DNA of 64,000 bases from Phycisphaera mikurensis NBRC 102666. GTDB lineage: Bacteria; Planctomycetota; Phycisphaerae; Phycisphaerales; SM1A02. Position numbers and translations under genes: made by a program. Below are positions 1 to 64,000 of this stretch, one piece after another (positions within the stretch are counted from its first letter, which is position 1; every line of letters begins with the position of its first letter). The stretch is from the NCBI GenBank assembly GCA_945878575.1, contig CAMDUB010000003.1, forward strand, positions 1 to 64,000, read 5' to 3'. Under the pieces are notes generated by a model. It made no database searches. It worked only from the letters and a program-made list of their open reading frames with translations, and was not told the origin of the DNA.

Positions 1-23
1 AGGGCGTCAGTAGCCGTAACTAA
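1..23 (+). CDS. 3' end of a further paralog of the 770/656-aa cohesin-HYR-dockerin proteins (5' part lies outside the window)
   Basis: Nucleotides 1-23 read (A)AG GGC GTC AGT AGC CGT AAC TAA = KGVSSRN*, identical to the C-termini of the ORFs ending at 9755 and 12040. Confidence 0.75.
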
Positions 24-57
24 CTAAGACTCGAGGGGTCAAACCCCACCACACACC

Positions 58-94
58 GCGCAGGCACCATGGGACAATCCCCTGGTGCCTGCGC
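58..94. terminator. Perfect 12-bp stem hairpin, copy A, of a hairpin found three times in the window (possible terminator or 5' regulatory hairpin)
   Basis: GCGCAGGCACCA-TGGGACAATCCCC-TGGTGCCTGCGC. The arms are exact reverse complements, and the loop can form a nested GGG/CCC stem. No strong U-tract follows. Confidence 0.65.
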
Positions 95-204
95 TGCTTT
101 CTATCCCCGACCTTGACTGGCGCAACGGCGTGCTGTTCTCGCGCGCGCATGATGATTGCTACACGCCCGCGCTTGTTACGTTCGGCAATACAGCGGCGCG
201 ATAA
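85..204 (+). pseudogene. Truncated 5' fragment of mnmC (fossil duplicate)
   Basis: GTG at 85 reads VPALLSIPDLDWRNGVLFSRAHDDCYTPAL, nearly identical to the start of the intact mnmC at 12103. It diverges at about 176 and reaches a stop at 202-204. Confidence 0.85.
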
Positions 205-392
205 GCCCGCGGCGGCTTAGAATCTGTTCTCTGGAGAAATGTTCCAGTAATTGGGTGCTAAGTGACACAATTCGATGCGGAGAATTGGTGGTGGTGGATT
301 ACCTTACTAAATCAAGCGCAACCACCAGGGGTTACGCATCTAGGCACACACACCAACCGCCCCGTCCGGGGAGTTGTTTGAGAGGCATCAAT

Positions 393-3350
393 ATGAGCAT
401 CAAGTCATTCGCATTCGGGGTTGTCGGAGCTGTAGTGTTCGCGAACGCGGCGGCGTCTGCACAGGGCGACAACAGGGTGCTGACCCTGCCAAGCAATTCC
501 GCCGCCGTAAATGTTGGATTCAAGGACCTCCTTACGTCGCCCAACAACACAGGCGAGATGACAATTGAGTTCTGGATTCGTCGCGAAGGCACTTATCCCT
601 ACGGTCGTCCATTCAACATGCGCGGGTGCTCCTGCTCAGGAATCACAATACAGGCAAATGTGCAAGATCAGACCGGACTTCTCCAACTTGAGATTGGAAA
701 CGTTACTGGTACGGGAACAGTTCCTTTCAGCCTCTCGGCATGGCACCACTTTGCAATTGTCTGGGCGAAGTCCCAGGGGATTATTCGAGTTTTCCACAAC
801 GGGGAGTTAGAAGTTGAAATCACAGTTCCGACCGGAAACAATATTGCCTACTGCGGAAGCGAGCCTCTCCGATTTGGCAACCAATGCGGCCTTGGCGTGG
901 TGGGCGCAATGGACAACATTCGCTATTGGGCGGTAGCTCGAACACTAGAGCAAGTACGGGCGAACATGACGATTCAATTCAGTCCAGAGCAAGCGGCTGC
1001 CCAAAGCGGACTGCTTGGTTCCTGGACCTTTGAAGACGGTACCCCCAGTGATGGCACGGGTAACAATCCGGTTGGAACGCTAGAAAGTGACGCAACTGTT
1101 TCGTTTGAGTCACTCCCGTCGTTTGATCAGGACAACGATGGCGTTCCTGACGCCCAGGACAACTGCCCCGCGGTCTCCAACCCCTCCCAAGTCGATTGCA
1201 ACAACAACGGTATCGGCGAGGCCTGCGAGAGCTTTACTGACTGCAACGCCAACATGCTCCCTGACAGTTGCGATATCGCCAGTGGCGCCGCGCAAGATTG
1301 CAATGCCAACGGGATACCTGATTCGTGCGAAATTGCGACGGACCCTACAATTGACTGCAACTCCAACTCCCTCCCCGACTCCTGCGACATCTCCTCCGGC
1401 ACCAGCACCGACGCTGACTCCAACGGCATCCCCGATTCCTGCCAACCCGACTGCAACCTGAACAACCTGCCGGACGCGTGGGAAATCGCCACCGGCCGCG
1501 CCACGGACTACAACGCTGACGGCATCCCCGACACGTGCCAAGGCGCGGTGATGGTGGATTCCACCACCGAGAACCTCGGCGCTCCCAGCGGACTCGCAAC
1601 GCGCGAGCACTCCTTCACCGCGCTGCCGTTCGCGGAGTCGGCGGTCACCATCACCATCGACCTCATCGGCGACCTCAATCGCGTCAACGAATACGTGGAG
1701 GTCTCGCTCAACGGCGGCACCGCGCGGCGCTTCTTCGAGGCAGATGGCAATGACTGCCCCGCCACACCGGACCGCGCGATCATCACCCTCACACGCGCGG
1801 AGTTCAACGCGCTGATATCCCCAAACGGCGGGACCGGCGCGATCCTGGTGGTGTCGATGACCGGCTCCCCCGGCGTCGACTCCTCCGAATGCAAGAACGC
1901 AGCGCTCACGCAATTCCATCTTCAGTACGTGGGCATCCAAGCAAAGTCCGGCGATTGCAACGGCAATAACCGCCTCGATATCGCCGAGACTCACGACGGC
2001 ACAACGCCCGACTGCAACGCGAACACCGTGCCCGACAGCTGCGACATCGCCCGCGGCGCGGCGCAGGACTGCAACGCCAACGCGGTGCCCGATTCGTGCG
2101 AGCTGGCGTCGACGCCTGCGCTCGACTGCAACGGCAACGGCGTGATCGACAGCTGTGACCTGGCCACCGGCGGAACATCCGTCGACTGCGACCAGAACGG
2201 CCGCATCGACAGCTGCCAGGTGACCGAGACGCCCGGCACCGACTGCAACGGCAACCTGCGCCCGGACGCGTGCGACATTGCGGCGGGCACCAGCGGTGAT
2301 ATCGACCAGAACGGCACGCCCGACGAGTGCCAGACCGTCACCGTGCCCGGCCAGTACGCGGGCATCCAGGCGGCGATCGACGCGGCGCCGGCGAACGAGA
2401 TGCGCATCATCTCGGTAGCCGCTGGCACGTACGACGGGCCCATTGCATTCAACGGCAAGCCGGTGATCGTGCGCGGCGCGGGTGCGGCGAGCACGGTGAT
2501 CGAAGGCAACGGCGGGCAGCAGCTCTCCGTGGTGCGGTTCACGGGCGGCGAGCCGGCGATCGCGGCGCTCGAGCGCATGACGGTGCGCGGGGGGACGACG
2601 GGGAGCCCGATCCCCACCTCGCCGACCGTGATCGTGGGCGGCGGCATCTTCGGCCTCGACAGCGCCGCAAGCGTGCGCGACTGCGTGGTGGAGCAGAACG
2701 CCGGCGGGTTCGGCGGCGGCGCGTATTTCCTGCGCTGCACTGGTGAGGTGCGCGGCTGCACGTTCCGTAACAACAATGCCAGCTCTGACGGCGGTGGATT
2801 CCAGTCGAACCAAGGAACCCAGCAACTCATGGATGTGCTCATTGAGAACAACGTCTGCAACTCGCGCGGCGCAGGCATGCACTTGGTACAAGGCACGCCG
2901 ACGCTCACCCGAGTGACGGTGCGAAACAATTACAGCAACAATCTGATCGGCGGCGTTTCGTGGTACGCCCTTGGTGACGCTACTGCGGCGGCGATGCTTG
3001 ATGATTGCGTTGTTACGGGTAACAGCGCCTTGGTCACGCAGGGTGGTATCGGTATCTCCGCAGCAAGTGTGGGCGTGCCGACCATCTCGCTGCGCACCAC
3101 CAATGTGTGCAACAACACGCCGCGCCCGAACATCAATGGCGCGTGGCTGGACCTTGGCGGCAACGCCATTTGCGATTGCGTTGGCGACCTCACGCTTGAC
3201 GGTCTAGTCAACGGCGCGGACCTCGGCATCTTGCTCGCCGGTTGGGGCGCATGCACTGGGAGCTGCGCATCAGACTTGAACCGCGATGGCGTGGTGAACG
3301 GCGCGGACCTTGGGGTGTTGCTCGCGGCGTGGGGGGTTTGCGGGGGGTGA
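393..3350 (+). CDS. Secreted multidomain protein: signal peptide, LamG-like jellyroll, DCNxNxxPDSC repeats, right-handed beta-helix, C-terminal dockerin-like duplicated repeat
   Basis: ORF 156..3350. The ATG at 393 gives a signal peptide (MSIKSFAFGVVGAVVFANAAASAQG). LamG-like segment (MTIEFWIRREG...WHHFAIVW); many DCNxNxxPDSCDIA repeats; beta-helix region (YAGIQAAIDAAPANEMRIISVAAGTYDGPIAFNGKPVIVRG); C-terminus GDLTLDGLVNGADLGILLAGWG/SDLNRDGVVNGADLGVLLAAWG. Confidence 0.85.
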   Translation: MSIKSFAFGVVGAVVFANAAASAQGDNRVLTLPSNSAAVNVGFKDLLTSPNNTGEMTIEFWIRREGTYPYGRPFNMRGCSCSGITIQANVQDQTGLLQLEIGNVTGTGTVPFSLSAWHHFAIVWAKSQGIIRVFHNGELEVEITVPTGNNIAYCGSEPLRFGNQCGLGVVGAMDNIRYWAVARTLEQVRANMTIQFSPEQAAAQSGLLGSWTFEDGTPSDGTGNNPVGTLESDATVSFESLPSFDQDNDGVPDAQDNCPAVSNPSQVDCNNNGIGEACESFTDCNANMLPDSCDIASGAAQDCNANGIPDSCEIATDPTIDCNSNSLPDSCDISSGTSTDADSNGIPDSCQPDCNLNNLPDAWEIATGRATDYNADGIPDTCQGAVMVDSTTENLGAPSGLATREHSFTALPFAESAVTITIDLIGDLNRVNEYVEVSLNGGTARRFFEADGNDCPATPDRAIITLTRAEFNALISPNGGTGAILVVSMTGSPGVDSSECKNAALTQFHLQYVGIQAKSGDCNGNNRLDIAETHDGTTPDCNANTVPDSCDIARGAAQDCNANAVPDSCELASTPALDCNGNGVIDSCDLATGGTSVDCDQNGRIDSCQVTETPGTDCNGNLRPDACDIAAGTSGDIDQNGTPDECQTVTVPGQYAGIQAAIDAAPANEMRIISVAAGTYDGPIAFNGKPVIVRGAGAASTVIEGNGGQQLSVVRFTGGEPAIAALERMTVRGGTTGSPIPTSPTVIVGGGIFGLDSAASVRDCVVEQNAGGFGGGAYFLRCTGEVRGCTFRNNNASSDGGGFQSNQGTQQLMDVLIENNVCNSRGAGMHLVQGTPTLTRVTVRNNYSNNLIGGVSWYALGDATAAAMLDDCVVTGNSALVTQGGIGISAASVGVPTISLRTTNVCNNTPRPNINGAWLDLGGNAICDCVGDLTLDGLVNGADLGILLAGWGACTGSCASDLNRDGVVNGADLGVLLAAWGVCGG

Positions 3351-3403
3351 GTGATGAGACGGGGCGGTGTGTTTGAAGTCAAAGAATCGATTGGAACACA
3401 TAT

Positions 3404-6220
3404 ATGAAGCACTCAATATTCATCGCTATCGTCGGAACCGCCTCGATCGTCGCTTCGGCGAAGGCGGGGTTTCTTGGGTTTGTGGCGTCGGTGCGGATTG
3501 TTGGTTCGAATACGGTGATTGATATCTATGCGGGGGTAGACAATCCGAGCGATAAGTTCCTGAACGTCTATAACGCGAACATCTCCACCACGCTCGCTGG
3601 CGGATTCGTCCAGAAGGCTGGCTTGGCCACCAAGACGTGGAAGCCTGACACCGCTGGTTTCACCTCCACCCGCAACACCAACGATGACAGCTTCATGACC
3701 GATGGCACCTTCTCTGGTGGCGCATACGGTGGTGAGTTCTACGCCTCCAGCAACACCAACGCTGACCCGAACTTCACTGGCACCAGCTGGTTCGCAACCC
3801 CAGCCTCACCGGCTGCCACCACTGTTCCTGCCAACGCTGGCTGGTACACCGGCGACCCGACCTCCGTCGACAACCGCGCTGAGAGTCTTGCTGGCATGAT
3901 TGGTCGCGTCAACACTGGTGCAACCGCTGCTTCCGGCAATACTGCTGGCAGCCTGGGAACCGCCAACGCCAACTTTGGCATCTGGTGCGGCCACATCGTG
4001 GTGGCAGGAACCGGCACCATGGCGACGAACGTCCTCTGGTCTGCATCCTCGTCCATCAAGGACGGTGTGACTGGAGTCACTGACCAGCGCATCAGCACTA
4101 ATTGGCTCCCAGCCCCGGACTTGGACAGCGACGGCATCCTCAACGCCACCGACAACTGCCCAACCGTCCCCAACCCAAACCAAGCCGATTGCAACAACAA
4201 CGGAATCGGTGAAGCCTGCGAAACATTCACTGACTGCAACTACACCGGCCTACCGGATTCCTGCGACATCGCCGCGGGCAGCAGCCTCGACGGCGACACT
4301 AACGGCGTCCCAGATGAGTGCCAGGCGGACTGCAATCTGAACCAGATTTCTGACTTGCAAGAGATCAACAATGGCTCTGTTCCGGACGGTAACGCGGACC
4401 GTATTCCAGACACCTGCCAAGGCGCTGTCTTTGTGAATAGCGACAGCGGAATCCTCGGAGCGCCATCAGGATTTGAGGCTCGCTCGTTTACTTTCACTTC
4501 CGCTTTGTACGCTGAGTCAACCGTCACGGTAACCATCGATGCACGCGGTGACCTGAACGGCACAACTGAGTTTGTTGACGTGGACCTCAACGGCGGCGCT
4601 GCCCAACGGTTCTTCCAAGCCACAGGCAACAGCTGCCCAGCGACACCGGACCGCGCCACTATCACGCTCACACGGCAACAGTATGCGACGCTCCTCACGG
4701 CGGCCGCGGACTCACTGACTGTCACTATGACCTGCCCCCTCACTGTGGATCCAACAGAATGCAAAGGAACCGGACTGACGCAATTCAAAGTGAGTTATCT
4801 TGGAATCAACCCTGCCACCGGCGATTGCAACCACAACAATCGACTTGATATCTACGAGATCCATGAGGGGCTCGTTCCGGATTGCAACCACAACAATGTT
4901 CCCGATAGTTGCGATCTTGGGCGCGGAGGAATCTTGGATTGCGATCTTGACGGTATCGCAGACATTTGCGAGATCGGAACCACACCATCCCTCGACTGCA
5001 ACCTCAATAGCCAACTCGATTCCTGCGAACTCGCCGCTGGCGGCATCACCATCGACTGCGACCAGAACGGCCGCATCGATAGTTGCCAAGTTGCCGAAAC
5101 CGCTGGAATTGATTGCAACGGGAACCTCACGCCGGACTCCTGCGATGTTGCCGGCGGAATCAGCGCCGACATCGATGCCAACGGCAAACCCGACGAATGC
5201 CAGACCGTGCAAGTGCCAGGGCAGTACGCCACTATTCAGTCTGCCATCGACAGTGCGCCAGCGAATGAAATGCGCATCGTGATGGTGGGTGCTGGCATAT
5301 TCCCTGGACCGATTGATTTCCAGGGCAAGCCAGTCCGCGTGCGCGGCACGAGTTGCGCGCAGACCATCATCAGCGGAAACGGTAGCCAGCAAGCCTCTGT
5401 TGTCCGCTTCTCCGGCGGTGAGCCAGCAATCGCAATGCTCGAGTGCGTCACCGTCCGTAGTGGTACCAGTGGAACACAGCCCATCGGTTCACCGACCGTA
5501 TTGGCCGGCGGCGGCATCTTCGGCCAGAACAGCGCGGCAAGCGTGCGCAACTGCTTTGTGGTGAACAACAGTTCCGGCTTCGGTGGCGGTGCCTACTTCT
5601 TGAATTGCACCGGCTCAGTGACCAACACCGTCTTCGGTGGCAACACTGCCAGTTCTGATGGTGGTGGATTCCAGGCAAATCAAAGCACCATGATGCTCAC
5701 CGATGTGCTGATCGAGAACAACACCTGCAATTCACGCGGTGGTGGCATGCACCTCGTACAGGGCAACCCAACGCTGACGCGCGTCACGGTGCGGAACAAC
5801 ATCAGTAGCAATCTGATCGGCGGTGTTTCGTGGTATTCGGTTGGCAGCAGCACGGCGTATCTCGCCATGAACAATTGCACAATCACGGGCAACACCGCGC
5901 TCGTAACACAGGGCGGTATTGGCATCTCAGAGACCGCTTCACTACCTGTCAGCGCCTCACTCGAGGGCACCACGGTCTGTGACAACCTCCCGCGCCCCAA
6001 CATCACTGGCCGCTGGTGGAACCTCGGCGGTAACTTCGTATGCGACTGCGCCGGCGATGTCGATCTCGACGGCATGGTCAACGGCAGCGATCTGAGCTTG
6101 GTGCTCTCCAACTGGGGCCCATGTACTGGCATCTGCCGCTACGACCTGAATGATGATGGCATCGTCAACGGCGCCGACCTGAGCAAGGTGCTATCAAACT
6201 GGGGTGTTTGTGGGAATTGA
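3404..6220 (+). CDS. Secreted multidomain paralog: N-terminal module shared with the 331-aa protein, DCNxNxxPDSC repeats, beta-helix, dockerin-like repeat
   Basis: 938 aa. The N-terminus (FVQKAGLATKTWKPDTAGFTSTRNTNDDSFM...) matches the ORF at 6226. The C-terminal two thirds match ORF 393-3350. Confidence 0.85.
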   Translation: MKHSIFIAIVGTASIVASAKAGFLGFVASVRIVGSNTVIDIYAGVDNPSDKFLNVYNANISTTLAGGFVQKAGLATKTWKPDTAGFTSTRNTNDDSFMTDGTFSGGAYGGEFYASSNTNADPNFTGTSWFATPASPAATTVPANAGWYTGDPTSVDNRAESLAGMIGRVNTGATAASGNTAGSLGTANANFGIWCGHIVVAGTGTMATNVLWSASSSIKDGVTGVTDQRISTNWLPAPDLDSDGILNATDNCPTVPNPNQADCNNNGIGEACETFTDCNYTGLPDSCDIAAGSSLDGDTNGVPDECQADCNLNQISDLQEINNGSVPDGNADRIPDTCQGAVFVNSDSGILGAPSGFEARSFTFTSALYAESTVTVTIDARGDLNGTTEFVDVDLNGGAAQRFFQATGNSCPATPDRATITLTRQQYATLLTAAADSLTVTMTCPLTVDPTECKGTGLTQFKVSYLGINPATGDCNHNNRLDIYEIHEGLVPDCNHNNVPDSCDLGRGGILDCDLDGIADICEIGTTPSLDCNLNSQLDSCELAAGGITIDCDQNGRIDSCQVAETAGIDCNGNLTPDSCDVAGGISADIDANGKPDECQTVQVPGQYATIQSAIDSAPANEMRIVMVGAGIFPGPIDFQGKPVRVRGTSCAQTIISGNGSQQASVVRFSGGEPAIAMLECVTVRSGTSGTQPIGSPTVLAGGGIFGQNSAASVRNCFVVNNSSGFGGGAYFLNCTGSVTNTVFGGNTASSDGGGFQANQSTMMLTDVLIENNTCNSRGGGMHLVQGNPTLTRVTVRNNISSNLIGGVSWYSVGSSTAYLAMNNCTITGNTALVTQGGIGISETASLPVSASLEGTTVCDNLPRPNITGRWWNLGGNFVCDCAGDVDLDGMVNGSDLSLVLSNWGPCTGICRYDLNDDGIVNGADLSKVLSNWGVCGN

Positions 6221-6225
6221 GCCAG

Positions 6226-7203
6226 ATGAACAACACATACAACCTGCAAAAAATCGTGGTGAGTGCATGCCTCGTTCCAACCATGGGGGCGGAGGCAGCT
6301 GTCGGCTTCGTGGCATTCGCGAAGCAGTCGGGAACGAATGTGGTCGTTGATGTGTTTGTAGCTGTTTCAAATGCATCGGATAAATTTATCTCTGTCCAAT
6401 CATTAAATTCCACCACAACACTTCCGGGCGGATTCGTTCAGAAAGCTGGCTTAGCAACCAAGACCTGGAAGCCAGACACCGCCGGTTTCACCTCTACGCG
6501 CAGCACGTCCGATGACAGCTTCATGACCGCCGGCACATTCTCTGGCGGCTCGTACGGCGGAGAGTTCTACGCATCAAGCAATAGCAACGCCAATCCGAAC
6601 TTCACGGGAACTAGTTGGAACGCAACCCCATCCTCACCAGCCGCCACAACTATTCCAGCAAACGTTGGCTGGTACAGCGGCGACCCGACTTCTATCGACA
6701 ACCGTGCGGAGAGCCTTGCCGGTATCGCTGGCGTCCGAATCGACGGATCGGATGGCACATCAAGCACCGGGGGTACCACGAGCACCGCGGCCTACGGCTT
6801 TTGGGTGTCACATTTGGTGTTTAACGACACCACTGTTGATACTGCAATGACGGGCCTCACTTGGAGCGGCAGGATCATCATGCGTGTTCCGGGCGACAGC
6901 AGCTTCTTCAGCGCCATGAGCTACCCACAAAGCACCGATAGCGATAGCGACGGCGTGATCGACCTGCACGACTATTGCCCAACACTGCCCGGATCGGCGG
7001 CATGCAACGGCTGCCCGCCCAACTTATGTTGCGCTGGCGACATCTCACAGAACGGCCGAGTCGACGGAATCGACCTTGGAATGCTGCTCGCCGTTTGGGG
7101 CCCATGCACCAGTGCTTGCGTCGCCGACATCACCGGCGACGGCTTAGTTGACGGCGCAGACTTGGGAATCCTGCTGCATGATTGGGCACACTGCCCGGGG
7201 TGA
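6226..7203 (+). CDS. Secreted protein: N-terminal module shared with the 938-aa protein plus C-terminal dockerin-like repeat
   Basis: ORF 6208..7203. The ATG at 6226 gives MNNTYNLQKIVVSACLVPTMGAEAAVGF. Ends GDISQNGRVDGIDLGMLLAVWG/ADITGDGLVDGADLGILLHDWA. Confidence 0.8.
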   Translation: MNNTYNLQKIVVSACLVPTMGAEAAVGFVAFAKQSGTNVVVDVFVAVSNASDKFISVQSLNSTTTLPGGFVQKAGLATKTWKPDTAGFTSTRSTSDDSFMTAGTFSGGSYGGEFYASSNSNANPNFTGTSWNATPSSPAATTIPANVGWYSGDPTSIDNRAESLAGIAGVRIDGSDGTSSTGGTTSTAAYGFWVSHLVFNDTTVDTAMTGLTWSGRIIMRVPGDSSFFSAMSYPQSTDSDSDGVIDLHDYCPTLPGSAACNGCPPNLCCAGDISQNGRVDGIDLGMLLAVWGPCTSACVADITGDGLVDGADLGILLHDWAHCPG

Positions 7204-7442
7204 GATGATGCGGCAAAAACGAGCAGCCCACTACCACTTGTGGCGTGGGTACCACCGACCAACCCTTGCGCCACTACTATTTTTCTGTGCAGAAACCTTG
7301 TGGGGTGGCCGCGGTTAGCGAGCCAACAATTCTCATAAATCAGCGGCCATGCCGTGATCCAAGAACCGATCTTTTGCGCGTCAACTATTGTTACACCAGC
7401 GCTTTCTCATCACATTTTCGGCATGCGCCCTGAGGACTATCC

Positions 7443-9755
7443 ATGAACTACAAAAACGCCATCCTGGGACTCATCACCACCATTGCAATCGCACATTCAA
7501 CCTACGCCAATGATGGCTGCGGCGAAGAATGGACGGTCACTAACCAGAACTCTCCCGGCAGCGTCGCGATTTGCTACGACGAAGCTCGCAGTGAAGTCAT
7601 AACTCAGTCATCCGGCAAGCTCTGGGGATGGAACGGTGCTACTTGGACCGAGCGTTGGTCTGATCCTGCCCTCGATGGCGCAGACGCAATGGCGTATGAC
7701 CGTAACCGACAGGTGTGTTACATCTTCGGCGGTGGTGGCGGATACGAAGACAAACTTTGGTCGTGGAACGGCACATCGCTGACGCTGATCGCGAACGACA
7801 CTATCGGTGGCCGCTCCTACTGCGCGATGGCCTTCGACTGGAAGCGCGACCGTCTTGTGGTGCATGGTGGATACAACGGGAGCTTCTTGCTAAGTAGTTG
7901 GGGCGAGTGGGATCCAGCGACCAACACCTGGCAGACATGGGGCGATGGCCCGATCGGTCGCTTGTACGCACACAAGATGGTCTACGACTCCGTGCGCGAA
8001 GTCTGCGTGCTTCACGGCGGTTACTATTTCTATAACCGCAACGCAACATGGACATGGAACGGTGCTGCATGGTCAAACGTAACCAACAGCGGTCCCGCGC
8101 GCTATGTAGCAAACATGGCCTGGGATTCTGAACGCGAACAAGTGGTCTTCCATGGCGGAACCACCTGCTGTGGCGAGGTGGAGTACAGCAGCACCTGGCT
8201 GTGGCGTGGCGGAGATTGGAGCACATGTGAACTGCAAGGCCCACCGCGCGGCTATACAAACATGGCTTACGACTCTGCGCGACATGCCTTCGTGATGCCC
8301 GGTGGCATTGGGCCAACACCGAGTGGACGGCAGTGGATTCCTGAAACGAATGAACTGCGAATGACGACCATACCGGCTCCACCAAGTATCAACCTTGTCG
8401 GTCCTGCCGATCAAACCAGCACCACTTGCGCTGCAATTGGCGATCTTGTCACCTATGACGTCATCGTCAACAACCCAACCATCGTAATGGTGGCGGGGCA
8501 GTTCGGCATTCAATTCGACAAGACGGTCTTGGAATTTGTCAGTCTTGCCGGTGGAGATGCACCGATCACCACTACACCACTCGTTGTTCCCAACACTGCC
8601 GCCGGCAAATTGTTCTGGGTCTCCTCGGTGGTGAACGGCGGAACAGGCACCGCAGCCACGACGCGCGTTGCACGCGTGACTTTCCGAGTGATTGCTGATG
8701 ATTGCAACGGCGATGAACAGGTGTCATTCGATCCTGCCATGGCACCCATCTTGCTCGCCGACGGCAACGGTACCCCTGCCTCACTGCCCACCGTCAACCC
8801 ACTGCCGATCAGCATTGACAGTGTTGGCCCAGTCATCACCAATGTCCCCGCGGACCTTGTGGTGGCGGCAGATGCTGGTGCTGGTTGCTTGGCAGTTCGT
8901 GAGATCGGTACCCCAACCGTCACAGACAGTTGCAGCACCGCAGTGCTGACATGGTCTCGAAGCGATGGCGCCTTGTTACTTTCAGCGCCGTGGCTGTGTG
9001 GAACCACGGTCGTGACATGGACTGCCACCGACGCATGTGGTCGTACCTCCACGGCAACCACTTCGGTTACTGTGAATTCGTATCACCTGATGAATGTCAC
9101 GGTCGCCTATGCAGGCAGTGGTTACGCATCATCAATGACCCGATGCATTGGCTTCCGCGTAGACGATGTAACCCTGACCGATGTCATGACCTTCATGAGC
9201 GGAACTGCAACTGCAACGCTGCAACTCCCGATCGGTGATTACAACTGCGCAACTGCTGATGATGATCTGCACAGCTTGGTATCCCAAGTTCCAGTGAGTA
9301 TCAATGGAACCAACTACCAGATGACCGTCACTGGTGACTCTGCACTCATTAACGGTGACCTTGATGACGACAACGTAGTGAATGTCGTCGACTGGGGCGT
9401 CTTGGTGGTACGTGTGGGAATGGCCGCCGCAGTCAATACAGACTGCACCACGGTGGGCTTCCATGCAGACTTCGACGGCGATGGCACCGTGACCAACACT
9501 GACGGTAACCGCCTGCTGCAAAGCTTCCTTGTGCAGGGCGATACTGGCTGCAATGCTTTCAATGCGAATGGTGGACCAGTTGTAACGCGCATCTCCGTAG
9601 CCGATCTGTCAGTGATCGCAGGAATGAACGCCTCCGCCGCGGATATGAACCGCGACGGTGTAGTTGACGCCAAGGACATCGCGATGTGGACTCGTCTGCA
9701 ATCGATGCCAGGACGCCAGCCACTCACTGCAAAGGGCGTCAGTAGCCGTAACTAA
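7443..9755 (+). CDS. Secreted protein: kelch-like N-terminus, cohesin-like domain, HYR domain, dockerin-like C-terminus
   Basis: 770 aa with signal peptide. Kelch-like repeats (MAYDRNRQVCYIFGGGG, MVYDSVREVCVLHGGYY, MAWDSEREQVVFHGGTT); cohesin-like AGQFGIQFDKTVLEFVSLAGG...ARVTFRVIADDC; HYR-like VPADLVVAADAGAGCLA...TVVTWTATDACGRTSTATTSVTV; EF-hand-like dockerin segments. Confidence 0.8.
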   Translation: MNYKNAILGLITTIAIAHSTYANDGCGEEWTVTNQNSPGSVAICYDEARSEVITQSSGKLWGWNGATWTERWSDPALDGADAMAYDRNRQVCYIFGGGGGYEDKLWSWNGTSLTLIANDTIGGRSYCAMAFDWKRDRLVVHGGYNGSFLLSSWGEWDPATNTWQTWGDGPIGRLYAHKMVYDSVREVCVLHGGYYFYNRNATWTWNGAAWSNVTNSGPARYVANMAWDSEREQVVFHGGTTCCGEVEYSSTWLWRGGDWSTCELQGPPRGYTNMAYDSARHAFVMPGGIGPTPSGRQWIPETNELRMTTIPAPPSINLVGPADQTSTTCAAIGDLVTYDVIVNNPTIVMVAGQFGIQFDKTVLEFVSLAGGDAPITTTPLVVPNTAAGKLFWVSSVVNGGTGTAATTRVARVTFRVIADDCNGDEQVSFDPAMAPILLADGNGTPASLPTVNPLPISIDSVGPVITNVPADLVVAADAGAGCLAVREIGTPTVTDSCSTAVLTWSRSDGALLLSAPWLCGTTVVTWTATDACGRTSTATTSVTVNSYHLMNVTVAYAGSGYASSMTRCIGFRVDDVTLTDVMTFMSGTATATLQLPIGDYNCATADDDLHSLVSQVPVSINGTNYQMTVTGDSALINGDLDDDNVVNVVDWGVLVVRVGMAAAVNTDCTTVGFHADFDGDGTVTNTDGNRLLQSFLVQGDTGCNAFNANGGPVVTRISVADLSVIAGMNASAADMNRDGVVDAKDIAMWTRLQSMPGRQPLTAKGVSSRN

Positions 9756-9826
9756 CTAAGACTCGAGGGGTCAAACCCCACCACACACCGCGCAGGCACC
9801 ATGGGACAATCCCCTGGTGCCTGCGC
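8814..9826 (+). repeat. Near-identical duplicated segment, left copy (HYR + dockerin coding region + 3' hairpin)
   Basis: Protein segment DSVGPVI..KGVSSRN* is almost identical to that at 11099-12040, and homology runs past the stop codon into the hairpin. Confidence 0.85.
9790..9826. terminator. Perfect 12-bp stem hairpin, copy B
   Basis: Identical sequence to 58-94. About 10 codons of mnmC start sequence follow (GTG CCT GCG CTG CTT TCT ATC CCC GAT ACT GAC TGA), then an in-frame stop. Confidence 0.65.
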
Positions 9827-10069
9827 TGCTTTCTATCCCCGATACTGACTGACACGTTGATGCTTTGTGGCTAAACGAATCAAACGACAGCCCTGTTCTT
9901 GTAATTTGTTTCTCCACAGATATGATTGCTTCGAATTACAGTTGTAGGACCTTGTAACAAATAGATTTCGAGTTAACTTCCACTTTGGATAACGTCAACA
10001 CTGTTATCTTTGGATCTCAATGTTCGTGATCCGCCACTTTCGGGACCAACCGCACGCATTTAGGAAAAA

Positions 10070-12040
10070 ATGAAGAAGACAACCGGATTTGCTATCGCAA
10101 TGTTTATGGCGCCGCTCACTGTAATCGCCACAAATGTTCAAGCTGCAGTGAACTACTCGCTCAAGGCCGTGACCTTCTACCAGTACGGCGCCCCGGGAGA
10201 TGTGGTTGCGGGCTCTGTGTGCACAGACACCGGCTGGGTTCGCTTTATCAACACAGGAACCTCAACACTTACGGGAAACTTCTCGATCAGTGGTGTCGAC
10301 GCTCAAGGCATCGGTCACACCGAATCGGTGTATCGCACCGTTGGCCCCGGCGAAACGCTCGGATCCATGTCTAACAATACCTGCGATAGCAGCAACGTTA
10401 ACGGCTACAACAAGCGCCCGGGCGACACTGATCTCGGTATCGAGATCCGCTTCGACGGTACAGCTACCCAGAATGGTTCCTCGGAAAGCATTGCTCTCAC
10501 CGTGTTCGATAAGGACGTTCACTCAGGGGTAGTTCGCTACCCATTTGGAACGGCTTCGGATTCTTATGTATTCCAAGGTGGCGACCCTTATGGTCGCGAT
10601 ACTGGCGATGACTTTGAAGTCACTCAGGCACCTGGTAGCCACACATGGTCCGGCGTCATTGCTCCGCCAACGGTTTCGATGGTTGGCATGGCTGACAGCT
10701 CCACCACCGCATGCGCGGCGATTGGTGATCTACTCACATTCGATGTGATTGTCACCAATCCACCAATCACACTCGTAGCTGGTCAGTTCGCAATCCGCTA
10801 CGACACCACCGTCCTTCAGTTCGTAAGTATTGAAGGTGGCGAAAATCCAATCACGAGCATTCCGCTCACGTGGCCGAACGCCGCAGAAGGAAAGCTGTTC
10901 TGGGTGTCGTCTGTGGAGTCCGGCGGCACTGGCACAGCAGCTACCACCCGCGTAGCACGCTTGAAATTCCGAGCCATTGCCGATGACTGCGACGGTAATA
11001 CCCAGGTCGCCTTTGACCCTGCATTCGCGCCAATTCTCACCGCCGACGGCAATGGCACCCCTGCCTCACTTCCCACCGTCAATCCACTGCCAATCACTAT
11101 CGATAGCGTTGGGCCGGTCATCAGTAATGTCCCTGCGGACCTTGTGGTGGCAGCAGACGCTGGTGCTGGTTGCTTGGCAGTTCGTGAAATCGGTAACCCA
11201 ACGGTGACGGATAGTTGCAGTGCGGCAGTACTGACGTGGTCTCGAAGCGATGGCGCAGCTCTGCTCTCCGCACCGTGGCTTTGTGGAACCACCGTGGTGA
11301 CATGGACTGCCACCGACGCATGTGGTCGTACCTCCACGGCAGCCACTTCGGTTACTGTGAATTCGTATCACCTGATGAATGTAACGGTTGCCTATGCAGG
11401 TAGTGGTTACGCATCATCAATGACTCGATGCATTGGCTTCCGCGTAGACGATGTAACACTCACCGATGTCATGACCTTCATGAGCGGAACTGCAACTGCG
11501 ACGCTGCAACTTCCGATCGGTGATTACAACTGCGCAACTGCCGATGATGATCTGCACAGCTTGGTATCCCAAGTTCCAGTAAGTATCAATGGAACCAACT
11601 ACCAAATCACCGTCACTGGTGACTCTGCCCTCATCAACGGTGACCTTGATGACGACAACGTAGTGAATGTCGTCGACTGGGGCGTCCTGGTGGTCCGTGT
11701 TGGAATGGCCGCCGCAGTCAATACAGACTGCACCACGGTGGGTTTCCATGCGGACTTCGATGGCGATGGCACCGTGACCAACGCTGACGGTAACCGCCTG
11801 CTGCAAAGCTTCCTGGTGCAGGGCGATACTGGCTGCAATGCTTTCAACGCGAATGGTGGTCCAGTTGTAACGCGCATCTCGGTGGCCGACCTTTCAGTGA
11901 TCGCTGGAATGAACGCCTCCGCCGCGGATATGAACCGCGACGGTGTGGTTGACGCCAAGGACATCGCGATGTGGACTCGTCTGCAATCAATGCCGGGACG
12001 CCAGCCATTGACAGCAAAGGGCGTCAGTAGCCGTAACTAA
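10070..12040 (+). CDS. Secreted protein: unique N-terminal module, cohesin-like domain, HYR domain, dockerin-like C-terminus
   Basis: 656 aa. Signal peptide MKKTTGFAIAMFMAPLTVIATNVQA. N-terminus unrelated to the 770-aa protein; C-terminal ~310 aa nearly identical to it. Confidence 0.8.
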   Translation: MKKTTGFAIAMFMAPLTVIATNVQAAVNYSLKAVTFYQYGAPGDVVAGSVCTDTGWVRFINTGTSTLTGNFSISGVDAQGIGHTESVYRTVGPGETLGSMSNNTCDSSNVNGYNKRPGDTDLGIEIRFDGTATQNGSSESIALTVFDKDVHSGVVRYPFGTASDSYVFQGGDPYGRDTGDDFEVTQAPGSHTWSGVIAPPTVSMVGMADSSTTACAAIGDLLTFDVIVTNPPITLVAGQFAIRYDTTVLQFVSIEGGENPITSIPLTWPNAAEGKLFWVSSVESGGTGTAATTRVARLKFRAIADDCDGNTQVAFDPAFAPILTADGNGTPASLPTVNPLPITIDSVGPVISNVPADLVVAADAGAGCLAVREIGNPTVTDSCSAAVLTWSRSDGAALLSAPWLCGTTVVTWTATDACGRTSTAATSVTVNSYHLMNVTVAYAGSGYASSMTRCIGFRVDDVTLTDVMTFMSGTATATLQLPIGDYNCATADDDLHSLVSQVPVSINGTNYQITVTGDSALINGDLDDDNVVNVVDWGVLVVRVGMAAAVNTDCTTVGFHADFDGDGTVTNADGNRLLQSFLVQGDTGCNAFNANGGPVVTRISVADLSVIAGMNASAADMNRDGVVDAKDIAMWTRLQSMPGRQPLTAKGVSSRN

Positions 12041-12112
12041 GTCAGGATGACGGGGTCACAACCCCGCTACACACCGCGCAGGCACCATGGGACAATCCCC
12101 TGGTGCCTGCGC
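11099..12112 (+). repeat. Near-identical duplicated segment, right copy
   Basis: Partner of 8814-9826. Confidence 0.85.
12076..12112. terminator. Perfect 12-bp stem hairpin, copy C, overlapping the putative GTG start of mnmC
   Basis: Same hairpin as 58-94 and 9790-9826. The 3' arm (12101-12112) contains the GTG at 12103-12105. Confidence 0.65.
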
Positions 12113-14163
12113 TGCTTTCTATCCCCGACCTTGACTGGCGCAACGGCGTGCTGTTCTCTCGCGCGCATGATGATTGCTACACGCCAGCGCTTGCCACTCC
12201 TACAACTGAAGAGCGCGCCGATGCCTTCGCCGCCACCCGTGACTTCCGCGCCACGCGCCGCCACCTCACCGCTGAACTTGGATTTGGGACCGGCCTTTCG
12301 TTCCTTGCTGCATGGGCAGACTTTCGTGCCAATGCACCCGCTGATGCGCAACTCGACTGGGTGAGTGTGGAATCCGCGCCACTTGATCCCGCCACCATCG
12401 AACGCGCGCTCGCGCCATCCACCGCGCCACTCCTCTCAGACATCCTCTCCGAACTCCTCCGCGCACTTCCGCCACACATTCGCGGGATCCACCGTCGTGC
12501 CTTCGATGGCGGACGAGTACGTCTCACGCTTCTCTATGGCGACGTTCTTGAACTGCTGCCAGTCACTGACTTCATCGCTGACTCTTGGCAACTTGATGGC
12601 TTCACTCCAGATCGCAATCCCGAAATGTGGTCCGCCGAGACATTTGCACAAGTGGTCGCGCACGCACGCGTCGGCACCACCATCGCGGGACGATTCGCAC
12701 CGCCCCCAGTGCTCGAACGCCTGAAATCACTGGGATTTGCGTTCCCCGCCACCAATACACCCAGCGCGCCCGCATCCTCACCCGCGTCCAACGCCGGCGC
12801 TGCACACCCCCCGCTTTACGGCACACTGACACGCACACCCGAGAAACGCGCCTTCCGCCAACTCCCGCGCTGGTTCTCCATGCCGCATCCAGCAACCGCG
12901 GCAGACACCCTCCAGCCCGCCGCCATCCCAACCGCCATCGTCGTCGGTGCCGGCCTCGCCGGTGCCTCCGCCGCGCGCGCACTCGCGGAACGTGGGATCA
13001 CTGTGACCGTCATCGACGCTGGCTGTGCCGCCGGCCACGCCTCCGCTGCGCCACGCGCTGTGCTCGCCCCGTATCTCGCGAGTTGGCAAAGTCCACAAAC
13101 CCGCGTAGTTGCACAAGCATTCATGCTCGCGCGCGCAGTGATGGAGCGCGTGGGCGCGCCGCTCAATCCGTGCGGATTGCTGCACCCCGTCAACAGTGAT
13201 GATGAATGGGGCTATGAGCAATCGATCGCCGAGTGGGGCTGGCCCGCTGAACTGCTCCGCCTCATCAGCGCCGATGAAGCAACCAGCGTCGCGGGCACAT
13301 CGCTCAGCAATACAACCAATCCAGAAGGCGCCATCTTCGTCCACGACGCCGCCACCACGCGACCAGCGGAAACCGTGCGCGCCCTGCTCACACACCCCGC
13401 TATCACGCTCCACGAACACGCGCCCGTCGCGCGCCTGCGACACACTGATGACGGTTGGCATGTTGATACCGAAAGTGGTCGTACCTTCGATGCCAACATC
13501 GTGGTGATCGCAACTGCCGGCATCCCAGCCGCCGCGTTACCCAACATGCCAGAGGCGCTTGCATCCGACGCGCTTCCATCCATTCCGTTCAACGCCACAC
13601 GCGGGCAACTCTCAACGCTTGCGTTTGACGATGCATTTGCTGGCGCAAGCGCCGTGCCATTTACCGTGGTAAGCGCCAATGGATTCGCAATGCCGCCCGT
13701 CGACGGCGCACTGTGCGCTGGTGCCACCTATGAGCGCGAACGATTGACCACCGGACCCACGCCGCACGATGATGCTGTCAATCTTGGTCACATCGAACGC
13801 CTGCTCCCCGCCCTTGCTACCTGCACTCCCAATCGACGCGGCGCATGGGCAGGCATCCGCACCTCCGTCAACGACCATTGCCCAGTGATCGGCCCGGTGA
13901 TTGCCGACGCGCAATTCCGTGAATCATTCGCGCGCCTACCGCACGGTCCATTCGCCGCGGCATGGCCTGACGCCCCGCTACTTCCTGGGCTGTTCGTCAC
14001 GCTCGCCCATGGTTCACGCGGAACATCGACGGTGTTCCTTGCCGCAGAACTCATCGCCGACATGGTGTGTGGCACACCACGGTGCATCGCTGATGACCTG
14101 CTGCCCGCGGTGCTACCGCAACGGTTTCTTGTGCGCGAGTTGCGTGTCGGCACGCGCGAATAG
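12103..14163 (+). CDS. mnmC: Bifunctional tRNA (5-methylaminomethyl-2-thiouridine) biosynthesis protein MnmC (methyltransferase + FAD-dependent oxidoreductase)
   Basis: N-terminal LDW..GVLFSRAHDDCY...LGFGTGLSFLAAW; Rossmann FAD motif IVVGAGLAGASAARALAERGITVTVIDAG; DAO-like C-terminus. Confidence 0.85.
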   Translation: MPALLSIPDLDWRNGVLFSRAHDDCYTPALATPTTEERADAFAATRDFRATRRHLTAELGFGTGLSFLAAWADFRANAPADAQLDWVSVESAPLDPATIERALAPSTAPLLSDILSELLRALPPHIRGIHRRAFDGGRVRLTLLYGDVLELLPVTDFIADSWQLDGFTPDRNPEMWSAETFAQVVAHARVGTTIAGRFAPPPVLERLKSLGFAFPATNTPSAPASSPASNAGAAHPPLYGTLTRTPEKRAFRQLPRWFSMPHPATAADTLQPAAIPTAIVVGAGLAGASAARALAERGITVTVIDAGCAAGHASAAPRAVLAPYLASWQSPQTRVVAQAFMLARAVMERVGAPLNPCGLLHPVNSDDEWGYEQSIAEWGWPAELLRLISADEATSVAGTSLSNTTNPEGAIFVHDAATTRPAETVRALLTHPAITLHEHAPVARLRHTDDGWHVDTESGRTFDANIVVIATAGIPAAALPNMPEALASDALPSIPFNATRGQLSTLAFDDAFAGASAVPFTVVSANGFAMPPVDGALCAGATYERERLTTGPTPHDDAVNLGHIERLLPALATCTPNRRGAWAGIRTSVNDHCPVIGPVIADAQFRESFARLPHGPFAAAWPDAPLLPGLFVTLAHGSRGTSTVFLAAELIADMVCGTPRCIADDLLPAVLPQRFLVRELRVGTRE

Positions 14164-14197
14164 TGTCGCGCGCCGCCAAGTGCGTTCGCCTGCACTC

Positions 14198-15850
14198 TCA
14201 TCGAACGACATCGCAGAACACAATCTTCTTGAGCGGCCAAGCGTCAAACTCTTGACGACCTTCAAGTCGCCGACCAAGATCCGGGAACTTCGATCGAAGT
14301 TGAGCAAGGTCGCCGTCAGATGCAAGCACAACACCATCTGGATGAGCGTCAATCCAGGCCTGTAGATCTTCAGATGCATCAACTGCATCAAGCCACCGAC
14401 CCAAGTACCAATCAATAGTGAGGTTGCGCAATCGATATACGACAATCGGTCGCGTCTCTGCTGCCACTGCCTGTGCTACTGGCCGGGCGCCCATCGCGGT
14501 CATGGCAACATCTTCGGCGTGGTGAAACCCAATCCACACAAAGACCATGCCTGCGAAATACACGCCCAGCGCTGGCAGCCGTCGCTCGCGCATCGGCCAC
14601 CATGCCAACATAATCCACGTGGCAATCATGGCTGGAATCACTGGGAGTGTGAGCCATAGCAAGGTCCATCCAGCGGCCCATGCTGGTGCCAAACCCTTGA
14701 GAATGAGCACCACCGCAGCACCCGGAAGCAACAATCCAACGCCCGTCATAGCAATGGCCGTGGTGTGGCGTACATCGGGCGGCTTGGTACCAGCGGGCAC
14801 GTCGGCCATCGATCCATCAACCCAGCGCGCCAACATACCGGCCACCAACATGGCGAGTGGTGGGGCCAACGGCAAGATGTACGTGGGTGACTTGCGACTC
14901 AAGATGCTGAACCCCAAGAGCGGAAGAATCACCGCCACCAATAAGAGTGCTCGTTGATCCCCCGTACGCAAGCACGCCCAGGCGCGCGCGAAGGTCATGT
15001 TGAACCACGGCAACGTCAGCATGGTGGTGGCAGGAAAGAAACCCGCAAAGAACACCAAGAACAGTAACCACCACGGGTCGTGCAGACTGACACCGGTAAA
15101 TCGATCGACAAATTCGAAATTCCATACCTCAAGCGCGCGCACTGGATCAGTCACCCAATAGCCATACGCCACAAATCCCAGCGGCGCGATGGCGAGTGGC
15201 AGTCCAACCAGTGGCATCAGAAGGCGCAGGTCGCGCAACCGCCCGGCCAGCGCCAACCACACTGCAACAATGGTGACTGGTGCAAGAACCAAGGGCCCTT
15301 TGGTCAGACCAACCAGCGCGGAACTTGCCCAGAACGCTGCTATCCAACCAAGATGACGGCGGCCATTACTCATGGCGAGCCATGCAGAACAGAGCGCCAT
15401 CCACCACCACGTGGTCAGCATCGGATCAGTGATCGCCAATCGACCGATGATTTGAAACAGCGGCATCACTGCTAGCAAACCAACGGCAAGCATCGCCACC
15501 AACGCACCCGCTGTTCTTCGTGCAAATACAAAGAGCGTCAACAGTGTCAGTGTCGACGCAATGGCACTCGGCAATCGCGGCGAGATATCTTCGTGCCCGA
15601 AATAGCGAATGCTCAGCGCCTGCGCCCAGTAAGTGAGCGGTGGCTTAGTGACGTGCAAGTGGTCGCGCAGTACTGGCTGCAGCCAGTTGCCGTGTTCGGC
15701 CATCCATCCGCTGACTGCGGCATAGCGGCCCTCGTCGGGCGGGAACAAGGAATGATTGCCAAGTGAATGCCAAATCAGCAGCACCGAAGCCAACACCACG
15801 GCCCACTGCGCCCAGCGCGGAGCTTCATGTGGGCGTTCGGTCACTTGCAT
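14198..15850 (-). CDS. ArnT/PMT-like glycosyltransferase (multi-spanning membrane protein)
   Basis: MQVTERPHEAPRWAQ...SLFPPDEGRYAAVSGWMAEHGNWLQPVLRDHLHVTKPPLTYWAQALSIRYFG, the N-terminal signature of GT39/GT83-type PMT family; many TM segments. Confidence 0.85.
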   Translation of the reverse strand: MQVTERPHEAPRWAQWAVVLASVLLIWHSLGNHSLFPPDEGRYAAVSGWMAEHGNWLQPVLRDHLHVTKPPLTYWAQALSIRYFGHEDISPRLPSAIASTLTLLTLFVFARRTAGALVAMLAVGLLAVMPLFQIIGRLAITDPMLTTWWWMALCSAWLAMSNGRRHLGWIAAFWASSALVGLTKGPLVLAPVTIVAVWLALAGRLRDLRLLMPLVGLPLAIAPLGFVAYGYWVTDPVRALEVWNFEFVDRFTGVSLHDPWWLLFLVFFAGFFPATTMLTLPWFNMTFARAWACLRTGDQRALLLVAVILPLLGFSILSRKSPTYILPLAPPLAMLVAGMLARWVDGSMADVPAGTKPPDVRHTTAIAMTGVGLLLPGAAVVLILKGLAPAWAAGWTLLWLTLPVIPAMIATWIMLAWWPMRERRLPALGVYFAGMVFVWIGFHHAEDVAMTAMGARPVAQAVAAETRPIVVYRLRNLTIDWYLGRWLDAVDASEDLQAWIDAHPDGVVLASDGDLAQLRSKFPDLGRRLEGRQEFDAWPLKKIVFCDVVR

Positions 15851-15928
15851 TTGGTCATTAAAGCCGCTTTGAGCGAGCCGTGCTGACGAGTGGAACCGGG
15901 GTTCTCACTCGGCTCGGCTCGCGACCGG

Positions 15929-16909
15929 TCAAACCCCCGCAGAAACCACCGGCTGTGCGCCGCGCTCACTGACAAGCACCACCAAGAGATTGGTGACCAT
16001 CTCTGCCTTTTGCTCAGCGGTGAAGGTGGCAATTCCCTTGGCAGCAATCTGTTCCATGGCAAGTTCCACCATGCCAACCGCGCCCTCAACAATCTTCTGC
16101 CGAGCAGCCACTACTGCGGTGGCCTGCTGCCGTTGCAACATCGCAGCAGCAATTTCCGGCGCGTAACTCAGGCTAGAAATGCGACTTTCCAGCACTTCCA
16201 CCCCGGCGCCGCGCAGGCGTCCATCAAGTTCATCCTTGAGGCGAAGGCCGATCAGATCAGTGCTGCCGCGAAGACTGGTGCCACCAGGCTCGGGCGAGTC
16301 ATAGTGGTAATGACTGGCCAAATTACGCAGCGCGGCTTCGCTCTGAATCTCCACGTAGCGCTCATAGTTATCCATTGCAAAGATCGCCTCCGCTGTGTCC
16401 ACGACGCGCCACACCACTACCGCCGAAATCTCAATAGGGTTTCCATCAAGATCATTGACCTTCAATGGATGCCGAGAGCGCACTCCCTCCTGCACCACCT
16501 TGCCACCCGCATCGGTCACGTTTGGTGCCTGTTGCGCCCCAGTTTCAAAGGTACGAACCCGCAGTGTGATGCGACGCTTGATTGTGAACGGGTTGGTCCA
16601 ATGCAGCCCAATAGCGCGCACCGTTCCGCGGTAGTGACCAAACAACACCAATGCGCGGCTCTCATTGGGATTCACAATGAAGTAGCCACACAGCGACAGT
16701 AAGAACAAGATGCCACACGGCACCGCAAGAAGACCAGGTAGCGGTTCAAAGTGACGCGCTGCGATGACTACCAATAGGACCGCGCCACCCAAGAGCGCAA
16801 CACTTACTGGCGCAAGCAGCCAGCCCGAAAAGGGGCGAAACGGGCTCTCATGAAATTTGCCGTCAAGGACAAGGCCCGATGAAGTTGTTGGCGCGTTCGC
16901 TTCAGCCAT
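15929..16909 (-). CDS. SPFH/Band 7 domain membrane protein
   Basis: ORF 15929..17386 trimmed to the ATG at 16909 (MAEANAPTTSSG). TM segment, then ESRALVLFGHYRGTVRAIGLHWTNPF...RVRTFETGAQQAPNVTDAGG...DLDGNPIEISAVVVWRVVD. Confidence 0.85.
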   Translation of the reverse strand: MAEANAPTTSSGLVLDGKFHESPFRPFSGWLLAPVSVALLGGAVLLVVIAARHFEPLPGLLAVPCGILFLLSLCGYFIVNPNESRALVLFGHYRGTVRAIGLHWTNPFTIKRRITLRVRTFETGAQQAPNVTDAGGKVVQEGVRSRHPLKVNDLDGNPIEISAVVVWRVVDTAEAIFAMDNYERYVEIQSEAALRNLASHYHYDSPEPGGTSLRGSTDLIGLRLKDELDGRLRGAGVEVLESRISSLSYAPEIAAAMLQRQQATAVVAARQKIVEGAVGMVELAMEQIAAKGIATFTAEQKAEMVTNLLVVLVSERGAQPVVSAGV

Positions 16910-17006
16910 GGATGAATCTCCTGGTGGGGATCGTATCCCTAACAATGTGGGTAAATACTCAGAATTACTTGCCAAGCAGTACTGTACGGAATATACTACC
17001 AACTTC

Positions 17007-17372
17007 GTGCCTCCTGACATTGCGGACAAACTCCTGCGCGACCTCAGCCTTGGCACTGCATGGCTAGTGGTGCTTGCAGCCATCGCCCGCGCGGCAACGC
17101 CCATCCATGGATACGAAATCGCCCGGCAATTGGCGGATGAAGCGCCCGAGGGACTCTCCTTCAAGCAAGGCACCTTGTATCCAATGCTGCGCTCCATGGA
17201 AGCCGACGGTTTAGTCAAGAGCACACTGGTTGCCTCACACGAAGGACCAGCACGCAAGTGCTTCACATTGACCGCTGAAGGGCGCCGCGTCTTGAACGCA
17301 TGGTGCGAAACATGGCGAAGTACCAACAAATGGGTCAATCGCGTTCTGGGAGGCATTGATGGAACACGCTGA
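17007..17372 (+). CDS. PadR family transcriptional regulator (start uncertain: ATG 16908 or GTG 17007)
   Basis: ORF 16857..17372. PadR-type HTH: AARAATPIHGYEIARQLADEAPEGLSFKQGTLYPMLRSMEADGLVKSTL...RKCFTLTAEGRRVLNAW. Confidence 0.85.
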   Translation: MPPDIADKLLRDLSLGTAWLVVLAAIARAATPIHGYEIARQLADEAPEGLSFKQGTLYPMLRSMEADGLVKSTLVASHEGPARKCFTLTAEGRRVLNAWCETWRSTNKWVNRVLGGIDGTR

Positions 17373-18357
17373 ATCCACCACCGCACACAAAATTGTGCGC
17401 TTGTACATCGCGCAGCTCGCCCTAGAACTTGAGGGCGCCGACGCAGCGTTGCGCCATGATGCCATCATTGATGCTGAACAACACCTGAGCGCAGCCATAC
17501 TCGCGGGCGCTACCGCCGATGTGGCGATCACTGAATACGGCACACCGGCCGAAATTGCGCGCGCCTACATGGACGCTGACTCCACACACCGCTCCTGGCG
17601 CAGCGCACCCGCGGCCACCGAGCATCACACTGTTGCCACGCCAACCCGGCGCCACCTGCATGAAATCCCTGTTTTTGGCGCATGGTTCGATCGCCGCGCT
17701 TGGGGGGCGATCGCCTACTTCGGCGCTGTTGGATTCATTCTCTCCATTGGCTATTTCATCTGGTCAGTCACCATTGGTTCACTGGTCATCGGGCTCGCTC
17801 CAATCGTGATTGGAATTCCATTGCTCGTCCTGCTGCTTGGTTCAGCGCGCGCGCTGTGCTTGTTTGAAGGCAAGGTGGTGCAGTTATTCCTTGGAGTGCG
17901 CATGCCACAGCGGACGCAACCCATCCAAGGTGCCGACCACGTTGGATTCTGGCAGCGAATCTGGTGTTGGTTGCGTGATGTCCGAAGTTGGCTATCACTT
18001 GGATACTTGCTGGGAAATTTCCCGGTGAGCCTAGTGTTATTTGTCATCATCGCTGTGCTCACTGCAAGCAGTGTCGTGCTGATGAGCTTGCCATTCATGC
18101 ATTTCGCCGGTGCGCCGATCGCACAGGTTGATCTTGACAGCGGTGTCAACATTCAGGCCTTCGGGGAGACGATTCCCGATGAAAACGGCGAAGTGCGGCT
18201 ACCGCTTATTGTCAGCATCGGACTGGGTGTGGTTGGATTCTTGATGTTCACCGGAACACTATGGATCGCTCGTGGCTTCGGTTGGATGTATGGGCACGTT
18301 GTGCAGGCCATTCAGGTAGCACGGCCACAGGCAGTCAATCCCCCACGCATTCAATGA
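17359..18357 (+). CDS. HAAS/DUF1700-like membrane signalling protein
   Basis: N-terminal helical segment LYIAQLALELEGADAALRHDAIIDAEQHLSAAI..AITEYGTPAEIARAYM is typical of HAAS/DUF1700 partners of PadR. Several TM helices. Overlaps the PadR stop by 14 nt. Confidence 0.7.
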   Translation: MEHAESTTAHKIVRLYIAQLALELEGADAALRHDAIIDAEQHLSAAILAGATADVAITEYGTPAEIARAYMDADSTHRSWRSAPAATEHHTVATPTRRHLHEIPVFGAWFDRRAWGAIAYFGAVGFILSIGYFIWSVTIGSLVIGLAPIVIGIPLLVLLLGSARALCLFEGKVVQLFLGVRMPQRTQPIQGADHVGFWQRIWCWLRDVRSWLSLGYLLGNFPVSLVLFVIIAVLTASSVVLMSLPFMHFAGAPIAQVDLDSGVNIQAFGETIPDENGEVRLPLIVSIGLGVVGFLMFTGTLWIARGFGWMYGHVVQAIQVARPQAVNPPRIQ

Positions 18358-18388
18358 AATCAACCGTGGCATTACAGGAGATATCTCA

Positions 18389-19309
18389 ATGAAATTCACA
18401 CTCGCCTTGCGCGGAACAACCCTATTTCTATCGATCGCAGCACTAGTGGCTGTTGCGGGATGCATCACCGTTGAGAGCAGCACGGTTGCTGACCCCGATC
18501 ACCGCAGCATTCCCGTCATCACTACTACATCAGTAGCCGATGGTGGAAAGTTGCTCGTTGATGGCATCAACGGCCGCGTGACGGTTTCGCGCGATCCAAC
18601 ACTTTCCAAGCTTGAAGTCTCCGCTGAATTCCACTGCGGTGGTGCAACGCAAGCCGAGTCGAATGATCGAGTGAAGCGCACACGTTTGATCGCCGAGCGA
18701 ACCGCTGACGGCGCAATTCGTGTTCACGCCCAATTCCCAGCACTTCAGTCCGGTGCAGCGCACTCCCCTTCTGATTCCGCCAATCTTGACATCCGCGCTG
18801 CGCGACTTGACGGTATCGAAATTGCAACAACTAACGGTCGCATCAAGGTGGAAGGATTCGCCGGCGAGTTGAAAGCGCGAACCTCCAATGGCGGCATTCG
18901 AATCAATGGTCACAGCGGTCCAGTACTACTGCAAACATCAAACGGCGCGATCGATGCGCGCAACATCGGTACGCCTGCAGAGTTGGAAACCTCCAATGGA
19001 ACCGTAGAAGCGCAGCTGGCATCCGGCCAGGATGGACCAGTGAGTGTTCGCACCTCAAACGGTGGCGTACGCCTGGAACTGCCTGTTTCCTGGAGCGGGC
19101 ACGTCGAGGCGGAGACATCGAACGGCCGCGTCAACCTTGAAGGCGGTGGTCGCTCCAAGAACATTGCCTTGGAAAAAGCCCACGGCACGATGGACATTGA
19201 TGGCGCCGGAAAGTCCAAGGCCAGCATTCTCAGTTCGAACGGCAACGTTCGTGTAACAGCACTCGCAGCGCCAGCGCAGTCCGCTCCAACTACCACCCCA
19301 CCCAAGTAG
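18389..19309 (+). CDS. DUF4097-like beta-strand-repeat lipoprotein
   Basis: Lipobox LVAVAGC. Regular TSNG/SSNG repeats (IATTNGRIKVEG, ARTSNGGIRING, LQTSNGAIDARN, LETSNGTVEAQ, VRTSNGGVRLE, AETSNGRVNLEG). Confidence 0.8.
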   Translation: MKFTLALRGTTLFLSIAALVAVAGCITVESSTVADPDHRSIPVITTTSVADGGKLLVDGINGRVTVSRDPTLSKLEVSAEFHCGGATQAESNDRVKRTRLIAERTADGAIRVHAQFPALQSGAAHSPSDSANLDIRAARLDGIEIATTNGRIKVEGFAGELKARTSNGGIRINGHSGPVLLQTSNGAIDARNIGTPAELETSNGTVEAQLASGQDGPVSVRTSNGGVRLELPVSWSGHVEAETSNGRVNLEGGGRSKNIALEKAHGTMDIDGAGKSKASILSSNGNVRVTALAAPAQSAPTTTPPK

Positions 19310-19408
19310 CGCTCCGCCACCAGTACACACGCGGCGGCTGCAATACGCGTTAACGCCAACAAATACACCCACTACTCATCCATCACGTCTTCGCGTTCAA
19401 GGAAACCA

Positions 19409-20317
19409 ATGCTGCAAATCAGAGACCTCGTCAAGATCTACCCAGGCCCCGTTGCTGCCCTCAAGGGCGTGTCGCTCGACATCCCGCAAGGTCTGTTCGG
19501 CCTGCTCGGTCCCAACGGTGCGGGTAAGAGCACGCTCATGAACATCCTGAGCGGCCTGCTTGAACCCACCGGCGGCAGTGTCACGCTTGATGGCGTGGAC
19601 ATCGTGAAAGACCCGCGCGCGGTGTGGAGCCGCCTTGGCTACCTGCCGCAAGATTTTGGTTTCTACCCATCGCTTAACGGCGCGCAGATGCTTGACTTCC
19701 TGCTTCGACTTAAGGGCGTGGACGCACCGCAAGGGCGCAAGAAACTAGTTGCAGAACTGCTCGAACGTGTCAATCTCACCGACGCCGCCAAGCGCAAGGT
19801 GAAGACGTACTCCGGCGGCATGCGCCAGCGTCTTGGCATCGCGCAAGCCATCGCAGGCAACCCGCGCCTAGTGATCGTCGATGAACCAACCGCCGGCCTC
19901 GATCCGGAAGAACGCCAACGCTTCTACCGAATCCTTGCCGAGCTTGGACGCGATCGCATCGTGCTGCTCTCCACGCACATCGTTGAAGACATCGCCACAC
20001 TGTGCCCGCGCTTTGCGGTGATCCGCGGCGGTCGCTGCGTCACCAGCGGTAGCACCTCCGAGGCGCGCAACCGTCTTGAGGAACGCGTGGCCGAAGGCAT
20101 CGTGACACCTGAGAAGCTCGAAGAAATCCGACGCTCACACCGCGTGACCCAAGCGGTGCTTGTGGAAGGTTCCATGTTCCGCACCCGCGTGCAGGGCGCG
20201 CCAGGATCACAGCCCACTGGCTTCGTACAAGTGCCGCCCACGTTGGAAGACGTCTACTTCGGCGTCATGGACGAGAGCCGCGCCGACGATGCCGCGCACG
20301 CAATGAACGCTGCCTAA
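19409..20317 (+). CDS. ABC transporter ATP-binding protein
   Basis: Walker A LLGPNGAGKST, signature YSGGMRQRLGIAQAI, Walker B RLVIVDEPTAGLDP, H-loop LLSTHIVED. Confidence 0.95.
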   Translation: MLQIRDLVKIYPGPVAALKGVSLDIPQGLFGLLGPNGAGKSTLMNILSGLLEPTGGSVTLDGVDIVKDPRAVWSRLGYLPQDFGFYPSLNGAQMLDFLLRLKGVDAPQGRKKLVAELLERVNLTDAAKRKVKTYSGGMRQRLGIAQAIAGNPRLVIVDEPTAGLDPEERQRFYRILAELGRDRIVLLSTHIVEDIATLCPRFAVIRGGRCVTSGSTSEARNRLEERVAEGIVTPEKLEEIRRSHRVTQAVLVEGSMFRTRVQGAPGSQPTGFVQVPPTLEDVYFGVMDESRADDAAHAMNAA

Positions 20318-20339
20318 TCACACACACTACGGACCACCC

Positions 20340-23300
20340 ATGCGCCGCACACTCACTCTTGCATTCCTTGAACTCCGCACCTCGTGGCGACGCCCGGCGT
20401 GGTGGGTGCTGCTTGCCATCCTGTTCTTTCTGACGTGGGGCTTCTCCTCCGGGAGCGTCACTATCGGTAGCGGTGGCACCCAGGCTGGCGGTGATCGCGC
20501 GTTCATCAACAGTGAGTTCAACCTGGCGTTCGGCGACATCCTGGTCTTCTCACTCTTCTATCTGTTCTTCGTGTGCACGGCGTTTGGTAACGCGGTGAAT
20601 GAGGACGACACACTTCGCGTCATGCCGATCGTCGGCAGCACCGGCCTTACTCCACGCGAATACGTGATCGGTCGCTGGCTCGGCATCGCATTAGTGTTCG
20701 GTGTGATCATCACACTGCACCTCTTCATGCAGATCGGGTTCTTCGAGATGTACCCACTCTCGGAGCCAGAAAAAATGCGCGGCCCGTTCGCACTCGTGAA
20801 CTACCTGCGACCCATGGTGATGTTTGTCGCCATTCCGATCCTCGCGCTCGGCGCCATCGCATTTGCGATCGGCTCCATCACCCGCCAGACCGTGCTGGTG
20901 TTTGCGTTGCCAGTAGCGCTCCTTCTTTCCAGCCTGTTCTTTATCTGGAACTTCTCACCAGAGTGGCTACCACACTGGGGCAACCGCGCATTGCAAGCCA
21001 TAGACATCACCGGCTTCCGCTGGCTCAACGAAACCTGGCTGAAGGTGGACAAGGGCGTGGCGTTCTACAACCACGAGCCATTGAGTTTCGACGCGCTGTT
21101 TACGGGCGCTCGCGTGGCCCTGGTAGTCGCCGCAGGCATCGCACTCTTGGTAGCCGCGCAGCGCGAGCAGCGCCGCATGCGTAGCCCGCACGCCGTGACC
21201 GCCACTGACGCAGAGCGCATCATCGCGGACGCCGACCGCGCCCGCCGCGAGCGCGAAGCAGCGCCGCGTAAGGAATCGTCGCTTGCATCACTCGGCATGA
21301 GTTCCGGCCATGTCGGCGTACTGGCCGCCGCGGTGGATGCATTCCGCGCCGAAGTGCGCGAAATGCGTCGCTCACCGGGTCTCTGGATCTTCGTCCCGCT
21401 GATCATTCTGCAGACGGTGGGTCCGGCGATCTACTCGCCCGGACCGTTCGATACGCCGAAACTCACCACGCCCGGCAGTTTCGCCGCGCAGAGTTACAAC
21501 ACGATCACGCTGCTCTCCATCTTCTTGATGCTCTACTACTTCACTGAAAGCCTGGCGCGCGATGAACGTTCGCGCATTGCTTCCATCGTGAATGCCAGCC
21601 CATCGCGCACGGGTGCACTGACGCTCGGACGCATGGCGGCGTGCACCACTGTGGTGGCGGTGGCGCTCTTTGGTGGTCTTTGGGCTGCCATGATCTTGGC
21701 AATGGTGGTGCAAGGCGTGCAGTCGGGCATCATGCTCATGCCGAGTCCCGGCCCGTTGGTCATCGCTTGGGGCGCCATGCTTCTGCCCACGCTTTTTGCA
21801 TGGATGTGCTTCATGACGCTCATCTGGAGTCAGTTCCGCAATCGCTACGCCGTGTACGGCGCTGGCATCGGCGCCATGATCCTCACCGGCTGGTGCGTGC
21901 AGATGGGCTGGATGAACTGGGTATTCAATTGGCACCTATGGGGTGACCTCACGTGGACAGATTTCGGCGCATTGGAACTCGACCGCGGCGTGTTGGTCCT
22001 GAACCGCGTGCTGTGGATCTTGGTTGGTCTAACGCTCCTACACATCTCGCTTGAATGGTGGCGACGCCGCACGCCGGATGCGCAGGGCATCACCACGCGC
22101 CTGCAATTTGCGCGCGCGTGGAAGCGCGTCATGTGGATGCTTGTCTTCGGTGGCCCAGCCATCGCCGTGGGAATCACGCTGGCACTCATGGTGCGCAGCG
22201 GACCAAACGGCGGTCCAGAACGCAAGGCACAACGTGATTACTACGTCGGCAACGCATCGACGTGGAAGGATGTGCCGCAACCGGAGCTCATGAAGGTCGA
22301 TCTTGATCTCAACCTTGATCCCGCTGCCAACAGTATTGCGGTCAAGGGCAGTTACGGTCTGCGTAACACCACCGACAAGCCGATGCGCCGCATTGCCGTC
22401 ACACCCGACAGCACGTTCGAAGGCGTGAAGTTCACGTTCGAAGGAAAGACCTGGGACCCCGAGGAAGCAACCAAGGAGCGCAAGGAAAACCCGCGTCACC
22501 CAGTCTGCGAAAACAGTTCCGGTCTGTGGATCTTCACGCCCAAGGAACCGCTGGCACCCGGCGCGGAAGTCACACTCGGCTTCGAACACGTGGCGCACGT
22601 CCCCGCTGGCACGCGCAAGAATCCGGCCGGCGCAGGCGAGTTCATCTTGCCCGCGGGCACCGTTCTCAACAGCTTCGGCGTGTCATTTATGCCGATGCTC
22701 GGCTATGTAGACGGCGTGGGCATGGACCCGGAACGCACTCCAGAAGCAAAGCGCCCCGAGCCGGATGATTGGAAGAAGGTCACCAAGACCGCCTTCGGCA
22801 CCGGTGGCCACACTGATATGACCGCGCGCGTGAAACTGCCTGCCGAGTACCGAGCCAATATGCCCGGCGTGTGCACTTCTGACACTGTCGATGGCACCAC
22901 TCGCACCATGGAATGGAAGAGCGATCATCCAATCATGGCCGTCAACCTGGTGGCTGGAAAGTGGCAGGAATCAAAGGGTGAACGCACCGCTATCTGGCAC
23001 CTGCCCGCACACTCATTCAATGTGCCGGCGATGTTGGAAGCGCTCGACGGCGCGCATGAGTGGTATTCGAAGTGGTTCTGGCCATACCCGTGGAAGGAAC
23101 TCCGTATCAGCGAATTCCCAGGGCTCGCCGACTACGCACAAGGCTTCCCGACAAACATCGTCTTCAGCGAGTCCATCGGATTCTTAGCAAAGCCCAGTGC
23201 TGAGCAAGACGCACCGTTCATGATCGTGGCGCACGAAACCGCGCACCAGTGGTGGGGCAACATCCTCCCTCCTGGCGACGCACCGGGTGGCAACATCCTG

Positions 23301-24074
23301 AGTGAAGGAATGGCGAACTTCTCCACAGCACGTCTCTTCCGGCAACTCCGCGGCGACCGCGCGCGGCAGGCGTTCATGCGCGAAATCGAATTCACCTACG
23401 CCAACCAGCGAAGTGTGGATGAAGAGCGCCCAATGACGGAGGTCGACGGCAACCGCCGCGGCGACGGCACCGTGACCTATGACAAGGGTGGCTGGGTCTT
23501 CTGGATGCTCATGGAGCATCTCGGCGATGACAAGATGGATGAAGGCTTGCGCGCGTTCATCGGCAAGTTCAAGGACGGCCCCGACTATCCGCTCCTGCAA
23601 GATTTCATCGCCGCCATGCGCCCCTTTGCCAAGGACGCTGCCGCCTACGACGCGTTCGTCGACCAATGGTTCTTGCGCGTTGTAATTCCAGAAATCAAGG
23701 TGGAATCAGCACAATTCACCGCACCCGCCAAGGATGGCGATCCATGGCGAACGGTAGTGACTGTGCGCAACGTCGGCACTGGAACTGTTCCGATCGAAAT
23801 TGCCGTGACCAACGGTGAAGATCGTTGGCCGCAGGCATCTCTGCCCCGAACTGCTGAGGAGCGCACTGCAGCAGCAAAGCAGCGCGATGAATACAAAGAC
23901 GCCCGCGGTACTCACACGATTGCCGCTGGTGCAACCGCGGAGTACGTAATCGAAACAGCCTTCCAACCAAAGAAGGCCATCGCCGATCCCGACGTTCACA
24001 CCCTGATGATTGGCCGAAAGACTGCCGAAGCGGACATTTCAGAAGCGCCCACTGAGACGCCGAAGAATTCTTAA
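20340..24074 (+). CDS. ABC-2 permease fused to M1-family (gluzincin) aminopeptidase domain
   Basis: 1244 aa. N-terminal ABC-2-like TM regions; C-terminal peptidase with HETAH-x18-E zinc motif (MIVAHETAHQWWGNILPPGDAPGGNILSEGMANF). Confidence 0.9.
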   Translation: MRRTLTLAFLELRTSWRRPAWWVLLAILFFLTWGFSSGSVTIGSGGTQAGGDRAFINSEFNLAFGDILVFSLFYLFFVCTAFGNAVNEDDTLRVMPIVGSTGLTPREYVIGRWLGIALVFGVIITLHLFMQIGFFEMYPLSEPEKMRGPFALVNYLRPMVMFVAIPILALGAIAFAIGSITRQTVLVFALPVALLLSSLFFIWNFSPEWLPHWGNRALQAIDITGFRWLNETWLKVDKGVAFYNHEPLSFDALFTGARVALVVAAGIALLVAAQREQRRMRSPHAVTATDAERIIADADRARREREAAPRKESSLASLGMSSGHVGVLAAAVDAFRAEVREMRRSPGLWIFVPLIILQTVGPAIYSPGPFDTPKLTTPGSFAAQSYNTITLLSIFLMLYYFTESLARDERSRIASIVNASPSRTGALTLGRMAACTTVVAVALFGGLWAAMILAMVVQGVQSGIMLMPSPGPLVIAWGAMLLPTLFAWMCFMTLIWSQFRNRYAVYGAGIGAMILTGWCVQMGWMNWVFNWHLWGDLTWTDFGALELDRGVLVLNRVLWILVGLTLLHISLEWWRRRTPDAQGITTRLQFARAWKRVMWMLVFGGPAIAVGITLALMVRSGPNGGPERKAQRDYYVGNASTWKDVPQPELMKVDLDLNLDPAANSIAVKGSYGLRNTTDKPMRRIAVTPDSTFEGVKFTFEGKTWDPEEATKERKENPRHPVCENSSGLWIFTPKEPLAPGAEVTLGFEHVAHVPAGTRKNPAGAGEFILPAGTVLNSFGVSFMPMLGYVDGVGMDPERTPEAKRPEPDDWKKVTKTAFGTGGHTDMTARVKLPAEYRANMPGVCTSDTVDGTTRTMEWKSDHPIMAVNLVAGKWQESKGERTAIWHLPAHSFNVPAMLEALDGAHEWYSKWFWPYPWKELRISEFPGLADYAQGFPTNIVFSESIGFLAKPSAEQDAPFMIVAHETAHQWWGNILPPGDAPGGNILSEGMANFSTARLFRQLRGDRARQAFMREIEFTYANQRSVDEERPMTEVDGNRRGDGTVTYDKGGWVFWMLMEHLGDDKMDEGLRAFIGKFKDGPDYPLLQDFIAAMRPFAKDAAAYDAFVDQWFLRVVIPEIKVESAQFTAPAKDGDPWRTVVTVRNVGTGTVPIEIAVTNGEDRWPQASLPRTAEERTAAAKQRDEYKDARGTHTIAAGATAEYVIETAFQPKKAIADPDVHTLMIGRKTAEADISEAPTETPKNS

Positions 24075-25063
24075 CTTCCAGCAGTTGCCGCTGCACGCTT
24101 GCGCTCTGCAGCCTTCTGCGCAGAGAGCACCAGCCCGGCGCCCAAAACCGCAACAACACCCGCCGCCCATTGCTTGCCGGAAAGCACTTCGCCAAAGTAC
24201 GCGGCGCTGAACGCGCTGACGATAAATGGCTGCAATTGCAGCACTCCTGCTGTAGTCGCTACTCCCATGCGGTCGATGGCCGTGTAGTAAAGAACATGGC
24301 CGATCGCAATGCCAAAGAAGGCACTGAGACCAAGCGACCAGAGTTCGCTGCTCCCCAAGTCAAGAACCTCCGCGCCATGCCCACGCGCAAACGCCAGCAT
24401 GCACGCCACCAGTGTTCCGCCCGTGTAGAGCGCAATCACTCCGAAGGCAAACACCGGGTGGTAGCCATACATGAACTTCCGGACAGCAAGTCCGTACACG
24501 CCGTAACCAATGCCGGCGAACACGGCAAGCAACACACCAATCATGGAGCTGCCTTCCAGAATATTGCCGCCACCAAGCAGCACCCCCGCCACTCCGCAAA
24601 TCAGTAGCCCCAATCCTCCGAGGTATCGCACCGAGGCGATCGTGGCGCGCTCGGCCGGAAAGAGCAGGTACGCACCAATTGCAACCGCCACCAATTGCAA
24701 CCGCAATCCAAAGGTCAACAGCCCTGGATTCACGTAACTGTGTGCTGCCGTGAACGCCACTTGTGCCACCGTGTTGGCGACGGCAGGAATCAGCGCCGCA
24801 CGCCAAATCGTGCGCGGTAGAACGCCACGTGAAAGCGCCCACAACACTGCTGGTAGCCAAAATAAAGCGCTTGCTCCGTAGCGCCATCCGTTGTTGGTCC
24901 AGTGATCAATGTAGCCCGCAAGATGCCGCACAAAGAGTGGAACTGTTGACCAACACGCAAGCGTTGCCATCAAGACAAGAACGCCCTCCGAGCGCTTCAT
25001 GTGTCGCACTGCAAAGCTTGAAGCCGCCGATGGCACTGCGCGCATGCGCCGCAGCCCACTCAT
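24071..25063 (-). CDS. EamA/DMT-superfamily transporter
   Basis: About 10 hydrophobic segments. FVRHLAGYIDHWTNNGWRYGASALFWLPA and GEVLSGKQWAAGVVAVLGAGLVL are typical of EamA. Start overlaps the upstream SDR stop (ATGA). Confidence 0.85.
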   Translation of the reverse strand: MSGLRRMRAVPSAASSFAVRHMKRSEGVLVLMATLACWSTVPLFVRHLAGYIDHWTNNGWRYGASALFWLPAVLWALSRGVLPRTIWRAALIPAVANTVAQVAFTAAHSYVNPGLLTFGLRLQLVAVAIGAYLLFPAERATIASVRYLGGLGLLICGVAGVLLGGGNILEGSSMIGVLLAVFAGIGYGVYGLAVRKFMYGYHPVFAFGVIALYTGGTLVACMLAFARGHGAEVLDLGSSELWSLGLSAFFGIAIGHVLYYTAIDRMGVATTAGVLQLQPFIVSAFSAAYFGEVLSGKQWAAGVVAVLGAGLVLSAQKAAERKRAAATAGS

Positions 25064-25881
25064 CCGAGCGCCAGCCTGCCGCCATCAACCGGAAGATTGA
25101 CGCCAGTGAGATACGAAGCCGCGGGTGAAGCCAAGAACACCGCTACCGCTGCAATTTCTTCAGGCGCGCCCAAGCGACCCATGGGCACCGTTCGAAGCGC
25201 GTCGGCCTCTACTTCTTGCGCCGAAGTACCGGCGCGATGTGCACGTCCTTCAAAGAGCGAAGCAAGCCGAGCCGTGCGCGTAAAGCCCGGAAGAATGGTG
25301 TTCACGGTAATTCCAAACGGCGCCAATTCCACTGCCAGTGATCGACCCCAGTTGGCTACCGCCGCGCGAATAGTGTTTGAAACACCCAACCCACGGATGG
25401 GCGTCACCACACTGGTGGAAGCGATGTTGATGACGCGTCCGTAGCCAGCTTCGCGCATGCCCGGCGCAAACACTTGCACCAGCGCGTGGTTGGCCAAGAG
25501 GTGCATCTCAAACGCCTTCGTAAAGTCCTCAGGCTTTGCTTCGATAGCCGCGCCCGCCGCTGGACCGCCGGTGTTGTTCACCAGCACATGGACGGGGCCA
25601 GCGCTACCCAAGTGCGTACGCGCCGCAAAGTCCACATCCTTGGCGCTGCTGAAGTCCACCTCCACGCTCCAGTGCCGCTGCCCGACGGGCTTCGGCAGTT
25701 CTTCCAGCGTCCGCATCAGGCCTTGGTCATTTCGGCCACACACGGTCACCGTCGCGCCAGCGGCCGCCATGGCGATAGCCGTGGCCTTACCGATCCCCTG
25801 GGTAGCGCCACACACAAACGCGTGGCGGCCAAAGAGCGGGAGGTGTGCGGTAGCGGGGGCGGGAGCCGGGGCGGTCGTCAT
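25060..25881 (-). CDS. SDR-family oxidoreductase
   Basis: ORF 25060..26325 trimmed to the ATG at 25881 (MTTAPAPAPATAHLPLFGRHAFVCGATQGIGKATA). NAG motif VLVNNTGG; C-terminal ASYLTGVNLPVDGGRLALG. Confidence 0.88.
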   Translation of the reverse strand: MTTAPAPAPATAHLPLFGRHAFVCGATQGIGKATAIAMAAAGATVTVCGRNDQGLMRTLEELPKPVGQRHWSVEVDFSSAKDVDFAARTHLGSAGPVHVLVNNTGGPAAGAAIEAKPEDFTKAFEMHLLANHALVQVFAPGMREAGYGRVINIASTSVVTPIRGLGVSNTIRAAVANWGRSLAVELAPFGITVNTILPGFTRTARLASLFEGRAHRAGTSAQEVEADALRTVPMGRLGAPEEIAAVAVFLASPAASYLTGVNLPVDGGRLALG

Positions 25882-25924
25882 TGCCGCAGCGTATCGAACC
25901 CCGGGGAGCGGTAGAACACGGCAG

Positions 25925-28879
25925 ATGACGATCGCCACCCTTGCTGTCATGGCCCTGCTTGCCCAAGGAATTCCGCCCGCCGCGCCGGTGGCCGCGCCGC
26001 CGGCAACACCGCCACTCACCCGCACCACCGTTCCTGGCCACTGGGAGGGAAACGGCCTCCCCGAAGGTACCGACGGCATCGCGTGGTACGTCGGCGAGAT
26101 CACCCTTGACGACCTCGACCGTGCCACCGATATGGTGTTCACACCTGGCAACATTGACGATGCTGACGAGTCATGGTTTAACGGCACGCGCATCGGCGCC
26201 ACCGACGGATTCCAAACCGAGCGCGCGTACACCGTTCCAAAGTCACTGTTGCGCACCGGCGTCAATCGTATTGCTATCCGTGTCACTGACATCGGTGGCG
26301 CCGGTGGATGGGTTGGAACGCCCACATTGAAACCAACACTCGCAGGTGACGCGTGCGCCTTTGATCTCTCCGGAACGTGGTGGATCTGCCAAGGGGATCA
26401 TCCAGAGTTAGCAACCTTTGATCCGGTCATGGATCCCGATTTGCACGCGCGCATAGTGCCCATTCCGGTCGGCACGCGCCGCATGAAACTCACGCCCATG
26501 GCAACAGCCACCGGCACACTTCCAGACCTTTGGTACACCGAGCCCGCCGCTGCATGGACCGACGCACTGCCCGTTGGTAACGGCCGCATGGGCGCCATGG
26601 TGTTCGGTGCTGTCCAGCATGAGCGATTGCAACTGAACGAAGCCACCGTGTGGGAAGGCAACGCAAACGACCGCAATGCGCCTGCATCCAGCGAGTTCTT
26701 TCAAAAAGCGCGCGCGCTTGCGCTTGCTGGAAAGATCTTAGAAGCACAGCAAATCATTCAAGATCATTGCATGTTGCCGAGCGACATGATGCCACGCAGC
26801 CATCAAACGCTTGGTGATCTCTCTATCAAACTGGTTGACGAACCACGTGCCGCCTCTGAGTATCGGCGCTCACTCACCATGCGCACCGGTGTTGCAGCCA
26901 GCAGATTTCAGGTGGACGGTGTTTCCATCGTCCGCGAAGTGATCGCCAGTGCTCCTGATGAATTGCTACTCATTGACACGCGTGTCGAAGGCGAAGGAAC
27001 TCTCCCCGCCATGCGCATTCAATTACACCGTGACAACTTTGAGACCGATGTACCGGTGCACACCGCTATTCCAACCCGGCAGGGAGCGCGACTCTCATTC
27101 ACTGGGCACACCGGCCAAGGTGGCGTGGGTTACGCATCCACTGCCGACATTCAGTCCGACGGCGGAACCATCACCATCGAAGGCGGCGATGCGGTGGTGC
27201 GCGGTGCAAAGTCATTCACTATTGCCATTGCCGCGCGCACCGACTACTTCGGAAGCAACCCCGCCCTGCAATGCGAGAACGATCTTCGAAGCGCAGTGTC
27301 TGGTTGGCCTGCACTCAGCGAACGCGCCAGTGCCTGGTTTGCCAAGTCCATGGACCGCGTGTCGCTTGACCTTGGCGGTCCTTCGCCTGAAGCCAGCGTC
27401 ATTCCAGATCTTCTTTCTACACCGGCGCGCCTCGCTCGCTTTCGAACCAAACCAGAATGGGACAATGACTTCATTTCCCTGTATTTCCAGTACGGGCGCT
27501 ACTTACTGCTCTCCTCCAGTCGACAAGGAAGCCTGCCCGCCAACTTGCAAGGCATTTGGAACCAACACTTCCGCGCGCCATGGAACGCTGACTTCCACAC
27601 CAATATCAACGTGCAGATGAACTACTGGCCAGCGGGTCCGTGCGCACTTGTAGAGACAGAACTTCCACTCATTGACTTGCTTGACAAAATTCGCGTGCGC
27701 GGCGTGCGCACTGCACAAGATCTTTACGGCGCGCGTGGTTGGTGCTGCCATCACATCACCGATGCGTGGGCCATGACTGCGCCAGAGGGCCAGACGGTGT
27801 GGGGCATGTACCCGCTCGGCGGTACGTGGTTGGTGCGACATGCGTGGGAACACTACGAGTACACCAACGACACCGCGTTCCTACGCGACCGCGCATGGCC
27901 AGCACTGGACGGAGCAGTTCGATTCCTCCTTGACTACTTAGTGAAGGATCCAACCACCGGCATGTTGGTCAGTGGTCCAAGCACCAGTCCAGAAAATACT
28001 TTCATACTCCCCGATGGATCGCATGCGAATCTCAGTATGGGCACATCCATGGACCAGTGGATCGCCCGAGACCTCTTGGTGAATTACCTTGATGCCGCGC
28101 GCGTACTTGGGCGAGGCAACGAAGCGCTTCCCATTGAAGCTACTGAAGCACTTAAGCACCTCGCTATGCCCACCGTGGCCGCTGACGGCCGACTCATGGA
28201 ATGGTCAAAGCCCTACGGCGAAGCGGAGCCTGGGCATCGACACATGAGCCACTTGTATGGGCTGCACCCCGCCAATTTCATCAGCACCGACGCAACACCC
28301 GCATTGGCCGCGGCGGCACGCGCAAGCCTGGAATTCAGGCTGAAGAACGGTGGCGGCCACACCGGGTGGAGCCGTGCGTGGCTCATCAATTTCTGGGCGC
28401 GGTTACACGATGGTGAAAGAGCGTGGGCGGACATCTGCGCGCTGCTCTCGCATTCAACCCTGCCCAATCTCTTTGACGATCATCCACCGTTTCAAATCGA
28501 TGGCAATTTCGGTGGTACTGCTGGTATTGCAGAAATGCTCATGCAGAGCCATATCCGCACGTGGAGCGCCGGTCATCTTGTACACCGCATCGATCTCTTG
28601 CCCGCCCTGCCGCGTGAGTGGAGTGACGGTCGCGTACGCGGCTTGATTGCGCGCGGCAATGTTGTGGTGGACATGCAATGGAAACACGGCACCATCGCCC
28701 GTGTGCAATTGGACTCGCCAGATGCGCGTGAACTGCGCATCAAGATGCCCGCTGGCGTGACTCGCGCTCACGTAGCAGTGGCAGGTCAAGCGCCCATCGA
28801 CCTGCCGATCCCAGACGGGATCGTCATCATTCCGCGCGCGGCAGCACCCACGCCACGGAGCGTGGTGATCCTGCCGTAA
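25925..28879 (+). CDS. Glycoside hydrolase family 95-type alpha-L-fucosidase
   Basis: ORF 25457..28879 trimmed to the ATG at 25925 (MTIATLAVMALLAQG). GH95-type LWYTEPAAAWTDALPVGNGRMGAMVFGAVQHERLQLNEATVWEG, SLPANLQGIWNQHFRAPWNADFHTNINVQMNYWPA, GHRHMSHLYGLHPANFIS, DDHPPFQIDGNFGGTAGIAEMLMQSH. Confidence 0.92.
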   Translation: MTIATLAVMALLAQGIPPAAPVAAPPATPPLTRTTVPGHWEGNGLPEGTDGIAWYVGEITLDDLDRATDMVFTPGNIDDADESWFNGTRIGATDGFQTERAYTVPKSLLRTGVNRIAIRVTDIGGAGGWVGTPTLKPTLAGDACAFDLSGTWWICQGDHPELATFDPVMDPDLHARIVPIPVGTRRMKLTPMATATGTLPDLWYTEPAAAWTDALPVGNGRMGAMVFGAVQHERLQLNEATVWEGNANDRNAPASSEFFQKARALALAGKILEAQQIIQDHCMLPSDMMPRSHQTLGDLSIKLVDEPRAASEYRRSLTMRTGVAASRFQVDGVSIVREVIASAPDELLLIDTRVEGEGTLPAMRIQLHRDNFETDVPVHTAIPTRQGARLSFTGHTGQGGVGYASTADIQSDGGTITIEGGDAVVRGAKSFTIAIAARTDYFGSNPALQCENDLRSAVSGWPALSERASAWFAKSMDRVSLDLGGPSPEASVIPDLLSTPARLARFRTKPEWDNDFISLYFQYGRYLLLSSSRQGSLPANLQGIWNQHFRAPWNADFHTNINVQMNYWPAGPCALVETELPLIDLLDKIRVRGVRTAQDLYGARGWCCHHITDAWAMTAPEGQTVWGMYPLGGTWLVRHAWEHYEYTNDTAFLRDRAWPALDGAVRFLLDYLVKDPTTGMLVSGPSTSPENTFILPDGSHANLSMGTSMDQWIARDLLVNYLDAARVLGRGNEALPIEATEALKHLAMPTVAADGRLMEWSKPYGEAEPGHRHMSHLYGLHPANFISTDATPALAAAARASLEFRLKNGGGHTGWSRAWLINFWARLHDGERAWADICALLSHSTLPNLFDDHPPFQIDGNFGGTAGIAEMLMQSHIRTWSAGHLVHRIDLLPALPREWSDGRVRGLIARGNVVVDMQWKHGTIARVQLDSPDARELRIKMPAGVTRAHVAVAGQAPIDLPIPDGIVIIPRAAAPTPRSVVILP

Positions 28880-28894
28880 GCACGGACCGCGCCG

Positions 28895-30946
28895 TCACTC
28901 TTTCGGCTTGGCGGCGCGCAATGTGACGTCCAATTCGATTTCTTTGCCGTCGCGCCAAACCTTCACTTTGACAACATCGCCAGGCTTCTGAGCACGGAGC
29001 TTGGCCATCATGGTGCCTGTGCTTTCCAGATCCTCGCCGTTCCAAGACACCAGAATGTCGCCCTTCATAATCCCGGCGTCACTTGCCGATGTATCTGCGC
29101 TCACGCCGTCAACCAGAACACCCTTCTCTGGAGCGCCAGCTTCGCGATCATCGTCGTTCATGGATGGCATCACGCCCAAACGGACGCCTGCATAACCGCG
29201 ATCGGCAGTCCTGCCACTGTCTTGCTGAAACTCCAGGCGCTCCGGTCGAGTAGCGACCGTGGTGGCGATATCAGCTGCCAATGCAACAATCTTTGCCGCC
29301 CCCTCCGGATTCAAGGTGTAACCCTTGTCCTTGGGCGTGTGATAGATGTCGTGATTTCCGGTGTACATAAACAGCACCGGAATACCCGCACCATAGAAGC
29401 TGGCATGGTCACTCGGTCCGCGACCGGACGGGTCAGCGTGGATCGTCAAGCCACTGCGTTCAAAGATTGGCCGCATCACATCAATCATGCCCTTGGCAGA
29501 ACTCATGCCGCCAACACTCAGGTCATCGGAACGCAGACGACCCACCATGTCCATATTCACCATCAATGACATCTTGTCGTTTGCGATCGTTGGATGCTCG
29601 ACATACCAGCGCGAACCACGAAGGCCACTTTCTTCACCGGTAAATCCAAGAAACAGAATGCTGCGCGCATCCTTCGGTGCATCCTTACCCCCGTAGAGCT
29701 CTGCCATCGCCTGCGCGATGCACAGCATGGCTGCCGTACCACTGGCATTGTCATCGGCGCCGGGATGCAACTGGCCGGTGTACTGCGGGCTGGTGCCAAA
29801 GTAACCGTATCCAACGTGGTCAAAGTGTGCGCCTACCACCACCCATTCATCCGCCAGCGCGCCTTTGCCACGTAAGACTCCGCCCACATTCTGTGTTGGT
29901 GTGCCGCCGTTCGACAACTTGGTTTCAATAGAAACCTTGGCATCATCGCTCAGGGCAACCGTCTTGATTTCGCCAGCGTCGGCACGCTTGCGCCAGTCCA
30001 ACAATGAACCCTGATCAGGCGCGCCCGCCTTCAAGATCTGCTCGGCCACATCGGTGGAAACCTGCACCATGGGAATATCAAGTGGACGACCCCAGCGGCT
30101 CGTCGACACGTCTTCCAGTGCAACCTTGCCGTCGCGCGCATCGGGTGGCGAAACCAGAATGATTCCCGCAGCACCGCGTTCCACCAGCGCGTCAATCTTG
30201 GTGGTCATGGCCGAGAATTCACTGAATCGGCGCGATGCCCACTTGGAACGACCCCGATCATCAAGTGGCTCGTAGCGAAAGACCATGGCAATCCGACCCG
30301 TGAGATCGGCGTCCTCTTCAAAGCTGGTGTAGTCGGCTTCGCCCTTCTTGATGCCGTAACCAACAAAGGTGACCGGCGCTTCTACCTTGGCGTTGCCAGA
30401 AATGCCGAGCACTGTGAAGTCTTTGCCGCGTTCGCGGTCAGCACCGCCCGCAGTCAATACTCCCTCTTCCACCTTGGGCGCACCACCAGTGAGCGCGAAC
30501 TTCTGTTGATAGCTCTTCCATGGGCCGTCCTTTGGAGTGACGCCGTCTTCACCAACAGCCGGGAACGCAACTTCAAGCCCCACATCCTTCATCCAGAATT
30601 CCAGATACTCAGCCGCAAGATCATTGCCACGGAGGCCTGGCGCGCGGCCTTCAAACCACGGATTGGAAAGCGTGATGGCGTGTTGGTACCAACGCGTTGC
30701 TACTGGTCCAAGATCAACAAACACCTTGGCCAGATCAATGTCCTTGGCATCAACAGCCTTGGCGCTGTCGGCGGGGGCCCAGCTGTACACATTGATTGGA
30801 CCCTCGATCACCTTGCTTGGCTCTTGGGGTGCCGGCGAAGTTTGCGGCGCATCTTGCTGGCCGTCTTGGCCACCAATGGCAAGCGCACAACATGCGGTAG
30901 CAGCAGCGAGTGCGAATGGGGCGGAGCGCAAGATGAATCCAAGCAT
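28895..30946 (-). CDS. M28-family metallopeptidase with PA-like insert and C-terminal PDZ domain
   Basis: ORF trimmed to the ATG at 30946 (MLGFILRSAPFALAAATACC). VVGAHFDHVGYG...HPGADDNASGTAAMLCIAQ...LGFTGEESGLRGSRWYVEHP; PDZ-like GYAGVRLGVMPS...DASDAGIMKGDILVSWNGEDLES. Confidence 0.92.
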   Translation of the reverse strand: MLGFILRSAPFALAAATACCALAIGGQDGQQDAPQTSPAPQEPSKVIEGPINVYSWAPADSAKAVDAKDIDLAKVFVDLGPVATRWYQHAITLSNPWFEGRAPGLRGNDLAAEYLEFWMKDVGLEVAFPAVGEDGVTPKDGPWKSYQQKFALTGGAPKVEEGVLTAGGADRERGKDFTVLGISGNAKVEAPVTFVGYGIKKGEADYTSFEEDADLTGRIAMVFRYEPLDDRGRSKWASRRFSEFSAMTTKIDALVERGAAGIILVSPPDARDGKVALEDVSTSRWGRPLDIPMVQVSTDVAEQILKAGAPDQGSLLDWRKRADAGEIKTVALSDDAKVSIETKLSNGGTPTQNVGGVLRGKGALADEWVVVGAHFDHVGYGYFGTSPQYTGQLHPGADDNASGTAAMLCIAQAMAELYGGKDAPKDARSILFLGFTGEESGLRGSRWYVEHPTIANDKMSLMVNMDMVGRLRSDDLSVGGMSSAKGMIDVMRPIFERSGLTIHADPSGRGPSDHASFYGAGIPVLFMYTGNHDIYHTPKDKGYTLNPEGAAKIVALAADIATTVATRPERLEFQQDSGRTADRGYAGVRLGVMPSMNDDDREAGAPEKGVLVDGVSADTSASDAGIMKGDILVSWNGEDLESTGTMMAKLRAQKPGDVVKVKVWRDGKEIELDVTLRAAKPKE

Positions 30947-31008
30947 GAAGTGCCTTTCGAAGCAGGAAGTGTAAGGGTTTACCCCGTGCTCACATTGGCA
31001 AAAAGCAC

Positions 31009-31036
31009 GCGAGGGTCGCCAGTTGGCGACCCTCGC
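31009..31036 (-). terminator. Intrinsic terminator for the prepilin gene
   Basis: Perfect 12-bp stem GCGAGGGTCGCC-AGTT-GGCGACCCTCGC. On the minus strand it is followed by gtgcTTTTTg. Confidence 0.8.
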
Positions 31037-31093
31037 GGGAAGAATCAGGTCAGTAACAACATGTGGTGGCATGCACCCAATGTTGCACCAGTA

Positions 31094-32242
31094 TCAGTCT
31101 CCGATACGGAGCATGTCACGGCCAAGGATGCCGTCGACCGTCGTGACACCAGCACTGCATGAGCCGTTACCAGTGGTAAGCATGTCGTAAGCAGCTGACG
31201 AGTAGTACGAGTTTGCGCCACCCGAAGCTACAAACCACAAACTACCGCTCGCAACCGACGATCCAGTGGCTTGCGACGCCTGAGCGAGCGCCAAGTCATT
31301 GTCCTGCTGGATACCAGCAATCGACACCACCTGAGTGTGACCATCGAAGCAGAGCGTTGCCGGGGCACTGTTGTAGCCCTGGTTGTAGAACCATGGTGTT
31401 GGCGTAGAGAACGCAGGGTTCACTTCGCCGCCTTCCATGTTCTGGAGCCATTGATGCTCCCACATGCGCCACTTCAGCGATGGGTACTGAGCAAGACCTG
31501 CGCCTGGGCTCTTGAAAGCACCGGGCATGGTGTTCTTGGTTGGCTTTGCGCCAAACGATGCAGAAGTGTTGCTGCCAGTCTTACGCGACCACGCCATCAC
31601 GTCCGGCGACCACATGGCAGACGGGCTCCAGCAATAGGTGGGGGTTTCAAAGTCACCGTTGGTGTAGTTGAACTCAACCGGTGTTGAGAAGTACTTGTCA
31701 ACCTTGGCGAGGGTGATCTTGTCCTTCGGGGCCCAGAAGACCTTGTCGTAGAACTTGCCGCCGACGTAACTGTTGAACGCCTTGCAATTGGTGAGACGCC
31801 ATGAACCTTCCCAACGTGCGGATGCTCCCCAGAAATCGCAGGCCTGATAGGTCACAAAGTTGCCGCAGTTTCCTGGCCATCCAGCGCATCGCGCCGGAGC
31901 ACCAGAAACCCAATAGCCCCAGAGACCACCACCCGAGTCCCAACCGAGGATCATCTGCGGGATGCACTGCGTAGCAGTGATGGCCGTGCATGCGCCAGTG
32001 ATGGCGTCGCCATACATGCCGCACTCGTCAGGAACAGCAGTGAACTGCCGGTCGTTGTAGTCAGCCCCGTACGCGTTACACGCAGCACTCAGGTTGCGGA
32101 GATTGCCCAAACTCTGCGTGATGAGCGCAGCGTCTCGAGCCTTACCAATCGCAGGCAACAAGATCGCAATGAGCAGCGCGATGATCGAAACGACCACCAA
32201 CAGCTCAACGATCGTGAAGCCCTTCTTATTGAGGCGGTTCAT
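31094..32242 (-). CDS. Prepilin-type N-terminal cleavage/methylation domain protein (type II secretion pseudopilin-like)
   Basis: Start trimmed to ATG 32242: MNRLNKKGFTIVELLVVVSIIALLIAILLPAIGKARDAA. Confidence 0.9.
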   Translation of the reverse strand: MNRLNKKGFTIVELLVVVSIIALLIAILLPAIGKARDAALITQSLGNLRNLSAACNAYGADYNDRQFTAVPDECGMYGDAITGACTAITATQCIPQMILGWDSGGGLWGYWVSGAPARCAGWPGNCGNFVTYQACDFWGASARWEGSWRLTNCKAFNSYVGGKFYDKVFWAPKDKITLAKVDKYFSTPVEFNYTNGDFETPTYCWSPSAMWSPDVMAWSRKTGSNTSASFGAKPTKNTMPGAFKSPGAGLAQYPSLKWRMWEHQWLQNMEGGEVNPAFSTPTPWFYNQGYNSAPATLCFDGHTQVVSIAGIQQDNDLALAQASQATGSSVASGSLWFVASGGANSYYSSAAYDMLTTGNGSCSAGVTTVDGILGRDMLRIGD

Positions 32243-32675
32243 GTACCTACCTCGCCTTTCTGCAGCCCGTAGGCATGCATGAAGAGTCCATACCAAGATG
32301 TGACCGGCACTGAAGTTCACCGAGGCTTCAAGGATCGGTGTTCCAGACCGGCGGGCTAGACTCGAACAGGTGCGGACCTTTGGCGGCAGGCCCGCGAAGC
32401 CGTTTCAGAAATCCAACCACACCGGAGAGGTGGGCTGGGGATGTATGGAACGATATCCGTACTGACAGATATACGGCTATGCCGACCTGGGGAGATTCAG
32501 GAGATCCTTGCGAATGTTCCCCCCAAGCCATCGGCACCCCCGGCGCCTGGGGTCCCAATAATGACCGCCGGTGGAGCAGAAGCAGCCCGGACCATCCGGC
32601 TTTACCCTTCTCCCTGCAGCCTGGCGCGGATTCTGAACACCCGCGCCAGTTCCCGCTGACACAAGGACTCCCCCC

Positions 32676-33251
32676 ATGAAGCTCTACACCCGAACCGGCG
32701 ATGACGGAACCACTGGCCTCTTCAGTGGTGCCCGCGTCTCCAAGGACCATCCGCGCATCGAGGCGTACGGAACGATTGACGAACTCAACGCGGTGTTGGG
32801 ACTGGTACTCAGTGCGTGTGATCCCACGCACCCATTTGAGAAGCGGTTGCACGCGATCGTTGGCGCGATCCAATCACGACTCTTTGACATTGGTGCAGAT
32901 CTTGCAACACCCGAAGGTGCGAAGCAGCAATCAAAGATCCACCGCATCGATACTGCAGACGTTGCGGAGTCGGAGAAGTGGATTGACGAAATTGATTCCG
33001 CAAATCCACCGCTCACCACGTTTGTCATGCCCGCAGGAACCGAGCTTGCCGCACGACTCCACGTGGCGCGCACTGTGTGCCGCCGCGCAGAACGCACCAT
33101 CATTTCGCTTGGAAGTATTGAGCCCGTCGGTGAGCCACTGATGCGCTACGTGAATCGATTGAGCGATCTGTTATTTGCGATGGCGCGTCGAGCAAATCAC
33201 GAGCGCGGACATCCCGATGTTGCGTGGATTCCAAAGCAATCACGCGAGTAA
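32676..33251 (+). CDS. PduO-type ATP:cob(I)alamin adenosyltransferase
   Basis: MKLYTRTGDDGTTGLFSGARVSKDHPRIEAYGTIDELNAVLGL; RTVCRRAERTIISL; YVNRLSDLLFAMAR. Confidence 0.93.
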   Translation: MKLYTRTGDDGTTGLFSGARVSKDHPRIEAYGTIDELNAVLGLVLSACDPTHPFEKRLHAIVGAIQSRLFDIGADLATPEGAKQQSKIHRIDTADVAESEKWIDEIDSANPPLTTFVMPAGTELAARLHVARTVCRRAERTIISLGSIEPVGEPLMRYVNRLSDLLFAMARRANHERGHPDVAWIPKQSRE

Positions 33252-33277
33252 TCAGGCGTTAATCGCACTGGGCACTC

Positions 33278-33931
33278 TTAAACCTCAATCGTGCCGAACA
33301 CGCGATCGCCAGCATCTCCAAGCCCGGGGCGAATGTACGCATTGCCATCAAGTTCACGGTCAAGCGCCGCGGCGTGAACCATGACATCGGGATGTTCGTC
33401 ATGAACACGACGAACCCCCTCGGGGGCAGCAACCAGGCACACCATTTGAATATCACGACAGCCGGCTTCCTTTAAGTAGCGAATAGCGGCGCACGCACTG
33501 CCGCCAGTGGCAAGCATCGGATCAATGACAATGGCGTAGCCCTCACCGACGTCGTGCGGAAGCTTGGCGTAATAGGTGACCGGGCGATGCGTTGTTTCAT
33601 CTCGGCGAATACCGATATGTCCAACGCGTGCTTCTGGAAACAGTTGCATCACGCCGTCGGTCATGCTCAAGCCCGCGCGCAAAATCGGCACCAGTGTGAC
33701 TGGTCGGCTCAACTGGTGGCCCTCCGTCTCTTCGAGCGGTGTCAGCACGCGGATCGGGCGGGTGTCAAATCGGCGGGAGACCTCATAGGTCATCAAACCG
33801 GCGATCTCATTGAGCAGACGGCGAAAGTCCGCGGAATGAGTGCCACGATGGCGCGCTATCGCCAACTTGTGCCGAATGAGCGGGTGATCGAAGACCTTGA
33901 GATTGGAGAATGCGTCCGAATGCGTGGGCAT
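33278..33931 (-). CDS. upp: Uracil phosphoribosyltransferase
   Basis: VFDHPLIRHKLAIARHRGTHSADFRRLLNEIAGLMTYE; PILRAGLSMTDGVMQLFPEARVGHIGIRRDE; DPMLATGGSACAAI. Confidence 0.95.
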   Translation of the reverse strand: MPTHSDAFSNLKVFDHPLIRHKLAIARHRGTHSADFRRLLNEIAGLMTYEVSRRFDTRPIRVLTPLEETEGHQLSRPVTLVPILRAGLSMTDGVMQLFPEARVGHIGIRRDETTHRPVTYYAKLPHDVGEGYAIVIDPMLATGGSACAAIRYLKEAGCRDIQMVCLVAAPEGVRRVHDEHPDVMVHAAALDRELDGNAYIRPGLGDAGDRVFGTIEV

Positions 33932-34002
33932 AAAAGTGTTCCTTGCGGTCAAGCGTAGACTGCCTCGTCGCGCCGCGAGCCCTGCGGCGGGAGGAAGACC
34001 AC

Positions 34003-34953
34003 ATGATGAACACCGTAAACGAAACCTCGCGCAACGACGGCGCGCTGCTGAATGGCGAGCGCGATATCACCACGCAGCACCGGAGTGCCGTTCGCGGCGG
34101 TTCTGTGCTGCTCGGCACGGGCGCGCTGATTGGCGGAGCCTTGGCCGTTCTCTTGGGCGCCGCATTTGCACAGACCCCGGCAGCAAGCCGCCCCGCTGGT
34201 CGCACCAAGCCAAGTCCGGAGCAGATCACCCTGGAGACGCGCGCCGCCATGGAAGTGCTGAATCAATTCGTTGGTCGCTGGGACATCAACGGACAATCGT
34301 TTGACGAGAACGACAAGCCGGTTGGAACGTTTACCGGTAGCGCGCATTATTCATTTGTGATGGCGGACAATTTCTTGATGGGTGAGACCACGCTGACCAG
34401 TGGAAAGTTTGTACTTGATCAGACGGATTACTTTGGATATTCCCCGGGCCTCAACAAGTACACACACGTCATGCTCACTGAGCTTGATAAATCGATGATC
34501 TACCAACAAGGCGAATGGATGGCCGAGGTTGGCTCATTTGTGTTTGCTGTTGCTGCGCCGCTCGACTCGCCCAAAGGAACGCCGCGCAGTGTTGGGCTTG
34601 AGTACGGATTCAGTAATGCCGGTATTGCAGTCACCATGAGCATGCAGAACGGCGTCAAGCCAATGCGCAAGGTGCGCATGCTGCTCACCAAGTCAACGCA
34701 GCCTGCAGCATCAACCGGCCCCGATGGCATGCCTTTGGGCGGCAATGTGCAGTATCAGCAGGGCGACCCAGCCAAGATGCGCGCGCAGATGCAGCAAGCG
34801 GTTGGGCAGATGACTGCGCAAAAACAAGCTATGCAGCAATACATGCAAGGGATGAATATGGGTATGGACAGCCAGATGGACAAGATGATGGATCAACAAA
34901 TGGACCAAGGTGTGACCGATCAAACCCGCGAACTGCTCCGGGGTCCTGAATAA
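34003..34953 (+). CDS. DUF1579-like protein with Met/Gln-rich C-terminal tail
   Basis: EVLNQFVGRWDINGQSFDENDKPVGTFTGSAHYSFVMADNFLMGETTL. Tail MRAQMQQAVGQMTAQKQAMQQYMQGMNMGMDSQMDKMMDQQMDQ. Confidence 0.75.
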   Translation: MMNTVNETSRNDGALLNGERDITTQHRSAVRGGSVLLGTGALIGGALAVLLGAAFAQTPAASRPAGRTKPSPEQITLETRAAMEVLNQFVGRWDINGQSFDENDKPVGTFTGSAHYSFVMADNFLMGETTLTSGKFVLDQTDYFGYSPGLNKYTHVMLTELDKSMIYQQGEWMAEVGSFVFAVAAPLDSPKGTPRSVGLEYGFSNAGIAVTMSMQNGVKPMRKVRMLLTKSTQPAASTGPDGMPLGGNVQYQQGDPAKMRAQMQQAVGQMTAQKQAMQQYMQGMNMGMDSQMDKMMDQQMDQGVTDQTRELLRGPE

Positions 34954-36353
34954 TGCCACTACCTCGCTTGGCAATCATTGGTCGACCGAACGTCGGCAAG
35001 TCCAGCTTGTTTAATCGACTGGCCGGACGCCGCATTTCCATCGTCGACCCGACTCCTGGTGTGACTCGCGATCGCGTCACCACCATCCTTGAACTCAACC
35101 CGCCGCCAGATCGCTCCGATGAAGAGCCGCGATTTGTAGAAATCATGGATACCGGCGGATACGGAATCTATGCCGCTGAAGGCGGACAGATTGATGACGC
35201 CGGTAAGGACTTGGCGCTGCTGACGCCGGACATCGAAGCACAGATTTACAAGGCCGCTCATGATGCAGAGTTGATCTTGTTTGTCATCGACGCGCGCGAT
35301 GGCGTGATGCCGCTCGATGAGCGCGTTGCGAAATTGATTCGCAGCGCCGGACTCTCACAGAAGGTTGTGCCGATCGCCAACAAGGTGGATGACCCCAGCT
35401 GGGATGCCGACGGCTTTGAAGCCGCCGCGCTCGGTTTCGGGCAGCCACTCTTGGTGAGCGCCACCTCTGGATACGGATCGAAGCGACTGCTGGAAACCGT
35501 GTGGGAGCGCTTGGAAAAGTCCAGTGCTGGTGAGCAGCCGGAGGTTCCGGAAGTTCGCTTTGCGATCGTTGGTCGACGCAATGCCGGCAAGAGTTCACTG
35601 GTGAATACGCTGGCTGGCGAGCCGCGCGTCATTGTCAGTGAGATTGCTGGAACAACGCGCGATGCTGTCGATGTTCGCTTTGAAATCGACGGCAAGGTGT
35701 TGGTGGCCATTGATACCGCGGGCGTTCGCAAGCGCAAGAGTTGGGCTGACGACGTTGAGTTCTATTCAAATGCGCGCACCGACAACGCCATTGAACGCGC
35801 GGATGTTTGCGTGCTGCTTCTGGACGCCACCGAGAAGTGCTCGCAGATTGAGAAGCGCCTCGCCAGCCAACTCGAGGAGAAGTACAAGCCCACGGTGATT
35901 GCGGTCAACAAGTGGGACTTGGTCTCCGGCAAGCTTTCGCCAAAGGACTACACCGAATACCTCACCCAGGAATTCCCCGGGCTTGAGTTTGCGCCGATCG
36001 TGTTCATCAGTGCCAAGGACGCCAGTGGCATGAAGGAGCTGCTGGGCATGATTGCCAATCTTGATCAGCAGACCAAGCACCGCGAGGGCACTGGACGCAT
36101 TAACAATGCGGTACGTGAAATTCTGGAAGCGCGAGGTCCGAGCTCCGCGCTGGGCACCCGCGCCAAGGTCTTCTATGTGGCGCAAATTGATGTCCGACCG
36201 CCAACGATCGCAATGGTGGTCAACAAGCCCGACCTCTTCAAGGGCACCTATGAGCGGTATTTCAAGAACCAATTGCGCGAGCACTTGCCGTTCAGCGAAG
36301 TTCCGATCAAGTTGATCTTCAGCGAACGCAAGCGCGAAGAGCGTCGACACTGA
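34953..36353 (+). CDS. der: Ribosome biogenesis GTPase Der
   Basis: Two tandem G domains: LAIIGRPNVGKSSLFNRLAG..DPTPGVTRDR and FAIVGRRNAGKSSLVNTLAG..EIAGTTRDAVD, plus C-terminal KH-like domain. Overlaps the upstream stop (TAATG). Confidence 0.96.
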   Translation: MPLPRLAIIGRPNVGKSSLFNRLAGRRISIVDPTPGVTRDRVTTILELNPPPDRSDEEPRFVEIMDTGGYGIYAAEGGQIDDAGKDLALLTPDIEAQIYKAAHDAELILFVIDARDGVMPLDERVAKLIRSAGLSQKVVPIANKVDDPSWDADGFEAAALGFGQPLLVSATSGYGSKRLLETVWERLEKSSAGEQPEVPEVRFAIVGRRNAGKSSLVNTLAGEPRVIVSEIAGTTRDAVDVRFEIDGKVLVAIDTAGVRKRKSWADDVEFYSNARTDNAIERADVCVLLLDATEKCSQIEKRLASQLEEKYKPTVIAVNKWDLVSGKLSPKDYTEYLTQEFPGLEFAPIVFISAKDASGMKELLGMIANLDQQTKHREGTGRINNAVREILEARGPSSALGTRAKVFYVAQIDVRPPTIAMVVNKPDLFKGTYERYFKNQLREHLPFSEVPIKLIFSERKREERRH

Positions 36354-36377
36354 GCACCGCTGTCGCAAGCGTGTAGA

Positions 36378-36402
36378 TGCCGCGTGTGCAGAGTGCGCGG
36401 CA
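36378..36402. terminator. Hairpin between convergent genes
   Basis: TGCCGCG-11 nt-CGCGGCA perfect inverted repeat between the stops of der and the minus-strand ORF ending at 36411. Confidence 0.5.
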
Positions 36403-36410
36403 CATGTCTA

Positions 36411-36932
36411 TTACCCCGGGCGGACTGCCCAGGTGGTCACGAACGCAACTGCTGCAAGTGCGCCAACAATGCCGGTCCCGATCGCTGTGGCGGCAAATGC
36501 GTCAAGCGTGGCGATTCGAAATGCAGAGCGAGCCAAGAATGCTGTGGCAGTGGTAAACGCCAAACCGTCAAACGCCAGTTTGAGCATCGGTTGATCAATC
36601 GGCACGAAGTTGGTGAGCGCGGCCACTGCTACACATGCAAAGGCGCGGCTCGTGATGTCAAGGGCGGATCCAGGTGGTCGCCCGCGCACCAGCGCAATAG
36701 AGGCAAATGCCGCGGCACCTGCGCCGGTGCACAGCAGAAGCCAGACCACCGAGGCACCGGCAGCAGAGAGTCGCTGAATGGCGGTTGGCGAAACCGTCTG
36801 AATTGGAAGCAGCGCTGGCAACCCCGCCAAGCAACCAATGACCAAGGCGAGCAATGCCACCACGCCGACGCCGCCCCAGAATCGGAAGTCGCCCTCCGGA
36901 CAGAGGGGAAGATCATGCGCGCGTTCGTTCAT
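36411..36932 (-). CDS. Hypothetical membrane protein
   Basis: MNERAHDLPLCPEGDFRFWGGVGVVALLALVIGCLAGLPALL; several TM helices. Confidence 0.65.
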   Translation of the reverse strand: MNERAHDLPLCPEGDFRFWGGVGVVALLALVIGCLAGLPALLPIQTVSPTAIQRLSAAGASVVWLLLCTGAGAAAFASIALVRGRPPGSALDITSRAFACVAVAALTNFVPIDQPMLKLAFDGLAFTTATAFLARSAFRIATLDAFAATAIGTGIVGALAAVAFVTTWAVRPG

Positions 36933-36978
36933 CGGGCAGTCATCGTATCCCGTGTCGTGGGATATCCTCAGCCGCGCC

Positions 36979-37503
36979 ATGGATATTCAGATCCGCGACC
37001 GTAGCCGCCAGCCCATCGGCGTGGCACAGGTGGATCCGGCGGCGCGACCCATGTTGGTCCGTGCAATCGCTGCGGATGGGGCGCCGCATGAAATCTATCT
37101 GGACTGGGAACACGCGCTTGACGATGCGGGGCAGTTGCGGTCGTGCGTGACGTGCGGGTGCCAGCACCTGTATCGGCGCCGAACCCTGCCTCGATTTGCG
37201 CCGTTTGCGCTCGTGCTTGCAGGGGCTGGCGTGGTGGCAGGAGTGCTTGGGTACTCCAGCGACCCCATCGTGCTGGCGGCGCTGGTGGCACTACTGGTAC
37301 TTGACGGCGCAGTGTTGGTGCTCGCCCGTGTGCAGTTGGTCTGCTATCGCTGCGGCAGCGCCTATGGCGGTGCGCCGATCGCTCGATACCACCGCGCCTG
37401 GGACGCTCGTATCGCGGCGGAACCGGACAACCAGCCGGCTGTGCCCAATGAATTGAACGCCCCAAACGATGCTCGCGAGCCATCGCTACCATCAAACCCA
37501 TGA
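36979..37503 (+). CDS. Hypothetical membrane protein with two CxxC-type motifs
   Basis: MDIQIRDRSRQPIGVAQVDP...LRSCVTCGCQHLYRRR...TM...QLVCYRCGSAYGG. Stop overlaps the tmk start (ATGA). Confidence 0.7.
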   Translation: MDIQIRDRSRQPIGVAQVDPAARPMLVRAIAADGAPHEIYLDWEHALDDAGQLRSCVTCGCQHLYRRRTLPRFAPFALVLAGAGVVAGVLGYSSDPIVLAALVALLVLDGAVLVLARVQLVCYRCGSAYGGAPIARYHRAWDARIAAEPDNQPAVPNELNAPNDAREPSLPSNP

Positions 37504-38201
37504 GCGCCCCAGACATTGCGCCAACCGTTGCCGACACCGCATGGATGAGTTCCCTCGGTGGTTGCTTTGTTGTGTTCGATGGCCCGGACGGCAGCGGAAA
37601 GAGCACGCAGTTTCGACGCTTTGCTGATATCGCACGCGCAACCGGGCTTGAAGTGGTGGAAGTGCGCGAACCCGGCGGCACCGCGATCGGCGAGAAGATT
37701 CGAGCCATCTTGCTTGATCCAGCCAATGCAGAGATGACCACGCGCAGTGAAATGCTTTTGTACATGGCCAGTCGCGCGCAACTGTATGAGCAACGAATTG
37801 CGCCCGCGATTGCCGCGGGTGCGCTGGTCCTTGCCGACCGCTTTGTATCAAGCACGCTGGCTTACCAAGGTACCGCTGGTGGAATTGATGAAGAAGAGAT
37901 CTTGGCGGTTGGCAAGGTTGCCACGGGAAATCATTGGCCAGACCTCACAGTGGTGTTTGATGTTGATACTGATGTTGCCATGAAGCGTCTTTCACCACTA
38001 CTTGATCGCATGGAACAGAAGGGTATGGACTTCCACGCGCGCGTTCGCAGTGGATACCTCGCGCAAGCAATGCGTTGGGCGCATCGTTATGCAGTGGTGA
38101 ACGCAAGTGTTGCTCCGGATGCTGTTACACACGGACTGCTTGATGCAGTGGCAACTTGGACAGCGCAGCGATTGGCAACGCGTAGTGGAACGCACAAGTA
38201 A
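37500..38201 (+). CDS. tmk: Thymidylate kinase
   Basis: FVVFDGPDGSGKSTQFRRFADIARATGLEVVEVREPGGTAIGEKIRAILLD; ADRFVSSTLAYQG. Confidence 0.95.
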   Translation: MSAPDIAPTVADTAWMSSLGGCFVVFDGPDGSGKSTQFRRFADIARATGLEVVEVREPGGTAIGEKIRAILLDPANAEMTTRSEMLLYMASRAQLYEQRIAPAIAAGALVLADRFVSSTLAYQGTAGGIDEEEILAVGKVATGNHWPDLTVVFDVDTDVAMKRLSPLLDRMEQKGMDFHARVRSGYLAQAMRWAHRYAVVNASVAPDAVTHGLLDAVATWTAQRLATRSGTHK

Positions 38202-38222
38202 TCCACCACGTCTCCACACTGT

Positions 38223-38290
38223 TTGAACGCTGATCTGCAGATTTATAAATAGTGAAGAACTTCCGCATGTACTGCTCGTTTCCGCGGAAA
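38223..38290 (+). promoter_or_regulatory. Putative promoter with a run of perfect palindromes upstream of the XRE regulator
   Basis: TTGAAC (38223-38228), 15-nt spacer, TATAAA (38244-38249). Perfect palindromes ATCTGCAGAT (38233-38242, in the spacer), ATTTATAAAT (38241-38250) and TTTCCGCGGAAA (38279-38290). Confidence 0.45.
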
Positions 38291-38361
38291 CTGCGCGCAT
38301 ACTCACCGCCGTGTGTGGACAGCACGCGGGGCACTGGCTGAACCGCAGATCGTGTGGGGAC

Positions 38362-39600
38362 ATGAATCCCAATGTTGCGCGTCGTGACCGGCTGAGCCGG
38401 TTCGTAGATCTAGCGCGGGTCTATCGTGGTTGGAGTCGGCAAGAGCTGGCATCCAACCTTGGCCGAGATCTCTCCAAAGTAGTTCCTGACAGTGGCAATC
38501 CAAAGCTTGATTTGGTGGTTGCCCTTGCTGATGCGCTTGATTGGAATGTTGGCGATGTAGCACAGTGTGTTTGGGAAGCTCCACCACTGGTATTGGTGCC
38601 TGGTGAAGACTTCGCTGCGCTTGATGCGCAGGCGATTGAATCACATCGAGCAGGTGATTGGCGTGGCTTGATTGCGGGCGGACGGCGACTGTTGGCGTCC
38701 GCAAACACCCCTGCCGAGCGTGCGCGTGCGCTGAATCGGCTTTCTGGTGGGCATGATGGACTTGGGCGCTATTCCAAGAGTCTTGAATGCCTACGCGACG
38801 CACTGTCGCTCTCGCCACTGACACCGCAGTTGGAGCTGATGTTGCGCGTCAACCTGGTGGGGGCGCATTATGCGCTTTGGCATGTCATTGAAGCGCGTGC
38901 CACAGCGCGTGAGTTGGTGGATCGCTTTGAGATGCGACCGCCAAATGGGCGGGTTGAGCGGGTAGCGCAGGCATTTTCACTGATGTACCGCGGGCACTGC
39001 GCACGGCGCGCGATTGGCTCATGCACTGAAGATGCACATCGCAATGCCAATGAAGCATGCGCAGACCTGGAACGAGCCGGCACTTTATTTTCTGCCCTTG
39101 CCCGTGAGTTCGGCGACGATAGTTACGGTGGCGTCGCCAATACTTGCCGCGGTGCTCTACTTGAAGTGCATTGCACGCTTGGATTGCTGGACCCGCTCGA
39201 TGCGGTTTCAACAATCACCGAAGCGCTCGGTGGTGTGGAGGATCCGCTGTTGGCTCCCCCAGGCGACTGGCTGGAAAGTTATGGCTGGTGGTGCATCTTT
39301 GGATGCAATGTGGCAGTCCGTCATTTGGACGATCCGCACTTCCATCGCGCGATGGCAATATTTACCAACAAGGCGATCGAAATCGCGGACCGACTTGGAA
39401 ACTGGTCGCTCCGGGAACGTGCATTTAGCCTTGAGCAGATGCGGCGGGAACGCCTTGAAAAGTCCACTGGCTTTGAGGCCGAGTGGATCCTTGATGAGGA
39501 AGATGTCCGCACGATCGCTGGCACGATGGGTAGGTTTCCATCGTTCCGTGAAACCGGCTGGCGAATCCTTGCCGATGCCCGCATTGTTGAGAAGGTATGA
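38362..39600 (+). CDS. XRE-family HTH regulator with long helical (possibly TPR) C-terminal domain
   Basis: ATG 38362: MNPNVARRDRLSRFVDLARVYRGWSRQELASNLGRDLSKVVPDSGNPKLDLVVALADALDWNVGDVAQCVW (HTH), then alpha-helical repeats (AERARALNRLSGGHDGLGRYSKSLECLRDALSLSPLTPQLELMLRVNLVGAHYALW). Confidence 0.7.
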   Translation: MNPNVARRDRLSRFVDLARVYRGWSRQELASNLGRDLSKVVPDSGNPKLDLVVALADALDWNVGDVAQCVWEAPPLVLVPGEDFAALDAQAIESHRAGDWRGLIAGGRRLLASANTPAERARALNRLSGGHDGLGRYSKSLECLRDALSLSPLTPQLELMLRVNLVGAHYALWHVIEARATARELVDRFEMRPPNGRVERVAQAFSLMYRGHCARRAIGSCTEDAHRNANEACADLERAGTLFSALAREFGDDSYGGVANTCRGALLEVHCTLGLLDPLDAVSTITEALGGVEDPLLAPPGDWLESYGWWCIFGCNVAVRHLDDPHFHRAMAIFTNKAIEIADRLGNWSLRERAFSLEQMRRERLEKSTGFEAEWILDEEDVRTIAGTMGRFPSFRETGWRILADARIVEKV

Positions 39601-39615
39601 AAGGAGGAACACACC

Positions 39616-39981
39616 ATGAAAATGCAATTTGAATTGAGTCGATTGAGTCATAGTTTGCGTGTTCGTCCCTGGGGCACGATGTCGTTTCGTTCTGTGTCGA
39701 TACTTCTGTTGGTGGCATGTGCCGCCTTTGTTCCGTGCGCACCCGTGGTGGCGGAAAGCGGGCGCGGGCGGACTGCTCCGGCGGATGACGAGGGGCCGGC
39801 TCATCGCCGACGTTGGTGGCTTGATGTTTGGACCCATTCCATGCAAGAAACCTGCTTTATCACCTGGATGGATACGCAGTTTGGCAGCAACACATGGCAG
39901 TTGGTCATGCCGGTCCAACAAGTCAATTCCATCTATGTGTGGTGGATTGTGGCGGTGTGGAACCAGCCCAACGGAAAGTGA
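39616..39981 (+). CDS. Small secreted Trp-rich protein
   Basis: Strong SD (AAGGAGG, 39600-39606). Signal-peptide-like MSFRSVSILLLVACAAFVPCAPVVAES. Mature part has eight Trp (RRRWWLDVWTH...ITWMD...NTWQL...YVWWIVAVWNQPNGK). Confidence 0.65.
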   Translation: MKMQFELSRLSHSLRVRPWGTMSFRSVSILLLVACAAFVPCAPVVAESGRGRTAPADDEGPAHRRRWWLDVWTHSMQETCFITWMDTQFGSNTWQLVMPVQQVNSIYVWWIVAVWNQPNGK

Positions 39982-40024
39982 TCGGTGCATGTGCACCGAA
40001 ATTGCTTGATGCCAGTTTCACTAT

Positions 40025-40053
40025 CGGGCGGGGTCTCATCTAGACTCCGCCCG
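40025..40053. promoter_or_regulatory. Hairpin directly abutting the gmk start codon (terminator or 5' UTR element)
   Basis: CGGGCGGGGTCT-CATCT-AGACTCCGCCCG: 12-bp stem with one G-U pair. ATG of gmk begins at 40054. Confidence 0.55.
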
Positions 40054-40704
40054 ATGGGCGCTAGTGGACATGCAGCAAACGATCATGCTTCGGCACATGC
40101 GCACGCGCATACCCCTGCGCACGAACACTGCCCAGGGTTGCTGCTCTTGGTCTGTGGTCCATCAGGCGTCGGCAAGACCACTATTGTGCATGAACTCATT
40201 CGCCGATTCGGTGGTTTGTTTTCCATCAGTGCCACGACGCGGCAGCGATCGCCGCAAGAACGTGACGGTGTTGATTACTTCTTTATCGATGAGGGGACTT
40301 TTCAGCAGTGGATTGCTGAGGATCGGTTCCTGGAACACGCACAGGTCTTCGGCCGCGCGTGGTATGGAACGCCTGAGGCTCCCGTTCGCGCTGAACTGGC
40401 AAAGGGTCACTTGGTAGTGCTCGATATTGATGTTCAAGGTGCTGACAATGTGCGCAAACGCATCCCCGAGGCACTGGCGATTTTCGTACTGCCGCCCACC
40501 GAACAGGAACTCTTGAAGCGGCTGCGCGCACGTGGTCGTGAGGATGAAGCTGCCATCGAGCGCCGCTTTGCGGAGAGCAAACTAGAGATCACCCGGGCGA
40601 TGCAGGGTCACACCTTCGATGCATTTGTGGTGAACGACACACTGCCGCGCGCTACCGATGAAGTGTCTGCGATTGTCGCGGCACGACTGGCAAAGCAGGG
40701 CTAG
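40054..40704 (+). CDS. gmk: Guanylate kinase with His-rich N-terminal extension
   Basis: LLLLVCGPSGVGKTTIVHELIRRFGGLFSISATTRQRSPQERDGVDYFFIDEGTFQQWI..FLEHAQVFGRAWYGTP. N-terminus MGASGHAANDHASAHAHAHTPAHEHCPG. Confidence 0.93.
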   Translation: MGASGHAANDHASAHAHAHTPAHEHCPGLLLLVCGPSGVGKTTIVHELIRRFGGLFSISATTRQRSPQERDGVDYFFIDEGTFQQWIAEDRFLEHAQVFGRAWYGTPEAPVRAELAKGHLVVLDIDVQGADNVRKRIPEALAIFVLPPTEQELLKRLRARGREDEAAIERRFAESKLEITRAMQGHTFDAFVVNDTLPRATDEVSAIVAARLAKQG

Positions 40705-40886
40705 CCGTGTGGCGGCGTGTCCGGGGGTGCAACTGGGCGACGGCCGGCGTGGTTCAAGGAAACCGGGTGGCTTCAGCGGAACAAATCCCGGGAAAGCGCC
40801 GATAAATTCTGAATCTTGCAAAATGTCTGCGCTTGATCAACAGGCTAAAGTAATGACCATGGCCGTGCATCGGCACTGCCCCGGCG

Positions 40887-41981
40887 ATGGCGCCCGCACC
40901 TTTGAGGCCTCTGTTGACTACTGCACGCATTCCACTTCCGCGACCGCCCGCCACCAATCCTGCTGAGTTGCTGGTGCGCTACACAGTCCCGATTGTCACT
41001 GTCCATATCTTGGCGCTCTTGGTGTTTGTGCCAGCGTTCTTCTCATGGACCGCGGTGATCTTGTGTGTTGCTGGCGTTCACGTGTTTGGGCAGACCATCA
41101 CCATGGGCTACCACCGCTTGCTCGCGCACCGCAGTTTCAATACGCCGCGTTGGTTTGAGCACACACTCGTCCTCGGTGCGCTTTGCTGTCTTGAGGATTC
41201 GCCGGCGCGGTGGACGGCCACGCATCGCATGCACCATGCGCACAGTGATGAACCAGAAGACCCGCACAGTCCGTTGGTGACGTTCCTTTGGGGTCATGTG
41301 TGGTGGGTCATGTTGCGCAACCGCGATCTGCATCACCGAACCAACTATGACAAGTACGCCCGCGACATCTTGCGCGATCCTTTCTATATGTGGATCGAGA
41401 AGCATGCGTGGAGTCCATTGTGGTTCTACTTGGCGCAGTGCGCCATCTATGTTGCTGCGGGATTTGCTGTCGCGCTGGCATGGACTGACGTGACTGGTGC
41501 CGCGCTGTTCGCTGCGAGCGTCCTGGTTTGGGGCGTGTTTCTGCGCACTGTCATCGTCTGGCACATCACTTGGAGCGTCAACAGTCTGACGCACATGTTT
41601 GGCTATCGCAATCACGAAACCGAAGAGCACAGCCAGAATAATTGGCTGGTGGCGTTGGTGGCCGCTGGGGAAGGTTGGCATAACAATCATCACGCTGATC
41701 CTGCGTGCTGCACCAATCAACACCGCTGGTGGGAATTGGATGTGACGTACTGGGAACTGCGAGCGATGTCGCTCGTTGGGCTGACCAGCGATCTGTCGCC
41801 GCGCCGCGAGGTGCGCGCCGCAGCAGCGATTGCCGCGGCGGCAGCACGAACGAAGGCGAAGCTGATCGATCCTGTTGTGCAGACGGAAACCCGTGTTGAT
41901 GCGAATGCGCAGAAAGCCAGCGTTGGTGCCGGTGCCAGTGCTGCAGACGTAGCGCAACCGAGTGCTGTTCATTCAAGCTAA
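40887..41981 (+). CDS. Acyl-CoA / fatty-acid desaturase (delta-9 type)
   Basis: His boxes HRLLAHRSFNTPRW, HRMHHAHSDEPEDPHSP and EGWHNNHHADP. Confidence 0.93.
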   Translation: MAPAPLRPLLTTARIPLPRPPATNPAELLVRYTVPIVTVHILALLVFVPAFFSWTAVILCVAGVHVFGQTITMGYHRLLAHRSFNTPRWFEHTLVLGALCCLEDSPARWTATHRMHHAHSDEPEDPHSPLVTFLWGHVWWVMLRNRDLHHRTNYDKYARDILRDPFYMWIEKHAWSPLWFYLAQCAIYVAAGFAVALAWTDVTGAALFAASVLVWGVFLRTVIVWHITWSVNSLTHMFGYRNHETEEHSQNNWLVALVAAGEGWHNNHHADPACCTNQHRWWELDVTYWELRAMSLVGLTSDLSPRREVRAAAAIAAAAARTKAKLIDPVVQTETRVDANAQKASVGAGASAADVAQPSAVHSS

Positions 41982-42062
41982 GGGTGCAGGTGGGCAGGGC
42001 CGAGCGCCGCGAATCGCGGTGTTTCATGGCAACTGCGTCCACGCTCTGTGCGGAACCGTTAC

Positions 42063-42842
42063 TTAGGAATCTGCGGATTCTTCGGTGACCTGTGGTGGCC
42101 CAATGACGGCGCTACCCACGCGAACCATGTTGGATCCGCACTGCACGGCGATCTCAAAGTCGGAGGTCATTCCCATGGAGAGAATGTCGAAGCGCTCGCC
42201 ACCAGCGCCCACTTGACGAATGTCGTCATACAGCTCGCGGCAGCGTTCGAACGTTGCGCGCGCAGCGTCGGCACCGCCGGTCAGTGGCGCCATGCACATG
42301 AGACCGCGTGGCCGAACGTTCACCATCGTGTCGATCTGTGCCACCAAGTGCCGTGCGGCGCCAGGGGCAACGCCTTGCTTGGATGACTCGCCGCTGACAT
42401 TCACTTCCACAAGCACCTCAATTGGAGTCTCGCGTCGAGCGGCGGCGATCTGGATTTCTTCCGCAAGGCGCAGGCTGTCCACCGACTGAATGAGCCTGGT
42501 TGCCTCGACGGCCTTCTTGACCTTATTGCGCTGCATGGTGCCGATCATGTGCCAACGCACCACGGGCGCTATTCCACCAAGTTCGGCGTGGCGGGCGCGC
42601 CACTCATCGATCTGCGCGGTTCGCTGCAAGAGTTGTTGCACGCGGTTCTCTGCAAAGTCCACTTGGCCCAATTGCATGAGTTCGCGAATTTGTTCCACCG
42701 AACCGCTCTTGGAGACCACCACCAGCATGATGTCTTCTGGTCGACGGCCAGCAACCTTGGCGGCAGAAGCGATACGGGACTGCACATCCAGGTAGCGCTG
42801 CTTGAGGGTGGTGCCGTTCGCGTCCTGCGTTCCGGTGATCAT
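42063..42842 (-). CDS. YggS/PLPBP family pyridoxal phosphate-dependent protein
   Basis: RRPEDIMLVVVSKSGSVEQIRELMQLGQVDFAENRVQQLLQR; RWHMIGTMQRNKVKKAVEATRLIQSVDSLRLAEEI; LSMGMTSDFEIAVQCGSNMVRVGSAVIG. Confidence 0.94.
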   Translation of the reverse strand: MITGTQDANGTTLKQRYLDVQSRIASAAKVAGRRPEDIMLVVVSKSGSVEQIRELMQLGQVDFAENRVQQLLQRTAQIDEWRARHAELGGIAPVVRWHMIGTMQRNKVKKAVEATRLIQSVDSLRLAEEIQIAAARRETPIEVLVEVNVSGESSKQGVAPGAARHLVAQIDTMVNVRPRGLMCMAPLTGGADAARATFERCRELYDDIRQVGAGGERFDILSMGMTSDFEIAVQCGSNMVRVGSAVIGPPQVTEESADS

Positions 42843-42988
42843 GCGTAAAGGATACGGGCTCGGGGGAAGGGTGAATCGGACAATTGTCGCCGGAGCCCCG
42901 GAGGGGTACTCGGGGTTGCTTGGGACACACGGGGATTGTGCTGAGTAGCGGCGGGCGGACGCTCGTGGCACTCGTATCCTGACAAGAG

Positions 42989-44629
42989 ATGAGCGCCAAA
43001 CACACCGTCGCAACGCCCGGCAATTGCCCTTGCATCCTGATCATCCGTGATGGCTGGGGGATCAACCCGCACCCCAAGGAGCGCGCGGCGGACGGAACGC
43101 GGCTTGGCAAGACGCCGGTATGTGATCGGTTGGAGCGGGAGTGGCCGCACACGTTGATCAAGACGTCCGGTGAGGATGTCGGGCTGCCCATTGAGAATGG
43201 CGAGCCGGTGATGGGCAACAGCGAGGTTGGGCATCAGAACATTGGCGCGGGTCGGATTGTTGACCAAGAGCTCATGCGAATCACGCGCGCGGTGCGCAGT
43301 GGTGAGTTTGCGCGCAATGAGGGCTTGGTTGGTGCGTGCGCGCATGCCAAGGGGACAACGGACGATGGTCGTGCTCGCGCATTGCACATCATGGGATTGG
43401 TGAGTGGCGGGAAAGTGCACAGTGACTTTTTGCATCTTGAGACGCTTGTGCAACTTGCAAAGTCACAAGGCGTCCCCAGTGATCGCGTGTTTGTGCATGT
43501 CTTTACTGATGGGCGTGACACGGCGCAACAGAGTGGTCTGCCGGTAGTTGAACGGCTCGAGGAGTTGCTCGCTCAGGCAGGCGGACGCATTGCGACGGTC
43601 ATTGGTCGATACTGGGCGCTGGACCGTGATTTCCGCTGGGATCGTGTGGAGCGCGCGTGGAATGCGATCATGAATCGCGCGGGAACGGTGTATGGAACCA
43701 ATGCCGTGCAGGTGATGCGTGACTATTACGCAAAGCCGGTGTCGAGCAACATGTCGGGGGATGAGTTCATTCCACCAACCAGAATCCTGCGTGATGCTGG
43801 TGTGCCAACCGATGGCGACGCAGTGGTGTTCTTCAATTTCCGCGGTGATCGGCCGCGCGAACTCACTATGGCATTTGTGCTGCCGGACGAGGCGTGGTCA
43901 AAGGTGAAATCGGGTGGATTTGCGCGCGATCCGCGCCCGCATGGTTTGCACTTTGTGACCATGACGGGCTACGAACAAGGCCTGCCAGTGCGAGTGGCGT
44001 TTGAGCGCCCAGCAAAGATGCCACACATCATGGGTGAGTGGATTTCCAGCTTGGGCCTGACGCAATTTCGGTGCGCGGAAACCGAGAAGTTCCCACATGT
44101 GACGTTCTTCTTCAATGACTACCGCGAGGAGCCGTTTCCAGGGGAACGCCGAACATTGATTCCAAGCCCGAAGGACGTGGAAACTTACGATCAGAAGCCC
44201 GAAATGAGCGCCTACGGAGTGCGCGATGCGGTGTTGGGGCGCATTGCGGCTGCGGATTGCGAGTCATTCATAGTGGTGAACTTTGCAAATCCGGACATGG
44301 TGGGGCACACAGGAAATCTGCAAGCGGTGATCAAGGCGTGTGAGGTGGTAGATGAATGCGTAGGGCAGATTATGGAAGCAACGCTGGCCCGAGGCGGGAG
44401 CTTGGTGATCACCGCCGACCACGGAAATGCAGAACAGATGAAGGACCCGAAGACGGGTGAGCCACAGACAGCCCACACGAATTTCACGGTGGAGTTGTTT
44501 GTGGTGGGCGAGGCGTTCCGTGGTGTGCAACTACGGGAGGGTGGACGGCTAGCAGACATCGCGCCAACAATGTTGGCGATGATGGGCTGCGCGCAGCCGC
44601 CCGAAATGACCGGCACCAGCCTCCTGTAA
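42989..44629 (+). CDS. gpmI: 2,3-bisphosphoglycerate-independent phosphoglycerate mutase
   Basis: CILIIRDGWGINPHP; GNSEVGHQNIGAGRIVDQ; HVFTDGRDT; NFANPDMVGHTGNLQAVIKACEVVDECVG; ITADHGNAEQM. Confidence 0.96.
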   Translation: MSAKHTVATPGNCPCILIIRDGWGINPHPKERAADGTRLGKTPVCDRLEREWPHTLIKTSGEDVGLPIENGEPVMGNSEVGHQNIGAGRIVDQELMRITRAVRSGEFARNEGLVGACAHAKGTTDDGRARALHIMGLVSGGKVHSDFLHLETLVQLAKSQGVPSDRVFVHVFTDGRDTAQQSGLPVVERLEELLAQAGGRIATVIGRYWALDRDFRWDRVERAWNAIMNRAGTVYGTNAVQVMRDYYAKPVSSNMSGDEFIPPTRILRDAGVPTDGDAVVFFNFRGDRPRELTMAFVLPDEAWSKVKSGGFARDPRPHGLHFVTMTGYEQGLPVRVAFERPAKMPHIMGEWISSLGLTQFRCAETEKFPHVTFFFNDYREEPFPGERRTLIPSPKDVETYDQKPEMSAYGVRDAVLGRIAAADCESFIVVNFANPDMVGHTGNLQAVIKACEVVDECVGQIMEATLARGGSLVITADHGNAEQMKDPKTGEPQTAHTNFTVELFVVGEAFRGVQLREGGRLADIAPTMLAMMGCAQPPEMTGTSLL

Positions 44630-44630
44630 A

Positions 44631-46118
44631 TCAGCCGTGAATCATGCGGCCTTCGGCGCCAAGGGCTGCTTCGTGCATGCTCTCCGCCATCGTTGGATGG
44701 GCGTGCATCGTCGCAATGATGTCATCGACCGTTCCCTCAAGGGCCTTCGCCACGCAAATCTCGTGGATCAACTCACTGGCGTTCTCGCCAATGATGTGAC
44801 CACCGAGGATCTCGCCGTACTTCTTGCTGACAATCAACTTCACCATGCCCTCCGCCGCGCCATCAGCAATAGCCTTGCCGTGACTCTTCAGGCTGTACTT
44901 GCCAACCCGGTACTCAATGCCCTTCTCTTTCGCGGCACGCTCCGTCAAACCAACGCTTGCCACTTGTGGGTTGCAGTACGTCGCACCAGGAATCGCGTCG
45001 TAGTGCACGCCAGTGGATGCGTGTCCGAACATCCGCTCGACCGCAACGACTGCTTCTTCACTGGAAACGTGCGCAAGCCATGGACCGCCAATGACGTCAC
45101 CGATCGCGTAAACGCCGGCCACGCTGGTTGCGTACGTCGCCTTGTCCTTCTTCTCCATGTAGTCCGTCGAGATGTGCCCCTTGTCCGTCTTCAGACCAAG
45201 CGACGCGTCAAATAGCCCTTCAAAGCGACCTGCAACGCCAATCGCCACCAGCACGGTCTCTGCGTCGATTGTCTCGGACTTCTTGGTTGTCTGATCTTCG
45301 ATCGTGACCTTCGCGCCCTTAGCCGTCTTCTCCACGGCCTTGGTCATGCAACCGAGTTTGAACTCAATGCCCTGCTTGCTGAAGATCTTCAGTGCTTCCT
45401 TGGAAATCTCATCATCCTCAACCGGCATGATGCGATCGAGCATCTCCACCACGGTCACTTTCGTGCCGAATGCGTTATAGAAATACGCGAATTCCATGCC
45501 GATCGCGCCGCTTCCGACAATCACCATCGACTCTGGCCGCGCTGGCAAATTCATCGCCTCGTAGCTGGAGATGATGGTCTTGCCGTCCTTTGGAGCAAAC
45601 GGCAGTTCGCGCGGCGCTGCACCGGTCGCGATCAGAATCTTGTCGGCGGTGATGATCATGTCATCCTTGGAAACCGCGCCGGTTCCGCGATAGTAATCAT
45701 CGTCTGCCTTGGAAACTTGAACCTTGCATGGTCCGCCCGCGGTCTTGCCCGCGATGATCTTTGCGTGTCCCTGAATATGCTCGATCTTGTTCTTCTTGAG
45801 GAGGAATCCAATACCACCATTCAGCGTGCCCGCAACATTGCGCGAACGGCCAATGACTTTGGACCAATCCAACTTGACGTTCTTTGGGTCAACCTCAAAG
45901 CCCATGTCCGCGCCGTGCTTGAATGCTTCCGTGTAGACGCTGGCCGCATGCAGCAGGGCTTTGGTTGGAATGCATCCCCAGTTCAGGCATACGCCGCCAA
46001 GCTTGGCGCGCTCGATGCACACCACTTTCTTGCCAAGTTGCGCCGCGCGAATTGCTCCGACATAGCCGCCGGGTCCGCCGCCGATCACGATGAGGTCATA
46101 ATGCTTTGCGTCTGCCAT
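44631..46118 (-). CDS. lpdA: Dihydrolipoyl dehydrogenase
   Basis: YDLIVIGGGPGGYVGAIRAAQLGKKVVCIERAKLGGVCLNWGCIPTKALL; C-terminal MHAHPTMAESMHEAAL. Confidence 0.96.
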   Translation of the reverse strand: MADAKHYDLIVIGGGPGGYVGAIRAAQLGKKVVCIERAKLGGVCLNWGCIPTKALLHAASVYTEAFKHGADMGFEVDPKNVKLDWSKVIGRSRNVAGTLNGGIGFLLKKNKIEHIQGHAKIIAGKTAGGPCKVQVSKADDDYYRGTGAVSKDDMIITADKILIATGAAPRELPFAPKDGKTIISSYEAMNLPARPESMVIVGSGAIGMEFAYFYNAFGTKVTVVEMLDRIMPVEDDEISKEALKIFSKQGIEFKLGCMTKAVEKTAKGAKVTIEDQTTKKSETIDAETVLVAIGVAGRFEGLFDASLGLKTDKGHISTDYMEKKDKATYATSVAGVYAIGDVIGGPWLAHVSSEEAVVAVERMFGHASTGVHYDAIPGATYCNPQVASVGLTERAAKEKGIEYRVGKYSLKSHGKAIADGAAEGMVKLIVSKKYGEILGGHIIGENASELIHEICVAKALEGTVDDIIATMHAHPTMAESMHEAALGAEGRMIHG

Positions 46119-46296
46119 GGGTCAGTTCCTCGTGTAGGTAAATGCAGGTGAAGGTTGCACATCGTAGGGATCTCCGGCGCGGCGCGACCGCCCCCGCCCG
46201 CCCAACAGCGTGGTGAACCATCCCTGAAACCCTACCCCCTGCCATTCGAGCGGAAATCTGCCTTTTTGCTAGTATCCGACCGCTTCAGGACCCCCC

Positions 46297-47079
46297 TTGC
46301 GAACCGCCATCATTAGTGACATCCACTCGAACCTGTCCGCCCTCGAAGCGGTCCTGGCCGACATTGAGCAGCGCAAAGTGCAACGCATCATTTGCCTCGG
46401 CGATTTGATCGGCTACGGTCCAGACCCGGTTGCCTGTGCCGACCTCGTTGCTGAACGCTGCGAATGGTCGCTTCTCGGGAATCACGATTTTGGCGTCCTG
46501 TATGAGCCAACCAACTTCAACTCTGCTGCAGAGCAGGCTGCTTACTGGACTCGTCGCCAGTTTGAAGCCGCCGCAAAAGAAGACACCATTGCCGGCGAAC
46601 GCCGCTGGAACTTTCTTGGTCACCTCAAGGTGCGCGTCAACGACAACAATTACCTCTGCGTACACGGATCGCCCCGAAGGCCGATCAATGAGTACCTCTT
46701 CCCCGACGATGCGATCAACAATCCGCATAAGTTGGAGAGCATCTTTGGTCGCTTCGACCGTATGTGCTTGGTGGGTCACACGCACCACCCAGGAGTGTTC
46801 ACTGAGGATCAAGAGTTCTGGAAGCCTGACGAACTGCCAGATCGGACTTTCAACGTTGATCCCGTGCAAAAGGCGATCATCAATCCCGGCTCCGTTGGGC
46901 AGCCACGCGATGGCGATCCGCGCGCCTCATATGCCATCCTCGACACCGATGCTGGCGAGGACAAGCACCGCATCGAGTTTCACCGACTTCCGTACGACAT
47001 CGACATTACCGTTGCCAAGATCCATGCGATCCCTGAGCTCCACGACTGGCTCGGCGACCGACTGCTTGAAGGGCGCTGA
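46297..47079 (+). CDS. Metallophosphoesterase (YfcE/calcineurin-like), TTG start
   Basis: TTG CGA ACC: (M)RTAIISDIHSNLSALEAVLADI..RIICLGDLIGYGPDP..SLLGNHDFGV..CLVGHTHHPG. Confidence 0.92.
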   Translation: MRTAIISDIHSNLSALEAVLADIEQRKVQRIICLGDLIGYGPDPVACADLVAERCEWSLLGNHDFGVLYEPTNFNSAAEQAAYWTRRQFEAAAKEDTIAGERRWNFLGHLKVRVNDNNYLCVHGSPRRPINEYLFPDDAINNPHKLESIFGRFDRMCLVGHTHHPGVFTEDQEFWKPDELPDRTFNVDPVQKAIINPGSVGQPRDGDPRASYAILDTDAGEDKHRIEFHRLPYDIDITVAKIHAIPELHDWLGDRLLEGR

Positions 47080-47145
47080 GGCCCGGCTGTATGGCCGGCA
47101 TCGCATCCCGACCAACGCGCCGAGCGCGTTACTGAACTGAACACT

Positions 47146-49368
47146 ATGAACAGTAATTCTCCGGCCTCCCGGAAGCAATCCGTCTTCAACGTCCGCCGAT
47201 TCCTGCTCACCGCTGCCTTGATTGCGGTGGTCGCTGGCATCGCAGGCATCATCATCACTGGTCGGAATGGCGGCAGCGGTCCGGTTGCCACGCCAAGTAC
47301 CGACGCCAATGCATCGGCGAACGCGGTTGCACCGAGCACCGCTGCAACCACGGCGACTCCGGGTGCCCAGCCCACCGCTACTCAGCCAACCACCGCCACA
47401 ACTGCGGCGGCCCCCGCTATCGTCAAACCCGCGACCGATGAACTGGCGTGGGTCGCGGCCGCGCCTGGTTCGCCCACCGAAAAGGCGACGCCTATCGGTT
47501 CGCTCGACGCCAAGGTCGCGCAATTCCAGCTGCAACTCACCGCGCGCGGCGCAGGTATTTCTGAAATCATCTTTAGCGAGCTGTGGCAAACCGCTCGCGA
47601 CGCGGCCAGTGCACGCACTGGTACGCCGCCCACTGAAGGTCAATACGTGTTGACCGCGCCAGGAAAGTTGCAAGGCTTCAGTGTTCCGCTCCTCTCCGCG
47701 CGTGTCCTCGACGTAGACGGTCGGCAAATTCGCGTCGACGGCAATGTCTGGCGAGAAACCGCGCCGGGAACATTCGTCACAGAGATTTCTGACGGTACCG
47801 GCGCACTGCAACTGCGCGCCACCCGCCGATGGGTGGTAGAGCCAGGCTCCTACGACCTCCGCTGCGAGCAGCGCGTCGAGAACCTTGCATCCACGCCTCA
47901 CGTCATCCGTTGGATTCAGTTTGGACCAACGAATCTCGCCCGCGATCCGAATGACTCGGTCGACCCGCGTCGTTTCCAGTCGGGTTACTTGATGTCGAAG
48001 GAACGTGATCCTGGTCAACAGACCGTCATCGTTCACGATGCAACCATCGACCAGTCCAAGTTGGTCACCCAAGTTGAAGGCGGAGATGTTGTGGTTTGGC
48101 CAACTGAACGGCAAACCCAGGAGCGCTACGGACTATCGTGGTTTGGTGCTACAAATCGCTACTTTGCACTTGCCGTCCATGCGCCCTACGCGGCACCTGG
48201 CTCAACAGTAAAGACCATTGCCCCTGCCATTGCCAGTGTCGCCGCGCAAGTCGGCGATGGCATGCATAATGGAATTCCCGAGAAGGTGATCTTCACCACG
48301 TGCTCAAGCGATGCGCTGACTGTTGCGCCCGGCGCAAGTGCCGCATTCGACATCGGTGTCTTTGCGGGACCGCTGGAGCGTTCAATGTTGACCACCATGC
48401 AGCCATATGCGGCGCTCAATATGCAGGGACTGATCCTGTACCTGATGAGTGGCTGCTGCAACTTCTGCACGTTTGCGTGGCTTGCTGATTTTCTCGTGTG
48501 GTTCCTTGCATTCCTTCACAACTACGTGGTCTTTGACTGGGGCTTGGCCATCATTGCACTGGTAGTGGTGGTGCGCGGTTTGCTGCACCCACTCACGCGA
48601 CGTTCGCAGATTTCCATGCAACGGGTGACCAAGCAAATGGCTTCCATCAAGCCGGAGATTGATCTACTCCAGAAGCGCTACAAAGAAGATCCAAAGAAAC
48701 TGCAAGAAGAAACCATTCGTCTGTACCGTGAAAAGGGCGTCAATCCGCTTGGTTGTGCTGGCGGCATGGTTCCAACCTTCCTGCAGATGCCGATTTGGAT
48801 CGCCCTATACGCCGTCTTGTATTTCGCATTCGAACTGCGTCAACAGCCTGCGTTCTTTGGCATCTTCCAGAAGATGGGTGGCTGGCCATTCTTGAGCGAC
48901 CTGAGCGCACAAGATCGATTCATCTCGCTGCCGTTCGAAGCGAACCTGTACATCGCCACGGTCGACTCGATCAACTTGATCCCTATCTTGATGGGCGTGG
49001 TCTTCTTCATCCAGCAGAAGTACATGACCCCGCCACCCACGGCGACTCAGACGCCCGAACAAGAGCAACAGCAGAAGATGATGAAGTGGATGATGGTCAT
49101 CCTCTTCCCGGTCATGCTCTACACCGCGCCGAGTGGTCTCACCTTGTACATCGCCACCAGCACGCTGGTTGGTATCTATGAAAGCATCCGCGTGAAGGCT
49201 GAAGTGGCCAAGATGGACTTCAGCAAGCCACAAACCGCGAAGAATGGCTGGTTACAGAAGGCCTACAGCAACGCCATGAAACGTGCGCAAGATGTGCAGC
49301 AGAAGTCACAGAAGCGGGCGCAGGCGAGTGCGACCAAGGCGCCAAGTAAAAAGTTCCGCGATAAGTGA
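47146..49368 (+). CDS. yidC: Membrane protein insertase YidC
   Basis: Periplasmic domain then FDWGLAIIALVVVVRGLLHPLTRRSQISMQRVTKQMASIKPEIDLLQKRYKEDPKKLQEETIRLYREKGVNPLGCAGGMVPTFLQMPIWIALYAVL; C-terminal YTAPSGLTLYIATSTLVGIYESIRVK. Confidence 0.96.
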   Translation: MNSNSPASRKQSVFNVRRFLLTAALIAVVAGIAGIIITGRNGGSGPVATPSTDANASANAVAPSTAATTATPGAQPTATQPTTATTAAAPAIVKPATDELAWVAAAPGSPTEKATPIGSLDAKVAQFQLQLTARGAGISEIIFSELWQTARDAASARTGTPPTEGQYVLTAPGKLQGFSVPLLSARVLDVDGRQIRVDGNVWRETAPGTFVTEISDGTGALQLRATRRWVVEPGSYDLRCEQRVENLASTPHVIRWIQFGPTNLARDPNDSVDPRRFQSGYLMSKERDPGQQTVIVHDATIDQSKLVTQVEGGDVVVWPTERQTQERYGLSWFGATNRYFALAVHAPYAAPGSTVKTIAPAIASVAAQVGDGMHNGIPEKVIFTTCSSDALTVAPGASAAFDIGVFAGPLERSMLTTMQPYAALNMQGLILYLMSGCCNFCTFAWLADFLVWFLAFLHNYVVFDWGLAIIALVVVVRGLLHPLTRRSQISMQRVTKQMASIKPEIDLLQKRYKEDPKKLQEETIRLYREKGVNPLGCAGGMVPTFLQMPIWIALYAVLYFAFELRQQPAFFGIFQKMGGWPFLSDLSAQDRFISLPFEANLYIATVDSINLIPILMGVVFFIQQKYMTPPPTATQTPEQEQQQKMMKWMMVILFPVMLYTAPSGLTLYIATSTLVGIYESIRVKAEVAKMDFSKPQTAKNGWLQKAYSNAMKRAQDVQQKSQKRAQASATKAPSKKFRDK

Positions 49369-49380
49369 TCTGATCACGGC

Positions 49381-50739
49381 ATGGACAACCAAAGCGTCAT
49401 CCTCGCCGTCGCAAGTCCTCCGGGAAGTGCGATGCGCGGGATTGTCCGTGCCAGTGGTGCCGATGCATGCCAGGTGTTGTGGAACGCCATGGATCCAGAC
49501 TGCCATGGAAGCGTGGCGGTTCGTGCGCGCGCACGTGGCGTACATGTAGTGCGCTTACGTGACCCATTCATACCAGCGCTCGCCATGGTCATGCCTGGTC
49601 CAGCCAGCGCCACTGGCGAAGACTGCGCCGAGATTCACACCGTTGGCAATCCATTCGTACTTGAACGAATCATCGCTACCGTGATCGCGCACTCGGATGG
49701 GGCGGCACGGCGTGCGCACCCGGGCGAATTCAGTGTGCGTGCGGTCTTGTCGGGTCGTATGCCGATTGCCTCCGCGGAGCGCGTCGCTGCAGCAATCATG
49801 GCTGAAACCGATGCACAACTTGCCGCGGCATCCATGCTTCAAGTCAACACCGCGGAGCAATCCTCGGCCCGTGATACGGATGAAATCGCCACGCTTTTGG
49901 CGCTCGTTGAGGCCGGCATTGACTTTACCGATCAAGAAGATGTGGTGGCCATTGCGCGGCCTGCATTGGAAGAACGTGTCCGTGCTGTGCGTGACAGAAT
50001 TCGTGCGCGCTGTGCGACGTCTGCCGGTGCAGAATCAGCGCAACGAGCCGCACGTGTGGTACTTACTGGCGCACCAAACGCCGGTAAGAGCTCGCTCTTC
50101 AATGTGCTGCTGCAGCACAGGCGCGTGGTCGAAAGTGCACACCGCGGAACAACCCGCGATGCCATTGAGCACGCATGTTCGCTGCCAGGTGGTATTGAAG
50201 TGATCTTGGTGGACGCGCCGGGCATTGATGATGCAATTCATGATGTTGATGTTCTGATGCAAGCGCGTGCTCATGATGCGATCAATCGCGCGGACATCAT
50301 TCTGGTATGCCAACCCAGTAGCAATGACGAATTCGCCCGTGCCGATGAATCACCACTCATTCATGGCGCGCGCGGGATAATCATCAACGTTCGAACCAAG
50401 TGCGATGCGCTTGGCACTGCAAGTGCCACGAATGCTGCTGACGTCATATCCACCAGCGCACATACCGGGGTTGGAATTGTCGAACTCCGCGCCGCCATCG
50501 CCCGCACTATCAGTACACGTGCGCCGCGTAATGCCCATGAATTCACACTGGGTGTGGCGCGTGTGGCACTACTGCAGGAGGCGGCGGACTCACTCGACGA
50601 CATGCTGATCATCGACGCGCCAGAACTCGTTGCCGCCGCGCTTCGAACTGCGCTCGACCGACTCGGCGAGGTGTCTGGCGCCATCCCGCCCGACGATGTC
50701 CTGGGGAGGCTGTTCTCGAGTTTCTGTATTGGGAAATGA
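49381..50739 (+). CDS. mnmE: tRNA modification GTPase MnmE (divergent)
   Basis: HPGEFSVRAVLSGRMPIASAE; GAPNAGKSSLFNVLL; GTTRDAIEH; DAPGIDD; C-terminal FSSFCIGK typical of MnmE. Confidence 0.9.
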   Translation: MDNQSVILAVASPPGSAMRGIVRASGADACQVLWNAMDPDCHGSVAVRARARGVHVVRLRDPFIPALAMVMPGPASATGEDCAEIHTVGNPFVLERIIATVIAHSDGAARRAHPGEFSVRAVLSGRMPIASAERVAAAIMAETDAQLAAASMLQVNTAEQSSARDTDEIATLLALVEAGIDFTDQEDVVAIARPALEERVRAVRDRIRARCATSAGAESAQRAARVVLTGAPNAGKSSLFNVLLQHRRVVESAHRGTTRDAIEHACSLPGGIEVILVDAPGIDDAIHDVDVLMQARAHDAINRADIILVCQPSSNDEFARADESPLIHGARGIIINVRTKCDALGTASATNAADVISTSAHTGVGIVELRAAIARTISTRAPRNAHEFTLGVARVALLQEAADSLDDMLIIDAPELVAAALRTALDRLGEVSGAIPPDDVLGRLFSSFCIGK

Positions 50740-50758
50740 GCTTCTTGCACCCGCTGCA

Positions 50759-51208
50759 ATGTTCCCGCACAGTAGCCTTCTGCGCGTGCAAGGCTCCATT
50801 GACATCCGTGTCCGATACTGTGAATGCGACCCCATGGGAGTGGTTCATCACACCGTCTATCCAGTGTGGTTTGAGATGGGACGCACTGAACTTCTGAGGT
50901 CTACCGGACGCACTTACCGCGACATGGAGGCGCAGAACATGCTCTTGGCGGTCGTCAAGCTTGAAGTGGTCTACAAGCAGCCCGCCCGCTATGACGAGGT
51001 GGTGCAACTCCGTACCACCTTGGCCCGTGTTGGTGCAGTGAAGGTGGAACACACCTATGAAATATGGCGTGATGACGTGTTACTTGTTGCAGGCGCAACA
51101 ACGCTTGCGTGCATCGATCGAAACGGTCGCGCTCAAGCCATTCCGGATGGTGTACTCACGATTCCCGTGGACCAAGCGATGAAGGCGAACGCCCCAAGTG
51201 GATCTTGA
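50759..51208 (+). CDS. Acyl-CoA thioesterase, 4HBT/YbgC-like hotdog fold
   Basis: DIRVRYCECDPMGVVHHTVYPVWFEMGRTELLRSTGRTYRDMEAQNMLLAVVKLEVVYKQPARYDE. Confidence 0.9.
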   Translation: MFPHSSLLRVQGSIDIRVRYCECDPMGVVHHTVYPVWFEMGRTELLRSTGRTYRDMEAQNMLLAVVKLEVVYKQPARYDEVVQLRTTLARVGAVKVEHTYEIWRDDVLLVAGATTLACIDRNGRAQAIPDGVLTIPVDQAMKANAPSGS

Positions 51209-51635
51209 CGCGTAGACCGGGAATCTGCATTACCCGGCGAAGCTCCGTCAGCGCTCCGGCACGAAGCGCGCGGTCCACAGCAAACGAAGCGGGCGAACTA
51301 CTCACCCCCACCACGATCTGCATTGGGCTCACCGACTCGATCCAAGTTTCGTCAATCAATTGTGCCGGCATCGCTGCGCGCCATGCTTCTGCTGCACTCC
51401 CGCTTCGTTCCACATCACGCTTCGCTTGTCGGGCAATATCACCAACCATGCGGCTGATTGAGACATCCTTATCACGGAACGCGCGTCGCTCACACATGCG
51501 CTGTGTTCGCAGGATGGATGGGTCAACGGGTACGGGCGTTTTGCTTGCTTCCGCTGGCGCCGCGCCTGCACGTTCGGGCCCCACTTGGCTGCCCGAACCC
51601 GTTGCGCCCCTTGAATTTGTCGACCGCTTCGCCAT
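51156..51635 (-). CDS. DUF721/DciA-like protein
   Basis: AAEAWRAAMPAQLIDETWIESVSPMQIVVGVSSSPASFAVDRALRAGALTELRRVM resembles the DUF721 core. Convergently overlaps the preceding gene by 53 nt. Confidence 0.6.
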   Translation of the reverse strand: MAKRSTNSRGATGSGSQVGPERAGAAPAEASKTPVPVDPSILRTQRMCERRAFRDKDVSISRMVGDIARQAKRDVERSGSAAEAWRAAMPAQLIDETWIESVSPMQIVVGVSSSPASFAVDRALRAGALTELRRVMQIPGLRVKIHLGRSPSSLGPRES

Positions 51636-51661
51636 GAAATTGCATCGTAGTTTGTAGGTGC

Positions 51662-52762
51662 ATGTTTCTGAGTGGGTATCGTGCTTGGTCTGTGATTTCC
51701 GTAACTCTTGAAAATATCCACAAGGCCTATGGACAGTCCGTGGCTGTCGATGGTGTGACCATGGAAGCCCCCAAAGGCGGCCTGACGTTTCTGCTTGGCC
51801 CTTCGGGGTGCGGCAAGACCACCATCCTGCGCATGATTGCTGGCTTTCTTGAGCCGAGTGCTGGAGTGATTCGCTTTGGAGACCGAGACATCACGCACAT
51901 CTCTGCGGAGAAGCGTGACTGCGGCATGGTGTTTCAGAGTTATGCACTGTGGCCACACATGACCGTTGCGCAAAATGTTGCGTTCGGGCTTGAGGTGCGG
52001 AAGGTGCCCGCAGCCGAAATGCGCAAACGTGTTGGCGAGGCGCTGGAGATGGTCCGCATGCATGCCTACGCCGATCGTAAGCCCAATCAACTTTCTGGTG
52101 GACAGCAGCAGCGCGTTGCACTTGCACGCGCCATTGTTTACAAGCCCGATGTGCTGCTGCTTGACGAGCCGCTGTCAAATCTTGACGCGAAACTGCGCTT
52201 AGAAATGAGGGGCGAGATTCGCCGTATCGTGGATGACCTTCGCGTCACCGCCATCTACGTCACGCATGATCAGAAAGAGAGCCTGAGTCTTGCCGACAAG
52301 ATGGTGGTTCTCCGCGAAGGTCGCATCGAGCAAGTCGGCGGCCCGCGTGAAATGTATGAGCGACCCTGCAATCGATTCGTAGCAGAATTCTTGGGTGAAA
52401 CCAACTTCCTTGATGCAACGGTCGAGAGTTCCCCCACTCATGTCCCGCGCATGGTGAAGACCCGCGCTGGCATCCTGGAAACAACCACCGGTAGCGATTA
52501 CCCCGCATCCGCGACTTTGGTTGCAAGCGTTCGCCCTGAGTCACTGCGTATGCATCCCCAGACACAGATCGCTGCTGATCGCCCCGCCCTCCGCGGTGTA
52601 GTTGCGGAGACCACTTACTTGGGCGAGGTGGCCCAACACCGCGTTGATTGCAACGGCGTGAATATAAAGGTGTTTGAACTGAATCCACGGCATCTCTCGC
52701 GCCGTGGGGAGCCGGTAGCGCTCACTGTAGAAGCCGACCAGGTGGTGCTGTTGGAGCGGTGA
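51662..52762 (+). CDS. ABC importer ATP-binding protein with TOBE domain (PotA/FbpC/UgpC-like)
   Basis: FLLGPSGCGKTTILRMIAG; LSGGQQQRVALARAI; VLLLDEPLSNLDAKLRLEMRGEI; C-terminal TOBE-like region. Confidence 0.93.
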   Translation: MFLSGYRAWSVISVTLENIHKAYGQSVAVDGVTMEAPKGGLTFLLGPSGCGKTTILRMIAGFLEPSAGVIRFGDRDITHISAEKRDCGMVFQSYALWPHMTVAQNVAFGLEVRKVPAAEMRKRVGEALEMVRMHAYADRKPNQLSGGQQQRVALARAIVYKPDVLLLDEPLSNLDAKLRLEMRGEIRRIVDDLRVTAIYVTHDQKESLSLADKMVVLREGRIEQVGGPREMYERPCNRFVAEFLGETNFLDATVESSPTHVPRMVKTRAGILETTTGSDYPASATLVASVRPESLRMHPQTQIAADRPALRGVVAETTYLGEVAQHRVDCNGVNIKVFELNPRHLSRRGEPVALTVEADQVVLLER

Positions 52763-52842
52763 GGAGTGGTGAGGCGCGGTGAGGCGCGGCGCGGCGAGGT
52801 GCGGTAACGAACGGTGAGGTGAGGAGCGGTAAGGCGCGGCGC
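52754..52842. repeat. Degenerate GC-rich tandem repeat, about 10-bp period (gcggtgagg-like)
   Basis: gagcggtgag gagtggtgag gcgcggtgag gcgcggcgcg gcgaggtgcg gtaacgaacg gtgaggtgag gagcggtaag gcgcgg between ABC ATPase and GH29. Confidence 0.75.
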
Positions 52843-52872
52843 AGTGTTCCGGGCTCAACCTATCCTGCTTAC

Positions 52873-54702
52873 ATGCGCACATCGATCGCCGCGGCTTCGG
52901 CCGCCATCGTCCTTGGTTCCATGCTCGCCGCCTCGAATGCCGTCAATGTCCCGCCGGCGGGATTGAAAGAAACGCCTGATGCGCGCAATGCACGCATGGC
53001 GTGGTGGCGATCGGCGCGCTTTGGAATGTTCATCCACTTTGGTTTGTACTCCACGCCTGCGGGCACGTGGGACGGAAAGGAAGTTGGTGGCGTTGGTGAA
53101 TGGCTCCTGCAAAATGGAAAGATTGATCCGATCGTCTATGAGAAGACGCTTGTGCCGCAATTCAATCCGGTGAAGTTTGATGCCAAGCAATGGGCAGATC
53201 TCGCCCGTGATGCCGGTATGCAATATGTAGTCATCACCACCAAGCACCACGACGGCTTTGCACTTTGGAACAGCGCCGTGAGTGAGTACGACGTGATGGC
53301 CACGCCATTCAAGCGCGACATCATGAAGGAGCTCGCCGACGCGGTGCGCGCCGACGGAATGCAGATGTGTTGGTACCACTCGATCATGGATTGGCACCAC
53401 CCTGACTACCTACCGCGCCGTCCATGGGATCAGCGTGCAGTGGATCCACAAAGCTATCCAAGGTATGTGAACTACATGCAGGCGCAGCTCAAGGAAATCC
53501 TTACCAATTACGGCAAAATCGGCATCGTGTGGTTCGATGGTGAATGGGAAGACACCTGGAACCACAGCTGGGGCAAGGCCACTGATGACTTCGTGCGCGC
53601 CATCCAGCCACAGATCATTGTGAACAATCGTGTCGACAGTGGTCGCGCCGGAATGGAGGGATTCTCCAAAGATGAGGCATCCCGTGGCGACTACGGAACG
53701 CCAGAGCAGACCATTCCACCAAATGGCATGCCGGGCAAGGACTGGGAAACGTGCATGACCATGAATGACACGTGGGGTTTCAAATCTTCTGATCACAATT
53801 GGAAGAGTTCGCAAGAACTCATTCGCATGTTGTGTGACATCGCCTCCAAGGGTGGCAATTTTCTCCTGAATGTTGGACCGCGTGGCGACGGCACTATCCC
53901 ACCAGAAAGCATCGAGCGACTGAAGCGCATGGGCGAATGGATGAAGGTGAACGGTACGGCGATTCACGGCACCGAAGCCACACCGTTCCCACGGAAATTT
54001 CAGTGGGGCCGAATCACCCAGGGAGTTGGTCCGCTCAGTGGCCGCGAAAGCACCACGCTGAACCTCATGGTCTTTGATTGGCCCGCAGATGGCACGCTGC
54101 GGCTCCCTGGCATGAGTAACGAACCGCTCTCCGCCAAGATTCTTGGTGCATCTGACCGATCACCAACCGTCACCCGCCAGGGCGACACCATCGTTGTCAG
54201 CGGCCTTGGTGCCACGCCGGTCGACAAGGATGCGACCGTCGTACAGATTGGCATCGTTGGCAAGCCGGCGGTCGAGCCATTCATCATCAAGCCCGATGGC
54301 AATGGGATCATCACTTGCTCGGCCGCGGATGCGATCGTCACTGGAAGTATCCAGTACGAAAATCGATTTGAGAATCTCGGTTGGTGGCGCGACACTGCCA
54401 GCACCGCCTCTTGGACCGTGCAGATTCCAGCCACCGGCAAGTATCACGTGGCGGTCGCCTACGCATGCAACGTCACCTGCGGTGGTGACTTTGAAGTTTC
54501 GGTCATTGACCCCGATGGGGGCGGCACCCAGACAATTACTCGGAACTTGCCGCCGCGCTCAGACTGGAGCGATTTCATAAACCTAGCGGTCGGGAATATC
54601 GAACTCACCGCCGGCACCCGCGTTATATCGGTGAGGGCGGCGAGCAAGCCGGGTGAATCCTTCATCAATCTCCGTAACCTCACCTTGATGCCCCTGAAGT
54701 AA
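52873..54702 (+). CDS. GH29-type alpha-L-fucosidase with C-terminal carbohydrate-binding-like region
   Basis: WWRSARFGMFIHFGLYSTPAGTWDG; DAKQWADLARDAGMQYVVITTKHHDGFALWNSAVSEYDV; IGIVWFDGEWE; ELIRMLCDIASKGGNFLLNVGPRGDGTIP. Confidence 0.95.
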   Translation: MRTSIAAASAAIVLGSMLAASNAVNVPPAGLKETPDARNARMAWWRSARFGMFIHFGLYSTPAGTWDGKEVGGVGEWLLQNGKIDPIVYEKTLVPQFNPVKFDAKQWADLARDAGMQYVVITTKHHDGFALWNSAVSEYDVMATPFKRDIMKELADAVRADGMQMCWYHSIMDWHHPDYLPRRPWDQRAVDPQSYPRYVNYMQAQLKEILTNYGKIGIVWFDGEWEDTWNHSWGKATDDFVRAIQPQIIVNNRVDSGRAGMEGFSKDEASRGDYGTPEQTIPPNGMPGKDWETCMTMNDTWGFKSSDHNWKSSQELIRMLCDIASKGGNFLLNVGPRGDGTIPPESIERLKRMGEWMKVNGTAIHGTEATPFPRKFQWGRITQGVGPLSGRESTTLNLMVFDWPADGTLRLPGMSNEPLSAKILGASDRSPTVTRQGDTIVVSGLGATPVDKDATVVQIGIVGKPAVEPFIIKPDGNGIITCSAADAIVTGSIQYENRFENLGWWRDTASTASWTVQIPATGKYHVAVAYACNVTCGGDFEVSVIDPDGGGTQTITRNLPPRSDWSDFINLAVGNIELTAGTRVISVRAASKPGESFINLRNLTLMPLK

Positions 54703-54717
54703 ACTGACCGCCCCCCT

Positions 54718-55614
54718 ATGCCCACCTTCACACTCAACGGAACGGCCATCGAACTTGAGCCCCAAACACGGGAGTCATTTGCATGGCTTGCCGGACAGGT
54801 CTACCGCCGACTCCACGAGGGCCCGCCGCTACCGGCGATCCTGACGGTCTTTGCGCATGAGGGCACCACCACCCAAGGACTGCCAACAAACGATGCTCGC
54901 ATTCAAGCGATCTTGTGGACCCTGTGGCAGATTGGCATTGCCTCCGCACGCGTTGAAGGCGATGGCGAGAAGCGCGAAGTCAAGTGGGATAAGGGTGAGC
55001 ATGCGAACATTGACACTCGCCCCATCATTGAGCACTTCACCGAAGAGGGCATCAACGAAGGTCGCGCGCTCGCCGCGGGCCTCGTAGTGGTTGCAGGCCG
55101 TCACATCAAAGTGAATGGCATTGAGATGCACGTGAAGATCAATAACTTTGAACTCATCAAGGCGCAGGCTGCTGAGATGGAGAAGCGTCGCACCGACCCA
55201 AAGAACGATCCAGCCATGGCTGCCGCGAGTTACCTCGCCGAACTTCTTGCACAGGGTGCTGACCAGAACGACCTACGACTCCGCGCCGCCGTTGAACTTG
55301 CCGCGGACCTCGGAATTCGATCCCTCTTTGTGGATGCCGCCACGCGCCAGCTGCGTATCGACGGATTCAATGAGCAAGCGGCCCTCGCAGCCGCATATTT
55401 CCAGGGTGCGCCAGTTGAGCAATTTCAGTCGGCGATCAATCGCGCCCAGGTACTGAATAAAATGGCGTTGGAAAGCGCGCAGAAATCCGGACGTGCGCCA
55501 ACCGGCGGTACGGATGCTGCTCGCACCCAAGCCGGCGGCACGGACTTGGTTGGAACAGCTGGAAAGCCTGGAAATCAAGGGCAAACCACGCCGTTCAAGC
55601 GTCGCCGCCGCTAA
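54718..55614 (+). CDS. Hypothetical protein
   Basis: 298 aa from an ATG 15 nt after the fucosidase stop. No family recognised. C-terminal tail GGTDAARTQAGGTDLVG..FKRRRR. Confidence 0.65.
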   Translation: MPTFTLNGTAIELEPQTRESFAWLAGQVYRRLHEGPPLPAILTVFAHEGTTTQGLPTNDARIQAILWTLWQIGIASARVEGDGEKREVKWDKGEHANIDTRPIIEHFTEEGINEGRALAAGLVVVAGRHIKVNGIEMHVKINNFELIKAQAAEMEKRRTDPKNDPAMAAASYLAELLAQGADQNDLRLRAAVELAADLGIRSLFVDAATRQLRIDGFNEQAALAAAYFQGAPVEQFQSAINRAQVLNKMALESAQKSGRAPTGGTDAARTQAGGTDLVGTAGKPGNQGQTTPFKRRRR

Positions 55615-55807
55615 CTCTGCCACACTACGCGGACCTTCCGCCCATGGCCTCGCGGGCTGTCCAAACGGACTTCGCGAGCAATTGTGCGCATATTTACCTC
55701 ACAGAATCCTTGACCTGCGATGCACGGATAAGACCGTTCGAATGACCCTGCGTGGTGATTCAGTGTGGACCGCCACGCAGGGCTCAGGAATTTGAGGAGG
55801 GAAAGCG

Positions 55808-56446
55808 ATGTGTGACAAAGTCGACAGTGAGAGCAACCTGGCCGGCAAGATCGCTACTACCACCTCTGGATGGCGACCAGTGCAGATTCAACTCCGCACT
55901 CCGGTTGCGGCCAATGCTGCTATGTATCGCACACTGCTTGGTGACCTACCCGGTCTATCGATCGTGCGTGGGCAGCTCTTGGATGGGTGTGTTGCAGACG
56001 CTGTGATCGCGCCGACGAATAGCTTCGGCTATCTCGATGCAGGGATTGACAGCGCGTTCGCGCGCCGGTTCGGTCCGCGTCTGCAACGCTCACTCCAAGA
56101 GCGCATCGCCTGTGAGTTTGATGCTGAACTTCCGGTGGGTGAGGCAATCGTCATTCCAACCGGTGACTTCACCATGCCGTTTATGGTGGCTGCACCGGCG
56201 ACGCAGTTCCCTGGATACATTTCCGCGGAACCGTTGATGTACAGCGCACTTCATGCCGCGCTGCGGGCAGTAAATGCCTGGAATATCGCTGATGAGTGGC
56301 CACCAATTGAAACAATCGTCCTGCCGGATATGGCTAGTACGGCCCATGGGTGGCGTGCTGAAACTTTAGTGCTGCAAGTTCGCGAGGCGCTCGAGGCATG
56401 GAATCGCGCACACGCTCTACAAGCCAAGCAATCCCGAGCCGCGTGA
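55808..56446 (+). CDS. Macro-domain-like protein (putative ADP-ribose binding)
   Basis: VADAVIAPTNSFGYLDAGIDSAFARRFGPRLQRSLQERI...LPVGEAIVIPTGDFTMPFMVAAPATQFPG. SD GGAGGG upstream. Confidence 0.7.
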   Translation: MCDKVDSESNLAGKIATTTSGWRPVQIQLRTPVAANAAMYRTLLGDLPGLSIVRGQLLDGCVADAVIAPTNSFGYLDAGIDSAFARRFGPRLQRSLQERIACEFDAELPVGEAIVIPTGDFTMPFMVAAPATQFPGYISAEPLMYSALHAALRAVNAWNIADEWPPIETIVLPDMASTAHGWRAETLVLQVREALEAWNRAHALQAKQSRAA

Positions 56447-56452
56447 ATTGAC

Positions 56453-58333
56453 TCACGCAGCGCTAGCAATCGGCGGCATTGGTGCGCCAATGCTTGCACA
56501 CACTGCGCGCAGTAGTTCTGCTTCTTCCACCGTGGTCTGACCATCGGCCGCAACGCACGCAACACAGGCATCCACCAGCTTTCGTTTGGTGGGAAGGTTC
56601 GCGTTCGACAGTCGCTGCAGTGATTCATCAAGGCCGTCGAGCGTGCATAGATGTGCCGCCGTCTGTGCTGGGGGCAACAACGATTCTGAACCGCGCGCCG
56701 CGCGCCATGCCCGCGCCACCCCCGCTTTGTCAGTGGCGCCCGACCACGCCAAGACGCTCACCACCAACGCTACATCTGCAACTGTCGCGCGGGCGCTGGG
56801 GTCCTTTCCTGTACTTGGCCCCTCAATTGCACCACGCAAGATGACTCGAACCGTCCATTCCAACCGATCAACCTGCGAGTCCGTGGCTATGAGTTGCGCC
56901 AACACCGCGCGGAATTGCTGATATTGCCCAGACGAAAGTTGTGCGAGCGACGCCGCGCACAATTCGATGACCGGCAATCGTTGTCTTGGGGTAATCGTCG
57001 TGCTCTGCTGAAGTGCATCAGTTGCGCTGGCAAGTGCAGGATCAGCAGCCGCAATACCAGCAAGCTGCGCCTGCCGTTCACGTCGGTCGCGCGCGAGAAG
57101 CAAGGAACAAATCACCGCCCGTGCACTGAATGGATTCCGCGCAGCATCGACCACGGACTCAGGTAGTCCCGCGATGAGGCTGTGCGCCATGCCGATGTCG
57201 TGTGGGTTGAGTGACCCCATATTGCGGCGCGCACCGTGAATGGCCGCGGCAGAAACCCCATGAAATGCCGCCACTGACGAGGCGTGCGCGGTCGGTACCG
57301 GCCGAATGACTCCTGCAGTCGCTGCCGCAGTCGTCGCTGAAGCACTTGCCCCGGTCGCTATTGCCGCCGTCACTCCGGCCTCCACCATCTTGGCACCACG
57401 AATACGCGCAATGCGATCCTCAATCGGTGGGTGTGTTGAAAACAACGATGCAATGCCATTAGCAAAGAAGAAGTGGCTGAACTCCGCCGCTGCCGGTGCG
57501 CTCAGTTGACTGCCCGCGCCACGTGCGATTTTTTCCAGTGCACCGGCAATGCCATCTGGGTTACGCGTGTACTGCACCGCGCTGGCGTCTGCCAGAAACT
57601 CACGCTGCCTGCTCACTGCCGACTGAATGATGCGCCCGAAGAAGTACCCAACAATTCCAATGATGAAGAGCGTAACACCAATTCCAAGTCCAATGGCTGC
57701 ATTGCTGTTCTTGTCCCGCGATTGGCGGGAATACATCTGCGAACGAATCAGAATTCGACCAACCATGGAAACCGCAAAGATTCCACCAAGCCACGCCACC
57801 AGACGCATGTTGAGCCGCGTATCTCGATGAAAGATATGGCTGAATTCATGCGCCATAACCCCCTGCAATTCATCGCGCGACAGCGCATGGATACAACCCC
57901 GCGTAACACCAATGACTGAGTCTTGCTCAGAATTTCCAGCCGCAAACGCGTTAATGGTCTGGTCCTCCATGAGGTAAACCGGTGGAACGCGAACACCGCT
58001 TGCAATGGCCATCTCCTCAACCACATTGAGGACTCGCCGCTCGTCTGGATCACTTGATCCAGGGTCCACCTGAATTCCGCCCATCGCCTGTGCCACCGCC
58101 GCACCACCATGCGACATCTGCGCAAATTTCACCGCCGTACCAATGCCGACAACAGCAAGAACCGAGCCAACCGACAGCGCAAACATTGATGGATCAAAGA
58201 TCTTGCCGCGCGACACCGTGAGCGAGAGCACAACATGCACACTCACTACCGTGGCAATGACACCCATGACGAACAGCGCTACCAGCCAGCTGGTGTTGCG
58301 CTTCGCCCGTTCTTGGCTTTCAAAGAAATCCAT
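56453..58333 (-). CDS. M48-family (HtpX-like) membrane metalloprotease with C-terminal TerB-like extension
   Basis: LSRDELQGVMAHEFSHIFHRDTRLNMRLV (HExxH), NAFAAGNSEQDSVIGVTRG, STHPPIEDRIARI. C-terminus KLVDACVACVAADGQTTVEEAELLRAVCASI. Confidence 0.92.
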   Translation of the reverse strand: MDFFESQERAKRNTSWLVALFVMGVIATVVSVHVVLSLTVSRGKIFDPSMFALSVGSVLAVVGIGTAVKFAQMSHGGAAVAQAMGGIQVDPGSSDPDERRVLNVVEEMAIASGVRVPPVYLMEDQTINAFAAGNSEQDSVIGVTRGCIHALSRDELQGVMAHEFSHIFHRDTRLNMRLVAWLGGIFAVSMVGRILIRSQMYSRQSRDKNSNAAIGLGIGVTLFIIGIVGYFFGRIIQSAVSRQREFLADASAVQYTRNPDGIAGALEKIARGAGSQLSAPAAAEFSHFFFANGIASLFSTHPPIEDRIARIRGAKMVEAGVTAAIATGASASATTAAATAGVIRPVPTAHASSVAAFHGVSAAAIHGARRNMGSLNPHDIGMAHSLIAGLPESVVDAARNPFSARAVICSLLLARDRRERQAQLAGIAAADPALASATDALQQSTTITPRQRLPVIELCAASLAQLSSGQYQQFRAVLAQLIATDSQVDRLEWTVRVILRGAIEGPSTGKDPSARATVADVALVVSVLAWSGATDKAGVARAWRAARGSESLLPPAQTAAHLCTLDGLDESLQRLSNANLPTKRKLVDACVACVAADGQTTVEEAELLRAVCASIGAPMPPIASAA

Positions 58334-58349
58334 TGCCGGTCTCCGTGCG

Positions 58350-59024
58350 TCAGGAATCGAGGGTGTTTCGTGGCGTTTCCACAGAGGCGGACGCGTTGAA
58401 ATCTACATTTGGTAGCGCGCGCGCCGACTGATCAGCCTCAAAGAGCGCGGCGGCTGTGAAGGAAAACAATCGCGCTACCAGAACGTCGGGAAAGACTGCC
58501 AATTTGGTATTAAAAGTCATCACCGCATCGTTGTACGCCTGCCGCGAAAATGCAATGCGATTCTCGGTGCTTACCAGCTCTTCTTGCAATTGCAGTGCGT
58601 TGTTGTTGGCCTTGAGATCTGGATATCGCTCCATTAAGATCATCAATTGCCCAAGCACCGCCTGCAATACACCTTCTGCGTTCGCCAGTGCGAGTGTCGC
58701 GCCTGCATCACCAGGATTTACAGTGACAGCACTACGCGCGCTGATAGCCGCGGCACGTGCACTGGTCACCGCCTCAAGGGTGGACCGCTCGTGTTGCATA
58801 TACCCCTTCACAGTGGCAACCAAGTTGGGTATCAAATCATGGCGCCTACGCAGTTGCACATCAATCTGCGAGAACCCATTCTGCACACGCACCCGGCGCG
58901 TCACCAGCCCGTTGTAGACCGCCATCAGCCAGATTGCAACCATGGCAATAGCGGTTCCGGCGGCCACCGCAGCCACCAGGACGGGCGAAACGGCAACGAT
59001 TGTCGGGGCAGAATGCACGAACAT
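58350..59024 (-). CDS. LemA family protein
   Basis: YNGLVTRRVRVQNGFSQIDVQLRRRHDLIPNLVATVKGYMQHERSTLEAVTSARAAA...LEEELVSTENRIAFSRQAYNDAVMTFN-type core. Confidence 0.92.
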   Translation of the reverse strand: MFVHSAPTIVAVSPVLVAAVAAGTAIAMVAIWLMAVYNGLVTRRVRVQNGFSQIDVQLRRRHDLIPNLVATVKGYMQHERSTLEAVTSARAAAISARSAVTVNPGDAGATLALANAEGVLQAVLGQLMILMERYPDLKANNNALQLQEELVSTENRIAFSRQAYNDAVMTFNTKLAVFPDVLVARLFSFTAAALFEADQSARALPNVDFNASASVETPRNTLDS

Positions 59025-59049
59025 GTGCGTAGTTCTAGCATCGGGAACC

Positions 59050-59739
59050 ATGATCGGCATTCCCCGCATTCTGGTAACCGGATTCGAGCCCTTTGCAGGC
59101 AGCCTCCTGAACCCCACAGCGCTGATTGTTGAGCGTTTGGCAGCCGAAGGAATTGCTGGTGCCATGATGCGCGCTGAAGTCCTACCAGTGGTCGGTGGTG
59201 TTGGACCCGGTTCAGCACGGGCGAGGCTTGATGCCGTATTAGCGGAATTTCAAGCTGACGCAGCGATTCACTTTGGTGAGGCGCATACTCGCAGTGAATT
59301 CAGCGTTGAACGCATCGCTATCAACCTTCGCGACTACCGCATTGCGGACAATGCGGGCGTCTGCGCGGAAGACACCCCGGTTGTGGAAGGCGCCCCTGCC
59401 GCACACTTCGCAACCCTTCCAATTCGAGCGATCGTAGACGCTGTGCGTGTTTCGGGTGTTGCAGCGGGAACATCTTTGACTGCGGGTAGCTATCTCTGTA
59501 ACGAGGTGATGTTTCATTCACTTGAACGGAGTGCGGCCACGGGTTGGCCAGCAATCGCCGGTTTCATACATGTCCCGCAGCTCGAAGAGCAGTTTGTGAC
59601 TCGGCCGAACGATGCACAGCCCATATCTGCACATGACTTGATGATCGCTACGCGCGCGGCGCTTGGTGCCGTTATGTTCCACCTTCGAACCATGCCACGC
59701 GGGACCATGCCTGATCGGCATCGACGACGATTGGGTTAA
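59050..59739 (+). CDS. pcp: Pyroglutamyl-peptidase I
   Basis: ILVTGFEPFAGSLLNPTALIVERL; ERIAINLRDYRIADNAG; AGSYLCNEVMFHSLE (catalytic Cys context). Confidence 0.88.
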   Translation: MIGIPRILVTGFEPFAGSLLNPTALIVERLAAEGIAGAMMRAEVLPVVGGVGPGSARARLDAVLAEFQADAAIHFGEAHTRSEFSVERIAINLRDYRIADNAGVCAEDTPVVEGAPAAHFATLPIRAIVDAVRVSGVAAGTSLTAGSYLCNEVMFHSLERSAATGWPAIAGFIHVPQLEEQFVTRPNDAQPISAHDLMIATRAALGAVMFHLRTMPRGTMPDRHRRRLG

Positions 59740-59743
59740 ACGG

Positions 59744-59781
59744 CACCGCCGCCGACTCGCATGGCCGCGAGTGTGGCGGTG
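59744..59781. terminator. Hairpin terminator-like structure after pcp
   Basis: CACCGCC..ACTCGC-ATGGCC-GCGAGT..GGCGGTG, two stacked stems beginning 5 nt after the stop. Confidence 0.5.
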
Positions 59782-59870
59782 ACGTGTGGGCTGTATTTCA
59801 ATAAGGCGCATGCCGTTGGCACGTTGCCAAGACATGCGCCCCACCCTGATGTGTGGACTACAGGGTGCTT

Positions 59871-59902
59871 TGTTGGAACACATGCGGTGATGTGTTCCAA
59901 CA
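59871..59902. promoter_or_regulatory. 13-bp perfect inverted repeat upstream of the enoyl-CoA hydratase gene
   Basis: TGTTGGAACACAT-GCGGTG-ATGTGTTCCAACA. Confidence 0.7.
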
Positions 59903-59984
59903 CCTTTGCTACGATCGAGCCAGCGAGCCTGTTCAGCACTGTTTCCCTAAATTTGACACAAATTTCTCACTCCGAACATTCTTT

Positions 59985-60794
59985 ATGCTTGCGCGCAGCA
60001 CCTGCCATCATCGAACATTTGAAATCACGCTTGCTGACCCCAGTCGGCGAAATGCGTTGAGTTCAGCCATGTTTTCTGCACTGAACGCGCGGCTGATGGT
60101 TGCCGCGCTCGCTGCTGATGATCGCCTCATCACACACGATGGATCGCGCATTGGTGCTGATGTCGTAGTGATTCGCGGCGAGGGACATTCGTTCTCTGCC
60201 GGATTTGATTTGGCCGCTTGCGTTGCCGACGCCGCGCTGTTGCGCGAACTAGTGATGGAACTCTCCCGCACAGTGCAAGCTCTTCGCGCACTTCCCATTC
60301 CAGTGATCTGTGAAGTCCATGGCGCGGCACTGGCGGGTGGCTGCGCTTTGCTCGCCGGCGCTGACTTTGTGATCGTCGCGCCGGATGCACAACTCGGCTA
60401 TCCCGTACATCGGATTGGAGTGAGTCCAGCGGTCACCCTGCCTGCGCTGATAGCCAATGCCGGCACTGGATCAGCACGACACATCACCATGGGTGGGGCA
60501 ATCCACGACGGTCCATCGGCGGTTCGTGCCGGGCTAGCTACGCATTGCGCTCGTACCCCAGAGTCCCTTGCAAACGAATGCAGCGCGCTGGTCGCCTCGC
60601 TCTTGTCCAAAGAGCCAGCAGCTATGCGCGCCACAAAGCGTTGGGTGAATGAACTTGACGGATCGAACGATGCCACACGCTTCCACCACGCCGCCGAAGC
60701 TTCGGCCGCTGCTGCGGAGGGAGACGAGTTTGCAACGATGCTTCGCGATTTCTGGCAGAAGCGCCACAACACGCCGCCGGTCACGCCTCGGTGA
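59985..60794 (+). CDS. Enoyl-CoA hydratase/isomerase family protein
   Basis: FEITLADPSRRNALSSAMFSAL; VVIRGEGHSFSAGFDLA; PIPVICEVHGAALAGGCALLAGADFVIVAPDAQLGYPVHRIGVSPA. Confidence 0.92.
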   Translation: MLARSTCHHRTFEITLADPSRRNALSSAMFSALNARLMVAALAADDRLITHDGSRIGADVVVIRGEGHSFSAGFDLAACVADAALLRELVMELSRTVQALRALPIPVICEVHGAALAGGCALLAGADFVIVAPDAQLGYPVHRIGVSPAVTLPALIANAGTGSARHITMGGAIHDGPSAVRAGLATHCARTPESLANECSALVASLLSKEPAAMRATKRWVNELDGSNDATRFHHAAEASAAAAEGDEFATMLRDFWQKRHNTPPVTPR

Positions 60795-61734
60795 TGTCGT
60801 AAGCGGCCATGTACCCGCCACCCTGCATGCGCAGGATCTGCCTTGCTAGGTCATTTGCCAGTGCACTTGCCCCAAACCGAAAGAGGTGCGGTGTCAACCA
60901 CTCGTCACCAAGGGTCTCTTTCACCATCACCAAGTATGAAATGGCCTGCTTCGCGGTACGAATCCCACCTGCGGGCTTCATACCGATGCGAATACCAGTT
61001 GCCAGAAAGTGATCACGAATTGCCTCAAGCATCACCAGTGTCACTGGCATAGTTGCGGCTGGCTGCACCTTGCCGGTAGACGTCTTGATGAATACCTCGC
61101 CATCCTTCGGCGCGGCGATTCCTGGAACTGAGCACGCGGCTTCAATCGCCAAATCACTGGCGCGGCGGACATTCTCCAAGGTCTCCAGCTCACCAGTCTC
61201 AAGAATGATCTTGAGGTGCGCGGGCTTGCCTTTTGGTGGTTGGGCGCATCGTGCGCGCGTCTCGCGAATCTCTTGGGCGATTTCATCAAAGCGACCAGCA
61301 AGGAAGAGTCCCCGACTGATCACCATGTCAATTTCGTCGGCACCGGCAGCAATGGCATCCACACAATCACGGAGCCGAATATCCAGTGGATACTGGCCAC
61401 TTGGAAAGCCCGTCGCTACCGCCGCGACGTTGACGCCAGAACCAGCGAGCGCCTCCTTGGCGGTAGGCACAAGCATGGGGTACACGCACACAGCTGCCAC
61501 GTGAGGAGCGGGCCACTCAAGTGCAGGACGTCCCGCCGGAACGTCAACGGGCTGAATCGCCTTGCGACAAAGAGCCCGAACCTTCTCCGGTGTGTCCTTG
61601 CCTTCCAGCGTGGTGAGGTCCAACATAGAAACAGCACACCGGAGGGCGTGCTGTTTCGAAGAAGCCTTGATCGAACGCTTCGTGAACGACTCCGCGCGAC
61701 GCGCGGCCATGATGGCGTCGACACCGCGCATCAC
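60781..61734 (-). CDS. deoC: Deoxyribose-phosphate aldolase
   Basis: AVCVYPMLVPTAKEAL; VATGFPSGQYPLDIRLRDCVDAIAAGADEIDMVISRG; LKIILETGELETLENVRRASDLAIEA; FIKTSTGKVQPAAT; GMKPAGGIRTAKQAISYLVMVKE. Confidence 0.95.
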   Translation of the reverse strand: MMRGVDAIMAARRAESFTKRSIKASSKQHALRCAVSMLDLTTLEGKDTPEKVRALCRKAIQPVDVPAGRPALEWPAPHVAAVCVYPMLVPTAKEALAGSGVNVAAVATGFPSGQYPLDIRLRDCVDAIAAGADEIDMVISRGLFLAGRFDEIAQEIRETRARCAQPPKGKPAHLKIILETGELETLENVRRASDLAIEAACSVPGIAAPKDGEVFIKTSTGKVQPAATMPVTLVMLEAIRDHFLATGIRIGMKPAGGIRTAKQAISYLVMVKETLGDEWLTPHLFRFGASALANDLARQILRMQGGGYMAAYDITEA

Positions 61735-61737
61735 GGA

Positions 61738-62130
61738 TCAGCCACCTCGCGCAACGCGGAACAATTCCGTCACCGGAATTGCTTGGCGCAGAAGAAGTGC
61801 CTTTTCGCCGGCGTTTGCGTTCTCAACGTAGTAAATGAAGAGCATTTCACCGCGGCCATCAAGTACCCACAATGCCTCGTACGGGCGCTCCGGAGGCCCA
61901 AGGCCTGTGTTCTGTGTGACAACGCTCATGCCCTGTCCACCTTGGTTGGCGGCGCCGGCGAAGGCCGCATTCAGCGGCAAGCGGGCTGCTTGAATGATGG
62001 TGAGTGCTGCCAGTAGAAATGCACTCGTCCAAAGAAGGGCGGCTGGCATATTCATTTGCTGGGCGCGCTGCTTTGTGCCGCAAGCGCAACCAGCGCTGGT
62101 GCATGTTGATGTTTCGTTTGAGTGTTCCAT
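61738..62130 (-). CDS. Hypothetical small membrane protein with Cys-rich N-terminus
   Basis: MEHSNETSTCTSAGCACGTKQ...one TM...YEALWVLDGRGEMLFIYYVENANAGEKALLLRQ. Stop 3 nt upstream of the deoC start. Confidence 0.65.
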   Translation of the reverse strand: MEHSNETSTCTSAGCACGTKQRAQQMNMPAALLWTSAFLLAALTIIQAARLPLNAAFAGAANQGGQGMSVVTQNTGLGPPERPYEALWVLDGRGEMLFIYYVENANAGEKALLLRQAIPVTELFRVARGG

Positions 62131-62185
62131 AGTGAGTCCTTGGTGAGTTGCTTGTTGTGAGAGTGTTGGTGATGGCGCTCTGTGA

Positions 62186-62473
62186 TCAGCGCGTCTTCGC
62201 GGCCTGTACCGCGTCGGCGGTCATGTTGCGATAGCCAAGACCAACCAAACGCTTGGTGTTCTCATACCAACTGATTGCAACTACTTCATTGGTGGTCTCG
62301 TCTGTGATGTAGACGACACCCTGGATAATGCCGTTCACCGTTCCGCCCACCATGGTGTAGGTGGAGCGTGGACGAAGTTGTGCCGATGCGGATGGCATGA
62401 GTGTCACCGCTGCAAGCGCGGCCAACAGTCCGGCGTTGAGGAAGATGAGCGGACGAAGCGATGTGCGCGACAT
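62186..62473 (-). CDS. Hypothetical small secreted protein
   Basis: MSRTSLRPLIFLNAGLLAALAAVTLMPSASAQLRPRSTYTMVGGTVNGIIQGVVYITDETTNEVVAISWYENTKRLVGLGYRNM. Confidence 0.65.
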   Translation of the reverse strand: MSRTSLRPLIFLNAGLLAALAAVTLMPSASAQLRPRSTYTMVGGTVNGIIQGVVYITDETTNEVVAISWYENTKRLVGLGYRNMTADAVQAAKTR

Positions 62474-62643
62474 ATGAATCTCCGGGACGGCTGTGTAGCG
62501 CGCTGTGTTCGCGCGTGCCCTGCTCGCCACATGGCTAAACAGGAGCCCGGCAGGATACCGGGTTCAAGGTGAAATCCGCGGTGATGGCGCTTTCTTTCAC
62601 CATGGCGGGACCACCATGCGCGCGCCGCGATTCAGGGCGGGTG

Positions 62644-63495
62644 CTACCGCTCGTTCCCTGTTGACAGTCCGCGCTGCACTACACAATCACCCGATTCGTG
62701 ATCAAGTACCAGCCGCCAATGCTCACGATCGGCGTCAGCCAGCATCGCCCGCTTAGTCAGCATGGTCTGGTGCGGGAGCATGTCGTATCCCAAACTCGCC
62801 GCGGGGTGCGCATGATGAATGGTGGGCATGGTGTCGCCCGGGAAACACACTGTTCCCTTGCCGTCGTCCCATAGCACCATGTGGTGACCCCACGTGTGCC
62901 CAGGCGCGACGCGGACACGTATGCCGGTAACTGGCTCCGCGTCGCCATCGTGAAGTACCACGCACCCTTGTAATGGCTCCAAGTTGGCAGGTAAATAGGT
63001 GCGCGACATGGTGCTCTTATTGGCAAGGGCATCCAGCCACTCTTGGCGCTGCACGTGGACGCGCGCATTTGGAAACACCAATTCCAATGCACCGCTTGCA
63101 CTTAACCGAGTCAACCCACCCGCGTGGTCAAAGTGCAGGTGTGTCAGAACCACGTGGGCGATTGACGTCGGATCGACATCTATGTCTTGAAGCGCATGTT
63201 CCACAGTACGAACACGGCCGTCGGTGCCGCGCTCAAAGAGATAGATCGCTTCTTCCTTCGGTGTCCACTTCCCACCGGCGCCGGACTCCACCAATATGCG
63301 CTCGACTGCACCGCTCTGCGTGGTGCGTTCCAGGAGCACGCAGTTCATGGACAACCAAATGCGATTGTCCGCATCGGCCTCAATCCATTTGCTCCACATG
63401 GACTTCGGGATCAGTCCAAACATTCCGCCCCCATCAAGACGAAATCCCCCTGCTCGGAGGATTCGCCATGAAAACACGGGGGTTTCAGCGGTCAA
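62644..63495 (-). CDS. MBL-fold metallo-hydrolase
   Basis: AHVVLTHLHFDHAGGLTRL (HxHxDH), APGHTWGHHMVLWDDG, VCFPGDTMPTIHHAHP. Confidence 0.9.
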   Translation of the reverse strand: MTAETPVFSWRILRAGGFRLDGGGMFGLIPKSMWSKWIEADADNRIWLSMNCVLLERTTQSGAVERILVESGAGGKWTPKEEAIYLFERGTDGRVRTVEHALQDIDVDPTSIAHVVLTHLHFDHAGGLTRLSASGALELVFPNARVHVQRQEWLDALANKSTMSRTYLPANLEPLQGCVVLHDGDAEPVTGIRVRVAPGHTWGHHMVLWDDGKGTVCFPGDTMPTIHHAHPAASLGYDMLPHQTMLTKRAMLADADREHWRLVLDHESGDCVVQRGLSTGNER

Positions 63496-63507
63496 ACGGA
63501 CCTTTCG

Positions 63508-64000
63508 TCACGCCTTCACCACACGCGCCTTGCCGGTACCGGCAGGAACAGTGGCCATGGCGTTACGGGTGTCCACCACCAACTTGGCATTCTTGGCAAG
63601 ATTGGAGTAGTCGACGGCATCGTGGTCGGTGAGGATGAGCACACAGTCGCTTGCCTTGAGATTTGCTTCATTCAGCTCAACACTCTTGAGATCGATCCGA
63701 TACTTGCGCATGGATGGATAGGAAGGAATGTGCGGGTCGTGGTAGGTGACCTCAGCACCCTTGTCGCGGAGAATTTCAATGATCTCCGCGCTTGGGCTTT
63801 CGCGTGAATCATCAATGTTCTTCTTGTACGCCACGCCAATCACCAGAACCTTGGAACCCTTGATGCTCTTGCAATCATCATTCAACGCACTCTGGGTGCG
63901 CTCAATGACGTAGTGCGGCATGGCGGTGTTGATTTCACCAGCGAGCTCAATGAAGCGAGTGATACGACCAACTTCCTTCGCCTTCCACGTCAGATAGAAC
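63508..64000 (-). CDS. Nucleotide-sugar dehydrogenase, C-terminal part (5' end outside window), WbpA/UDP-GlcNAc 6-dehydrogenase-like
   Basis: The frame stays open to the window edge: FYLTWKAKEVGRITRFIELAGEINTAMPHYVIERTQSAL...SKVLVIGVAYKKNIDDSRESPSAEIIEILRDKGAEVTYHDPHIP. Confidence 0.9.
   Translation of the reverse strand, partial: FYLTWKAKEVGRITRFIELAGEINTAMPHYVIERTQSALNDDCKSIKGSKVLVIGVAYKKNIDDSRESPSAEIIEILRDKGAEVTYHDPHIPSYPSMRKYRIDLKSVELNEANLKASDCVLILTDHDAVDYSNLAKNAKLVVDTRNAMATVPAGTGKARVVKA

Follow-up and report, generated by a model that had tools for sequence, protein, structure and literature searches.

The functional end of CdiA, Rhs, and MafB is swapped at a constant boundary. Antigenic-variation loci operate through gene conversion and donor copies (PMC4534519), and PEP-CTERM proteins belong to the protein sets that change fastest (PMC1569441). 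For new planctomycete proteins, domain shuffling and paralog expansion have been recorded as sources (PMC8567305). In addition, cohesin/dockerin complexes called "planctosomes" have been proposed for freshwater Planctomycetes, the Nemodlikiaceae, as a model without biochemical proof; the adaptor is composed of a signal peptide, a cohesin, a HYR domain, and a dockerin, the anchoring protein carries TSP3 repeats, and partner peptidases and an LTD-anchored scaffold are included (PMC6461901). A literature search found no paper describing the locus presented here, none joining dockerin, Planctomycetes, and PEP-CTERM, and none joining choice-of-anchor proteins and dockerin.

Judged by its predicted domains, this locus belongs to a kind already known, that of recombining modular surface-protein loci, and its domain set matches the planctosome proposal (PMC6461901). 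One tail type (T2, see below) has a cohesin and a dockerin like the planctosome adaptor, together with a putative HYR domain (HYR_4C, only 15 bits against a cut-off of 27), and TSP3 repeats are shared with the anchoring protein; here, however, the adaptor-like part is a tail beneath exchangeable heads in a recombining tandem array. As in choice-of-anchor (TIGR04362, choice_anch_C) and PEP-CTERM proteins (PMC1569441), one ectodomain, the head of gene g2, occurs with different C-terminal sorting signals, but in this case the anchor change is caught at a single locus, where a head of 90% nucleotide identity switches within 5 bp to tail type T1. Constant flanks around variable segments, segmental conversion-like mosaics, and tandem copies are shared with pilE/pilS, vlsE, and vsa (PMC4534519), whereas all copies of this locus look complete and their heads differ in fold and not in sequence. 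The TSP3 repeats of T1 match the model of MtsC-type cell-cohesion proteins (NF047638) weakly, with 24 to 33 bits, far below the cut-off of 350, and heads and anchor differ. As in CdiA, Rhs, and MafB, a functional end is exchanged while the boundary stays constant; in contrast to these, it is the N-terminal binding head that is exchanged and the C-terminal anchor that is constant, and no toxin or immunity genes were seen.

The window, i.e., the whole stretch of 64,000 nucleotides that was analysed, opens with the first base of contig C3, part of a draft genome (G000), and was compared with a set of 14 genomes of the genus, all draft MAGs and one per species. An earlier sequence-only reading reported five complete + strand genes and the tail of a sixth, all of which are present (Table 1), the tail as the last 7 codons at the left edge. 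The proteins were wrongly called giant in that reading, as they span 325 to 985 amino acids across the array. The first gene, read there as 1,064 amino acids, probably starts at ATG 393 and encodes 985, because the upstream part of the longer frame crosses an mnmC fossil and the promoter region. A signal peptide was recognized by eye at the N terminus of all five proteins.

Table 1. Positions of the array features and of the right flank in the window.
Feature	Position	Strand	Description
End of upstream array gene	1..23	+	Last 7 codons and stop, 100% identical to the 3' end of g4 (9733-9755)
mnmC fossil	85..175	+	First ~30 mnmC codons, duplication scar; 94% amino acid identity to MnmC residues 1-32; homologous to 12103-12193
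Upstream region of g1	180..392	+	Promoter/5' UTR, constant 5' arm; nucleotide identity 92% with the sequence preceding gene a and 88% with that preceding the G010 counterpart
g1	393..3350	+	Signal peptide, LamG head, TSP3/DCN repeats, beta-helix-like body, dockerin pair; 985 aa
g2	3404..6220	+	Exchanged head (3422-4118), g1-type T1 tail from 4123, dockerin
g3	6226..7203	+	Head of the g2 type, followed almost immediately by a dockerin pair; 325 aa
g4	7443..9755	+	Kelch-type beta-propeller head, T2 tail from ~8416 (cohesin, HYR-like, dockerin)
Segment between g4 and g5	9756..9842	+	Linker and hairpin, then the initial bases of a short mnmC fossil; identical to window 24-109, homologous to 12041-12128
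g5	10070..12040	+	Head of unknown type, T2 tail (cohesin, HYR-like, dockerin)
Hairpin at mnmC start	12076..12112	+	Copies at 58..94 and 9790..9826, plus two other species
mnmC	12103..14163	+	Right flank of the array, fixed across the genus; MnmC_Cterm 269 bits, above cut-off

Three tail types were distinguished, as follows: T1 contains TSP3/DCN repeats, a beta-helix, and a dockerin; T2 contains a cohesin, a HYR-like domain, and a dockerin; and T3 consists of a dockerin only. A T1 tail is found in 57 of 101 genomes of the family, and therefore the parts themselves are common, whereas the site and its turnover stand out. In Pfam searches, g1 matched LamG (47.8 bits) and TSP3 (26 bits), TSP3 and dockerin were detected in g2 and g3, and g4 matched Kelch (20.4 bits). 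Dockerin-like ends were claimed for all five proteins. The curated cut-off for dockerin type I (PF00404, 22.9 bits) is exceeded by g4 (26.8 bits) and g5 (28.0 bits), while g2 (21.4 bits) and g3 (20.9 bits, with a dockerin_GC match of 20.8 bits) lie slightly under it; g1 gave no Pfam dockerin match, but both of its repeats can be aligned to the g2 and g3 repeats. The cohesin cut-off (PF00963, 24.1 bits) is exceeded by g5 (25.0 bits), by gene b of contig C14 (28.0 bits), and by a gene on contig C5 (27.2 bits), with g4 slightly under it (23.4 bits). These putative cohesins and dockerins thus have modest Pfam scores. AlphaFold models of g5 and of the g2 head were of low confidence (mean pLDDT, 46 and 56) and retrieved no Foldseek match with an E value of <0.001, and the profile of the T2 tail found no match among PDB chains.

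Modules are shared between neighbors in different combinations, as the sequence-only reading proposed. The heads of g2 and g3 are 82% identical at the nucleotide level over 313 bp, and the bodies of g1 and g2 are 66.5% identical over 1,985 bp (E = 6e-154). The genes g4 and g5, described as 770- and 656-amino-acid proteins with unrelated N termini and nearly identical C termini, indeed align from the cohesin-like domain onward with 86% nucleotide identity over 1,439 bp (E = 0; tails 89% identical in amino acids), with no nucleotide match between their N termini.

The array continues on a second contig of the same genome. C14 carries gene a (DUF642 head, T1 tail), a duplicate (L') of a small gene termed L, and also gene b (T2 tail), which leaves the contig at its end with a tail 94% identical to that of g4. 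On the far side of gene a lie L and a MutL/GlmL-like gene. The first 175 positions of the window repeat the end of g4/g5 and the first ~30 codons of mnmC, including a 109-bp exact repeat at the left edge, and positions 1 to 23 are most likely, by their match, the 3' end of gene b, with ~350 bp absent in the contig gap. Arranged most parsimoniously, the locus reads mutL, L, a, L', b, gap (~350 bp), fossil mnmC, g1, g2, g3, g4, short fossil, g5, and mnmC, which gives seven detected genes between the mutL/glmL-like gene and mnmC. We infer the join of a and b across the gap to g1, and part of the gene order, as many contigs end inside the array. The gene L encodes 106 to 107 amino acids beside mutL (L025:5110-5430 and 1813-2127, +) and has no Pfam or NCBIfam match. 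Its extra copy within the array is intact, with 14 of 106 codons changed, 10 of them synonymous, and may for this reason be functional.

The same site holds different gene sets across the 14 genomes. The array adjoins mnmC also in G010, G012, G013, and G006, and starts beside L and mutL in G002, G005, and G007. At least three array-type genes lie between mutL and mnmC in G006 and G013, at least four array genes are split over two contigs in G010, and one lies beside mnmC in G012. In G006 and G013, L is flanked by array genes, and in G012 it adjoins mnmC; the flank was therefore drawn into the duplications. In G003, mutL and L lie within about 0.6 kb of mnmC, all on one 3.4-kb contig, and the spacer retains a degraded piece of dockerin (69 bp, 75% nucleotide identity to g1), and a search of this genome (81% complete) retrieved no T1 gene. 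The G003 site, one species on one 3.4-kb contig, is best read as a deleted array that left a near-empty scar. The locus is thus not collinear between species, and the growth and contraction of the array fit the expanding modular locus of the earlier reading.

The fossil starts of mnmC mark tandem duplications, and an equivalent fossil junction lies in the interior of a G010 contig. The hairpin at the start of mnmC folds with -33.1 kcal/mol (z = -7.6) and overlaps the putative GTG start codon of this gene. It was found only in G000, G003, and G010, is absent after most array genes, and has a core that is identical in the three species, though mnmC differs by ~13% of its nucleotides. It may control translation of mnmC or end transcription of the array.

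Positional counterparts share a 5' arm (promoter and signal peptide) with 73 to 92% nucleotide identity where aligned, and a tail with 80 to 92% nucleotide identity over 1.0 to 2.0 kb (80 to 95% in amino acids). Gene a and the G007 counterpart (G007_p1) are 91% identical from the upstream region to ATG+75, followed by ~620 bp that are unmatched and then by 80% identity over 2.0 kb. The head is likewise unmatched between gene a and G005_p1 (5' arm 73%, then 92% over 1.6 kb), between g1 and G010_p3 (5' arm 88% over 248 bp, then 91% over 1.0 kb; tail 93% in amino acids), and between gene a and g1 (5' arm 92%, then 86% over 2.0 kb). The heads on these tails are DUF642/choice_anch_C-like in gene a (68 bits, below the choice_anch_C cut-off of 120), LamG in g1, and C-type lectin in G005_p1, G007_p1, and G010_p3, with a match of 33.3 bits in G005_p1 and the other two assigned through their 42 to 47% similarity to it. 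The alignments show that heads were replaced while the 5' arm on one side and the tail on the other were conserved, since divergence alone cannot convert one fold to another on a ~90% identical tail. The head of g5 has no match elsewhere in the genus and the LamG head no close donor within it; for most heads no donor was found, and we assume exchange with other lineages as their source.

Heads of the g2 type also occur away from the array. Contig C16 of the same genome carries seven of them at 23793-32103 (L074): six lie in tandem on the + strand, two of these sharing an open frame, and the seventh lies on the - strand. All seven continue into a short C terminus, e.g., PAPGALALLGLAGFASRRRRA. 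The best C16 heads are 90% identical in nucleotides to g2 3422-4118, and T1 homology with g1 starts at 4123. The same type of head thus bears a PEP-CTERM-like tail on C16 versus dockerin tails in the array, and because of its 90% identity to the C16 genes, the anchor of the g2 head was evidently changed. The term "PEP-CTERM-like" is used because the motif PAPGALALLGLAGFASRRRRA is our own reading: in NCBIfam, three C16 proteins scanned had no PEP-CTERM match, and one reached 17.3 bits against 20 for MYXO-CTERM. The C16 head genes have a start codon, a signal peptide, and a C-terminal anchor, and being apparently complete, they look expressed and not like silent cassettes.

Clusters similar to that of C16 are present in G002, G012, G010, and G004. 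Relatives of the T2 tail with 30 to 51% identity were found in G001, G003, G004, G007, G008, and G009, and a headless, stand-alone one at the end of contig C5 (L026:12442-13905; cohesin, 27.2 bits; dockerin, 35.7 bits) is near the published planctosome adaptor. A scan of named genomes with g2 retrieved only three loci, two of them from a MAG titled Chitinophaga pinensis (CALQCP02; L084, L085); this label is apparently wrong, because the MAG groups with Planctomycetota, with this planctomycete genus.

Phylogenetic trees place heads and tails differently. In the tail tree g2 pairs with G010_p2 (100/99), whereas in the head tree g2 falls with G010_p5 and the C16 genes, and the head of G010_p2 pairs with G010_p1 (100/99). 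Under the approximately unbiased (AU) test, the opposite pairing is rejected in both data sets, with P = 1.4e-5 for heads and a weaker P = 0.016 for tails; a group made of the three tails that carry lectin heads withstood the test (P = 0.078). Heads and tails, as these trees indicate, have conflicting histories. The tails also carry tracts that look conversion-like: along g4 and g5, identity climbs from about 66% to 95%, the steps per 100 bp being 56 to 69%, 85 to 87%, and 92 to 96%, and in codons for identical residues, synonymous changes drop from ~60% to ~15%. As synonymous sites step too, protein-level selection does not explain these steps. Shuffled alignments gave steps as large in 761 of 2,000 cases for the even control pair b/g4, versus 0 of 2,000 for each of g4/g5 and a/g1.

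We consider it likely that this is a fixed locus with a tandem array of secreted proteins made of exchangeable parts, whose heads are swapped by ordinary recombination and whose products are displayed and assembled through cohesin and dockerin. The array grows by tandem duplications with ends inside the genes of the flanks, of which fossil mnmC starts and an additional L remain, and it can apparently be lost almost wholly, with a scar left behind, as in one species. Heads would be swapped by RecA-type homologous recombination on the two constant arms, fed by paralogs or incoming DNA and without a dedicated recombinase; that none is visible was already stated in the earlier reading, and we agree. 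The products would be exported and anchored or assembled through cohesin-dockerin contacts with their heads outward, so that a head swap would change the polysaccharide or other ligand bound by the complex. The tempo of exchange may be slow. It is doubtful that these presumably free-living bacteria possess a dedicated head-exchange locus, in which lectin-like heads would be replaced within populations through the two arms and re-specify a cohesin-dockerin surface complex in the manner of immune or adhesin repertoires.

Programmed diversification, as in antigenic or receptor variation, would make the array an expression site and the C16-like loci donor stores, with switching inside populations. 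The constant arms that flank variable heads, the cluster of head-only genes that match the g2 head at 90% identity, the conversion-like tracts, and the contigs of several species that break inside the array would all suit it. We regard it as unlikely, as the C16 genes come with signal peptides and PEP-CTERM-like tails of their own and give the impression of being expressed, the LamG and g5 heads are without a close donor in the genus, no recombinase is visible, and presumably no immune pressure acts on such planctomycetes, none being known. Quite improbable as well is slow accretion of domains, in which whole genes would have been duplicated in tandem and their heads would then have diverged fast, under relaxed or positive selection, without exchange of modules. 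Tandem duplications did occur, and some heads of the same type merely diverged (g2/g3 and G010_p1/p2), but tails that are 88 to 93% identical bear LamG, DUF642, and C-type lectin heads, which is impossible by divergence. Moreover, homology ends at the signal peptide on one side and in the TSP3 region on the other, and the conflict between head and tail trees runs counter to simple whole-gene duplication, the alternative named in the sequence-only reading.

That reading also named an assembly artefact, here from collapsed or chimeric repeats, which the exact repeat at the contig-end start of the window and the several arrays broken at contig ends might suggest. It is very unlikely: independent MAGs have the same modules between the same flanks, the copies differ by 5 to 35%, far beyond error or collapse, and the fossil mnmC junction in the interior of the G010 contig is strong counterevidence. 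The artefact was rejected on this agreement among relatives and on that junction. Least probable of all is capture by a dedicated enzyme that moves heads or whole genes, as in diversity-generating retroelements (DGRs) or integrons, with the hairpin as the site. C-type lectin heads have the fold of DGR targets, and the perfectly conserved hairpin follows several array genes; yet the hairpin belongs to the start of mnmC and has the restricted distribution given above, and no array genome of the genus contains a reverse transcriptase, on which ground the DGR was rejected. Among the 14 (incomplete) genomes, 13 have none, and G009 has a match but no array gene was found in it.

As a likely case of ordinary recombination at a fixed site, the locus offers a traceable example of how new multidomain surface proteins are made, with heads, arms, tails, breakpoints, fossils, and one deletion scar at one site. 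It joins three ideas that are usually separate, namely choice of anchor, planctosome-type assembly, and recombining surface arrays, and with it one can test directly whether planctomycetes exchange their binding specificity but retain the anchoring part.

Follow-up and report, generated by a model that had tools for sequence, protein, structure and literature searches.

Within the window, by which we mean the whole stretch of 64,000 nucleotides that was analysed, a gene for a 412-residue regulator is followed 15 nt later (39601–39615) by a 121-codon gene for a small exported-type protein, and the gap between them starts with the Shine-Dalgarno sequence AAGGAGG (Table 1), as the original prediction had described. 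The pair is flanked by tmk (thymidylate kinase, 37500–38201) before and gmk (guanylate kinase, ~40063–40704) after. Both genes are real, as conservation shows. The source genome has one copy of the regulator, which is also present in 12 of the 13 other same-genus genomes and in most genomes sampled from its family. In the same-genus relatives the start, Shine-Dalgarno sequence and frame of the partner gene are kept behind it. The exception is genome G008 (locus L048), where the partner has been lost and gmk directly follows the regulator. Among the nearest relatives identity is 96–99% for the regulator versus 53–81% for the secreted protein. Their dN/dS values are ∼0.02 and 0.2–0.3, respectively (∼0.1 within the Trp-rich domain of the latter), so both genes are constrained and evolve under purifying selection. 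Weak second matches of the secreted protein (in G000, G003, G010 and G014, E ∼1e–4 to 6e–4) were rejected; they fall in long open frames, and the one examined, L037, is not an obvious relative. Elsewhere in the window, positions 33943–34953 encode a DUF1579 protein that is probably secreted and whose C-terminal tail is rich in Met and Gln.

Table 1. Features of the regulator–partner locus (window coordinates) and what each assignment is based on
Feature	Position	Strand	Basis and remarks
CATACTC, candidate –10 region of the operon promoter	38298..38304	+	DNA alignment; promoter role inferred
Conserved leader with GTGTGGACA (38313–38321) and GTGTGGGGAC (38352–38361)	38313..38361	+	Alignment; candidate operator or leader element, function inferred
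Regulator gene, HTH-TPR	38362..39600	+	412 codons and stop; ORF and conservation, AlphaFold, Foldseek, dN/dS
N-terminal helix-turn-helix domain, residues 1–71	38362..38574	+	Helix arrangement in model; weak HTH_31/HTH_3 matches below cut-off
About seven TPR-like helix pairs, residues 84–369	38611..39468	+	AlphaFold model; conserved residues on A versus B helices
TPR helix A2 face N125-R126-G129-D132-G133, candidate ligand site	38734..38760	+	Intact in 80/85 with tagged partner versus 8/44 without
Shine-Dalgarno AAGGAGG of partner gene	39601..39607	+	Sequence; conserved in relatives
Secreted partner gene	39616..39981	+	121 aa; ORF, conservation, dN/dS
Signal peptide, likely cleavage after A46 (PVVA/ES boundary)	39616..39753	+	Composition and conservation, heuristic
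Mature helical-hairpin domain, residues 66–115	39811..39960	+	AlphaFold, pLDDT ∼85–95 over most
HSMQE tag, residues 74–78	39835..39849	+	H[ST]xQ[EDG] motif, common to unrelated partners elsewhere

The heptamer CATACTC is invariant in the alignment of 13 same-genus upstream regions. Conservation is strong from this point to the regulator start (38298–38361), and the segment, a candidate operator, holds two GTGTGG-type repeats. An operator word common to several genera was sought, and the best words scored barely above shuffles, none of them convincingly. Comparison of the leader with Rfam gave no match, so an RNA element is not supported.

The AlphaFold model of the regulator (67 homologues, pLDDT 91.7, pTM 0.84) has an N-terminal helix-turn-helix (HTH), with a short predicted recognition helix (residues 36–39), and about seven TPR-like helix pairs. 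Pfam matches to TPR and HTH families (HTH_31/HTH_3) stay below cut-offs, and NCBIfam has no match for the window regulator. The earlier description of an XRE-type HTH with helical repeats therefore rests on the predicted fold. The top Foldseek match in the PDB is the PlcR–PapR7–DNA complex (E 6.9e–5, TM 0.37/0.51), PlcR being a prototype RRNPP receptor; the next ones are mostly LGN-type eukaryotic TPR proteins, which score alike, with 4gyo (Rap–CSF) and 6hu8 (ComR) further down. At such TM values the PlcR match is evidence of architecture and not of common descent, and by sequence search the regulator has no detectable similarity to PlcR or match to an RRNPP subfamily. The TPR fold, whose absence would have spoken against a signalling receptor, is thus present in the model. 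In TPR proteins the A helices line the groove; here near-invariant polar and aromatic residues occupy 22 of 133 positions on the A helices versus 4 of 107 on the B helices, the groove face being read from helix order and spacing in the model.

At the start of the partner a basic n-region precedes a hydrophobic core (about residues 27–46) and a conserved AxA-type site. This N-terminus is signal-peptide-like by composition and conservation, which are what the predicted export is based on, and eight Trp lie in the mature part. A start of this kind, whose lack would have spoken against the original proposal, is present. A lipoprotein is unlikely because the lipobox-like LVAC of the window copy is not conserved in relatives, and a PEP-CTERM-like tail is absent from this protein. 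The signal had been placed in the Trp-rich C-terminal tail; the conserved part proved instead to be the internal HSMQE, which in the AlphaFold model caps the N-terminus of a helix (76–89) that is predicted with confidence and belongs to the folded domain.

Our wider comparison covers 80 named loci plus others drawn from a sample of the class, and in a phylum-wide sample regulator matches were found only within Phycisphaerae. Adjacency was counted on 127 distinct Phycisphaerae regulators with enough downstream sequence: the first downstream ORF has a hydrophobic, signal-peptide-like N-terminus in up to 113 of them, an upper bound for true signal peptides since a few are other genes, for example a CDF transporter. 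When the secreted-domain profile was searched independently in 101 genomes, all 19 strong matches lay directly behind a regulator, and so did the weaker matches in G419 and G385:C19. The expectation that the two genes adjoin in related genomes is therefore borne out across the class. The partners themselves (60–507 aa) differ in type from genus to genus and include Trp-rich helical hairpins of ∼100 aa, Gly/Pro-rich PEP-CTERM proteins and proteins of up to 507 aa. Several distant ones end in a PEP-CTERM-like tail, three of which pass the TIGR02595 cut-off. Tandem regulator copies occur at four loci: at L065, L082 and L176 one copy directly follows the other with the secreted gene behind the second, and at L160 each copy has its own, nearly identical partner. 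Some contigs with the planctomycete locus (L038, L049, L087) are titled, for example, Chitinophaga pinensis, Singulisphaera or Bacteroidia, and these MAG titles look mislabelled.

What the partners share is the short tag H[ST]xQ[EDG]. It reads HSMQE in the window partner, and its other variants include HTVQEE, HTMQEE, HTNQD, HTGQDPVYKS, HSNQGG and HSDQD, in segments such as THSMQETCFITWMD, WMHTVQEEVVRR and LAHTNQDDD. Within 500 nt of the regulator stop it is found on the coding (+) strand at 70 of 80 loci versus 2 of 80 on the – strand. After the tag and signal peptide were masked, the partners fell at E 1e–5 into ∼51 groups with no alignment between groups, and 28 of these 51 mutually unalignable groups contain the tag; for single representatives the count is 24 of 51 versus 0.10 expected from shuffles (maximum 2). 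Its position ranges from just behind the signal peptide to near the C-terminus, and several precursors carry two copies. The core is conserved across the class while its flanks vary, so the hypervariable peptide that had been anticipated was not what we found. As a background we took stretches totalling 1.07 Mb from five genomes with 331 signal-peptide-like ORFs, only one of which, the window partner itself, is tagged. Since the tag is absent from the 330 others, PEP-CTERM-like ones included, we rejected it as a general feature of secretion or of PEP-CTERM proteins; it marks proteins encoded beside the regulator and not secreted proteins at large.

The presence of the tag is linked to one face of the regulator. 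The full set of residues N125, R126, G129, D132 and G133 on helix A2 is retained in 80 of the 85 regulators whose partner is tagged and in 8 of the 44 others (129 regulators), by an automatic motif rule that, here and in the tree tests below, scored the tagged partners of L073 and L111 as lacking the motif. General divergence is not the only source of this contrast, because E305, W309, E268 and R215 are nearly fixed in both sets. On the tree the tag is gained or lost on at least 13 occasions, and the A2 columns exceed random equally conserved columns (permutation P-value = 0.00045), a result weakened by the fact that the columns were picked after the contrast had been seen; a sign test on independent pairs, with few events, gives P-values of 0.03–0.375. 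Among the eight face-intact exceptions L073 is in fact tagged, and five form a clade (L102, L116, L117, L151, L169) in which a CDF-type cation transporter takes the place of the small secreted protein behind the regulator. These five keep the A2 face with no tagged ORF nearby, which counts against reading the tag as a ligand. The regulator of G008, the genome that has lost the partner, carries D132E and R320D. Taken as sequence covariation, the link between tag and A2 face is supportive of receptor–ligand coupling, and is not a proof of it.

How does this pair compare with known systems? RRNPP receptors are ∼250–500 aa long (PMC10075063), a range that includes the regulator with its 412 aa. 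A C-terminal TPR domain of the RRNPP type is present by AlphaFold and Foldseek (PlcR, LGN and Rap structures) with weak sequence profiles, and the putative propeptide gene is directly adjacent, as in RRNPP, 15 nt away here and next to the regulator in relatives as well. A putative counterpart of the N-terminal HTH of most RRNPP receptors (Rap excepted) is predicted by fold, with Pfam below cut-off and a short recognition helix. RRNPP propeptides are exported by the Sec route; for the partner here, Sec-dependent export is a prediction from its signal-peptide-like composition and AxA-type site. On the other hand, RRNPP_Detector sets the propeptide size at 10–100 aa (PMC10075063), versus 121 aa here and 60–507 aa among the partners; RRNPP systems were described from Gram-positive members of Bacillota and from the mobile elements of these bacteria (PMC10075063, PMC12700828), whereas our regulators, in both the class and the phylum samples, belong to Phycisphaerae; and in place of a diverged strain- or species-specific code there is a core conserved across the class. 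Hence we do not file the pair as an RRNPP member: phylum, propeptide size and code diversity do not fit, while receptor size, TPR domain and adjacency do, and the HTH, going by the predicted fold, may.

Like PlcR–PapR of the Bacillus cereus group, an RRNPP system, the window pair combines a predicted HTH–TPR receptor with a small, probably exported partner encoded next to it, and PlcR is its best solved fold match. Unlike PlcR–PapR, it comes from Planctomycetota and not Bacillota, its partner has 121 aa, its tag is internal and conserved where the PapR code is C-terminal and strain-specific, its regulator has no detectable PlcR sequence similarity, and its peptide binding is putative. Rap–Phr, NprR–NprX, Rgg/ComR, PrgX and AimR offer the same likeness, a cytoplasmic TPR receptor with an adjacent secreted propeptide (4gyo and 6hu8 are in the fold list), and the same differences in phylum, in partner size and in the internal, conserved tag. 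With PEP-CTERM/exosortase surface proteins the likeness is limited to the tails of the distant partners; the window partner has no such tail, and the other sampled PEP-CTERM-like ORFs have no tag. Of the RRNPP-like peptide signalling pair originally proposed, the fold, the signal-peptide-like partner and the adjacency stand, and the Trp-rich tail as signal and the hypervariability do not.

We tentatively read the locus, at somewhat below an even chance, as a two-gene operon in which a cytoplasmic HTH–TPR transcription regulator is encoded together with the secreted precursor of its own ligand, working like RRNPP/PlcR–PapR. The operon, the HTH, the groove, the secreted partner, whose conserved short epitope is in some cases doubled, and the epitope–groove covariation all fit a receptor with its own exported ligand. 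In RRNPP systems the mature peptide is re-imported and bound in the TPR groove. We infer for this pair that the tag would be the ligand, and that its release, import, binding and regulatory output would proceed along similar lines. The partner, predicted to be exported, carries the short tag, HSMQE here; proteolysis after export may free a tag-containing peptide; oligopeptide uptake would bring it back into the cytoplasm, where it may bind the concave TPR groove in the A1–A3 region including N125, R126, G129 and D132; and binding would alter how the HTH contacts DNA, the promoter of the operon itself being the probable target and other sites possible ones. This route of release, re-import, groove binding and altered DNA binding is the most economical model. 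SBP_bac_5 proteins, a possible import route, occur in 40 of 41 genomes and are not diagnostic because they are nearly universal. It is more difficult to reconcile with the route that the tag of the window partner caps a helix of a folded domain, which disfavours a loose linear peptide, and that a mere pheromone-precursor role would be odd for tagged partners of 384–507 aa and for the several partners with a PEP-CTERM anchor.

One could suppose instead that the regulator controls a secreted effector, a surface or matrix protein whose tag is read outside the cytoplasm by a protease, a receptor or a partner protein. The PEP-CTERM-like character of many distant partners, the large size of some and the stable mature domain into which the window partner folds in the model would all be expected of such proteins, but the tag tracks the regulator and not secretion, being absent from the 330 other signal-peptide-like ORFs, PEP-CTERM-like ones included, and it covaries with the A2 face of the TPR domain. 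We consider this reading unlikely.

The main alternative to the RRNPP route is that nothing returns from outside: the regulator would bind the tag while the preprotein is still in the cytoplasm, and would thereby match synthesis to export. Neither proteolysis nor import would be needed in a diderm cell, the tight operon would be explained, and partners of 384–507 aa whose tag comes immediately after the signal peptide fit well. Indeed, the large and PEP-CTERM-anchored partners fit at least as well as under the RRNPP route. However, the varying position of the tag, in some partners near the C-terminus, is less expected of such a sensor, and PlcR, the closest solved fold match, acts on the re-imported PapR peptide; this alternative seems to us rather improbable. 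The place of the tag at helix 76–89 might suggest that homologous partner domains simply share a helix N-capping box (S/T-x-x-E). This is very improbable indeed, because H and Q are fixed and yet not part of a capping box, and because the tag turns up, also with G at position 5, in many Gly/Pro-rich partners that cannot be aligned.

Returning to the receptor–ligand reading, its extension to the whole class, with HTH–TPR receptors in diderm planctomycetes reading a fixed H[ST]xQ[EDG] code on otherwise unrelated secreted proteins as intracellular ligand–receptor signalling, is possible and, on balance, somewhat doubtful. If true, it would place RRNPP-like logic outside Bacillota, possibly as an independent invention, and the carriers of the code would range from hairpins of 90 aa to surface proteins of 500 aa. 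In our literature search no paper joining RRNPP and planctomycetes was found. A receptor–ligand pair with a conserved five-residue code in a diderm phylum would mean that RRNPP logic is not tied to the monoderm envelope. It would also open an easy way into the signalling of freshwater and marine planctomycetes, which are abundant and mostly uncultured.

Two groups of loci depart from the common tag. At L161, L162 and L164 (family f19) the gene behind the regulator encodes an exported peptide of 60 aa. Its C-terminus (GWLLNLIVQFLSP) looks amphipathic, the H[ST]xQ tag is absent, and these loci may use a different code. In genus g35 (L158, L160, L170, L190), where several regulators occur per genome, the helical-hairpin domain is kept and the tag has drifted to HGGTMEE, HTGGLEE, HTVNEE and HVSQEQE, which offers a natural test of receptor–ligand co-divergence.
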